Source: Terebella lapidaria
Lineage: Eukaryota; Annelida; Polychaeta; Terebellida; Terebellidae
NCBI GenBank assembly: GCA_949152475.1
Contig: OX424563.1
Location: 40,992,120-41,056,119, forward strand
Direction of reading: 5' to 3'
DNA: 64,000 nucleotides
Shown here one piece after another: positions 1 to 64,000 of the stretch. Numbering within the stretch: the first letter of the stretch is position 1; every line of letters begins with the position of its first letter. The position numbers and the translations under genes were made by a program. The notes beneath the pieces are model-generated. The model ran no database searches. It had not been told where the DNA came from and saw nothing but the letters and a program-made list of their open reading frames with translations.

Positions 1-1869
1 CGCTCCATCGTACGATGGACATGGGATGCTCTATCGTATGATGGACTATCGATGCTCCACCGTAAGATGGACATGTGACGCCCCACCGTATGATGGACAT
101 GCGACGCTCCATCGTACGATGGACATGGGATGCTCCACCGTACGATTTACATGTGATGCTCCACCGTACGATGGACATGTGACGCTCCACCGTACGATTT
201 ACATGCGATGCTCCACCGTACGATGGACCTGTGATGCTCCACCGTACGATGGACATCTGACGCTCCACCGTACGATAGACATGCGATGCTCCACCATACG
301 ATGGACATGTGACGCTCCACCATACGATGGACATCTGACGCTCCACCGTACGATGGACATGCGATGCTCCAATGTACGATGGACATGTGACGCTCCACCG
401 TATGATTGACATGCAAGGCTCCACCGTAAAATGGACATGTGACGCTCCACCATACGATGGACATGCGACGCTCCATCGTACGATGGACTAGCGACACTCC
501 ACCGTAAGATGGACATGCGACGCTTCACCGTACGATGGACATGCGACGCTCCATCGTACGATGGACATGGGATGCTCTATCGTATGATGGACTATCGGTG
601 CTCCACCGTAAGATTTACATGTGATGCCCCACCGTATGATGGACATGCGACGCTCCATCGTACGATGGACATCTGACGCTCCACCGTACGATAGACATGC
701 GATGCTCCACCATACGATGGACATGTGACGCTCCACTGTACGATGGACATGTGACGCTCCACCGTATGATGGACATGCAAGGCTCCACTGTACAATGGAC
801 ATGTGACGCTCCACCGTACGATGGACATGCGACGCTCCAACGTATGATGGACATGCAACGCTCCATCGTACGATGGACATGTGACGCTCCACCATACGAT
901 GGACATCTGACGCTCCACCGTACGATGGACATGCGATGCTCCACTGTACGATGGACATGTGACGCCCCACCGTATGATTGACATGCAAGGCTCCACTGTA
1001 CGATGGACATGTGACGCTCCACCGTATGATTGACATGCAAGGCTACACCGTAAAATGGACATGTGACGCTCCACCATACGATGGACATGCGACGCTCCAT
1101 CGTACGATGGACATGGGATGCTCCACCGTACGATGGACATCTGATGCTCCACCATACGATGGACATGTGACACTCCGCTGTACGATGGACATGTGACGCT
1201 CCACCATATGATGGACATGTGACACTCCGCTGTACGATGGACATGTGACGCTCCACCATATGATGGACATGCGATGCTCCACCATACAATGGACATGCGA
1301 CGCTCAAATGTACGATGGACATATGACGCTCCACCGTACGATGGACATGAGACGCTCCATCGGATGATGGCCTAGTGACGCTCCAGCGTAAGATGGACAT
1401 GCGATGCTCCACCGTACGATGGACATGTGACGCTCCACCGTACGATGGACATGGGACGCTCCAATGTACGATGGACATGCAACGCTCCACTGTATGATGG
1501 ACATGCGATGCTCCACTGTACGATTAACATGTGACGCTCCACCGTATGATGGACATGCGAGGCTCCACCGTACGATGGACATGGGATGCTCCTCCGTATG
1601 ATGGACATGTGATGCTCCACCGTACGATGGACATGTGCCGCTCCACCGTACGATGGACATGCGAATCTCAACTGTACGATGGACATGTGACGCTCCACTG
1701 TACGATGGACATGCGACGCTCCATCGTATGATGGACATGTGATGCTCCACCGTACGATGGACATGCGACGCTTTATCGTACGATGGACATGTGACGCTCC
1801 ACCGTACGATCGACATGCGATGCTTCACAGTACGATGGACATGTGATGCTCCACCGTACGATGGACATC

Positions 1870-4590
1870 TCATGCTCCATCATACGATGGACATGCGATG
1901 CTACACCGTACGATAGACATGTGATGCTCCATTGTACGATGGACATCTGACGCTCCACCGTACAATGGATATGCGATGCTCCACCGTACGATGGACATGG
2001 GACGCTCCACCGTATGGTGGACAGCGACACTCCACTGTACGATGGACATGTGATGCTCCACCGTACGATGGACATGTGATGCTCCACCGTACGATGGACA
2101 TGCGATACTCCACCATATGATGGACATGTGACGCTCCACTGTACGATGGACATGTGACGCTCCACCGTATGATGGACATGCAAGGCTCCACGGTACAATG
2201 GACATGTGACGCTCCACCGTATGATGGACATGGGACGCTCCACCGTATAATGGACATGTGACGCTCCACCGTACGATGGACATGTGACGATCCTCCATAT
2301 GATGGACATGCGAGGCTCCACCGTAAGATGGACATGTGACGCTCCACCATACGATGGACATGCGACGCTCCATCGTACGATGGACATGGGATGCTCCACC
2401 GTATGATGGACATGCGATGCTCCACCGTACGATGGACATGCGTTGCTCCACCGTACGATGGACATGTGATGCTCCACCGTACGATGGACATCTGACGCTC
2501 CACCGTACGATAGACATGCGATGCTCCACTGTATGATGGACATGCAAAGCTCCACTGTACGATGGACATGTGACGCTCCACCGTACGATGGACATGCGAC
2601 GCTCCATCGTGCGATGGACGTGCGATGCTCCATCGTGCGATGGACATGCGACGCTCCATCGTACGATGGACATGCAATGCTCCACTGTACGATGGACATG
2701 GGACGCTCCACCATACGATGGACATCTGACGCTCCACCGTACGATGGACATGCGATGCTCCAATGTACGATGGACATGTGATGCTCAACCGTACGATGGA
2801 CATGAGATGCTCCACCGTATGATGGACATGCAAGGCTCCACGGTACAATGGACATGTGACGCTCCAACGCACGATGGACATGCGATGCTCCATCGTACGA
2901 TGGACATGTGACGCTCCACCGTACGATGGACATGCGATGCTCCACTGTACGATGGACATGTGACGCTCCACCGTACGATTGACATGCGAGGCTCCACTGT
3001 ACAATGGACATCTGACGCTCCACCGTACGATGGACATGCGATGCTCCACTGTACGATGGAAATGTGACGCTCCACCGAACGATGGACATGCAACGCTCCA
3101 TCGTACGATGGGCTAGCGACGCTCCACTGTAAGATGGACATGCGACGCTCCATGTACGATGGACATGTGACGCTCCACCGTACGATGGACATGCGACGCT
3201 CCACTCTATGATGGACATGCGATGCCTTACTGTACAATGGACATGTGACACTCCACCGTATGGGGGACATGTGATGCTCCACCATACGATGGACATCTGA
3301 TGCTCCACCATACGATGGACATGCGATGCTCCACTGTACGATGGACATGTGACGCTCCACCGTACGATGGACATGCGACGCTCCACTCTATGATGGACAT
3401 GCGATGCCTTACTGTACAATGGACATGTGACACTCCACCGTATGGGGGACATGTGATGCTCCACCATACGATGGACATCTGACGCTCCATCATACGATGG
3501 ACATGCGATGCTCCACCGTACGATAGACATGTGATGCTCCATTGTACGATGGACATCTGACGCTCCACCGTACAATGGATATGCGATGCTCCACCGTATG
3601 ATGGACATGGGATGCTCCACCGTATGGTGGACAGCGACACTCCACTGTACGATGGACATGTGATGCTCCACCGTACGATGGACATGTGATGCTCCACCGT
3701 ACGATGGACATGCGATACTCCACCATACGATGGACATGTGACGCTCCACTGTACGATGGACATGTGACGCTCCACCGTATGATGGACATGCAAGGCTCCA
3801 CGGTACAATGGACATGTGACGCTCCACCATATGATGGACATGCGATGCTCCACCGTACGATGGACATGCGTTGCTCCACCGTACGATGGACATGTGATGC
3901 TCCACCGTACGATGGACATCTGACGCTCCACCGTACGATAGACATGCGATGCTCCACTGTATGATGGACATGCAAAGCTCCACTGTACGATGGACATGTG
4001 ACGCTCCACCGTACGATGGACATGCGACGCTCCTTCGTGCGATGGACATGCGATGCTCCATCGTGCGATGGACATGCGACGCTCCATCGTACGATGGACA
4101 TGCGATGCTCCACTGTACGATGGACATGGGACGCTCCACCATACGATGGACATCTGACGCTCCACCGTACGATGGACATGCGATGCTCCAATGTACGATG
4201 GACATGTGATGCTCAACCGTACGATGGACATGTGATGCTCCACCGTATGATGGACATGCAAGGCTCCACGGTACAATGGACATGTGACGCTCCAACGCAC
4301 GATGGACATGCGATGCTCCATCGTGCGATGGACATGTGACGCTCCACCGTACGATGGACATGCGATGCTCCACTCTACGATGGACATGTGACGCTCCACC
4401 GTACGATTGACATGCGAGGCTCCACTGTACAATGGACATCTGACGCTCCACCGTACGATGGACATGCGATGCTCCACTGTACGATGGAAATGTGACGCTC
4501 CACCGAACGATGGACATGCAACGCTCCATCGTACGATGGGCTAGAGACGCTCCACCGTAAGATGGACATGCGACGCTCCATGTACGATGG
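1870..4590. repeat. Higher-order satellite repeat, ~1.6/1.4-kb unit, two copies
   Basis: The monomer-variant order starting near 1875 recurs from 3485 (offset 1610). After the first copy's extra seven monomers (182 bp, around 2213-2395) the same order continues at offset 1428; for example 2521 corresponds to 3949 and 2570 to 3998. The copies share rare variants such as the CCATCGTGCGATGG pair and the deleted monomer near 2030/3640. This indicates tandem duplication followed by a seven-monomer gain or loss. Boundaries are approximate because they were found by eye. Confidence 0.8.
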
Positions 4591-7580
4591 ACATGTGACG
4601 CTCCACCGTACGATGGACATGCGACGCTCCACTCTATGATGGACATGCGATGCCTTACTGTACAATGGACATGTGACACTCCACCGTATGGGGGACATGT
4701 GATGCTCCACCATACGATGGACATCTGACGCTCCACCATACGATGGACATGCGATGCTCCACCTTAAGATGGACATGTGACGCTCCACAGTACGATGGAC
4801 ATGAGACGCTCCATCATACGATGGACATGTGATGCTCCACCGTACGATCGACATGTGATGCTCCACCGTACGATCGACATGTGATGCTCCACGGTACGAT
4901 GGACATGTGACGCTCCACCGTACGATGGACATGGGACGCTCCAATGTACGATGGACATGCAACGCTCCACTCTATGATGGACATGCGATGCCTTACTGTA
5001 CAATGGACATGTGACACTCCACCGTATGGGGGACATGTGATGCTCCACCATACGATGGACATCTGACGCTCCATCATACGATGGACATGCGATGCTCCAC
5101 CGTACGATAGACATGTGATGCTCCATTGTACGATGGACATCTGACGCTCCACCGTACAATGGATATGCGATGCTCCACCGTATGATGGACATGGGATGCT
5201 CCACCGTATGGTGGACAGCGACACTCCACTGTACGATGGACATGTGATGCTCCACCGTACGATGGACATGTGATGCTCCACCGTACGATGGACATGCGAT
5301 ACTCCACCATACGATGGACATGTGACGCTCCACTGTACGATGGACATGTGACGCTCCACCGTATGATGGACATGCAAGGCTCCACGGTACAATGGACATG
5401 TGACGCTCCACCGTATGATGGACATGCGATGCTCCACCGTACGATGGACATGCGTTGCTCCACCGTACGATGGACATGTGATGCTCCACCGTACGATGGA
5501 CATCTGACGCTCCACCGTACGATAGACATGCGATGCTCCACTGTATGATGGACATGCAAAGCTCCACTGTACGATGGACATGTGACGCTCCACCGTACGA
5601 TGGACATGCGACGCTCCACTCTATGATGGACATGCGATGCCTTACTGTACAATGGACATGTGACACTCCACCGTATGGGGGACATGTGATGCTCCACCAT
5701 ACGATGGACATCTGACGCTCCACCATACGATGGACATGCGATGCTCCACCTTAAGATGGACATGTGACGCTCCACAGTACGATGGACATGAGACGCTCCA
5801 TCATACGATGGACATGTGATGCTCCACCGTACGATCGACATGTGATGCTCCACCGTACGATCGACATGTGATGCTCCACGGTACGATGGACATGTGACGC
5901 TCCACCGTACGATGGACATGGGACGCTCCAATGTACGATGGACATGCAACGCTCCACTCTATGATGGACATGCGATGCCTTACTGTACAATGGACATGTG
6001 ACACTCCACCGTATGGGGGACATGTGATGCTCCACCATACGATGGACATCTGACGCTCCATCATACGATGGACATGCGATGCTCCACCGTACGATAGACA
6101 TGTGATGCTCCATTGTACGATGGACATCTGACGCTCCACCGTACAATGGATATGCGATGCTCCACCGTATGATGGACATGGGATGCTCCACCGTATGGTG
6201 GACAGCGACACTCCACTGTACGATGGACATGTGATGCTCCACCGTACGATGGACATGTGATGCTCCACCGTACGATGGACATGCGATACTCCACCATACG
6301 ATGGACATGTGACGCTCCACTGTACGATGGACATGTGACGCTCCACCGTATGATGGACATGCAAGGCTCCACGGTACAATGGACATGTGACGCTCCACCG
6401 TATGATGGACATGCGATGCTCCACCGTACGATGGACATGCGTTGCTCCACCGTACGATGGACATGTGATGCTCCACCGTACGATGGACATCTGACGCTCC
6501 ACCGTACGATAGACATGCGATGCTCCACTGTATGATGGACATGCAAAGCTCCACTGTACGATGGACATGTGACGCTCCACCGTACGATGGACATGCGACG
6601 CTCCACTCTATGATGGACATGCGATGCCTTACTGTACAATGGACATGTGACACTCCACCGTATGGGGGACATGTGATGCTCCACCATACGATGGACATCT
6701 GACGCTCCACCATACGATGGACATGCGATGCTCCACCTTAAGATGGACATGTGACGCTCCACAGTACGATGGACATGAGACGCTCCATCATACGATGGAC
6801 ATGTGATGCTCCACCGTACGATCGACATGTGATGCTCCACCGTACGATCGACATGTGATGCTCCACGGTACGATGGACATGTGACGCTCCACCGTACGAT
6901 GGACATGGGACGCTCCAATGTACGATGGACATGCAACGCTCCACTCTATGATGGACATGCGATGCCTTACTGTACAATGGACATGTGACACTCCACCGTA
7001 TGGGGGACATGTGATGCTCCACCATACGATGGACATCTGACGCTCCATCATACGATGGACATGCGATGCTCCACCGTACGATAGACATGTGATGCTCCAT
7101 TGTACGATGGACATCTGACGCTCCACCGTACAATGGATATGCGATGCTCCACCGTATGATGGACATGGGATGCTCCACCGTATGGTGGACAGCGACACTC
7201 CACTGTACGATGGACATGTGATGCTCCACCGTACGATGGACATGTGATGCTCCACCGTACGATGGACATGCGATACTCCACCATACGATGGACATGTGAC
7301 GCTCCACTGTACGATGGACATGTGACGCTCCACCGTATGATGGACATGCAAGGCTCCACGGTACAATGGACATGTGACGCTCCACCGTATGATGGACATG
7401 CGATGCTCCACCGTACGATGGACATGCGTTGCTCCACCGTACGATGGACATGTGATGCTCCACCGTACGATGGACATCTGACGCTCCACCGTACGATAGA
7501 CATGCGATGCTCCACTGTATGATGGACATGCAAAGCTCCACTGTACGATGGACATGTGACGCTCCACCGTACGATGGACA
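4590..7580. repeat. Higher-order satellite repeat, 987-bp unit, three tandem copies
   Basis: Three consecutive copies with a step of exactly 987 bp (38 monomers minus one base). The rare string GATGCCTTACTG occurs at about 4986, 5973 and 6960, and the CGTACGATCGACATG pair repeats with the same step. Copies look almost identical. The third copy passes at about 7580 into sequence homologous to 3998 onward (offset 3558), so the triplication is nested inside an older duplication of 3998-4940 to 7556-8500. Confidence 0.85.
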
Positions 7581-10500
7581 TGCGACGCTCCATCGTGCGA
7601 TGGACATGCGATGCTCCATCGTGCGATGGACATGCGACGCTCCATCGTACGATGGACATGCGATGCTCCACTGTGCGATGGACATGGGACGCTCCACCAT
7701 ACGATGGACATCTGACGCTCCACCGTACGATGGACATGCGATGCTCCAATGTACGATGGACATGTGATGCTCAACCGTACGATGGACATGTGATGCTCCA
7801 CCGTATGATGGACATGCAAGGCTCCACGGTACAATGGACATGTGACGCTCCAACGCACGATGGACATGCGATGCTCCATCGTACGATGGACATGTGACGC
7901 TCCACCGTACGATGGACATGCGATGCTCCACTCTACGATGGACATGTGACGCTCCACCGTACGATTGACATGCGAGGCTCCACTGTACAATGGACATCTG
8001 ACGCTCCACCGTACGATGGACATGCGATGCTCCACTGTACGATGGAAATGTGACGCTCCACCGAACGATGGACATGCAACGCTCCATCGTACGATGGGCT
8101 AGCGACGCTCCACCGTAAGATGGACATGCGACGCTCCATGTACGATGGACATGTGACGCTCCACCGTACGATGGACATGCGACGCTCCACTCTATGATGA
8201 ACATGCGATGCCTTACTGTACAATGGACATGTGACACTCCACCGTATGGGAGACATGTGATGCTCCACCATACGATGGACATCTGACGCTCCACCATACG
8301 ATGGACATGCGATGCTCCACCTTAAGATGGACATGTGACGCTCCACAGTACGATGGACATGAGACGCTCCATCATACGATGGACATGTGATGCTCCACCG
8401 TACGATCGACATGTGATGCTCCACCGTACGATCGACATGTGATGCTCCACGGTATGATGGACATGTGACGCTCCACCGTACGATGGACATGGGACGCTCC
8501 AATGTACGATGGACATGCAACGCTCCACTGTATGATGGACATGCGATGCTCCACTGTACGATGGACATCTGACGCTCCACCATACGATGGACTCCATCGT
8601 ACGATGGACTAGCGACGCTCCATCGTAAGATGGACATGCGACGCTCCACGTACATGTGATGCTCCACCGTACGATGGACATCCGACGCTCCACTGTATGA
8701 TGGACATGCAATGCACCACCGTATGATGGACATGCGAGACTCCACCGTACGATGGACATGTGACAATCCACCGTACGATGGACATCTGACGCTCCTCCGT
8801 ACGATGGACAAGCGACGCTCCACTGTACGATGGACATGTGACGCTCCACCGTACGATGGACATGCGACGCTCCATCGTACGATGGACATGTGATGCTCCA
8901 CCGTACGATGGACATGGGATGCTCCATCGTACGATGGACATGCGACGCTCCACCGTACGATGGACATGCGACGCTCCACTGCACGATGGACATCTCATGC
9001 TCCATCATACGATGGACATGCGATGCTCCAACGTACGATAGACATGTGATGCTCCATTGTACGATGGACATCTGACGCTCCACCGTACAATGGATATGCG
9101 AGGCTCCACCGTACGATGGACATGGGACGCTCCACCGTACGATGGACATGTGACGCTCAACCGTACGATGGACATGCGAGGCTCCACCGTACGATGGACA
9201 TGCGAAGCTCAAATGTACGATGGACATGTGACGCTCCACCGTACGATGGACATGCGAAGCTCCATCGTATGATGGCCTAGTGACGCTCCATCGTAAGATG
9301 GACATGTGACGTTCCATCGTACGATGGACATGCGATGCTCCACCGTACGATGGACATGGGATGCTCCACTGTACGATGGACATGGGATGCTCCACCGTAC
9401 GATGGACATCTCACGCTCCATCATACGATGGACATGCGATGCTCCACCGTACGATAGACATGTGATGCTCCATTGTACGATGGACATCTGACGCTCCACC
9501 AAACAATGGATATGCGATGCTCCACCGTACGATGGACATGGGACGCTCCACCGTACGATGGACATGTGACGCTCCACCGTATGATGGACATGCGAGGCTC
9601 CACTGTACGATGGACATGTGATGCTCCACCGTACGATGGACATGGGATGCTCCATCGTACGATGGACATGTGACGCTCCACCGTACGATGGACATGCGAC
9701 GCTCCACTGCACGATGGACATGCGACGCTCCACTGTACGATGGACATGTGACGCTCCATCGTACGACGGACATGCGACGCTCCATCGTACGATGAACTAG
9801 CGAAGCTCCACCGTAAGAAGGACATGCGACGCTTCATCGTACGATTGACATGTGACGCTCCACCGTATGATGGACATGCGATGCTCCACCATACAATGGA
9901 CATGCGACGCTCCATCGTACGATGGACATGTGACGCTCCACCGTACGATGGACATGCGACACTCAAATGTACGATGGACATGTGACGCTCCACCGTACGA
10001 TGGACATGCGACGCTCCATCGTATTATGGCCTAGTGACGCTCCATCATAAGATGGACATGCGACGCTCCACCGTACGATGGACATGCGATGCTCCACGTA
10101 CGATGGACATGTGACGCCCCATCGTACGATGGACATGCGACGCTCAACTGTATGATGGACATGCGATGCTTTACTGTACAATGGACATGTGACGCTCCGC
10201 CGTACGATGGACATGTGACGCTCCATCGTACGATGGACTAGGGAAGCTCCTCCGTAAGATGGATATGTGACGCTTCACAGTACGATGGACATGGGACGCT
10301 CCATCATACGATGGACATGTGATGCTCCACTGTACGATGGACATGTGACGCTCCACCGTACGATGGACATGTGACGCTCCAATGTACGATGGACATGCGA
10401 CGCTCCATCGTATGATGGACATGTGATGCTCCACCGTACGATGGACATGCGACGCTTTATCGTACGATGGACATGTGACGCACCACCGTACGATGGACAT

Positions 10501-13500
10501 GCGATGCTTCACAGTACTATGGACATGTGATGCTCCACCGTACGATGGACATGCGATGCTTTATCGTACGATGGACATGTGACGCGCCACCGTACGATCG
10601 ACATGCGATGCTTCACAGTACGATGGACATGTGATGCTCCACCGTACGATGGACATCTCATGCTCCATCATACGATGGACATGCGATGCTCCAACGTACG
10701 ATAGACATGTGATGCTCCATTGTACGATGGACATCTGACGCTCCACCGTACAATGGATATGCGAGGCTCCATCGTACGATGGACATGTGACGCTCAACCG
10801 TACGATGGACATGTGACGCTCCACTGTACGATGGACATGCTATGCTCCACTGTATGATGGACATGCGATGCTTTGCTGTACAATGGACACGTTACGCTCA
10901 ACCGTAAGATGGACATGCGATGCTCCACAGTACGATGGACATGGGACGCTCCATCATACGATGGACATGTGACGCTCCACCGTACGATCGACATGCGATG
11001 CTCCACCGTACGATGGACATGCGATGCTCCACTGTACGATGGACATGTGACGCTCCACCGTACGACAGACATGCGATGCTCCACCATGCGATGGACATGT
11101 GACGCTCCACTGTACGATGGACATGTGACACTCCACCGTATGATGGACATGCAAGGCTCCACTGTACGATGGACATGGGACGCTCCATCATACGATGGAC
11201 ATGTGACGCTCCACCGTACGATCGACATGCGATGCTCCACCGTTCGATCGAGATGCGATGCTCCACTGTACGATGGACATGCGACGCTCCACCGTACGAT
11301 GCACATGGGATGCTCCAATGTACGATGGACATGCGATGCTCCACTGTACGATGGACATGCGATGCTTCACGGTACGATGGACATGTGATGCTCCATCGTA
11401 GGATGGACATGCGATGCTCCACAGTACGATGGACATGGGACGCTCCATCATACGATGGAAATGTGACGCTCCACCGTACGATCGACATGCGATGCTCCAC
11501 CGTATGATCGACATGTGATGCTCCACCGTACGATGGACATGGGATCCTCCATCGTACGATGGACATGCGAAGCTCCACCGTACGATCGACATGCGATTCT
11601 CCACGGCACGATGGACATGTGATGTTCCACCGTACGATGGACATCTGATGCTCCACCATACGATGGACATGTGACATTCCGCTGTACGATGGACATGCGA
11701 CGCTCCACTGTACGATGGACATGTGACGCTCCACCGTACGATGGACATGCGATGCTCCATCGTACGATGGACATGGGATGCTCTATCATATGATGGACAG
11801 GCGATGCTCCACCGTAAGATGGACATGTGACGCCCCACCGTACGATGGACATGCGACGCTCCACCGTACGATAGACATGCGATGCTCCACCATACGATGG
11901 ACATGTGACGCTCCACTGTACAATGGACATGTGACGCTCCACCATATGATGGACATGCAAGGCTCCACTGTACAATGGACATGTGACGCTCCACCGTACG
12001 ATGGACATGCGATGCTCCACTGTACGATGGAAATGTGACGCTCCACCGAACGATGGACATGCAACGCTCCATCGTACGATGATCTAGCGACGCTCCACCG
12101 TAAGATGGCCATGCGACGCTCCATGTACAATGGACATGTGACGCTCCACCGTACGATGGACATGCGACGCTCCACTGTATGATGGACATGCGATGCTTTA
12201 CTGTACAATGGACATGTGACGCTCCACCGTATGATGGACATGTGACGCTCCATCGTACGATGGACTAGCGAAGCTCCACCGTAAGGTGGACATGCGACGC
12301 TCCACAGTACGATGGACATGGGACGCTCCATCGTACGATGGACATGTGACACTCCACCGTACGATCGACATGCAATGCTTCACAGTACCATGGACATGTG
12401 ATGCTCCACCGTACTATGGACATCTAATGCTCCACCATACGATGGACATGCGATGCTCCACCGTAGGATGGACATGTGATGCTCCACTGTACGATGGACA
12501 TCTGATGCTCCACCGTACGATGGACAGGCAATGCTCCACTGTACGATGGACATGTGACGCTCCACCGTACGATGGACATGTGATGCTCCATCGTACGATG
12601 GACTAGCGATGCTCCACCATAAGATGGACATGCGACGCTCCACAGTACGATGGACATGTGATGCTCCACCATACGATGGACATCTGACGCTCCACCATAC
12701 GATGGACATGCGATGATCCACTGTACGATGGACATGTGACGCTCCACCGTACGATAGACATGTGACACTCCATCGTACGATGGACTAGCGACGCTCCACC
12801 GTAAGATGGACATGCGACGCTCCACGTACAATGGACATGTGACGCTCCACCGTACGTTGGACATCCGACGCTCCACTGTATGATGGACATGCGATGCACC
12901 ACCGTACGATGGACATGCGCCGTTCCATCGTACGATGGACATGCGACGCTCCACCGCATGATGGACATGGGATGCTCCAGCGTATGATGGACATGTGACG
13001 CTCCACCGTACGATGGACATGAGATGCTCCACCGTACGATAGACATCTGACGCTCCATTGTACGATAGACATGCGATGCTCCACAGTACGATGGACATGT
13101 GACGCTCCACCGTACGATGGACATCCGACGCTCCACTGTATGATGGACATGCGATGCACAACCGTACGATGGACATGCGACGTTCCATCGTACGATGGAC
13201 ATGCGACGCTCCACCGTACGATGGACATGGGATGCTCCACCGTATGATGGACATGTGACGCTCCACCGTACGATGGACATGAGATGCTCCACCGTACGAT
13301 AGACATCTGACGCTCCATTGTACGATAGACATGCGATGCTCCACCGTAGGATGGACATGTGACGCTCCATCGTACCATGGGCATGCGATGCTCCAATGTA
13401 CGATGGACATGTGATGCTCCACCGTACGATGGACATGCGACGCTCCACCGTATGATGGACATGCAACGCTCCACTGTACGATGGACATGTGACGCTCCAC

Positions 13501-16500
13501 CGTATGATTGACATGCGAGGCTCCACCGTACGATGGACATGCGACGCTCCACCGTACGATGGACATGCGATGCTCCACTGTACGATGGACATGTGACGCT
13601 CCACCGTATGATTGACATGCGAGGCTCCACTGTGTGATGGACATGTGACGCTCCACCGTACGATGGACATGGGATGCTCCTTCGTACGATGGACATGTGA
13701 TGCTCCACCGTACGATGGACATGGGATGCTCCACCGTAGGATGCACATGTGACGCTCCACCGTACGATGGGCATGCGATGCTCCAATGTACGATGGACAT
13801 GAGATGCTCCACCGTACGATGGACATGCGACGCTCCACCGTACGATGGACATGTGACAATCCACCATACGATGGACATCTGACGCTCCTCTGCACGATGG
13901 ACAAGCGACGCTCCACTGTACGATGGACATGCGATGCTCCACCGTACGATGGACATGCGACGCTCCATCGTACGATGGACTAGCGACACTCCACCGTAAG
14001 ATGGACATGCGACGCTCCACCGTACGATGGACATGCGACGCTCCATCGCAGGATGGACATGCGACGCTCCACCGTACGAAGGACATGCAATGCTCCACCG
14101 TACGATGGACATGCGACGCTCCACCGTACGATGGACATGCGACGCTCCATCGTACGATAGACATGTGACACTCCACCGTAAGATGGACATGCGAGGCTCC
14201 ACCGTACAATAGACATGCGACGCTCCACTGTATGATGGACATGCGATGCTTTACTGTACAATGGACACGTTACGCTCAACCGTAAGATGGACATGCGATG
14301 CTCCACAGTACGATGGACATGGGACGCTCCATCATACGATGGACATGTGATGCTCCACCATACGATCGACATGCGATGCTCCACCGTACGATCGACATGT
14401 GATGCTCCACCGTACGATGGACATGTGACGCTCCACTGTATGATGGACATGCGATGCTTTACTGTACAATGGACACGTTTTGCTCAACCGTAAGAGTGAC
14501 ATGCGATGCTCCACAGTACGATGGACATGGGACGCTCCATCATACGATGGAAATGTGACGCTCCACCGTACGATCGACATGCGATGCTCCACCGTACGAT
14601 GGACATGGGATGCTCCTTCGTACGATGGACATGTGACGCTCCACCGTACGATGGACATGGGATGCTCCACCGTAGGATGGACATGTGACGCTCCACCGTA
14701 CGATGGGCATGCGATGCTCCAATGTACGATGGACATGTGATGCTCCACCGTACGATGGACATGTGACGCTCCACCGTACGATGGTCATGCAAGGCTCCAC
14801 TGTACCATGGACATGTGACGCTCCACCGTACGATGGACATGGGATGCTCTATCGTATGATGGACTAGCGATGCTCCACCGTAAGATGGACATGTGACGCC
14901 CCACCGTACGATGGACATGCGACGCTCCATCGTACGATGGACATGGGATGCTCCACCGTATGATGGACATGTGACGCTCTACCGTACGATGGACATGCGA
15001 TGCTCCACCGTACGATGGACCTGTGATGCTCCACCATACAATGGACATCTGACGCTCCACCGTACGATAGACATGCTATGCTCCACCATACGATGGACAT
15101 GTGACGCTCCACTGTACGATGGACATGTGACGCTCCACCATATGATGGACATGCAAGGCTCCACTGTACAATGGACATGTGACGCTCCACCGTACGATGG
15201 ACATGCGATGCTCCACTGTACGATGGAAATGTGACGCTCCACCGAACGATGGACATGGGATGCTCCACCGTACGATGGACATGCGATGCTCCACCGTACG
15301 ATGGACCTGTGATGCTCCACCATACGATGGACATCTGACGCTCCACCGTATGATAGACATGCGATGCTCCACCATACGATGGACATGTGATGCTCCACTG
15401 TACGATGGACATGTGACGCTCCACCATATGATGGACATGCAAGGCTCCACTGTACAATGGACATGTGACGCTCCACCGTACGATGGACATGCGACGCTCC
15501 ACCGTATGATGGACATGCAATGCTCCATCGTACGATGGACATGTGACGCTCCACCATACGATGGACATCTGACGCTCCACCGTACGATGGACATGCGATG
15601 CTCCACTGTAAGATGGACATCTGATGCTCCACCATACGATGGACATGGGACATTCCGCTGTACGATGGACATGCGATGCTTCACGGTACGATGGACATGT
15701 GATGCTCCATCGTATGATGGACATGCGATGCTCCACAGTACGATGGACATGGGACGCTCCATCATACGATGGAAATGTGACGCTCCACCGTACGATCGAC
15801 ATGCGATGCTCCACCGTATGATCGACATGTGATGCTCCACCGTACGATGGACATGGGATACTCCATCGTACGATGGACATGCGAAGCTCCACCGTACGAT
15901 CGACATGCGATGCTCCACGGCACGATGGACATGTGATGTTCCACCGTACGATGGACATCTGATCCTCCACCATACGATGGACATGTGACATTCCGCTGTA
16001 CGATGGACATGCGACACTCCACTGTACGATGGACATGTGACGCTCCACCGTACGATGGACATGCGATGCTCCATCGTACGATGGACATGGGATGCTCTAT
16101 CATATGATGGACAGGCGATGCTCCACCGTACGATGGACATGTGACGCTCCACCGTACGATGGACATGTGACACTCCATCGTACGATGGACTAGCGACGCT
16201 CCACCGTAAGATGGACATGCGACGCTCCACGTACAATGGACATGTGACGCTCCACCGTACGATGGACATCCGACGCTCCACTGTAGGATGGACATGCGAT
16301 GCACCACCGTACGATGGACATGCGACGTTCCATCGTACGATGGACATGCGACGCTCCACCGTACGATGGACATGGGATGCTCCACCGTATGATGGACATG
16401 TGACGCTCCACCCTACGATGGACATGAGATGCTCCACCGTACGATAGACATCTGACGCTCCATTGTACGATAGACATGCGATGCTCCATCGTACGATGGA

Positions 16501-19014
16501 CATGTGACGCTCCACCGTACGATGGACATCCGACGCTCCACTGTATGATGGACATGGGATGCTCCACCATACGATGGACATGCGATGCTCCACCGTACGA
16601 TGGACCTGTGATGCTCCACCATACGATGGACATGTGACGCTCCACCGTACGATGGACATGCGACGCTCCACCGTATGATGGACATGCAATGCTCCATCGT
16701 ACGATGGACATGTGACGCTCCACCATACGATGGACATCTGACGCTCCACCATACGATGGACATCCGACGCTCCACTGTATGATGGACATGGGATGCTCCA
16801 CCGTACGATGGACATGCGATGCTCCACCGTACGATGGACCTGTGATGCTCCACCATACGATGGACATGTGACGCTCCACCGTACGATGGACATGCGACGC
16901 TCCACCGTATGATGGACATGCAATGCTCCATCGTACGATGGACATGTGACGCTCCACCATACGATGGACATCTGACGCTCCACCGTACGATGGACATGCG
17001 ACGCTCCACCGTATGATGGACATGCAATGCTCCATCGTACGATGGACATGTGACGCTCCACCATACGATGGACATCTGACGCTCCACCGTACGATGGACA
17101 TGCGATGCTCCACTGTACGATGGACATGTGACGCTCCACCGTATGATTGACATGCGAGGCTATACTGTACGATGGACATGTGACGCTCCACCGTACGATG
17201 GACATGGGATGCTCCTTCGTACGATGGACATGTGACGCTCCACCGTACGATGGACATGGGATGCTCCACCGTAGGATGGACATGTGACGCTCCACCGTAC
17301 GATGGGCATGCGATGCTCCACTGTACGATGGACATGTGACGCTCCACCGTAGGATGGACATGCGAGGCTCCACTGTACGATGGACATGTGACCCTCCACC
17401 GTACGATGGACATGGGATGCTCCATCGTACGATGGACATGTGACGCTCCACTGTACGATCGACATGCGATGCTCCACCGTACGATGGACATGTGACGCTC
17501 CACCGTACGATGGACATCTGACGCTCCACCGTACGATGGACATGCTATGCTCCACCGTACATTGGACATGTGACGCTCCACCGTACGAAGGACATGGGAC
17601 GCTCCACCGTATAATGGACATGTGACGCTCCACCGTACGATGGACATGTGATGCTCCACCAAATGATGGACATGCGAGGCTCCACCGTAAGATGGACATG
17701 GGATGCTCCACCGTATGATGGACATGTGACGCTCCACCGTACGATGGACATGCGACGCTCCATCGTACGATGGACATGGGATGCTCCACCGTATGATGGA
17801 CATGTGACGCTCCACCGTACGATGGACATGCGTTGCTCCACTGTACGATGGACATGTGATGCTCCACCGTACGATGGACATCTGACGCTCCACCGTACGA
17901 TAGACATGCGATGCTCCACCGTAAGGTGGACATGCGACGCTCCACCGTACGATGGACATGTGACGCTCCACCGTACGATGGACATCTGACGTTCCTCCTT
18001 ACGATGGACATGCGACGCTCAAATGTACGATGGACATGTGACGCTCCATCGTACGATGGACATGCGACGCTCCATCGTATGATGGCCTAGTGACGCTCCA
18101 TCGTAAGATGGACATGCGACGCTCCACCGTACGATGGACATGTGATTCTCCACTGTATGATGGACATGTGACGCTCCACCATACGATGGACATGGAACGC
18201 TCCAATGTACGATGGACATGCGACGCTCCACTGTACGATGGACATGCGATGCTCCACTGTACGATGGACATGGGACGCTCCACTGTACGATGGACATGCG
18301 ATGCTCCACTGTACGATGGACATGGGACGCTCCACCGTATGATGGACATGCGAGGCTCCACCGTACGATGGACATGGGATGCTCCATCGTACGATGGACA
18401 TGTGACGCTCCACCGTACGATCGACATGCGATGCTCCACGGAATGATGGACATGTGATGCTCCACTGTACGATGGACATCTGATGCTCCACCGTACGATC
18501 GACATGTGACGCTCCACTGTACGATGAACATGTGACGCTGCACCGTACGATGGACATGGGACGCTCCAATATACGATGGACATGCGACGCTCCACTGTAT
18601 GATGGACATGCGATGCTTTACTGTACAATGGACACGTGACCCTCCACCGTACGATGGACATGGGATGCTCCGTCGTACGATGGACATGTGACGCTCCACT
18701 GTACGATCGACATGCGATGCTCCACCGTACGATGGACATGTGACGCTCCACCGTACGATGGACATCTGACGCTCCACCGTACGATGGACATGCTATGCTC
18801 CACCGTACATTGGACATGTGACGCTCCACCGTACGATGGACATGGGACGCTCCACCGTATAATGGACATGTGACTCTCCACCGTACGATGGACATGTGAT
18901 GCTCCACCGAATGATGGACATGCGAGGCTCCACCGTAAGATGGACATGTGACGCTCCACCATACGATGGACATGCGACGCTCCATCGTACGATGGACATG
19001 GGATGCTTCACCGT

Positions 19015-22000
19015 ATGATGGACATGTGACGCTCCACCGTACGATGGACATGCGTTGCTCCACTGTACGATGGACATGTGATGCTCCACCGTACGATGGA
19101 CATCTGACGCTCCACCGTACGATAGACATGCGATGCTCCACCGTACGATGGACATGTGACGCTCCACCGTACGATGGACATCTGACGCTCCTCCGTACGA
19201 TGGACATTCGACGCTCAAATGTACGATGGACATGTGACGTTCCACCGTACGATGGACATGAGACGCTCCATCGTATGATGGCCTAGTGACGCTCCACCTT
19301 ACGATGGACATGCGATGCTCCACCGTAGGATGGACATGAGATGCTCCACCGTACGATAGACATCTGACGCTCCATTGTACGATAGACATGCGATGCTCCA
19401 CCGTACGATGGACATGTGATGCTCCACCGTTCGATAGACATCTGACGCTCCACCGTACGATAGACATGCGATGCTCCACCGTACGATGGACATGTGACGC
19501 CCCACCGTACGATAGACATGTGACGCTCCATCGTACCATGGACATGGGATGCTCCACCGTATGATGGACATGTGACGCCCCACCGTACGATAGACATGCG
19601 ACGCTCCATCGTACCATGGACATGCGACGCTCCACTGTATGATGGACATGCGATGCTTTACTGTACAATGGACACGTGACGCTCCACCGTATGATGGACA
19701 TGCGACGCTCCATCGTACGATGGACTAGCGAAGCTCCACCGTAAGATGGACATGTGATGCTCCACAATACAATGGACATGAGATGCTCCATCATACGATG
19801 GACATGAGATGCTCCATCATACGATGGACATGTGGCACTCCACCATACGATGGACATCTGACGCTCCTCCGTATGATGGACATGCGACGCTCCACCGTAA
19901 GGTGGACATGCGATGCTCCACCGTACGATGGACATGTGACGCTCCACCGTACGATGGACATCTGACGTTCCTCCTTACGATGGACATGCGACGCTCAAAT
20001 GTACGATGGACATGTGACGCTCCATCGTACGATGGACATGCGACGCTCCATCGTATGATGGCCTAGTGACGCTCCATCGTAAGATGGACATGCGACGCTC
20101 CACCGTACGATGGACATGTGATTCTCCACTGTATGATGGACATGTGACGCTCCACCGTACGATGGACATGGAACGCTCCAATGTACGATGGACATGCGAC
20201 GCTCCACTGTACGATGGACATGCGATGCTCCACTGTACGATGGACATGGGACGCTCCACTGTACGATGGACATGCGATGCTCCACTGTACGATGGACATG
20301 GGACGCTCCACCGTATGATGGACATGCGAGGCTCCACCGTACGATGGACATGGGATGCTCCATCGTACGATGGACATGTGACGCTCCACCGTACGATCGA
20401 CATGCGATGCTCCACGGAATGATGGACATGTGATGCTCCACTGTACGATGGACATCTGATGCTCCACCGTACGATCGACATGTGACGCTCCACTGTACGA
20501 TGAACATGTGACGCTGCACCGTACGATGGACATGGGACGCTCCAATATACGATGGACATGCGACGCTCCACTGTATGATGGACATGCGATGCTTTACTGT
20601 ACAATGGACACGTGACGCTCCACCGTATGATGGACATGCGACGCTCCATTGTACGATGGACTAGCGAAGCTCCACCGTAAGATGGACATGTGATGCTCCA
20701 CAGTACGATGGACATGAGATGCTCCATCATACGATGGACATGTGGCACTCCACCGTACGATCGACATGCGATGCTCCATCGTACGATCGACATGCGATGC
20801 TCCACTGTACGATGGACATGTGACGCTCCACCATACGATGCACATGGGACGCTCCAATGTACGATGGACATGCGATGCTCCACTGTACGATGGACATGCG
20901 ATGCTTCGTGGTACGATGGACATGTGATGCTCCACCGTATGATGGACATGTGAGGCTCCACTGTACGATGGACATGTATGATGGACATGTGACGCTCCAC
21001 CGTACGATGGACATGCGTTGCTCCACTGTACGATGGACATGTGATGCTCCACCGTACGATGGACATCTGACGCTCCACCGTACGATAGACATGCGATGCT
21101 CCACCGTACGATGGACATGTGACGCTCCACCGTACGATGGACATCTGACGCTCCTCCGTACGATGGACATTCGACGCTCAAATGTACGATGGACATGTGA
21201 CGTTCCACCGTACGATGGACATGAGACGCTCCATTGTATGATGGCCTAGTGACGCTCCACCTTACGATGGACATGCGATGCTCCACCGTAGGATGGACAT
21301 GAGATGCTCCACCGTACGATAGACATCTGACGCTCCATTGTACGATAGACATGCGATGCTCCACCGTACGATGGACATGTGATGCTCCACCGTTCGATAG
21401 ACATCTGACGCTCCACCGTACGATAGACATGCGATGCTCCACCGTACGATGGACATGTGACGCCCCACCGTACGATAGACATGCGACGCTCCATCGTACC
21501 ATGGACATGGGATGCTCCACCGTATGATGGACATGTGACGCCCCACCGTACGATAGACATGCGACGCTCCATCGTACCATGGACATGCGACGCTCCACTG
21601 TATGATGGACATGCGATGCTTTACTGTACAATGGACACGTGACGCTCCACCGTATGATGGACATGCGACGCTCCATCGTACGATGGACTAGCGAAGCTCC
21701 ACCGTAAGATGGACATGTGATGCTCCACAATACAATGGACATGAGATGCTCCATCATACGATGGACATGAGATGCTCCATCATACGATGGACATGTGGCA
21801 CTCCACCATACGATGGACATCTGACGCTCCTCCGTATGATGGACATGCGACGCTCCACCGTAAGGTGGACATGCGACGCTCCACCGTACGATGGACATGT
21901 GACGCTCCACCGTACGATGGACATCTGACGTTCCTCCTTACGATGGACATGCGACGCTCAAATGTACGATGGACATGTGACGCTCCATCGTATGATGGCC

Positions 22001-22914
22001 TAGTGACGCTCCATCGTAAGATGGACATGCGACGCTCCACCGTACGATGGACATGTGATTCTCCACTGTATGATGGACATGTGACGCTCCACCGTACGAT
22101 GGACATGGAACGCTCCAATGTACGATGGACATGCGACGCTCCACTGTACGATGGACATGCGATGCTCCACTGTACGATGGACATGGGACGCTCCACTGTA
22201 CGATGGACATGCGATGCTCCACTGTACGATGGACATGGGACGCTCCACCGTATGATGGACATGCGAGGCTCCACCGTACGATGGACATGGGATGCTCCAT
22301 CGTACGATGGACATGTGACGCTCCACCGTACGATCGACATGCGATGCTCCACGGAATGATGGACATGTGATGCTCCACTGTACGATGGACATCTGATGCT
22401 CCACCGTACGATCGACATGTGACGCTCCACTGTACGATGAACATGTGACGCTGCACCGTACGATGGACATGGGACGCTCCAATATACGATGGACATGCGA
22501 CGCTCCACTGTATGATGGACATGCGATGCTTTACTGTACAATGGACACGTGACGCTCCACCGTATGATGGACATGCGACGCTCCATCGTACGATGGACTA
22601 GCGAAGCTCCACCGTAAGATGGACATGTGATGCTCCACAGTACGATGGACATGAGATGCTCCATCATACGATGGACATGTGGCACTCCACCGTACGATCG
22701 ACATGCGATGCTCCATCGTACGATCGACATGCGATGCTCCACTGTACGATGGACATGTGACGCTCCACCATACGATGCACATGGGACGCTCCAATGTACG
22801 ATGGACATGCGATGCTCCACTGTACGATGGACATGCGATGCTTCGTGGTACGATGGACATGTGATGCTCCACCGTATGATGGACATGTGAGGCTCCACTG
22901 TACGATGGACATGT
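19015..22914. repeat. Higher-order satellite repeat, 1,963-bp unit, two tandem copies
   Basis: Copy one is about 19015-20977 and copy two about 20978-22914; the second lacks one monomer and is 1,937 bp. Markers include GCGTTGCTCC at 19052/21015 and the CCTAG-CCTTACG block at 19275/21238. 1,963 is 75.5 monomers, so the joint at 20970-20985 is out of register (GGACATGT followed by ATGATGG), which marks the duplication breakpoint. The same joint is present at about 26130, carried there by a later duplication. Confidence 0.8.
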
Positions 22915-25900
22915 GACGCTCCACCATACGATGGACATGGGATGCTCCATCGTACGATGGACATGTGACGCTCCACCGTACGATCGACATGCGATGCTCC
23001 ACCGTATGATGGACATGTGACGCTCCACCGTACGATGGACATCTGACGCTCCACTGTACGATGGACATGCTATGCTCCACCGTACGATGGACATGTGACG
23101 CTCCACCGTACGATGGACATGGGATGCTCCATCGTACGATGGACATGGGACGCTCCACCGTACGATGGACATGTGACGCTCCACCGTACGATGGACATGC
23201 GACGCTCCATCGTACGATGGACATGTGACAATCCACCGTACGATGGACATCTGACGATCCTCTGTACGATGGACAAGCGACGCTCCACTGTACGATGGAC
23301 ATGTGACGCTCCACCGTACGATGTACATGCGACGCTCCATCGTACGATGGACTAGCGACACTCCACCGTAAGATGGACATGCGACGCTCCACCGTACGAT
23401 GGACATGCGACGCTCCATCGCAGGATGGACATGTGACGCTCCACCGTACGAAGGACATGCGATGCTGCACCGTACGATGGACATGCAACGCTCCATCGTA
23501 CGATAGACATGTGACACTCCACCGTAAGATGGACATGCGAGGCTCCACCGTACAATAGACATGCGACGCTCCACTGTATGATGGACATGCGATGCTTTAC
23601 TGTACAATGGACACGTTACGCTCAACCGTAAGATGGACATGCGATGCTGCACAGTATGATGGACATGGGACGCTCCATCATACGATGGACATGTGATGCT
23701 CCACCATACGATCGACATGCGATGCTCCACCGTACGATTGACATGTGATGCTCCACCGTACGATGGACATGTGACGCTCCACCATACGATGGACATGTGA
23801 CGCTCCACTGTATGATGGACATGCGATGCTTTACTGTACAATGGATACGTTATGCTCAACCGTAAGACTGACATGCGATGCTCCACAGTACGATGGACCT
23901 GGGACGCTCCATCATACGATGGAAATGTGACGCTCCACCGTACGATCGACATGCGATGCTCCACCGTATGATCGGCATGTGATGCTCCACCGTACGATAG
24001 ACATGCGATGTTCCACCGTACGATGGACATCTGATGCTCCACCGTACGATGGACATGTGACACTCCGCTGTCAATGGACATGTGACGCTCCACTGTACAA
24101 TGGACATGTGACGCTCCACCGTACGATGGACATGCGATGCTCCATCGTACGATGGACATGGGATGCTCTATCGTATGATGGACTAGCGATGCTCCACCGT
24201 AAGATGGACATGTGACGCTCCACCGTACGATGGACATGCGATGCTCCATCGTACGATGGACATGGGATGCTCCACCGTATGATGGACATGTGACGCTCCA
24301 CCGTACGATGGACATGCGATGCTACACCGTACGATGGACATGGGATGCTCCACCGTACGATGGACATGGGATGCTCCACCGTACGATGGACATCTCACGC
24401 TCCATCCTACGATGGACATGCGATGCTCCACCGTACGATAGACATCTGATGCTCCATTGTACGATGGACATCTGACGCTCCACCAAACAATGGATATGCG
24501 ATGCTCCACCGTACGATGGACATGGGACGCTCCACCGTACGATGGACATGTGACGCTCCACCGTATGATGGACATGCGAGGCTCCACTGTACGATGGACA
24601 TGTGATGCTCCACCGTACGATGGACATGGGATGCTCCATCGTACGATGGACATGTGACGCTCCACCGTACGATGGACATGCGACGCTCCACTGCACGATG
24701 GACATGCGACGCTCCACTGTACGATGGACATGTGACGCTCCATCGTACGACGGACATGCGACGCTCCATCGTACGATGAACTAGCGAAGCTCCACCGTAA
24801 GAAGGACATGCGACGCTTCATCGTACGATGGACATGTGACGCTCCACCGTATGATGGACATGCGATGCTCCACCATACAATGGACATGCGACGCTCCATC
24901 GTACGATGGACATGTGACGCTCCACCGTACGATGGACATGCGACGCTCCATCGTATTATGGCCTAGTGACGCTCCATCATAAGATGGACATGCGACGCTC
25001 CACCGTACGATGGACATGCGATGCTCCACGTACGATGGACATGTGACGCCCCATCGTACGATGGACATGCGACGCTCAACTGTATGATGGACATGCGATG
25101 CTTTACTGTACAATGGACACGTGACACTCCACCGTACGATGGACATGTGACGCTCCATCGTACGATGGACTAGGGAAGCTACACCGTAAGATGGATATGT
25201 GACGCTTCACAGTACGATGGACATGGGACGCTCCATCATACGATGGACATGTGATGCTCCACTGTACGATGGACATGTGACGCTCCACCGTACGATGAAC
25301 ATGTGACGCTCCAATGTACGATGGACATGCGACGCTCCATCGTATGATGGACATGTGATGCTCCACCGTACGATGGACATGCGACGCTTTATCGTACGAT
25401 GGACATGTGACGCGCCACCGTACGATCGACATGCGATGCTTCACAGTACGATGGACATGTGATGCTCCACCGTACGATGGACATGCGACGCTTTATCGTA
25501 CGATGGACATGTGACGCGCCACCGTACGATCGACATGCGATGCTTCACAGTACGATGGACATGTGATGCTCCACCGTACGATGGACATCTCATGCTCCAT
25601 CATACGATGGACATGCGATGCTCCAACGTACGATAGACATGTGATGCTCCATTGTACGATGGACATCTGACGCTCCACCGTACAATGGATATGCGAGGCT
25701 CCACCGTACTATGGACATGGGACGCTCCACCGTACGATGGACATGTGACGCTCAACCGTACGATGGACATGCGAGGCTCCACCGTACGATGGACATGCGA
25801 AGCTCAAATGTACGATGGACATGTGACGCTCCACCGTACGATGGACATGCGAAGCTCCATCGTATGATGGCCTAGTGACGCTCCATTGTAAGATGGACAT

Positions 25901-28900
25901 GTGACGTTCCATCGTACGATGGACATGCGATGCTCCACCGTACGATGGACATGGGATGCTCCACTGTACGATGGACATGTGACGCTCCACCATACGATGC
26001 ACATGGGACGCTCCAATGTACGATGGACATGCGATGCTCCACTGTACGATGGACATGCGATGCTTCGTGGTACGATGGACATGTGATGCTCCACCGTATG
26101 ATGGACATGTGAGGCTCCACTGTACGATGGACATGTATGATGGACATGTGACGCTCCACCGTACGATGGACATGCGTTGCTCCACTGTACGATGGACATG
26201 TGATGCTCCACCGTACGATGGACATCTGACGCTCCACCGTACGATAGACATGCGATGCTCCACCGTACGATGGACATGTGACGCTCCACCGTACGATGGA
26301 CATCTGACGCTCCTCCGTACGATGGACATTCGACGCTCAAATGTACGATGGACATGTGACGTTCCACCGTACGATGGACATGAGACGCTCCATCGTATGA
26401 TGGCCTAGTGACGCTCCACCTTACGATGGACATGCGATGCTCCACCGTAGGATGGACATGAGATGCTCCACCGTACGATAGACATCTGACGCTCCATTGT
26501 ACGATAGACATGCGATGCTCCACCGTACGATGGACATGTGATGCTCCACCGTTCGATAGACATCTGACGCTCCACCGTACGATAGACATGCGATGCTCCA
26601 CCGTACGATGGACATGTGACGCCCCACCGTACGATAGACATGCGACGCTCCATCGTACCATGGACATGGGATGCTCCACCGTATGATGGACATGTGACGC
26701 CCCACCGTACGATAGACATGCGACGCTCCATCGTACCATGGACATGCGACGCTCCACTGTATGATGGACATGCGATGCTTTACTGTACAATGGACACGTG
26801 ACGCTCCACCGTATGATGGACATGCGACGCTCCATCGTACGATGGACTAGCGAAGCTCCACCGTAAGATGGACATGTGATGCTCCACAATACAATGGACA
26901 TGAGATGCTCCATCATACGATGGACATGAGATGCTCCATCATACGATGGACATGTGGCACTCCACCATACGATGGACATCTGACGCTCCTCCGTATGATG
27001 GACATGCGACGCTCCACCGTAAGGTGGACATGCGACGCTCCACCGTACGATGGACATGTGACGCTCCACCGTACGATGGACATCTGACGTTCCTCCTTAC
27101 GATGGACATGCGACGCTCAAATGTACGATGGACATGTGACGCTCCATCGTATGATGGCCTAGTGACGCTCCATCGTAAGATGGACATGCGACGCTCCACC
27201 GTACGATGGACATGTGATTCTCCACTGTATGATGGACATGTGACGCTCCACCGTACGATGGACATGGAAAGCTCCAATGTACGATGGACATGCGACGCTC
27301 CACTGTACGATGGACATGCGATGCTCCACTGTACGATGGACATGGGACGCTCCACTGTACGATGGACATGCGATGCTCCACTGTACGATGGACATGGGAC
27401 GCTCCACCGTATGATGGACATGCGAGGCTCCACCGTACGATGGACATGGGATGCTCCATCGTACGATGGACATGTGACGCTCCACCGTACGATCGACATG
27501 CGATGCTCCACGGAATGATGGACATGTGATGCTCCACTGTACGATGGACATCTGATGCTCCACCGTACGATCGACATGTGACGCTCCACTGTACGATGAA
27601 CATGTGACGCTGCACCGTACGATGGACATGGGACGCTCCAATATACGATGGACATGCGACGCTCCACTGTATGATGGACATGCGATGCTTTACTGTACAA
27701 TGGACACGTGACGCTCCACCGTATGATGGACATGCGACGCTCCATCGTACGATGGACTAGCGAAGCTCCACCGTAAGATGGACATGTGATGCTCCACAGT
27801 ACGATGGACATGAGATGCTCCATCATACGATGGACATGTGGCACTCCACCGTACGATCGACATGCGATGCTCCATCGTACGATCGACATGCGATGCTCCA
27901 CTGTACGATGGACATGTGACGCTCCACCATACGATGCACATGGGACGCTCCAATGTACGATGGACATGCGATGCTCCACTGTACGATGGACATGCGATGC
28001 TTCGTGGTACGATGGACATGTGATGCTCCACCGTATGATGGACATGTGAGGCTCCACTGTACGATGGACATGTGACGCTCCACCATACGATGGACATGGG
28101 ATGCTCCATCGTACGATGGACATGTGACGCTCCACCGTACGATCGACATGCGATGCTCCACCGTATGATGGACATGTGACGCTCCACCGTACGATGGACA
28201 TCTGACGCTCCACTGTACGATGGACATGCTATGCTCCACCGTACGATGGACATGTGACGCTCCACCGTACGATGGACATGGGATGCTCCATCGTACGATG
28301 GACATGGGACGCTCCACCGTACGATGGACATGTGACGCTCCACCGTACGATGGACATGCGACGCTCCATCGTACGATGGACATGTGACAATCCACCGTAC
28401 GATGGACATCTGACGATCCTCTGTACGATGGACAAGCGACGCTCCACTGTACGATGGACATGTGACGCTCCACCGTACGATGTACATGCGACGCTCCATC
28501 GTACGATGGACTAGCGACACTCCACCGTAAGATGGACATGCGACGCTCCACCGTACGATGGACATGCGACGCTCCATCGCAGGATGGACATGTGACGCTC
28601 CACCGTACGAAGGACATGCGATGCTGCACCGTACGATGGACATGCAACGCTCCATCGTACGATAGACATGTGACACTCCACCGTAAGATGGACATGCGAG
28701 GCTCCACCGTACAATAGACATGCGACGCTCCACTGTATGATGGACATGCGATGCTTTACTGTACAATGGACACGTTACGCTCAACCGTAAGATGGACATG
28801 CGATGCTGCACAGTATGATGGACATGGGACGCTCCATCATACGATGGACATGTGATGCTCCACCATACGATCGACATGCGATGCTCCACCGTACGATTGA

Positions 28901-29819
28901 CATGTGATGCTCCACCGTACGATGGACATGTGACGCTCCACCATACGATGGACATGTGACGCTCCACTGTATGATGGACATGCGATGCTTTACTGTACAA
29001 TGGATACGTTATGCTCAACCGTAAGACTGACATGCGATGCTCCACAGTACGATGGACCTGGGACGCTCCATCATACGATGGAAATGTGACGCTCCACCGT
29101 ACGATCGACATGCGATGCTCCACCGTATGATCGGCATGTGATGCTCCACCGTACGATAGACATGCGATGTTCCACCGTACGATGGGCATCTGATGCTCCA
29201 CCGTACGATGGACATGTGACACTCCGCTGTCAATGGACATGTGACGCTCCACTGTACAATGGACATGTGACGCTCCACCGTACGATGGACATGCGATGCT
29301 CCATCGTACGATGGACATGGGATGCTCTATCGTATGATGGACTAGCGATGCTCCACCGTAAGATGGACATGTGACGCTCCACCGTACGATGGACATGCGA
29401 TGCTCCATCGTACGATGGACATGGGATGCTCCACCGTATGATGGACATGTGACGCTCCACCGTACGATGGACATGCGATGCTACACCGTACGATGGACAT
29501 GGGATGCTCCACCGTACGATGGACATGGGATGCTCCACCGTACGATGGACATCTCACGCTCCATCCTACGATGGACATGCGATGCTCCACCGTACGATAG
29601 ACATCTGATGCTCCATTGTACGATGGACATCTGACGCTCCACCAAACAATGGAGATGCGATGCTCCACCGTACGATGGACATGGGACGCTCCACCGTACG
29701 ATGGACATGTGACGCTCCACCGTATGATGGACATGCGAGGCTCCACTGTACGATGGACATGTGATGCTCCACCGTACGATGGACATGGGATGCTCCATCG
29801 TACGATGGACATGTGACGC
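20797..29819. repeat. Large satellite duplication, 5,159-bp offset
   Basis: Bases 20797-24660 recur at 25956-29819 with a constant offset of 5,159, including the irregular joint and all rare monomer variants. From about 29813 the copy switches to homology with 25511 onward (offset 4302), a jump equal to 33 monomers minus one base. This is a mosaic expected from unequal exchange or replication slippage in a long array. Edges are approximate. Confidence 0.8.
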
Positions 29820-32800
29820 GCCACCGTACGATCGACATGCGATGCTTCACAGTACGATGGACATGTGATGCTCCACCGTACGATGGACATCTCATGCTCC
29901 ATCATACGATGGACATGCGATGCTCCAACGTACGATAGACATGTGATGCTCCATTGTACGATGGACATCTGACGCTCCACCGTACAATGGAGATGCGAGG
30001 CTCCACCGTACTATGGACATGGGACGCTCCACCGTACGATGGACATGTGACGCTCAACCGTACGATGGACATGCGAGGCTCCACCGTACGATGGACATGC
30101 GAAGCTCAAATGTACGATGGACATGTGACGCTCCACCGTACGATGGACATGCGAAGCTCCATCGTATGATGGCCTAGTGACGCTCCATTGTAAGATGGAC
30201 ATGTGACGTTCCATCGTACGATGGACATGCGATGCTCCACCGTACGATGGACATGGGATGCTCCACTGTACGATGGACATGGGATGCTCCACCGTACGAT
30301 GGACATCTCACGCTCCATCATACGATGGACATGCGATGCTCCACCGTACGATAGACATGTGATGCTCCATTGTACGATGGACATCTGACGCTCCACCAAA
30401 CAATGGATATGCGATGCTCCACCGTACGATGGACATGGGACGCTCCACCGTACGATGGACATGTGACGCTCCACCGTACGATCGACATGTGATGCTCCAC
30501 TGTACGATGGACATCTGACGCTCCACCGTACGATCGACATGTGATGCTCCACTGTACGATGGACATGCGACGCTCCATCGTACGATGGACATGTGACGCT
30601 CCACCGTACGATGGACATCTGTCGCTCCTCCGTACGATGGACATGCGACGCTCAAATGTACGATGGACATGTGACGCTCCACCGTACGATGGACATGCGA
30701 AGCTCCATCGTATGATGGCCTAGTGACGCTCCATCGTAAGATGGACATGTGACGTTCCATCGTACGATGGACATGCGATGCTCCACCGTACGATGGACAT
30801 GGGATGCTCCACCGTACGATGGACATGGGATGCTCCACCGTACGATGGACATCTCACGCTCCATCATACGATGGACATGTGATGCTCCATCGTACGACGG
30901 ACATGCGACGCTCCATCGTACGATGAACTAGCGAAGCTCCACCGTAAGAAGGACATGCGACGCTTCATCGTACGATGGACATGTGACGCTCCACCATATG
31001 ATGGACATGCGATGCTCCACCATACAATGGACATGCGACGCTCCATCGTACGATGGACATGTGACGCTCCACCGTACGATGGACATGCGACGCTCCATCG
31101 TATTATGGCCTAGTGACGCTCCATCATAAGATGGACATGCGACGCTCCACCGTACGATGGACATGGGATGCTCCATCGTACGATGGACATGTGACGCTCC
31201 ACCGTACAATCGACATGCAATGCTCCACCGTACGATGGACATGTGATGCTCCACTGTACGATGGACATCTGACGCTCCACCGTACGATCGACATGTGATG
31301 CTCCACTGTACGATGGACATGCGACGCTCCATCGTACAATGGACATGTGACGCTCCAGGGTACGATGGACATCTGTCGCTCCTCCGTACGATGGACATGC
31401 GAGCTCAAATGTACGATGGACATGTGACGCTCCACCGTACAATGGACATGTGAAGCTCCATCGTATGATGGCCTAGTGATGCTCCATCGTAAGATGGACA
31501 TGTGACGTTCCATCGTACGATTGACATGGGACGCTCCAATGTACCATGGACATGCGACGCTCCACTTTACGATGGACATGCGATGCTCCACTGTACGATG
31601 GACATGTGACGCTCCACCGTATGATGGACATGCGAGGCTCCACCGTACGATGGACATGGGATGCTCCATCGTACGTTGGACATGTGACGCTCCACCGTAC
31701 GATCGACATGCAATGCTCCACTGTACGATGGACATGTGATTATCCATCGTCTGACGGACATGCGACGCTCCATCGTACGATGAACTAGCAAAGCTCCACC
31801 GTAAGAAGGACATGTGACGCTCCACAGTACGATGGACATGGGACGCTCCATCATACGATGGACATGTGACGCTCCACCGTACGATCGACATGCGATGCTC
31901 CACCGTACGATCGACATGTGATGCTCCACTGTATGATGGACATGTGACGCTCCACCGTACGATGGACATGCGTTGCTCCACTGTACGATGGACAAGTGAT
32001 GCTCCACCGTACGATGGACATCTGATGCTCCACCGTACGATAGACATGCGATGCTCCACCGTACGATGGACATGTGACGCTCCACCGTACGATGGACATG
32101 TGACGCTCCACTGTATGATGGACATGCAAAGCTCCACTGTACGATGGACATGTGATGCTCCACCGTACGATGGACATGCGACGCTCCATCGTGCGATGGA
32201 CATGCGATGCTCCATCGTGCGATGGACATTCGACGCTCCAACGTATGATGGACATGCGAAGCTCCATCGACGATGGACCTGCGATGCTCCACTGTACGAT
32301 GGACATGGGACGCTCCACCGTACGATGGACATGGGTCGCTCCATCGTACGATGGAGATGTGACGCTCCACCGAACGATTGACATGCGAGGCCCCACTGTA
32401 CGATGGACATGTAACGCTCCACCGTACGATGGACATCTGACGCTCCTCCGTACGATGGACATGCGACGCTCAAATGTACGATGGACATGTGACGCTCCAC
32501 CGTACGATGGACATACGACGCTCCATCGTATGATGGCCTAGTGACGCTCCATCGTAAGATGGACATGCAACGCTCCACCGTACGATGGACATGTGATGCT
32601 CCACTGTACGATGGACATGTGACGCTCCACCGTACGATTGACATGGGACGCTCCAATGTACCATGGACATGCGACGCTCCACTTTACGATGGACATGCGA
32701 TGCTCCACTGTACGATGGACATGTGACGCTCCACCGTATGATGGACATGCGAGGCTCCACCGTACGATGTACATGGGATGCTCCATCGTACGTTGGACAT

Positions 32801-34262
32801 GCGATGCTACACCGTACGATGGACCTGTGATGCTCCACCGTACAATGGACATCTGACGCTCCACCGTACGATAGACATGCGATGCTCCACCATACGATGG
32901 ACATGTGACGCTCCACTGTACGATGGACATGTGACGCTCCACCATATGATGGACATGCAAGGCTGCACTGTACAATGGACATGTGACGCTCCACCGTACG
33001 ATGGACATGCGACGCTCCACCGTATGATGGACATGCAACGTCCATCGTACGATGGACATGTGACGCTCCACCATACGATGGACATCTGACGCTCCACCGT
33101 ACGATGGACATGCGATGCTCCACTGTACGATGGACATGTGACGCTCCACCGTACAATGGATATGCGAGGCTCCACCGTACGATGGACATGGGACGCTCCA
33201 CCGTACGATGGACATGTGACGCTCAACCGTACGATGGACATGCGAAGCTCCACCGTACGATGGACATGCGAAGCTCAAATGTACGATGGACATGTGACGC
33301 TCCACCGTACGATGGACATGCGAAGCTCCATCGTATGATGGCCTAGTGACGCTCCATTGTAAGATGGACATGTGACGTTCCATCGTACGATGGACATGCG
33401 ATGCTCCACCGTACGATGGACATGTGACGCTCCACCGTATGATGGACATGCGAGGCTCCACCGTACGATGGACATGGGATGCTCCATCGTACGTTGGACA
33501 TGTGACGCTCCACTGTACGATCGACATGCAATGCTCCACCGTACGATGGACATGTGATGCTCCACTGTACGATGGACATCTGACGCTCCACCGTACGATC
33601 GACATGTGATGCTCCACTGTACGATGGACATGCGACGCTCCATCGTACGATGGACATGTGACGCTCCACCGTACGATGGACATCTATCGCTCCTCCGTAC
33701 GATGGACATGCGACGCTCAAATGTACGATGGACATGTGACGCTCCACCGTACGACGGACATGCGAAGCTCCATCGTATGATGGCCTAGTGACGCTCCATC
33801 GTAAGATGGACATGAGACGTTCCATCGTACGATGGACATGCGATGCTCCACCGTACGATGGACATGGGATGCTCCACCGTACGATGGACATGGGATGCTC
33901 CACCGTACGATGGACATCTCACGCTCCATCATACGATGGACATGCGATGCTCCACCGTACGATAGACATGTGATGCTCCATTGTACGATGGACATCTGAC
34001 GCTCCACCAAACAATGGATATGCGATGCTCCACCGTACGATGGACATGGGACGCTCCACCGTACGATGGACATGCGACGCTCCATCGTACGATGAACTAG
34101 CGAAGCTCCACCGTAAGAAGGACATGCGACGCTTCATCGTACGATGGACATGTGACGCTCCACCATATGATGGACATGCGATGCTCCACCATACAATGGA
34201 CATGCGACGCTCCATCGTACGATGGACATGTGACGCTCCACCGTACGATGGACATGCGATGC

Positions 34263-37200
34263 TCAAATGTACGATGGACATGTGACGCTCCACCGTACGA
34301 TGGACATGCGACGCTCCATCGTATTATGGCCTAGTGACGCTCCATCATAAGATGGACATGCGACGCTCCACCGTACGATGGACATGCGATGCTCCACGTA
34401 CGATGGACATGTGACGCCCCATCGTACGATGGACATGCGACGCTCAACTGTATGATGGACATGCGATGCTTTACTGTACAATGGACACGTGACACTCCAC
34501 CGTACGATGGACATGTGACGCTCCATCGTACGATGGACTAGGGAAGCTCCACCGTAAGATGGATATGTGACGCTTCACAGTACGATGGACATGGGACGCT
34601 CCATCATACGATGGACATGTGATGCTCCACTGTACGATGGACATGTGACGCTCCACCGTACGATGGACATGTGACGCTCCAATGTACGATGGACATGCGA
34701 CGCTCCATCGTATGATGGACATGTGATGCTCCACCGTACGATGGACACGCGAAGCTTTATCGTACGATGGACATGTGACGCGCCACCGTACGATCGACAT
34801 GCGATGCTTCACAGTACGATGGACATGTGATGCTCCACCGTACGATGGACATGCGACGCTTTATCGTACGATGGACATGTGACGCGCCACCGTACGATCG
34901 ACATGCGATGCTTCACAGTACGATGGACATGTGATGCTCCACCGTACGATGGACATCTCATGCTCCATCATACGATGGACATGCGATGCTCCAACGTACG
35001 ATAGACATGTGATGCTCCATTGTACGATGGACATCTGACGCTCCACCGTACAATGGATATGCGAGGCTCCACCGTACGATGGACATGGGACGCTCCACCG
35101 TACGATGGACATGTGACGCTCAACCGTACGATGGACATGCGAGGCTCCACCGTACGATGGACATGCGAAGCTCAAATGTACGATGGACATGTGACGCTCC
35201 ACCGTACGATGGACATGTGACGCTCAACCGTACGATGGACATGCGAGGCTCCACCGTACGATGGACATGCGAAGCTCAAATGTACGATGGACATGTGACG
35301 CTCCATCGTACGATGGACATGTGACGCTCAACCGTACGATGGACATGCGATGCTCCACCGTACGATGGACATGGGACGCTCCACCGTACGATGGACATGT
35401 GACGCTCCACCGTATGATGGACATGCGAGGCTCCACTGTACGATGGACATGTGATGCTCCACCGTACGATGGACATGGGATGCTCCATCGTACGATGGAC
35501 ATGTGACGCTCCACCGTACGATGGACATGCGACGCTCCACTGTACGATGGACATGTGACGCTCCACCGTACGATGGACATGCGAAGCTCAAATGTACGAT
35601 GGACATGTGATGCTCCACCGTACGATGGACATGCGACGCTCCATCGTATTATGGCCTAGTGACGCTCCATCATAAGATGGACATGCGACGCTCCACCGTA
35701 CGATGGACATGCGATGCTCCACGTACGATGGACATGTGACGCCCCATCGTACGATGGACATGCGACGCTCAACTGTATGATGGACATGCGATGCTTTACT
35801 GTACAATGGACACGTGACGCTCCACCGTACGATGGACATGTGACGCTCCATCGTACGATGGACTAGGGAAGCTCCACCGTAAGATGGATATGTGACGCTT
35901 CACAGTACGATGGACATGGGACGCTCCATCATACGATGGACATGTGATGCTCCACTGTACGATGGACATGTGACGCTCCACCGTACGATGGACATGTGAC
36001 GCTCCAATGTACGATGGACATGCGACGCTCCATCGTATGATGGACATGTGATGCTCCACCGTACGATGGACACGCGAAGCTTTATCGTACGATGGACATG
36101 TGACGCGCCACCGTACGATCGACATGCGATGCTTCACAGTACGATGGACATGTGATGCTCCACCGTACGATGGACATGCGACGCTTTATCGTACGATGGA
36201 CATGTGACGCGCCACCGTACGATCGACATGCGATGCTTCACAGTACGATGGACATGTGATGCTCCACCGTACGATGGACATCTCATGCTCCATCATACGA
36301 TGGACATGCGATGCTCCAACGTACGATAGACATGTGATGCTCCATTGTACGATGGACATCTGACGCTCCACCGTACAATGGATATGCGAGGCTCCACCGT
36401 ACGATGGACATGGGACGCTCCACCGTACGATGGACATGTGACGCTCAACCGTACGATGGACATGCGAGGCTCCACCGTACGATGGACATGCGAAGCTCAA
36501 ATGTACGATGGACATGTGACGCTCCACCGTACGATGGACATGTGACGCTCAACCGTACGATGGACATGCGAGGCTCCACCGTACGATGGACATGCGAAGC
36601 TCAAATGTACGATGGACATGTGACGCTCCATCGTACGATGGACATGTGACGCTCAACCGTACGATGGACATGCGATGCTCCACCGTACGATGGACATGGG
36701 ACGCTCCACCGTACGATGGACATGTGACGCTCCACCGTATGATGGACATGCGAGGCTCCACTGTACGATGGACATGTGATGCTCCACCGTACGATGGACA
36801 TGGGATGCTCCATCGTACGATGGACATGTGACGCTCCACCGTACGATGGACATGCGACGCTCCACTGTACGATGGACATGTGACGCTCCACCGTACGATG
36901 GACATGCGAAGCTCAAATGTACGATGGACATGTGATGCTCCACCGTACGATGGACATGCGACGCTCCATCGTATTATGGCCTAGTGACGCTCCATCATAA
37001 GATGGACATGCGACGCTCCACCGTACGATGGACATGCGATGCTCCACGTACGATGGACATGTGACGCCCCATCGTACGATGGACATGCGACGCTCAACTG
37101 TATGATGGACATGCGATGCTTTACTGTACAATGGACACGTGACGCTCCACCGTACGATGGACATGTGACGCTCCATCGTACGATGGACTAGGGAAGCTCC

Positions 37201-37310
37201 ACCGTAAGATGGATATGTGACGCTTCACAGTACGATGGACATGGGACGCTCCATCATACGATGGACATGTGATGCTCCACTGTACGATGGACATGTGACG
37301 CTCCACCGTA
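34263..37310. repeat. Higher-order satellite repeat, 1,325-bp unit, about 2.3 copies
   Basis: Markers repeat at exact 1,325-bp steps (51 monomers minus one base): the GGACACGCGAAGCTTTATCG variant at 34744 and 36069, and the CCTCAAATG-linked blocks at 34263, 35588 and 36913. The third copy is cut short at about 37310. Copies one and two look nearly identical, indicating recent amplification. Confidence 0.8.
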
Positions 37311-40300
37311 CGATGGACATGCGACGCTCCATCGTACGATGGACATGTGACGCTCCACCGTACGATGGACATGCGACGCTCAAATGTACGATGGACATGT
37401 GACGCTCCATCGTGCGATGGACATGCGATGCTCCATCGTGCGATGGACATGCGACGCTCCATCGTACGATGGACATGCGATGCTCCACTGTACGATGGAC
37501 ATGGGACGCTCCACCATACGATGGACATCTGACGCTCCACCGTACGATGGACATGCGATGCTCCAATGTACGATGGACATGTGATGCTCAACCGTACGAT
37601 GGACATGTGATGCTCCACCGTATGATGGACATGCAAGGCTCCACGGTACGATGGACATGTGACGCTCCATCGTATTATGGCCTAGTGACGCTCCATCATA
37701 AGATGGACATGCGACGCTCCACCGTACGATGGACATGCGATGCTCCACGTACGATGGACATGCGATGCTCCACCGTAAGATGGACATGCGACGCTCCATG
37801 TACGATGGACATGTGACGCTCCACCGTACGATGGACATGCGACGCTCCACTGTATGATGGACATGCGATGCTTTACTGTACAATGGACATGTGACACTCC
37901 ACCGTATGGTGGACATGTGACGCTCCACCATACGATGGACATCTGACGCTCCACCATACGATGGACATGCGATGCTCCACTGTACGATGGACATGTGACG
38001 CTTTACCGTATGATTGACATGCAAGGCTCCACCGTACGATGGACATGGGATGCTCCACTGTACGATGGACATGTGACGCTCCACCGTACGATGGACATGC
38101 GACGCTCCACCGTACGATGGACATGCGACGCTCCATCGTGCGATGGACATGCGACGCTCCATCGTGCGATGGACATTCGACGCTCCACCGTATCATGGAC
38201 ATGCGACGCTCCGTCGTACGATGGACATGTGACGCTCCACCGTACGATGGACATGCGACGCTCCACGGCACGATGGACATGTGATGCTCCATCATCCGAC
38301 GGACATGCGACGCTCCATCGTACGATGAACTAGCGAAGCTCCACCGTAAGAAGGACATGCGACGCTCCATCGTACGATGGACATGTGACGCTCCACCGTA
38401 CAATGGACTAGTGATGCTCCACCGTACGATGGACATGCGACGCTCCATCGTACGATGGACTAGCGAAGCTCCACCGTAAGATGGACACGTGAAGCTCCAC
38501 AGTACGATGGACATGGGACGCTCCATCATACGATGGACATGTGACGCTCCACCGTGCGATCGACATGCGATGCTCCACCGTACGATCGACATGTGACGCT
38601 CCACCGTACGATGGACATGTGACGCTCCACTGTATGATGGACATGCAAAGCTCCACTGTACGATGGACATGTGATGCTCCACCGTACGATGGACATGCGA
38701 CGCTCCATCGTGCGATGGACATGCGATGCTCCATCGTGCGATGGACATTCGACGCTCCAACGTATGATGGACATGCGAAGCTCCATCGAAGATGGACCTG
38801 CGATGCTCCACGGTACGATGGACATGGGACGCTCCACCGTACGATGGACATAGGTCGCTCCATCGTACGATGGACATGTGACGCTTCACCGAACGATTGA
38901 CATGCGAGGCCCCACTGTATGATGGACATGTAACGCTCCACCATACGATGGACATCTGACGCTCCTCCGTACGATGGACATGCGACGCTCAAATGTGCGA
39001 TGGACATGTGACGCTCCACCGTACGATGGACATACGACGCTCCATCGTATGATGGCCTAGTGACGCTCCATCGTAAGATGGACATGCGACGCTCCACCGT
39101 ACGATGGACATCTGATGCTCCACCATACGATGGACATGTGACACTCCGGTGTACGATGGACATGCGACGCTCCACTGTACGATGGACATGTGACGCTCCA
39201 CCGTACGATGGACATGCGATGCTCCACCGTATGATGGACATCTGACGCTCCACTGTACGATGGACATGCTATGCTCCACCGTACGATAGACATGTGACGC
39301 TCCACCGTACGATGGACATGGGATGCTCCATCGTACGATGGACATGTGACGCTCCACCGTACGATCGACATGCGATACTCCAACGTATGATGGACATGTG
39401 ATGCTCCACCGTACGATGGACATGTGACGCTCCACCGTACGATGGACATGTGACGCTCCATCGTACGATGGACATGCGACGCTCCATCGTATGATGGCCT
39501 AGTGACGCTCCATCGTAAGATGGACATGCGACGCTCCACCGTACGATGGACATGTGATTCTCCACTGTATGATGGACATGTGACGCTCCACCGTACGATG
39601 GACATGGGACGCTCCAATGTACGATGGACATGCGACGCTCCACTGTACGATGAACATGCGATGCTCCACTGTACGATGGACATGGGACGCTCCACCGTAT
39701 TATGGACATGCGAGGCTCCACCGTACGATGGACATGGGATGCTCCATCGTACGATGGACATGGGACGCTCCACCGTATTATGGACATGCGAGGCTCCACC
39801 GTACGATGGACATGCGATGCTCCACCGTACGATGGACCTGTGACGCTCCTCCGTACGATGGACATGCGACGCTCCACTGTACGATGGACATGTGACGCTC
39901 CACCGTACGATGGACATGCGACGCTCCATCGTATGATGGCCTAGCGACGCTCCACCGTAAGATGGACAAGCGACGCTCCATTGTACGATGGACATGCGAT
40001 GCTCCACGTACGATGGACATGTGACGCCCCACCGTACAATGGACATGCGACGCTCCACTGTATGATGGACATGCGACGCTCCACCGTACGATGGACATGC
40101 GATGCTCCATCGCAGGATGGAGATGTGACGCTCCACTGTACGAAGGACATGCGATGCTCCACCGTACGATGGACATGCGACGCTCCATCGTACGATAGAC
40201 ATGTGACACTCCACCGTAAGTTGGACATGCGAGGCTCCACCGTACAATAGACATGCGACGCTCCACTGTATGATGGACGTGCGATGCTTTACTGTACAAT

Positions 40301-41020
40301 GGACACGTTACGCTCAACCGTAAGATGGACGTGCGATGCTCCACAGTATGATGGACATGGGACGCTCCATCATACGATGGACATGTGATGCTCCACCATA
40401 CGATCGACATGCGATGCTCCACCGTACGATCGACATGTGATGCTCCACCGTACGATGGACATGTGACGCTCCACCATACGATGGACATGTGACGCTCCAC
40501 TGTATGATGGACATGCGATGCTTTACTGTACAATGGACACGTTATGCTCAACCGTAAGACTGACATGCGATGCTCCACAGTACGATGGACCTGGGACGCT
40601 CCATCATACGATGGAAATGTGACGCTCCACCGTACGATCGACATGCGATGCTCCACCGTATGATCGGTATGTGATGCTCCACCGTACGATGGACATGCGA
40701 TGTTCCACCGTATGATGGACATCTGATGCTCCACCATACGATGGACATGTGACACTCCGCTGTACGATGGACATGCGACGCTCCACTGTACGATGGACAT
40801 GTGACGCTCCACCGTACGATGGACATGCGATGCTCCATCGTACGATGGACATGGGATGCTCTATCGTATGATGGACTAGCGATGCTCCACCGTAAGATGG
40901 ACATGTGACGCTCCACCGTACGATGGACATGCGATGCTCCATCGTACGATGGACATGGGATGCTCCACTGTATGATGGACATGTGACGCTCCACCGTACG
41001 ATGGACATGCGATGCTACAC
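37121..41020. repeat. Donor-like copy of the satellite unit that flanks the element
   Basis: 37121-38210 matches 44941-46030 (offset 7820), and 38211 onward matches 59862 onward (offset 21651). The same unit therefore exists a second time, split by the retrotransposon. In this copy the monomer order runs straight through the point that corresponds to the insertion region. It serves as an empty-site comparison for dating and for the 390-bp insertion described in the findings. Confidence 0.75.
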
Positions 41021-42039
41021 CGTACGATGGACCTGTGATGCTCCACCGTACAATGGACATCTGACGCTCCACCGTACGATAGACATGCGATGCTCCACCA
41101 TACGATGGACATGTGACGCTCCACTGTACGATGGACATGTGACGCTCCACCATATGATGGACATGCAAGGCTGCACTGTACAATGGACATGTGACGCTCC
41201 ACCGTACGATGGACATGCGACGCTCCACCGTATGATGGACATGCAACGTCCATCGTACGATGGACATGTGACGCTCCACCATACGATGGACATCTGACGC
41301 TCCACCGTACGATGGACATGCGATGCTCCACTGTACGATGGACATGTGACGCTCCACCGTATGATTGACATGCGAGGCTCCACTGTACGATGGACATGTG
41401 ACGCCCCACTGTACGATGGACATGCTATGCTCCACTGTATGATGGACATGCGATGCTTTGCTGTACAATGGACACGTTACGCTCAACCGTAAGATGGACA
41501 TGCGATGCTACACAGTACGATGGACATGGGATGCTCCATCATACGATGGACATGTGACGCTCCACCGTACGATGGACATGCGATGCTCCACCGTACGATG
41601 GACATGCGATGCTCCACCATACGATGGACATGTGACGCTTCACTGTACCATGGACATGTGACGCTCCACCATATGATGGACATGCAAGGCTGCACTGTAC
41701 AATGGACATGTGACGCTCCACAGTACGATGGACATGGGACGCTCCATCATACGATGGACATGTGACGCTCCACCGTACGATGGACATGCGAAGCTCCACC
41801 GTACGATGGACATGCGATGCTCCACCGTACGATGGACATCTGATCCTCCACCGTACGATCGACATGTGATGCTTCACCGTACGATGGACATGTGAGGCTG
41901 CACCGTACGATGGACATGGGACGCTCCAATGTACGATGGACATGCGACGCTCCACTGTACGATGGACATGCGATGCTCCACTGTACGATGGACATGTGAC
42001 GCTCCACCGTAGGATGGACATGCGAGGCTCCACTGTACG

Positions 42040-44390
42040 ATGGACATGTGACCCTCCACCGTACGATGGACATGGGATGCTCCGTCGTACGATGGACATG
42101 TGACGCTCCACTGTACGATCGACATGCGATGCTCCACCGTACGATGGACATGTGACGCTCCACCGTACGATGGACATCTGACGCTCCACCGTACGATGGA
42201 CATGCTATGCTCCACCGTACATTGGACATGTGACGCTCCACCGTACGATGGACATGGGACGCTCCACCGTATAATGGACATGTGACGCTCCACCGTACGA
42301 TGGACATGTGATGCTCCACCGAATGATGGACATGCGAGGCTCCACCGTAAGATGGACATGTGACGCTCCACCATACGATGGACATGCGACGCTCCATCGT
42401 ACGATGGACATGGGATGCTCCACCGTATGATGGACATGTGACGCTCCACCGTACGATGGACATGCATTGCTCCACTGTACGATGGACATGTGATGCTCCA
42501 CCGTACGATGGACATCTGACGCTCCACCGTACGATAGACATGCGATGCTCCACCGTACGATGGACATGTGACGCTCCACCGTACGATGGACATCTGATGC
42601 TCCTCCGTACGATGGACATTCGACGCTCAAATGTACGATGGACATGTGACGTTCCACCGTACGATGGACATGAGACGCTCCATCGTATGATGGCCTAGTG
42701 ACGCTCCACCTTACGATGGACATGCGATGCTCCACCGTAGGATGGACATGAGATGCTCCACCGTACGATAGACATCTGACGCTCCATTGTACGATAGACA
42801 TGCGATGCTCCACCGTACGATGGACATGTGATGCTCCACCGTTCGATAGACATCTGACGCTCCACCGTACGATAGACATGCGATGCTCCACCGTACGATG
42901 GACATGTGACGCCCCACCGTACGATAGACATGCGACGCTCCATCGTACCATGGACATGGGATGCTCCACCGTATGATGGACATGTGACGCCCCACCATAC
43001 GATAGACATGCGACGCTCCATCGTACCATGGACATGCGACGCTCCACTGTATGATGGACATGCGATGCTTTACTGTACAATGGACACGTGACGCTCCACC
43101 GTATGATGGACATGCGACGCTCCATCGTACGATGGACTAGCGAAGCTCCACCGTAAGATGGACATGTGATGCTCCACAATACAATGGACATGAGATGCTC
43201 CATCATACGATGGACATGAGATGCTCCATCATACGATGGACATGTGGCACTCCACCATACGATGGACATCTGACGCTCCTCCGTATGATGGACATGCGAC
43301 GCTCCACCGTAAGGTGGACATGCGACGCTCCACCGTACGATGGACATGTGACGCTCCACCGTACGATGGACATCTGACGTTCCTCCTTACGATGGACATG
43401 CGACGCTCAAATGTACGATGGACATGTGACGCTCCATCGTACGATGGACATGCGACACTCCATCGTATGATGGCCTAGTGACGCTCCATCGTAAGATGGA
43501 CATGCGACGCTCCACCGTACGATGGACATGTGATTCTCCTCTGTATGATGGACATGTGACGCTCCACCGTACGATGGACATGGAACGCTCCAATGTACGA
43601 TGGACATGCGACGCTCCACTGTACGATGGACATGCGATGCTCCACTGTACGATGGACATGGGACGCTCCACTGTACGATGGACATGCGATGCTCCACTGT
43701 ACGATGGACATGGGACGCTCCACCGTATGATGGACATGCGAGGCTCCACCGTACGATGGACATGGGATGCTCCATCGTACGATGGACATGTGACGCTCCA
43801 CCGTACGATCGACATGCGATGCTCCACGGAATGATGGACATGTGATGCTCCACTGTACGATGGACATCTGATGCTCCACCGTACGATCGACATGTGACGC
43901 TCCACTGTACGATGAACATGTGACGCTGCACCGTACGATGGACATGGGACGCTCCAATATACGATGGACATGCGACGCTCCACTGTATGATGGACATGCG
44001 ATGCTTTACTGTACAATGGACACGTGACGCTCCACCGTATGATGGACATGCGACGCTCCATCGTATGATGGACTAGCGAAGCTCCACCGTAAGATGGACA
44101 TGTGATGCTCCACAATACGATGGACATGAGATGCTCCATCATACGATGGACATGTGGCACTCCACCGTACGATCGACATGCGATGCTCCATCGTACGATC
44201 GACATGCGATGCTCCACTGTACGATGGACATGTGACGCTCCACCGTACGATGCACATGGGACGCTCCAATGTACGATGGACATGCGATGCTCCACTGTAC
44301 GATGGACATGCGATGCTTCGCGATACGATGGACATGTGATGCTCCACCGTATGATGGACATGTGAGGCTCCACTGTACGATGGACATGTG
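42040..44390. repeat. Dispersed copy of the 18.6-21.0 kb satellite block
   Basis: Homologous to 18630-20977 with a constant offset of 23,412; for example 42100 corresponds to 18688, 42711 to 19299 and 44102 to 20690. The block ends where the 20977 duplication joint lies in the other copy. From about 44550 to 44930 it follows 23210-23590 instead (offset 21,344). This shows long-distance copying within the array. Confidence 0.75.
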
Positions 44391-46221
44391 ACGCTCCACC
44401 GTACGATGGACATGCTATGCTCCACCGTACGATGGACATGTGACGCTCCACGGTACGATGGACATGGGATGCTCCACCATACGATGGACATGTGACGCTC
44501 CACCGTATGATGGACATGTGACGCTCCACCGTACGATGGACATGCGACGCTCCATCGTACGATGGACATGTGACAATCCACCGTAGATGGACATCTGACG
44601 ATCCTCTGTACGATGGACAAGCGACGCTCCACTGTACGATGGACATGTGACGCTCCACCGTACGATGTACATGCGACGCTCCATCGTACGATGGACTAGC
44701 GACACTCCACCGTAAGATGGACATGCGACGCTCCACCGTACGATGGACATGCGACGCTCCATCGCAGGATGGACATGTGACGCTCCACCGTACGAAGGAC
44801 ATGCGATGCTGCACCGTACGATGGACATGCAACGCTCCATCGTACGATAGACATGTGACACTCCACCGTAAGATGGACATGCGAGGCTCCACCGTACAAT
44901 AGACATGCGACGCTCCACTGTATGATGGACATGCGATGCTTTACTGTACAATGGACACGTGACGCTCCACCGTACGATGGACATGTGACGCTCCATCGTA
45001 CGATGGACTAGGGAAGCTCCACCGTAAGATGGATATGTGACGCTTCACAGTACGATGGACATGGGACGCTCCATCATACGATGGACATGTGATGCTCCAC
45101 TGTACGATGGACATGTGACGCTCCACCGTACGATGGACATGCGACGCTCCATCGTACGATGGACATGTGACGCTCCACCGTACGATGGACATGCGACGCT
45201 CAAATGTACGATGGACATGTGACGCTCCATCGTGCGATGGACATACGATGCTCCATCGTGCGATGGACATGCGACGCTCCATCGTACGATGGACATGCGA
45301 TGCTCCACTGTACGATGGACATGGGACGCTCCACCATACGATGGACATCTGACGCTCCACCGTACGATGGACATGCGATGCTCCAATGTACGATGGACAT
45401 GTGATGCTCAACCGTACGATGGACATGTGATGCTCCACCGTATGATGGACATGCAAGGCTCCACGGTACGATGGACATGTGACGCTCCATCGTATTATGG
45501 CCTAGTGACGCTCCATCATAAGATGGACATGCGACGCTCCACCGTACGATGGACATGCGATGCTCCACGTACGATGGACATGCGATGCTCCACCGTAAGA
45601 TGGACATGCGACGCTCCATGTACGATGGACATGTGACGCTCCACCGTACGATGGACATGCGACGCTCCACTGTATGATGGACATGCGATGCTTTACTGTA
45701 CAATGGACATGTGACACTCCACCGTATGGTGGACATGTGACGCTCCACCATACGATGGACATCTGACGCTCCACCATACGATGGACATGCGATGCTCCAC
45801 TGTACGATGGACATGTGACGCTTTACCGTATGATTGACATGCAAGGCTCCACCGTACGATGGACATGGGATGCTCCACTGTACGATGGACATGTGACGCT
45901 CCACCGTACGATGGACATGCGACGCTCCACCGTACGATGGACATGCGACGCTCCATCGTGCGATGGACATGCGACGCTCCATCGTGCGATGGACATTCGA
46001 CGCTCCACCGTATCATGGACATGCGACGCTCCATCGTACGATGGACATGCGATGCTCCACCGTACGATGGACATGCGACGCTTTATCGTACGATGGACAT
46101 GTGACGCTCCACCGTACGATCGACATGCGATGCTTCACAGTACGATGGACATGTGATGCACCACCGTACCATGGACATCTCACGCTCCATCATACGATGG
46201 ACATGCGATGCTCCACCGTAC

Positions 46222-46225
46222 GATA
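46222..46225. repeat. Target site duplication, left copy (GATA)
   Basis: GATA directly abuts the TG end of the LTR. The same four bases follow the other LTR at 59663-59666. Four to six bases is the normal range for Ty3/Gypsy integrases. With one GATA removed together with the element, the satellite reads through in register. Confidence 0.85.
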
Positions 46226-46232
46226 TGTGAAG

Positions 46233-46254
46233 AATATCGTTCACGGCCGATATT
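46233..46254 (-). other. Short inverted repeat at the U5 end of the LTR
   Basis: AATATCG and CGATATT form a perfect 7-bp stem around an 8-base loop, seven bases inside the LTR terminus. The other LTR has it at 58914-58935. In the genomic RNA this hairpin would sit just before the primer-binding site, where retroelements often have structure affecting priming or integrase recognition. The function here is inferred from position. Confidence 0.4.
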
Positions 46255-46312
46255 AAGCCGGTTTAACTGGGTCGTCGTGTGATACAATAAGCCGGCAGTT
46301 TCAATTTAACTG

Positions 46313-46318
46313 TTTATT
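46313..46318 (-). terminator. Polyadenylation signal AATAAA in 3' LTR
   Basis: AATAAA on the element strand, about 105 bases past the TATA-like box and about 90 bases before the LTR end. This position suits 3'-end formation of the genomic RNA within R. The 5' LTR copy is at 58994-58999. Confidence 0.5.
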
Positions 46319-46420
46319 GCGGTGATAAAGTCTAATGATCAATCACTCACAATCAGGGCCGCACTCTCACCTACGTCGGGTGATATCCCAGTCGAATTAT
46401 ATATATTCCTAGTATAGTCC

Positions 46421-46428
46421 TTTATATA
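46421..46428 (-). promoter_or_regulatory. TATA-like box in 3' LTR
   Basis: The copy of the 5' LTR box. If active, it would drive transcription leftwards out of the element into the satellite arm, giving transcripts of the satellite minus strand. Confidence 0.35.
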
Positions 46429-46981
46429 ACTTGTACATATATCCAATGGTTTCTATATCACTTGTATTCAGTTCGTATATTGATAATCGACAGACTTCAC
46501 AGGAGCTTTTTGTATAGACGTCCTGTCACTGGGATTTACACTACTCTTCTGCGCAGTAGACCGGGGCCGAGGGACCATGTGGCTGTGTAATTTCCCGCCA
46601 AGTGTAAGCAGTGTTGTGATAGGTTGAATGTGTGGTGCAATGCGCTGATGTCACCGGGAAAGTGGGTTTCCCCGGCTCGTGTCAATACTTGTAATGCCTG
46701 TATGTGTGCACGTGATGTATGGAGTATGTGTGTCAAGTTCTATGTTTAGAAGTCAGTGCATGTGAAGGTCAAGGTCGAGTAAACGGGGCCGAGTGTACTG
46801 AGCTAGCGGGGCCGCAGGTGCGTGGTTTGACCTGTGTATGTAACCATGACTACATGGAGTTTATGCCTGTGATCGTATAGTGTGTACTTGTCCTGTATGT
46901 AAGTCATGTAGAATGAATGTTTGTTGTGGAAATGTGTAGTGCGCGGGAGGGACGGGAGTAACAGTCGCTAAAATTACTACA

Positions 46982-46996
46982 TAACACCCCTTCATT
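46982..46996 (-). other. Putative polypurine tract
   Basis: On the element strand AATGAAGGGGTGTTA directly precedes the 3' LTR. The GAAGGGG core is the expected RNase H-resistant primer for plus-strand synthesis. It is short and interrupted by T residues, so the call depends mainly on position. Confidence 0.55.
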
Positions 46997-47487
46997 AATC
47001 CTACGCCCTCGGGATTACCCTACCCGGACCCTACCGTCGCCAAAAACTAAACAATAAAAAGCTAAAAAGTCCTAAAGGTCAAACCCAAAAACACTCACAC
47101 ACACACGCCGCGCGAAATGCGAAAACACTGCATACAATAAAAATTCCTAACTGTCAAAATAAACGTCAGCAGTCAGTCCGTCAGCAGTCTCTACGATGAT
47201 ACATATACAAATACATTCATAACAATGACTGATGAGAAATGGAATGTAAGAGATGGAATGATAAACAAAACTCCTCGACGTTTCAAAGCGAAACGGAACT
47301 ATAACTTTAAGAGTCTATTAAAGTGAAATAAAATGTAGATTAAATTTAACTAAATTACATGTATAAAAACGAAAAACCGTGACTAGGATGAAATATATAT
47401 ACAACTATTTACACAAATAAACCTGTGACCAGGATGATCGGTCACCACTGGGCCGCATCAGAGGGGCCGAACAGTTCGGGGCCGAGC
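46982..47487 (-). other. 3' untranslated region of the element
   Basis: About 500 bases between the ORF4 stop and the 3' LTR. Nothing coding is seen. Most of it is AT-rich, and it holds three GGGYCG hexamers close to ORF4. It ends with the polypurine-like tract. Confidence 0.7.
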
Positions 47488-48861
47488 CTACTTCTCTTCC
47501 CGTTCACGCCTGCTGGCGGGAGGAGGCGGGGCCGCTGGCGATGCTTGTCGCATGAGCTGCAACTGCTCATCCGGGGGTAACCTTGGCAGAATGGACACAA
47601 TTGTGGCCAAAAGCTCCCCCGGAATGGTCGGTGTAGACGGGGTCGTCGGGGCTGTTGCCTCCGGAGTAGTTGGGGTCGACGCTGCTTGGAGCCGAGCGTT
47701 TTCCTGTTGGAGGTTATCAACTCGATCCTCCAACTGAGTCACGCGAACTCGGAGCCGAAGATTTTCCTCGGACAGGGCGTCCGGGAACGTGGGCTGGTGG
47801 CGCTCATGTAGGGCGCCCATCCCAAAGCCGACAGCCAGGCCGTTGTACTCTGCCTGTCTGATGTGATGGTCCAGGGCCGACAGATACTCCCGACGAATTA
47901 GTCGCAAGTACTGGTGCGCTAAATCGTCAGCGCGGGCGAGTGACAGGGTCGGAAGGTGCTCCTCCGGTTCTGACGGCAGGAGCAAGGGGTCGGCGTTATG
48001 GGCGGCCTGTTCGAGACGAGCCGTCCAAAAGTCCTCGTGAAATCCGAGGTAGTTCGGGAGCCGCTGGGCGTCCTCATCCCGCAGAAAGTCTGTGAGGTCG
48101 GGGTTCTGGCCGGGTAGCGCCTGCAGGCCGGGAAGCGAGCGGGTCGCCAGACGTCTGCCGTGTTGCCGCAGGAACTGGAAATCGGCCGCAAACTCGCCGG
48201 ACCCATGAAGCGGTAGACGCTCGTCGAGGTCTCTGTGGAGTGACTCAAGCTGCTCCGGGTCGTCCACTTGGAGTCGGGGCCGGTCTCTATCGGTGCCGCG
48301 TGTCGGGACGGAGCACAGAGGTTCCACTTCCTCCGTGAGGTACGGCGGGAGCGGGACGGGTTCCACCATCCGTCGTGAAGGCTCTGGTGAAAATTCCGGG
48401 GTCGAAAACGGTGTCGGGGTCGCACGTACAGGAGAACCGGGTGCAATCTCCCTGAGTGGAGGTGGCCGATCCTCAACTGGACTCTTCGGCTCGGGAGTCT
48501 CCTTGCCGGTTGATGATGATACCGGTGTGGTATTCAGGGGTCGACTCGGGAGTGGCGGATACTCCTCAGGTGGAGGGACCAATCCCTCACGGACTCGGTA
48601 GTCCGTGACGTTAGAGGCCGTGGGTCGTTCCACAACCATCCGCCGGGGTATGATATCCGACGGCCGAGCTCTAGACGGGGTCGAAGATGTCACTGTGGTG
48701 ACCGGTCGAGTTGTCGCTGGCGACACCACTGTCGCGAACGAAGCCGTCGTGACGACTGCTGAGGCCGAAACACCGGTGGTCGTTGTCGGGACCTCCTCCG
48801 CCGTGCTCACCGATGTTGTCTGGTAGTTTATGGGCCGAACGAAGAAGATCGTACTGGGTCG
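47488..48861 (-). CDS. ORF4: leucine-zipper protein, in frame after ORF3 stop
   Basis: 457 codons that follow ORF3's TGA in the same frame without any other stop. There is no ATG near the start; the first in-frame codons like a start are GTG at 48810 and ATG at 48639. Residue numbers count from 48810. The first 170 residues are P/T/S-rich and probably disordered. About 185-330 looks helical and folded. At 346-376 leucines at 353, 360, 367 and 374 form four heptads of a leucine zipper, which suggests dimerisation. The C-terminus is P-rich and ends in charged residues. No membrane segment. It is probably made as an ORF3-ORF4 readthrough product; the alternatives are a separate product from the 48639 ATG, or a break by a recent nonsense change. 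Not recognised as a known family. Confidence 0.6.
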   Translation of the reverse strand, partial: RPSTIFFVRPINYQTTSVSTAEEVPTTTTGVSASAVVTTASFATVVSPATTRPVTTVTSSTPSRARPSDIIPRRMVVERPTASNVTDYRVREGLVPPPEEYPPLPSRPLNTTPVSSSTGKETPEPKSPVEDRPPPLREIAPGSPVRATPTPFSTPEFSPEPSRRMVEPVPLPPYLTEEVEPLCSVPTRGTDRDRPRLQVDDPEQLESLHRDLDERLPLHGSGEFAADFQFLRQHGRRLATRSLPGLQALPGQNPDLTDFLRDEDAQRLPNYLGFHEDFWTARLEQAAHNADPLLLPSEPEEHLPTLSLARADDLAHQYLRLIRREYLSALDHHIRQAEYNGLAVGFGMGALHERHQPTFPDALSEENLRLRVRVTQLEDRVDNLQQENARLQAASTPTTPEATAPTTPSTPTIPGELLATIVSILPRLPPDEQLQLMRQASPAAPPPPASRREREEK

Positions 48862-48864
48862 TCA
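48862..48864 (-). other. In-frame TGA between ORF3 and ORF4
   Basis: The codons around it read ATT TGA CGA CCC. UGA followed by C is the leakiest eukaryotic stop context, and UGA-CGG or UGA-CUA are known viral readthrough signals; UGA-CGA is one base from the first. The bases directly after the stop also form one copy of the element's repeated hexamer (CGACCC). Confidence 0.6.
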
Positions 48865-50286
48865 AATTCGAACCCGCGTGTTCATGGTCTCGATGTCACT
48901 GACCATGCGGGTAAGCCGAATCTCGTCTGCCGGGGTCGAAGCACGATTGTACTCCAGTCGACGGAGTACCTGTTGCACTTCCGGGGCCGAGTTGGGCGGA
49001 TACTGTTCAAAGAGCTCTGGCGCCATGTGCCAGATGCCGAACGTCAGGACGGTGTTGACATCCCTCCTGAAGATCGGGATGTTGGCCGGAACTCTTGGGG
49101 GTCGATAATTCGGGTTCGGCTGCATGTCGACTCTGCAGCGTAGCGCGAACCTGACGAGCATGGGGCCGGATGCCGATAGTCGTCCCTCCTGGTAGAAGGG
49201 GAACGACGTCACGTGTTGCGGGGTCGCTTGAGACAGATGCCGGAACATCTCCTCCTGGGCCAATGTCCGGAAGCCGTCGCGGGCCGGACACACGAAGTAG
49301 CGCAGGAATGGAAAATGATACGCTAGCACGTGCGCATCGAGACTCTGGGCCGTCCGGAAAGGTCCGCGTCGTGGCACGGAGGACCACTGTCGCTCTCCTG
49401 CTCCTTCCTCTTCGCCGATGCAGAAGGGGCACTCGAATCGACCGTCTCCACGCTGTAGCGGGGCCAATGTGAGGAGGTTTCCCTCCGACAGGGTCGATTG
49501 CTCATCGAAGTTATGGATGTGGCCGTATCCCGCGCTTCGATTTCGCTTGTTGAGTGGAACCTTGTTCCAGTCTATGGGCCGAGTTCCGTAGGGTGTCACG
49601 GGAGGTGGCACCAATTCCATCAATTCCGCCACTTGCCGACGGAAAGTCGAGGTCGGGGCCGTAATAGCAGATCCGCCGCTGGAGCGTGACGAACTGCTGG
49701 AGGTCGATCGGGCTCCCGCTCCATGCTTCTTCTTGAAAGAAGTATAAGTTCTCTTGTTTGGAGAACGGGAGGCCGCAGGTCGTGCTACCGCTGAACCGGA
49801 AGCGGGTGAAGTCGGGGCCGGAGCGATCGGGGCGATCACTTGATTTGCTGGGTCGGGTTGGCGGCTCGCGGTGGCGACTCGTTGAGCTTCTTGGGCCGCT
49901 TGTCGTGCTTCAATTGCACGCTGGACGATACTTCCGCCCTCCTCGAGTCGGCGGAAGCGTTCGGGGTCGATATTGAAGATGTCGTCCGGAGTCGGGCTCG
50001 GTGTGTGGCGCTCTCCTCGTTGCGCCAGCTTGTTCCGGGCCGTTCTGGGTCGCGCTCCCTTTTCCGATCCACTTGCCGTGTCACTGAGCGTGACTGGATC
50101 GCGCTGTTCAGGCTGCGAGTCGGGGCCGGACGAAACTTCGTTGTCGGGGACGATTATGGGATGATCTGATTCATCCCCGGTGTCGATTACCTGGACGGTG
50201 ATGTTATCGCCGTCCAACTTAACTGTGCGGGGCCGATTGTCACCTGGGTCGCCATTTTCCCGGTCGTCTCCGGGTTTGTCAGCCAT
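48862..50286 (-). CDS. ORF3: C2H2-like zinc-finger protein of unknown function
   Basis: 474 residues from an ATG in a good context (A at -3, G at +4). I do not recognise the protein. Residues 1-100 are acidic and low-complexity. About 165-205 is serine-rich with a basic KKK patch that could be a nuclear signal. A paired-cysteine motif, C286-x2-C289, is followed by H319-x4-H324, and C333 with H350 and H358 make a second, incomplete finger. The region 375-474 looks folded, with many aromatics and a helical end. There is no signal peptide or membrane segment, so it is not an envelope. It ends in TGA, and the same frame continues as ORF4. Base use and GGGYCG density match gag and pol, so it belongs to the element. 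A nucleic-acid-binding accessory protein is plausible but unproven. Confidence 0.7.
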   Translation of the reverse strand: MADKPGDDRENGDPGDNRPRTVKLDGDNITVQVIDTGDESDHPIIVPDNEVSSGPDSQPEQRDPVTLSDTASGSEKGARPRTARNKLAQRGERHTPSPTPDDIFNIDPERFRRLEEGGSIVQRAIEARQAAQEAQRVATASRQPDPANQVIAPIAPAPTSPASGSAVARPAASRSPNKRTYTSFKKKHGAGARSTSSSSSRSSGGSAITAPTSTFRRQVAELMELVPPPVTPYGTRPIDWNKVPLNKRNRSAGYGHIHNFDEQSTLSEGNLLTLAPLQRGDGRFECPFCIGEEEGAGERQWSSVPRRGPFRTAQSLDAHVLAYHFPFLRYFVCPARDGFRTLAQEEMFRHLSQATPQHVTSFPFYQEGRLSASGPMLVRFALRCRVDMQPNPNYRPPRVPANIPIFRRDVNTVLTFGIWHMAPELFEQYPPNSAPEVQQVLRRLEYNRASTPADEIRLTRMVSDIETMNTRVRI

Positions 50287-50310
50287 GCTGACGGGCCGAA
50301 ATCAAGCCGA

Positions 50311-50327
50311 AGTACTTCCCAAGTACT
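50311..50327 (-). other. Hairpin upstream of ORF3 (7-bp stem)
   Basis: AGTACTT and AAGTACT form a perfect 7-bp stem with a 3-base loop. It lies 25 bases before the ORF3 ATG in the reading direction and is one base away from the second hairpin. Confidence 0.55.
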
Positions 50328-50328
50328 G

Positions 50329-50376
50329 ACTAGGCTGGTTGTAACAAAGTCTGGATTTCTTCAAAACCAGCCTAGT
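50329..50376 (-). other. Hairpin upstream of ORF3 (12-bp stem)
   Basis: ACTAGGCTGGTT at 50329-50340 is the exact reverse complement of 50365-50376, with a 24-base loop. Together with the neighbouring 7-bp hairpin it makes a compact structured element just 5' of ORF3. It could influence splicing, RNA stability or translation start; no direct evidence for any of these. Confidence 0.6.
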
Positions 50377-51733
50377 TCAAATGCCGATAATCCAAGCCGA
50401 ATTAACTCCAAAGTCTTGTGACCAGGATTTCGATAATATCACAGTTTATAGGCCGATAAGTATTGTTCGATTAGCACAGTTTTTAGAACGATAGTCTGTA
50501 TTACAATAGCCGAAACTTCAAGTCCGTCTTCCTCCTTCAAAGTCTCAGGCACAAGTGACCTGATTGCCGCTAATCTTCAATGCCGTACACAAAGATGCTG
50601 ACAGCATCTCGATTCTTAGAACTGGGCCGGGGGGCGCTCTCTATATGTATAGAAAACGTCTTTACGCTATGTATCATTGTTCCAAGCGTACACACAGCAA
50701 GGCGGGGCCGTCGTCAAGGAAACGCGGGGCGATCCTTCTCTGACCTCTTGGGTCAGTCCATTACGACAGTAGGGGTGTCCTCACACTGTCCAGATTTCCG
50801 TATGTCCATCTGCCGTCCCCTGGATAACTCGTGCCGAATCATATCCTAAATGTACTTATCGACTGTTCGAATTACTGGGCTCTTTTTGCCCGACGACTCA
50901 CTATTGAAATTATTAAGGGGAGTTCATGGAGGTGCTGTGAACAGCTACAGGGTCTACCTGCGCTCGTGCGACCCTTGTGACCTGCACAGTTTATCGTTCC
51001 TTTTCTTTCCAAGTTAGCGCACAGTAGACTAACGGGGTCGATTTGCGGTTTAGCAGACGACACACAGTGATTAAAGGCTGAGATATTAATATCAATCACT
51101 CACAGGGGCGGACATCGTTCCGTTCATTATCAGCCAGTTCACAGGACGACGGGGCCGCTATATTGTTGGGGTCGAAGTTGCAATGATCTGGGTCGGTCAC
51201 ACCGCGGCGCTTTGAATATTTTGGGTGATGAATTTGGTGACAGGCCGCATCTTGGCATGATAGCTATGTAGTGACTGGTTCACGTACCACTGGGCCGTTC
51301 CTCCGAATATTACATGGAGTGAGTAGAGGCTCTGTCGACGCATACTCCAGAACGAATCACACTATCACCTCTTCGACAACTAAGTGGCCTTACTCACGGT
51401 GTGACTGGTTTTTATCCTCTTCGGCTGGCACATGGATGGAAGCTTTACATGATAATCTTAGTCATTGCGCAACATACGCTTTGATCAATGGTACATGTTA
51501 TACGGGGTCGAAACATATATCATAATGCAACCAATTTTTCCACCAGCATCATAATTATAATATCATATCTAGTGTGTATATAACGAATTTGCCTCACTGA
51601 CATCTTGTACATATTAAATGCATATATTGTTATTGTAATATAATATATTATTATTGGGAAAGACATGATATCATAGTCCATTAGACATGCATAATTCATC
51701 ATCAATGATATCAATCAGATAACAAGGCCGGGG

Positions 51734-54700
51734 TTATCTGTATCGGGCCGGTCTGCGTGCGTGGCGTCTGGGTCGATTTGGTCGTGCAGGCGGGGGCGTA
51801 GCCTCGCTTGTCTCGGGGTCGGAAGATACCACAGGCTTTTGCCTGGGTGTCTTGCGTGCCGGTTTTGGAGTGTCGGAACTTGATCTGTGTGATCTTTTCC
51901 GTTGCCGATGTCGACTTGAGCCGGATGAAGTCGGAGATCGCGATTGGCGATTCTGGGTCGTGGGCGAATCAGACTCAGCTGTTTGGTCTGAATCGGTATG
52001 CCGATCTTGGACTGTTACCTCCCAAGGGTAATAGAACTCCTTGAGAAGTCCCATGGGGTCGGGTGACTGTTCTGGGTCGGACTTGCTTGACGACGACGTG
52101 GGTCGTACAGGGTCGGAGTAGATGTGGGCCGCTTGGTTGTCACCTTCGTATGGCTTGAGCACATCCAGATGAACAACACGAGTGTTCCGAGGGTTGGAAA
52201 CCAGGGCGATTCGGTAATCCACCTCGGTTACACGGTCGATGATCCTCCAGGGACCAGTCCAGGGCCGAGCGAACTTATTATTCTGCGTGAGTGGCAGATA
52301 ATAATACCGGACCAGTTCGCCTGGTTGAAACTGGGGTCGTGGTTTCGCGTGGGCGTCATAACCCATCTTTTGCCGAATTGCTGCTTTCTCGAGATGGTCT
52401 TGTGCGAAACCGTGGGCCGTCCTGATGGCTTGCCGCAAATACTCCACATACTCCGGACCACACGGAGGTAGAGGCTCAGGGTCGTAGGTCGGAAACATGA
52501 GGTCGACTGGCAAGTTACACTCATGTCCATACACCATCAGATGCGGGGTGCATCCCGTGGACGAGTGTACTGAGGTTCGATAGGCCATTAACACATATGG
52601 CAAGTGCAAGTCCCAATCGTTTGCACGATCGCTGACGAACGCACTCAGCATGTTGAGCAATGTCCTGTTGAATCGCTCAACCTGGCCGTCGCTCTGGGGT
52701 CGGTATGGGGTCGTACGAATCTTCTTAGCGCCCAGTAGACGCACAACATGCCGGAACAGGGACGACTCGAACTCAGTACCTTGATCGCTATGGACCGCTT
52801 TGGGGACACCGTGGTAGACTATCCACCGATTCACCAGGGTGTCGGCAACATTTTTGGCCGTATGTCGCCGTAGCGGAAAAGCGTCAGTGTACTTCGTAAA
52901 GTAGTCCGACACGACTAGTACATACCGATAGCCTCTTCCCGTGACCTTGTGGGTGTCGAGGATGTCCATCGCTATTCTGTCGAACGGCGCTCCTGTCGGT
53001 AGCTGTGTCAGGGGCGATCTTTTTGGGGCCGGTTTACCCTTGCGGGTCACACATTGCGGGCAGCGGGCACACCAGCGGGCGACGTCCAGTGCCAAGCCGG
53101 GCCAGTAGAATCGGCGCCTGACTCTCTCGATGGTACGCTGTATGCCGAGATGTCCGACAATCTTGAGGTCGTGTAGTTGGTGCAGAACTTGTGTCCTGAG
53201 TGCTACGGGGAGCACGGTCTGTACCACACGTCGTCCAGCGGGGTCGGGTCTTGTGTTTCGTACCAGTACTCTGTCTTGTAGCACCAGGAGGTTCCAGCGA
53301 GAAACAAGTGTCTTTACCTCCTCTCCTTGGCGGGCGACTTCTCGCGAGTCAGGCTTGGTGCCGGCTAGTATCCATTGCCGCACTTTTCCGACGCTGGGGT
53401 CGGCTTGCTGTGCCGCGACAATGTCCTGGGTCGAATAGTCCGAAAGCCACTTTTGTCCATCAAGTGTGGCGTCCAAAGCACGGACTCGAACAACTTGGCG
53501 TGCCGAAACTAGCTGGGGCAAGACCGGTGATGTTATCGAATCACTGTCCAGGAGGTCTGCCCTTGTCTGGGTCGGAACAACAGTTATCCGACGAACTGGA
53601 AGTTCTCCGGAACTTGTTTCTGGGTCGGTCGGAGGTGTGACGAGTCGTCCGGGACAGTCTTGGTGTTTGCAACTGTGGCACCGTGACAAGCCGTCGGCGT
53701 TACCGTGTAATTTTCCGGGTCGATGCTCTATCCGAAAGTCATACTGCTGTAGCTTGGCGAGCCACCTAGCGAGCATGCCGTCGGCGTCGCTGTAGTTTTT
53801 CAGCCACCTTAGCGAGCTATGGTCGGTTCGGAGGAGGAATTTCCTACCCCAGAGGTAGTGCCGATAGTGTTGCACCATCTCAACTACTGCCAGTAGTTCC
53901 CGATAGGTGGTGCAATAGTTCCGCTGGGTCCGGGACAGGGTCTTGCTGGCGAACCCGATGGGGATCTCCTTCCCGTTAACCCTTTGTGAGAGGGCTCCTC
54001 CCACAGCAAAGCCGCTTGCATCCATATCGAGGATGAAGTAGTCCTCCGGATTCTGGGTCGGATGAGCGAGCTTGGGCGCCTTGATGAGGGCGTCGCGGAG
54101 TCGCTGGAAAGCTCGTCGCTGGGCCGGTCCCCAAGTGAAGTGGCATTCACCTCGGGTAAGCGCTACGAGAGGTTCAGCGATCTCAGCGTAGTCCTTGATG
54201 AATCGCCTGTGGTAGTTGGCGAAACCAAGGAAAGCCCTGACGTCGGTGATCTCGCACGGGGTCGGCCATTCTCTGATGGCTTTGACTTTGTTGGGGTCGA
54301 CTCGGATTCCTTGGCCGCTCACTATGAACCCTAAGTACAAGATTTCCCGTTGGAACAACTCACACTTCTTGGGCTGAAGTTTCAGGCCTGCCGATCTGAT
54401 TCGATCCAGGACCGCTTCCAGGTTTGCGAGTGCCTGGTCGAATGTTCTGCCGTAAGCTATCACGTCGTCGAGATAGCACATACACCGGGTCCACAAGTAA
54501 CCACGGAGTATGGTCTCCATAAGCCGTTCGAAGGTTGCCGGGGCGTTGCTAAGGCCGAATGGCATGACCTTAAACTGATAGAGTCCCTTCCTTGTGGCAA
54601 AGGCAGTCTTCGGTCTGTCGCTGGGGTCGACTTCAACCTGCCAGTAGCCAGAGGCCAGGTCTAGGGCCGAGAAGTAGTTGGCGCCTGCCAGGGCGTCATG

Positions 54701-56308
54701 AGTGTCCTGAATGTTGGGCAAGGGATACGAATCCTTGCGGGTGACGTCATTCAGGAGCCGATAGTCGACACAGAAGCGTACTTGTCCGTTCTTCTTCCGC
54801 ACGAGCACTACCTGTGCGCTCCAGGGCGAATCGGACGGCTCAATACACCCCAAGCGGAGCATCTTGTCGATCTCCTCGTCGATGATGCTTTGCTGTGCCT
54901 GAGGGACGCGTCGCTGTCGTTGTCGAATTGGGGCCGAGTTGCCGGTGTCGATTCTATGCTGGACGACTTGGGTCCGTCCCAGTTGGCCGTCTGGGTGCAT
55001 AAATGTGTCCTGGTATTGGTGAACCAGGTTGGCGCAACGCCGATGCTGTTCCGGCGCTAGTCCGGCGCGATCCACCATTTCTTGTAGATGTGGCGGTAGG
55101 TCGCGGTAGTGACTGGCGTCTACCGTGGCCGGGTCGGGCTCCTCTCCGGGTCGTGGCAGAGCTCCGACGACACTTTCAACAGGGCTTGCTATGGCGACAG
55201 GGTCGGAACGGGTGAGCGTAATGCCGGTATCTGCTGGATTGACTACCGACACCTTTACGCACTGCCGATTCAGGGTCGTAAGTGTTCTCCCCATGATGAG
55301 GTCGGTTTCCTCGGGAAAGGTCGTAAGTGGCTGGACTATCCTCGGGTGTTGTCGAACTCGAACTCGGGAAGTCGGGACCAGCTCCACTATTGCTTCGCTG
55401 CGTGCGGGGACGGTGACAGCTCGTCGCACGGCCATTCTGACAACATTGGCCTCAATGTCTTTATGTGCGAACAGGATTTCTTTGTGTACCTGTATCGTTC
55501 CTTCACCGTAATTCACTACAGCGTGAGCTTGCCGAAAAAAGTTCATGCCGAGAATCATGTCGTCATGTATGTCAGCCACACAAAAGGTTACGACCATATG
55601 GTTAGTTCCGACCTGTATTGAGAGGTCGATCAGTCCATCGATCGGGCTTGACTGTCCGGTGACGTCACGAATAATAGCCGAAGTAGACCGCAAATGTCGC
55701 TGGTCAGCGGGGACGTGACGTAGCTGATCGCGTCGGAGCAGGGAGATCTGCGCTCCGGAGTCGAGTACAGCCTTTATCGTCTTGTTTCCGACGTGTACCG
55801 GCAACTTCCAGCATTTGTGATTGGTGGCGCTGGAGTTGTTGATGACAGCCGGAATTTCGGGGTCGTCTAGCGGTGGCCGGAAGAGTGTGTGCAGAGGCGG
55901 CAGTTTGGATTCCGGTCCACTCGGAAAAGCGTAGAATCCTCCGTCGTCGGAGATCCACTCGATCTCGGACATGCTGTCCGTTCCGGTGCCGTTGGCGGTC
56001 GGGGGTGACACCCCTTCAGGACGACGGTCTCCACGTGGTGGTCGCTGTGGCCGCGGTGCGGACACCCCTTCATGAAAAGAGGCCGATTTCGAGGTCGGAG
56101 CTTGACATTTTGTACACACCCCTTCAAGGAGCTGAGGTGTGGGCTGGGCCGGCTGCGGGGTCGTTATTGGTGTCGTTACCGGTACAGTAGTCGTGACAAC
56201 CGCAGATGTGGAGCGGGGAACGTTGTCCTGTTGTCTGGAAGGTCCTTGCTCCTCAGCACCTTCCCCTACTGGTTTGACGACGGGGTCGGAGGTGTTGGTG
56301 GGGCCGGT
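51734..56308 (-). CDS. pol: Pol polyprotein (protease, RT, RNase H, integrase)
   Basis: Copies RNA into DNA and inserts it. The frame is open from 56308, inside gag, with no ATG near its start, so expression as a Gag-Pol fusion by -1 frameshift is likely. Residue numbers count from the GTG at 56119. The aspartic protease has DSGA at 120-123 and an ILG at 189-191. Reverse transcriptase has the first aspartate in FSALDL (487) and YLDD at 549-552. RNase H shows D700, E741, D766 and D809. Integrase has an HHCC zinc motif (983, 990, 1020, 1023) and D1052, D1112, E1148 with 35 residues between the last two. A GPY/F-like module around 1285-1325 is followed by a long disordered tail (about 1340-1461), acidic/serine-rich and then strongly basic. 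No chromodomain is visible. Domain order is that of Ty3/Gypsy and nothing is truncated. Confidence 0.96.
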   Translation of the reverse strand, partial: TGPTNTSDPVVKPVGEGAEEQGPSRQQDNVPRSTSAVVTTTVPVTTPITTPQPAQPTPQLLEGVCTKCQAPTSKSASFHEGVSAPRPQRPPRGDRRPEGVSPPTANGTGTDSMSEIEWISDDGGFYAFPSGPESKLPPLHTLFRPPLDDPEIPAVINNSSATNHKCWKLPVHVGNKTIKAVLDSGAQISLLRRDQLRHVPADQRHLRSTSAIIRDVTGQSSPIDGLIDLSIQVGTNHMVVTFCVADIHDDMILGMNFFRQAHAVVNYGEGTIQVHKEILFAHKDIEANVVRMAVRRAVTVPARSEAIVELVPTSRVRVRQHPRIVQPLTTFPEETDLIMGRTLTTLNRQCVKVSVVNPADTGITLTRSDPVAIASPVESVVGALPRPGEEPDPATVDASHYRDLPPHLQEMVDRAGLAPEQHRRCANLVHQYQDTFMHPDGQLGRTQVVQHRIDTGNSAPIRQRQRRVPQAQQSIIDEEIDKMLRLGCIEPSDSPWSAQVVLVRKKNGQVRFCVDYRLLNDVTRKDSYPLPNIQDTHDALAGANYFSALDLASGYWQVEVDPSDRPKTAFATRKGLYQFKVMPFGLSNAPATFERLMETILRGYLWTRCMCYLDDVIAYGRTFDQALANLEAVLDRIRSAGLKLQPKKCELFQREILYLGFIVSGQGIRVDPNKVKAIREWPTPCEITDVRAFLGFANYHRRFIKDYAEIAEPLVALTRGECHFTWGPAQRRAFQRLRDALIKAPKLAHPTQNPEDYFILDMDASGFAVGGALSQRVNGKEIPIGFASKTLSRTQRNYCTTYRELLAVVEMVQHYRHYLWGRKFLLRTDHSSLRWLKNYSDADGMLARWLAKLQQYDFRIEHRPGKLHGNADGLSRCHSCKHQDCPGRLVTPPTDPETSSGELPVRRITVVPTQTRADLLDSDSITSPVLPQLVSARQVVRVRALDATLDGQKWLSDYSTQDIVAAQQADPSVGKVRQWILAGTKPDSREVARQGEEVKTLVSRWNLLVLQDRVLVRNTRPDPAGRRVVQTVLPVALRTQVLHQLHDLKIVGHLGIQRTIERVRRRFYWPGLALDVARWCARCPQCVTRKGKPAPKRSPLTQLPTGAPFDRIAMDILDTHKVTGRGYRYVLVVSDYFTKYTDAFPLRRHTAKNVADTLVNRWIVYHGVPKAVHSDQGTEFESSLFRHVVRLLGAKKIRTTPYRPQSDGQVERFNRTLLNMLSAFVSDRANDWDLHLPYVLMAYRTSVHSSTGCTPHLMVYGHECNLPVDLMFPTYDPEPLPPCGPEYVEYLRQAIRTAHGFAQDHLEKAAIRQKMGYDAHAKPRPQFQPGELVRYYYLPLTQNNKFARPWTGPWRIIDRVTEVDYRIALVSNPRNTRVVHLDVLKPYEGDNQAAHIYSDPVRPTSSSSKSDPEQSPDPMGLLKEFYYPWEVTVQDRHTDSDQTAESDSPTTQNRQSRSPTSSGSSRHRQRKRSHRSSSDTPKPARKTPRQKPVVSSDPETSEATPPPARPNRPRRHARRPARYR
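56008..56125 (-). repeat. Three polypurine-tract-like 10-mers, 54 bp apart
   Basis: GAAGGGGTGT occurs on the element strand at 56125-56116, 56071-56062 and 56017-56008. Steps are exactly 54 bases (18 codons), each encoding E-G-V in the N-terminal part of Pol. The bases between are not obviously alike. The same 10-mer forms the core of the polypurine tract at the 3' LTR. It may act as extra plus-strand priming sites or be a decayed minisatellite. Confidence 0.6.
56266..56308 (-). other. gag-pol overlap with presumed -1 frameshift
   Basis: Pol's frame opens after a TAA at 56309-56311 and gag stops with TAG at 56266-56268. The overlap is 43 bases, and pol lies one base back relative to gag. No heptamer of the classic X-XXY-YYZ form was found. 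The nearest candidate is the A-AAC step just before the gag stop. The exact shift site is therefore undetermined. Confidence 0.6.
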
Positions 56309-58842
56309 TTAGTTTGGTTACCGGTTTGGTTAGGTACTGACAACACTTGAGCTGTCCTTCTGTCAGTACCGGGACCATTGGGCCGAAATGCTAGCGGTTT
56401 CATGCCGTTACGTACTAGCACATCCTTAAGCCGAAAGCACCGCATCCAGCGATGGCCGGGCTTCTTGCAAAAGAAGCACACCATGGGTCGTCCGGGTTGC
56501 GGGGGTCGATCACCTTTCATCGGGGCCGTTGTTCGTAGGACAGAGAAGATAGCCGTTTCCTCGCATAGTCCATTCTCGTCACTAAGGACACACTGGAAGG
56601 CTTCGGCCACCCACTCGCGTGAGCTGGTTGGCACTGAGTGTTCGTCGCAACCTTGTAGGCCGGTAGTGTCACTGTCCGCGGGGTCGTAGTAGGCCGCAAT
56701 TTGCTCTGGGGTTAGTGTTTCCCCCTGAGTGACTTGTCCCATGGCACAGGACAGTTCTTCATTGACAGGGTCGTCTTCCGCGTATCCACTTGCGGAAATG
56801 TCGGCACGTCGTGTGCCTCGATGTCGATCTCTGGCTGTCCTCTGTTGATGACTCTCTACCTTGAGAACGGCCGTAAGTGCCTCACTGTAACTGTTAAAAG
56901 TGAGGGCACACAGTTTATCGGCAATGGGGTCGGGTTGGCCGTTCACGAATTGCGCAATTACAGTTCGTTGCCGCGACGTTGGCGTAACGTCATCGAACAC
57001 TTGCTCCGCCAGGGCTTGGAGTCGCTCCATGTAGTGTTCCGCGTCCTCTTTTCGTTCCCGCTTGAGGAACGGGAAATCATCCCGTTTAGACTGTCGACGG
57101 GGCTCGGGTTCCCAGCCCTCGAGGAGTTGGCGACGGAACTCTCCCCAGGGAGTTGCGACCGGGATATTTAGAGCTAGCGCTTCAGCGCGGCCGCGCAGCG
57201 TGCTCCGGAAGGTCGTCGTCTTGTTGAGGTCAGAGTAAGTAAAAGCCGCAGTAAACTGTTCGAAACTCCGAACGTATTGAGTGAGATTGCCCTCCTTGAA
57301 GGTCGCACGCCATTGAGCCATTTTAGCCATAGCCAACGTTTGGGGCTCAGACGTGAGTCTCTGTGGCGTGGGCGTGTCAACACTCACCGCAACTGGTGTA
57401 GTCGCTGTAGTGGCTGTCGGAGTCGGAACAGCCGAAGTCGCCGGAGCCGTCGTATCTGGGTCGATCGGGGTCGCGTTAGCGGGGGCGGTCGGTGCTGTCG
57501 TCGCGGAGACGGCGAGCGATGCGGCGGGTGGTGCCGTCGTGTGTCTGGGGTCGTGTGGTGCTTGTGCAGCGGGGGCCGATTGACTATATGGAGGCGTCAC
57601 CCATGGTATCCCGACTGAGGGTGGGAATGCAGCCGGTGGTGGATATCGGTATACCGATCCATCTGGGCATACACCATGGTACACTAATCCAGGTTGTGCA
57701 CCATGATAGCCGGTGTCAGCTATCACGCTGGGAACGCCACCATATCCAGGCGGTGGGTTCGCGTAGCCGACATGCGGTGAATAGTATCCGACAGCTACTC
57801 CATTTGGAACACCGCTTGTTGCGCCAGGGTATCCGACTGGCGGTACACCATATCCGTTGGTGTTTCCGACTGATTGTGAGATCGGAGGTCCGATCATTGG
57901 CACAACACTTTCTGCCGGAGCAGACACAACTTGATCTTGCGACGGATCGAAGCGCGGTTGTTCTCCGGTAGTCGGCGATGGTCGGTGCGTGGTCGGCGCG
58001 GGAGCGCGTGTGTCAGAAGTCGGCGTGTCGGGGTCGCAGGGTCGGCGACTTGATGTCGAGGGTGCTTGTCGGGGTCGCGCTTGTCGCATGGTGGCGCGAG
58101 ATTCCGTCATCGTGTCGCTGGGTCGTTGTTGTCGTAGCGGCGTCGCGATCCGGGTAGCGGTCGTCGCCAGGATGTCTTCGGATGTCGCTCCCGTCTGGCT
58201 GGGTCGTGTGTACTCTACCACCGTAGGCTCGGTCGGTATGCGTGAGTACATTTCTGGCGCGGGGCCGTGTTGTCTCAGCGTCATGGACGGCGCCAGGGGT
58301 CGATTGGCCGAATAAGCGTTCGGCGGGGTCGATTCCGGAACATTGTCAGACTGACAAACCCACTGTCGTATCCGAGAGTTACTTGGTGGGTGCGTAACCA
58401 TTGACGTGTCTATGGTTACCGGCCGAACGTTCACTGCTAATTGTTCTGGGTCGATATCACAATCTACGCTCGCTCTTTGACGTGAGCGCGTATAGTTTCT
58501 GTCGGCAAAGTCACTTTTCTGCGTCGCTCTAGCCGGCGTGGCCGAGTACGCTCTAGCGTGCGCACGCAGAATGTCACTTACTGTATGTGACGGCGCGAGC
58601 GGGTCTTCGTCTAGGAACTCCTGCACCAGGTCGGTAGGCGGCGAAAACGATCTCAGGGACGAATGGTCGCCAATGGAGTCGAAAAGGCCGGACGGTTGTT
58701 GCTCCTGCGACAGTGGAACTGTATCGCTCATGGCAACTGAGCGAGGGCCGGAAGGTCGGAAGGCCGGATTCGGATTGATCGTCACTTCATCATCCGTAGG
58801 GTCGAGTGGCTCACCGCGGGAGGCTCCCGGGGCCAATGCCAT
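56266..58842 (-). CDS. gag: Gag polyprotein
   Basis: Structural protein expected to form the virus-like particle and bind the genomic RNA. The open frame begins at a TTG (58845), but the first ATG is at 58842, giving 858 residues, longer than typical Gypsy Gag (300-500). Residues 1-500 look disordered, rich in P, T, S and A, with a Y/G/P-rich stretch around 325-410. About 505-670 resembles the retrotransposon Gag capsid domain, with a WRATF start, a conserved tryptophan run and a helical ending. A zinc knuckle of the C-x2-C-x4-H-x4-C form sits near 790-803, as expected for nucleocapsid. The last 43 bases overlap pol, which is in the -1 frame. The function call rests on the capsid-like region, the knuckle and the position directly upstream of pol. 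Confidence 0.9.
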   Translation of the reverse strand: MALAPGASRGEPLDPTDDEVTINPNPAFRPSGPRSVAMSDTVPLSQEQQPSGLFDSIGDHSSLRSFSPPTDLVQEFLDEDPLAPSHTVSDILRAHARAYSATPARATQKSDFADRNYTRSRQRASVDCDIDPEQLAVNVRPVTIDTSMVTHPPSNSRIRQWVCQSDNVPESTPPNAYSANRPLAPSMTLRQHGPAPEMYSRIPTEPTVVEYTRPSQTGATSEDILATTATRIATPLRQQRPSDTMTESRATMRQARPRQAPSTSSRRPCDPDTPTSDTRAPAPTTHRPSPTTGEQPRFDPSQDQVVSAPAESVVPMIGPPISQSVGNTNGYGVPPVGYPGATSGVPNGVAVGYYSPHVGYANPPPGYGGVPSVIADTGYHGAQPGLVYHGVCPDGSVYRYPPPAAFPPSVGIPWVTPPYSQSAPAAQAPHDPRHTTAPPAASLAVSATTAPTAPANATPIDPDTTAPATSAVPTPTATTATTPVAVSVDTPTPQRLTSEPQTLAMAKMAQWRATFKEGNLTQYVRSFEQFTAAFTYSDLNKTTTFRSTLRGRAEALALNIPVATPWGEFRRQLLEGWEPEPRRQSKRDDFPFLKRERKEDAEHYMERLQALAEQVFDDVTPTSRQRTVIAQFVNGQPDPIADKLCALTFNSYSEALTAVLKVESHQQRTARDRHRGTRRADISASGYAEDDPVNEELSCAMGQVTQGETLTPEQIAAYYDPADSDTTGLQGCDEHSVPTSSREWVAEAFQCVLSDENGLCEETAIFSVLRTTAPMKGDRPPQPGRPMVCFFCKKPGHRWMRCFRLKDVLVRNGMKPLAFRPNGPGTDRRTAQVLSVPNQTGNQTKPAPPTPPTPSSNQ

Positions 58843-58906
58843 CAATGCCGGTCAGGTCTGGGTCGATAATCCGAGACTAGCTCAGATCCTGGTCGAACGG
58901 CGCCAA
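58843..58906 (-). other. 5' leader between LTR and gag
   Basis: Only 64 bases separate the 5' LTR from the gag ATG, and the primer-binding site fills the first part. An in-frame TGA lies just upstream of the start, so gag cannot extend into the LTR. Packaging signals would therefore have to overlap gag or the LTR. Confidence 0.6.
58888..58905 (-). other. Putative primer-binding site
   Basis: After the LTR end and one spacer base, the element strand reads TGGCGCCGTTCGACCAGG. A leading TGG pairs with the CCA end of a tRNA, and TGGCGCC is the start of many retroelement primer sites. I could not match the full 18 bases to a specific tRNA from memory, so the primer is left open. Confidence 0.6.
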
Positions 58907-59662
58907 TGTGAAGAATATCGTTCACGGCCGATATTAAGCCGGTTTAACTGGGTCGTCGTGTGATACAATAAGCCGGCAGTTTCAATTTAACTGTTTATTG
59001 CGGTGATAAAGTCTAATGATCAATCACTCACAATCAGGGCCGCACTCTCACCTACGTCGGGTGATATCCCAGTCGAATTATATATATTCCTAGTATAGTC
59101 CTTTATATAACTTGTACATATATCCAATGGTTTCTATATCACTTGTATTCAGTTCGTATATTGATAATCGACAGACTTCACAGGAGCTTTTTGTATAGAC
59201 GTCCTGTCACTGGGATTTACACTACTCTTCTGCGCAGTAGACCGGGGCCGAGGGACCATGTGGCTGTGTAATTTCCCGCCAAGTGTAAGCGGTGTTGTGA
59301 TAGGTTGAATGTGTGGTGCAATGCGCTGATGTCACCGGGAAAGTGGGTTTCCCCGGCTCGTGTCAATACTTGTAATGCCTGTATGTGTGCACGTGATGTA
59401 TGGAGTATGTGTGTCAAGTTCTATGTTTAGAAGTCAGTGCATGTGAAGGTCAAGGTCGAGTAAACGGGGCCGAGTGTACTGAGCTAGCGGGGCCGCAGGT
59501 GCGTGGTTTGACCTGTGTATGTAACCATGACTACATGGAGTTTATGCCTGTGATCGTATAGTGTGTACTTGTCCTGTATGTAAGTCATGTAGAATGAATG
59601 TTTGTTGTGGAAATGTGTAGTGCGCGGGAGGGACGGGAGTAACAGTCGCTAAAATTACTACA
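58907..59662 (-). repeat. 5' LTR
   Basis: 756 bp, identical to the left LTR except at 59291. It lies upstream of gag in the element's reading direction, so it should supply the promoter. The LTR ends 65 bases before the gag ATG. A short frame of 66 codons inside it starts with TTG, is present in both LTRs, and is not considered a gene. Confidence 0.97.
59102..59109 (-). promoter_or_regulatory. TATA-like box in 5' LTR
   Basis: Reads TATATAAA on the element strand, followed by GG. It is about 550 bases into the LTR and about 105 bases upstream of the AATAAA signal. Transcription would be expected to start roughly 25-30 bases further, near 59075. This rests on the motif alone; the same box in the 3' LTR is at 46421-46428. 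Confidence 0.4.
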
Positions 59663-59666
59663 GATA
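59663..59666. repeat. Target site duplication, right copy (GATA)
   Basis: Partner of 46222-46225. The satellite continues with GAAATGTGATGCTCC, which fits the common monomer variant reading GATAGACATGTGATG with a single C-to-A change. Confidence 0.85.
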
Positions 59667-62600
59667 GAAATGTGATGCTCCATTGTACGATGGATATCTG
59701 ACGCTCCACCGTACAATGGATATGCGATGCTCCACCGTACGATGGACATGGGACGCTCCACCGTACGATGGACATGTGATGCTCCACCGTATGATGGACA
59801 TGCGAGGCTCCACTGTACGATGGACATGTGATGCTCCACCGTACGATGGACATGGGATGCTCCGTCGTACGATGGACATGTGACGCTCCACCGTACGATG
59901 GACATGCGACGCTCCACGGCACGATGGACATGTGATGCTCCATCGTCCGACGGACATGCGACGCTCCATCGTACGATGAACTAGCGAAGCTCCACCGTAA
60001 GAAGGACATGCGACACTCCATCGTACGATGGACATGTGACGCTCCACCGTACAATGGACTAGTGATGCTCCACCGTACGATGGACATGCGACGCTCCATC
60101 GTACGATGGACTAGCGAAGCTCCACCGTAAGATGGACACGTGAAGCTCCACAGTACGATGGACATGGGACGCTCCATCATACGATGGACATGTGACGCTC
60201 CACCGTGCGATCGACATGCGATGCTCCACCGTACGATCGACATGTGACGCTCCACCGTACGATGGACATGTGACGCTCCACTGTATGATGGACATGCAAA
60301 GCTCCACTGTACGATGGACATGTGATGCTCCACCGTACGATGGACATGCGACGCTCCATCGTGCGATGGACATGCGATGCTCCATCGTGCGATGGACATT
60401 CGACGCTCCAACGTATGATGGACATGCGAAGCTCCATCGAAGATGGACCTGTGATGCTCCACGGTACGATGGACATGGGACGCTCCACCGTACGATGGAC
60501 ATAGGTCGCTCCATCGTACGATGGACATGTGACGCTTCACCGAACGATTGACATGCGAGGCCCCACTGTATGATGGACATGTAACACTCCACCATACGAT
60601 GGACATCTGACGCTCCTCCGTACGATGGACATGCGACGCTCAAATGTGCGATGGACATGTGACGCTCCACCGTACGATGGACATACGACGCTCCATCGTA
60701 TGATGGCCTAGTGACGCTCCATCGTAAGATGGACATGCGACGCTCCACCGTACGATGGACATCTGATGCTCCACCATACGATGGACATGTGACACTCCGC
60801 TGTACGATGGACATGCGACGCTCCACTGTACGATGGACATGTGACGCTCCACCGTACGATGGACATGCGATGCTCCACCGTATGATGGACATGTGATGCT
60901 CCATCGTACGATGGACATCTGACGCTCCACTGTACGATGGACATGCTATGCTCCACCGTACGATAGACATGTGACGCTCCACCGTACGATGGACATGGGA
61001 TGCTCCATCGTACGATGGACATGTGACGCTCCACCGTACGATCGACATGCGATACTCCAACGTATGATGGACATGTGATGCTCCACCGTACGATGGACAT
61101 GTGACGCTCCACCGTACGATGGACATGCGACGCTCCACTGTATGATGGACATGCGATGCTTTACTGTACAATGGACACGTGACGCTCCACCGTATGATGG
61201 ACATGCGACGCTCCATCGTACGATGGACTAGCGAAGCTCCATCGTACGATGGACTAGCGAAGCTCCACCGTAAGATGGACATGTGCTGCTCCACAATACA
61301 ATGGACATGGGATGCTCCATCATACGATGGACATGAGATGCTCCATCATATGATGGACATGTGGCCCTCCACCGTACGATGGACATCTGACGCTCCTCCG
61401 TATGATGGACATGCGACGCTCCACCGTAAGGTGGACATGCGACGCTCCACCGTACGATGGACATGTGACGCTCCACCGTACGATGGACATCTGACGCTCC
61501 TCCTTACGATGAACATGCGACGCTCAAATGTACGATGGACATGTGACGCTCCATCGTACGATGGACATGCGACGCTCCATCATATGATGGCCTAGTGACG
61601 CTCCATCGTAAGATGGACATGCGACGCTCCACCGTACGATGGACATGTGATTCTCCACTGTATGATGGACATGTGACGCTCCACCGTACGATGGACATGC
61701 GACGCTCCAATGTACGATGGACATGCGACGCTCCACTGTACGATGAACATGCGATGCTCCACTGTACGTTGGACATGGGACGCTCCACCGTATTATGGAC
61801 ATGCGAGGCTCCACCGTACGATGGACATGGGATGCTCCATCGTACGATGGACTTTTTGACGCTCCACCGTATTATGGACATGCGAGGCTCCACCGTACGA
61901 TGGACATGCGATGCTCCACCGTACGATGGACCTGTGACGCTCCTCCGTACGATGGACATGCGACGCTCCACTGTACGATGGACATGTGACGCTCCACCGT
62001 ACGATGGACATGCGACGCTCCATCGTATGATGGCCTAGCGACGCTCCACCGTAAGATGGACAAGCGACGCTCCATTGTACGATGGACATGCGATGCTCCA
62101 CGTACGATGGACATGTGACGCCCCACCGTACAATGGACATGCGACGCTCCACTGTATGATGGACATGCGACGCTCCACCGTACGATGGACATGCGATGCT
62201 CCATCGCAGGATGGAGATGTGACGCTCCACTGTACGAAGGACATGCGATGCTCCACCGTACGATGGACATGCGACGCTCCATCGTACGATAGACATGTGA
62301 CACTCCACCGTAAGTTGGACATGCGAGGCTCCACCGTACAATAGACATGCGACGCTCCACTGTATGATGGACATGCGATGCTTTACTGTACAATGGACAC
62401 GTTACGCTCAACCGTAAGATGGACGTGCGATGCTGCACAGTATGATGGACATGGGACGCTCCATCATACGATGGACATGTGATGCTCCACCATACGATCG
62501 ACATGCGATGCTCCACCGTACGATCGACATGTGATGCTCCACCGTACGATGGACATGTGACGCTCCACCATAGGATGGACATGTGACGCTCCACTGTATG

Positions 62601-64000
62601 ATGGACATGCGATGCTTTACTGTACAATGGACACGTTATGCTCAACCGTAAGACTGACATGCGATGCTCCACAGTACGATGGACCTGGGACGCTCCATCA
62701 TACGATGGAAATGTGACGCTCCACCGTACGATCGACATGCGATGCTCCACCGTATGATCGGCATGTGATGCTCCACCGTACGATGGACATGCGATGTTCC
62801 ACCGTACGATGGACATCTGATGCTCCACCGTACGATGGACATGTGACACTCCGCTGTACGATGGACATGCGACGCTCCACTGTACGATGGACATGTGACG
62901 CTCAACCGTACGATGGACATGCTCATGGCGATGCTCCATCGTACGATGGACATGGGATGCTCTATCGTATGATGGACTAGCGATGCTCCACCGTAAGATG
63001 GACATGTGACGCTCCACCGTACGATGGACATGCGATGCTCCATCGTACGATGGACATGGGATGCTCCACCGTATGATGGACATGTGACGCTCCACCGTAC
63101 GATGGACATGCGATGCTACACCGTACGATGGACATGGGATGCTCCACCGTACGATGGACATGGGATGCTCCACCGTACGATGGACATCTCACGCTCCATC
63201 ATACGATGGACATGCGATGCTCCACCGTACGATAGACATGTGATGCTCCATTGTACGATGGACATCTGACGCTCCACCGTACGATGGACATGCGACGCTC
63301 CATCGTATTATGGCCTAGTGACGCTCCATCATAAGATGGACATGCGACGCTCCACCGTAGGATGGACATGCGATGCTCCACGTACGATGGACATGTGACG
63401 CCCCATCGTACGAAGGACATGCGACGCTCAACTGTATGATGGACATGCGATGCTTTACTGTACAATGGACACGTGATGCTCCACCGTACGATGGACATGT
63501 GATGCTCCATCGTACGATGGACTAGGGAAGCTCCACCGTAAGATATGTGACGCTTCACAGTACGATGGACATGGGACGCTCCATCATACGATGGACATGT
63601 GATGCTCCACTGTACGATGGATATGTGACGCTCCACCGTACGATGGACATGTGACGCTCCAATGTACGATGGACATGCGACGCTCCATCGTATGATGGAC
63701 ATGTGATGCTCCACCATACGATGGACTAGTGATGCTCCACCGTAAGATGGACATGTGACGCTCCACAGTACGATGGACATGGGACGCTCCATCATACGAA
63801 GGACATGTGATGCTCCACCGTACGATCGACATGTGATGCTCCACCGTACGATCGACATGTGATGCTCCACGGTACGATGGACATGTGACGCTCCACCGTA
63901 CGATGGACATGGGACGCTCCAATGTACGATGGACATGCAACGCTCCACTGTATGATGGACATGCGATGCTCCACTGTACGATGGACATCTGACGCTCCAC
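59663..64000. repeat. 26-bp satellite array, right arm
   Basis: The same 26-bp array resumes directly after the retrotransposon and runs off the window. It begins with the GATA target duplication, then continues in the phase left at 46225. From about 59862 it is a near copy of 38211 onward (offset 21651), and from about 62075 of 39981 onward (offset 22094). It therefore belongs to the same higher-order unit as the region 6-8 kb left of the element. Nothing else is encoded here. Confidence 0.98.

What the first reader, a model, noticed from the sequence alone, without database searches (positions are those of the whole stretch)
46226..59662. A strand-asymmetric hexamer (GGGYCG) pervades the whole retrotransposon
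Seen: about 118 copies on one strand in 13.4 kb against roughly 7-10 expected, and about one on the other strand. It appears in LTRs, untranslated stretches and all genes. In pol it is read in all three frames (as D-P, R-P or split over A-A-H), so a protein repeat cannot explain it. Spacing is irregular, averaging near 110 bases. In the element's RNA the motif is CGRCCC. Inference: it could be a multivalent binding site in the genomic RNA (for packaging by Gag's zinc knuckle or by the ORF3 zinc-finger protein), a DNA site for a host factor, or the mark of an unusual mutational process. I know of no described Ty3/Gypsy family with such a motif.
Basis: partly seen in the sequence, partly recalled or inferred. 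Interest (0 to 1): 0.88.

Follow-up and report, generated by a model that had tools for sequence, protein, structure and literature searches.

The report
Family-specific sense-strand tag in retrotransposon
A young jumping gene carries over a hundred copies of one short DNA word, almost always on its message strand and changing little between copies, while a sister family in the same genome carries a different word at other places, as if each family writes its own password along its length.

Summary
In 46226-59662 the sense-strand word CGRCCC occurs 118 times; its complement occurs once. Dinucleotide shuffles of the element give 15.5, at most 28 of 500. Synonymous shuffles of the four ORFs never reach the observed counts. 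The fuller motif is CGRCCCMG; its copies have unrelated flanks, so they arose independently.
Copies of the element in the same 762-Mb genome show that the motif is conserved as nucleotides: third codon positions vary at 3/134 inside motifs against 288/2190 outside (p=2e-5), strictly noncoding sites at 1/72 against 151/1439 (p=0.008).
A sister family (pol 81-85% identical) lacks CGRCCC enrichment. It has another sense-strand word, CGRACT (51:2); in aligned pol none of 34 A sites carries B's word.
Best reading: a dispersed, family-specific self-recognition tag, read on the sense strand by an element-encoded protein, perhaps the zinc-finger-like downstream ORF, to single out the element's own RNA. 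DNA-level, VANC-like anti-silencing is the main rival. One mutational process or one shared host factor would not give sister families different words. Binding was not tested; only two families were compared, and conservation was not shown in the second.

The parts
46226..59662 (-). Complete Ty3/Gypsy-type LTR retrotransposon (family A), transcribed on the minus strand, carrying 118 sense-strand CGRCCC copies (113 distinct sites)
   Evidence: LTR pair, target duplication and pol domains; motif counts
58907..59662 (-). 5' LTR, 756 bp, 5 motif copies (+ starts 58950, 59037, 59245, 59467, 59490); TATAAA near 59107, AATAAA near 58999
46226..46981 (-). 3' LTR, 756 bp, 1 of 756 sites different from the 5' LTR, 5 motif copies (46269, 46356, 46564, 46786, 46809)
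46222..46225 (.). Target-site duplication GATA, left copy
   Evidence: read from sequence printed
59663..59666 (.). Target-site duplication GATA, right copy
   Evidence: read from sequence printed
58888..58905 (-). Probable primer-binding site (TGGCGCC...) next to the 5' LTR
   Evidence: position read; the name is recalled knowledge of LTR elements
56266..58845 (-). gag: one CCHC zinc knuckle near the C-terminus (CFFCKKPGHRWMRC, recognised by eye); 24 motif copies against 7.5 in synonymous shuffles
   Evidence: no Pfam family above its cut-off
51734..56119 (-). pol from its first listed start codon: protease, RT, RNase H, integrase; basic Ser/Arg-rich C-terminal tail; 34 motif copies against 9.6. 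Its open frame runs up to about 56308, over the end of gag
50287..51733 (-). Noncoding stretch between pol and ORF3, 45% GC, 9 motif copies against 0.5 (first-order Markov)
48862..50286 (-). ORF3 (474 aa): low-complexity N-half, zinc-finger-like C-half (C286, C289, H319, H324, C333, H350, H358 kept in sister family); 19 motif copies at 23 amino-acid-permissive sites
   Evidence: no homologue found, no Pfam family
47488..48810 (-). ORF4 (440 aa), Pro-rich, possible coiled coil (by eye and sub-threshold Pfam matches); in 13 of 15 complete 3' pieces ORF3 and ORF4 are one open frame of 937 codons; 14 motif copies against 3.2
46982..47487 (-). 3' untranslated stretch, 3 motif copies (47450, 47464, 47479)

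Best explanation
CGRCCCMG is a multivalent self-recognition tag spread over the whole element and kept by selection at the nucleotide level in family A (shown by copy comparison). Each of two sister families has its own version, CGRCCCMG in A and CGRACT in B, with a common frame C-G-R-n-C (shown). The tag is read on the sense strand, most likely in the RNA (inferred), by an element-encoded protein that changed specificity together with the tag (inferred); the zinc-finger-like ORF3 protein downstream of pol is the leading candidate (inferred). Many sites on one long RNA would give high avidity, so that the protein gathers its own full-length RNA and not that of co-resident sister families or the host, for RNP assembly, export or packaging into particles (inferred; the least certain step).
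For: Excess on one strand only, in LTRs, noncoding DNA and all ORFs: 118 vs 15.5, not explained by codon choice or amino-acid pairs. Synonymous choices extend the motif: at position 7, where it is a proline wobble, CCG is used in 2 of 30 against 95 of 242 elsewhere, p=2e-4. Independent origins: flank identity equals that of random pairs (10.43 vs 10.18 of 40); no tandem repeats. Conservation among genomic copies: pooled third codon positions 3/134 vs 288/2190 (p=2.3e-5), fourfold 3/112 vs 152/1186 (p=6e-4), CpG 2/171 vs 71/1222 (p=0.006), non-CpG 4/315 vs 479/6850 (p=5e-6); strictly noncoding 1/72 vs 151/1439 (p=0.008); composition-matched hexamers 8/576 vs 32/638 (p=3e-4). Sister family B: CGRACT 51:2, CGRCCC 8:4; synonymous shuffle, pol 23 vs 5.9 and ORF3/4 20 vs 5.9, no shuffle of 2000 reaching; none of 34 A sites in pol carries B's word. 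With unrelated flanks and 118:1 (A) and 51:2 (B), orientation itself seems selected. Motif bases are somewhat more unpaired than composition-matched hexamers (0.52 vs 0.44). From Gag residue 511 on, six of eight 40-residue blocks are 76-93% identical between A and B (the other two 0.50 and 0.55); the ORF3 C-half is 55-68%.
Against: No binding data. ORF3 has no detected homologue, no Pfam family and no structure model (the prediction queue was full at each of ten tries), so nucleic-acid binding is a guess from Cys/His spacing. Divergence does not single out ORF3: the Gag N-terminal region (0.20-0.38), the ORF3 N-half, parts of ORF4 and the pol tail differ more between A and B. VANC21 sites in Arabidopsis DNA transposons are also arrayed in one orientation at high density (PMC5735166, passages), so orientation alone does not prove RNA. 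The accessibility effect is small. Conservation is not visible in the gag-end piece (2/90 vs 48/1380, p=0.77), is weak in pol alone (p=0.048; third positions p=0.08) and not significant for fourfold C alone (3/65 vs 37/369, p=0.24). It is not shown in family B: pol 2/114 vs 108/3855 (p=0.77), third positions 0/38 vs 77/1285 (p=0.16), 3' piece 4/174 vs 128/4227 (p=0.82) (three pol and two 3' sequences). Replacement of the word is not total: B keeps CGACCC at 3 of the 34 A sites and A has CGGACT at 3 of the 23 B sites. Only two families were compared. In yeast Ty3, nt 429-4979 of the RNA are dispensable in cis (PMC4974528, passages). Four of 20 fetched 3' pieces lack much of the ORF3 region, yet two of these share both breakpoints, so such copies have apparently multiplied.
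Confidence: 0.5

Rival explanations
1. DNA-level anti-silencing, as in Arabidopsis VANC: the element's protein binds the dispersed word in its own chromosomal copies and blocks methylation or heterochromatin. Orientation is kept because the protein assembles directionally or acts with transcription.
For: VANC is the one described system found here with family-specific short motifs that coevolve with an element protein, arrayed in one orientation. ORF3 has zinc-finger-like Cys/His spacing conserved between families. CpG observed/expected in the element is 1.10 against 0.49-0.82 in three 4-kb host samples.
Against: VANC sites sit mainly in noncoding regions, often as tandem repeats. Here sites are in coding and noncoding DNA and arose singly, so a duplication origin cannot explain 118:1 orientation. 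A DNA-binding protein would be expected (inference) to accept both orientations; stretches between ORFs plus LTR hold 22 sense and 1 antisense.
Confidence: 0.28
2. A host RNA- or DNA-binding factor reads the word (export, stability or licensing signal), and the element has piled up sites for it.
For: RNA hexamers read by a host protein exist, e.g. Mmi1 and DSR hexanucleotides in fission yeast (PMC3352096, title and abstract start in the listing).
Against: A sister family in the same genome has near-chance CGRCCC and a different word. Two host factors, or one whose range covers both, would be needed. Three arbitrary 4-kb host stretches hold few copies of either word (CGRACT 6:3 in one; 12 kb only).
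Confidence: 0.1
3. Base pairing with a small or structural RNA (guide, sponge or seed sites).
For: R at position 3 fits pairing with U (A-U or G-U), and the six-base core is sharp.
Against: M (C/A) at position 7 cannot be met by one ordinary partner base. Change to CGRACT in a sister family would need a second RNA. No Rfam match at gathering thresholds in 45500-60500; no small-RNA data were available.
Confidence: 0.04
4. Compositional or mutational bias, codon usage, a protein repeat, or an assembly artefact.
For: The sense strand is C-rich; motif octamers hold 289 of 697 excess C over G.
Against: Dinucleotide, synonymous and codon-order shuffles fail; satellite DNA of the same window has one copy; 26 other pol copies hold 34-36 copies each; a sister family differs; third-position motif bases are constrained.
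Confidence: 0.02

Closest known systems
VANC / VANDAL anti-silencing system (Arabidopsis DNA transposons; PMC5735166 and PMC10398659, passages seen)
   Same: Short word enriched in one family and different in a related one, many copies in one orientation, coevolving with an element-encoded binding protein there (presumed here); density matters there
   Different: VANC words lie mainly in noncoding regions, in tandem repeats, and bind double-stranded DNA.
Multiple dispersed packaging signals of RNA viruses and hepatitis B virus (PMC6281560, passages seen)
   Same: Many copies of a short recognition motif over the RNA, read by a particle protein
   Different: Those are sequence-structure (stem-loop) motifs; here a sharp linear 8-mer, about 113 sites, with different words in sister families; no hairpin test was made
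Ty3 retrotransposon of yeast (PMC4974528, passages seen)
   Same: Ty3/Gypsy type; single CCHC knuckle in nucleocapsid
   Different: Ty3 cis signals were delimited to the RNA ends and nt 429-4979 are dispensable; no dispersed word in the passages seen
Mmi1-DSR hexanucleotides of fission yeast (PMC3352096, title and abstract start in listing)
   Same: RNA hexamers read by a sequence-specific RNA-binding protein
   Different: Host RNA elimination system, not a mobile-element tag

Membership tests
Ty3/Gypsy (Metaviridae) LTR retrotransposon | LTRs with target duplication; pol order protease-RT-RNaseH-integrase | tested here: met
   LTR pair and GATA duplication; Pfam domains in that order
VANC-like anti-silencing system | Family-specific short motif at high density in one orientation | tested here: met
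   Family A CGRCCC 118:1; family B CGRACT 51:2
VANC-like anti-silencing system | Motifs mainly in noncoding tandem repeats | tested here: not met
   Copies in all ORFs; no tandem repeats; flanks unrelated
VANC-like anti-silencing system | Carried by VANDAL DNA transposons and encodes a VANC protein | tested here: not met
   The element is an LTR retrotransposon. ORF3 had no hit in Pfam or the protein search; no direct comparison with VANC was run
VANC-like anti-silencing system | Protein binds the motif in DNA and lowers methylation | not testable with these tools
   needs binding and methylation assays
Dispersed RNA packaging signals | Recurrent motif over the genomic RNA, conserved as nucleotides | tested here: met
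   family A only; not shown for family B
Dispersed RNA packaging signals | Motif presented in a stem-loop | tested here: inconclusive
   Only a modest shift to unpaired (0.52 vs 0.44; flank-shuffle 0.48 vs 0.42); no hairpin test made
Dispersed RNA packaging signals | Bound by the capsid or Gag protein | not testable with these tools
   The knuckle is nearly identical in families with different words, which argues against it as the specificity part

The most novel reading that the evidence does not exclude
LTR retrotransposons of this clade carry an evolving element-wide password system: an element-encoded RNA-binding protein reads a short word written about a hundred times along the family's own RNA, through genes and noncoding DNA alike.
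Probability: 0.42. Interest if true: 0.95.

Novelty: new variant of a known kind. Interest (0 to 1): 0.88.

Why it matters
How a retroelement tells its own RNA (or DNA) from that of close relatives sharing the cell is an old question, and signals are usually sought in one short packaging or promoter region. Here recognition appears to be written over the whole element, to constrain synonymous and noncoding sites at once, and to be rewritten between sister families whose pol is still 81-85% identical.

Tried and rejected
Codon usage, dipeptide repeats and composition: rejected by shuffles. Tandem duplication as source: rejected. Periodic or cooperative spacing: none. Excess window-specific replacements at motif residues in pol: not found once column variability is allowed for (39 of 73 match the relatives' commonest residue, 42.3 expected); the lower raw conservation of motif residues (0.44 vs 0.57) therefore only says that motifs sit at variable columns. 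Amino-acid-permissive sites are in excess in the window's pol (z 2.6) and in none of 19 relatives (z from -2.46 to 1.07). Same or similar word in distant relatives: none of 24 loci at 29-46% identity has a comparable word. Rfam: nothing at gathering thresholds. Viral contigs: no relatives for pol, pol alignment, ORF3 or ORF4 by the tool's peptide patterns. ORF3 homologues: none at E<=0.001 among the 8000 candidates scored, none at E<=10 among 1325 for the C-half; one chance-level PDB hit. A supposed third family in L077 proved to be family B, 97.5% identical. A search for further families (query P0042), one with family B's ORF3 and one for clustered motifs did not complete, nor was a structure model of ORF3.

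Literature searches for the phenomenon: (CGACCC + retrotransposon + motif) listed one paper, on dogrose centromeres, which was not opened. 'Not described' rests on these alone.
Full report
Observation. The window is a 26-bp satellite into which one LTR retrotransposon is inserted on the minus strand at 46226-59662, with GATA target duplications, 756-bp LTRs differing at one site, gag, a Ty3/Gypsy-type pol and two further ORFs downstream of pol. Within it GGGYCG occurs 118 times on + and its complement once; elsewhere in the window the counts are 1 and 0. The five LTR copies are counted twice, so there are 113 distinct sites. All statements below use the element's sense strand, where the word is CGRCCC.

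Chance and coding controls. 500 dinucleotide shuffles of the element give a mean of 15.5, at most 28; shuffling the whole window, both strands, gives 73 (largest 96 of 100) against 120, a weaker contrast. Synonymous shuffles that keep every protein give pol 9.6 (observed 34), gag 7.5 (24), ORF3 3.6 (19), ORF4 3.2 (14); none of 2000 reached the observed value in any ORF, and codon-order shuffles have lower means still. All three frames are used. Of the places where the amino-acid sequence would allow the word, ORF3 uses 19 of 23, pol 34 of 55, ORF4 14 of 26, gag 24 of 52. In the stretches between ORFs plus one LTR there are 22 copies against 1.3 expected. Four of these 22 lie in two short gaps that are probably translated (the pol open frame runs up to about 56308; ORF3 and ORF4 are one frame in other copies), leaving 18 strictly noncoding sites.

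Exact word. The 22 copies give CGRCCC-M-G: position 7 is C or A in 20, position 8 is G in 18, and the flanks beyond show no clear preference; in the 18 strictly noncoding ones, 16 and 15. The 8-mer CGRCCCMG occurs 63 times against 2.1 expected, none on the other strand. In coding copies where position 7 is the free third base of a proline codon, CCG, the commonest proline codon elsewhere (95 of 242), is used in only 2 of 30 (p=2e-4). Weaker half-sites (CGRC followed by two non-G bases) are also in excess on the sense strand, 145 vs 85.6 in coding DNA and 16:4 between ORFs, while CCMG alone is not (115 vs 140.8); this looks like a graded affinity, not an inserted cassette. Forty bases around motif pairs are no more alike than around random pairs (10.43 vs 10.18 matches) and no tandem repeats were found, so the copies arose one by one. 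Gaps are Poisson-like with no period. Motif bases are modestly more unpaired than composition-matched hexamers or than with shuffled flanks (0.52 vs 0.44; 0.48 vs 0.42).

Copies in the genome. The window's own assembly (761.6 Mb, unnamed) gave 32 pol matches, the window's among them, out of 15,774 candidates of which 32 were scored, and 90 ORF3 matches (1914 candidates, 90 scored); true copy numbers may be higher. I compared pol of 26 other copies with the window's, and the 3' piece (window 47400-51736) of 15 other copies; 5 of the 20 fetched 3' pieces were dropped because of deletions. Motif counts stay nearly the same: pol 34-36, complete 3' pieces 46-48. Variable sites are rare in motifs: third codon positions 3/134 against 288/2190 (p=2.3e-5), fourfold sites 3/112 against 152/1186 (p=6e-4), CpG 2/171 against 71/1222 (p=0.006), non-CpG 4/315 against 479/6850 (p=5e-6); strictly noncoding 1/72 against 151/1439 (p=0.008; pol-ORF3 stretch alone 0/54 against 125/1375, p=0.012). 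Against other hexamers of the same composition: 8/576 vs 32/638, p=3e-4. By piece: 3' piece p=9e-9, pol p=0.048, gag end no difference (2/90 vs 48/1380, p=0.77, seven copies); pol third positions p=0.08, fourfold C alone 3/65 vs 37/369, p=0.24. Sites, not events, are counted. In pairwise comparisons at about 5% divergence motif bases differ at 1/282 in each of three complete copies, and at about 10.7% divergence at 1/72 in each of four (7 of the 20 pieces were given to this call); these comparisons share ancestry and are not independent. The word is therefore kept as nucleotides in this family, in genes and between them.

A sister family with another word. A search with a relative's pol found a second family, B, in the same genome. 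Its pol is 81-85% identical to the window's, gag about 50%, ORF3 48% and ORF4 47-50%. CGRCCC is near chance in B (8 sense, 4 antisense in 9.9 kb; pol 4 vs 4.1 in synonymous shuffles), but a blind scan of hexamers with at most one degenerate position puts CGRACT first in L073: 51 sense, 2 antisense, 11.3 expected. Synonymous shuffles: pol 23 vs 5.9 (max 14), ORF3/4 20 vs 5.9 (max 14), gag part 7 vs 1.7 (max 7, so reached); noncoding 8 vs 0 on the other strand. The pattern repeats in the other B pieces: L074 18:0, L075 19:0, L076 29:3, L078 28:2, L079 30:4; in L076 and L078 the close variants CGGACY or CGKACT score slightly higher. Family A shows no CGRACT bias (12:10). In aligned pol none of the 34 A sites coincides with any of the 23 B sites (one lies within 3 bases); B has CGACCC at 3 of the 34 A sites, and A has CGGACT at 3 of the 23 B sites. 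The two words share the frame C-G-R-n-C, as expected of one reader that changed some contacts (inference). Conservation of CGRACT among B copies is not shown: pol 2/114 vs 108/3855 (p=0.77), third positions 0/38 vs 77/1285 (p=0.16), 3' piece 4/174 vs 128/4227 (p=0.82); only three pol and two 3' sequences were compared.

What reads it. The family-specific change speaks against one mutational process and against one host factor. The sites face the same way relative to transcription, in noncoding DNA too, which speaks for reading in single-stranded sense RNA, or for some directional process on DNA. Between A and B, six of the eight 40-residue Gag blocks from residue 511 on are 76-93% identical (the others 0.50 and 0.55) and the zinc knuckle is nearly unchanged, while the ORF3 C-half is 55-68% identical with its Cys/His residues kept. 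ORF3 and ORF4 are one open frame of 937 codons in 13 of 15 complete 3' pieces; the frame around ORF3 is 937 codons in 78 of the 90 listed matches (counted by eye). No homologue or Pfam family supports that it binds nucleic acid, and the structure queue never opened.

Function. Two roles fit: gathering the element's own RNA for assembly, export or packaging, or DNA-level anti-silencing as by VANC proteins, whose motifs are also family-specific and arrayed in one orientation (PMC5735166, passages; PMC10398659, passages). I give the RNA reading more weight because VANC sites lie mainly in noncoding tandem repeats, where one orientation can come from duplication, whereas here it must have been chosen at many independent origins. 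Dispersed packaging signals are described for RNA viruses (PMC6281560, passages), but for yeast Ty3 the middle of the RNA is dispensable (PMC4974528, passages).

Distribution. Twenty-four more distant loci (29-46% pol identity, from contigs in bacterial and archaeal assemblies, presumably contaminants) show no comparable word: best asymmetric score 8.4, for an AT run, against 19.2 here. Nineteen relatives' pol proteins (47-59% over the alignment) show no excess of residue strings that could encode the word, while the window's pol does. So CGRCCC looks particular to family A; whether those relatives have words of their own is unknown, their DNA not being available here.

Noticed in passing
window 47488-50286: In 13 of 15 complete genomic 3' pieces ORF3 and ORF4 form one open frame of 937 codons; in the window's copy it is split by a stop, although the copy is young (LTRs 1 of 756 sites different).
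   Followed up: partly
L054, L056, L059, L071 (3' pieces): Four of 20 fetched copies lack much of the ORF3 region; L056 and L059 share both breakpoints, so ORF3-less derivatives have apparently multiplied; the remaining motifs are kept (one lost in L071, one gained in L059).
   Followed up: partly
window 48862-50286, residues 284-360: Possible new zinc-binding domain (CPFC...LDAHVLAYH, VCPARDG...M..H...H), conserved in family B, with no homologue found elsewhere.
   Followed up: partly
L077 1-4401: A family B copy appears rearranged: pol 3' part and ORF3 start recur about 1.4 kb after the first pol end, 97.5% identical to B pol.
   Followed up: partly
window 46226-59662: Secondary sense-strand excess of TCGGC and of CGRC followed by two non-G bases, possibly weak sites of the same reader.
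   Followed up: partly
window 46226-59662: CpG is not depleted in the element (observed/expected 1.10), against 0.49-0.82 in three 4-kb host stretches.
   Followed up: no
window 51734-52100: Pol ends in a basic Ser/Arg-rich tail, also present but diverged in family B.
   Followed up: no
window 1-46221 and 59667-64000: The insertion sits in about 50 kb of 26-bp satellite DNA (period measured only within 44000-62000).
   Followed up: no
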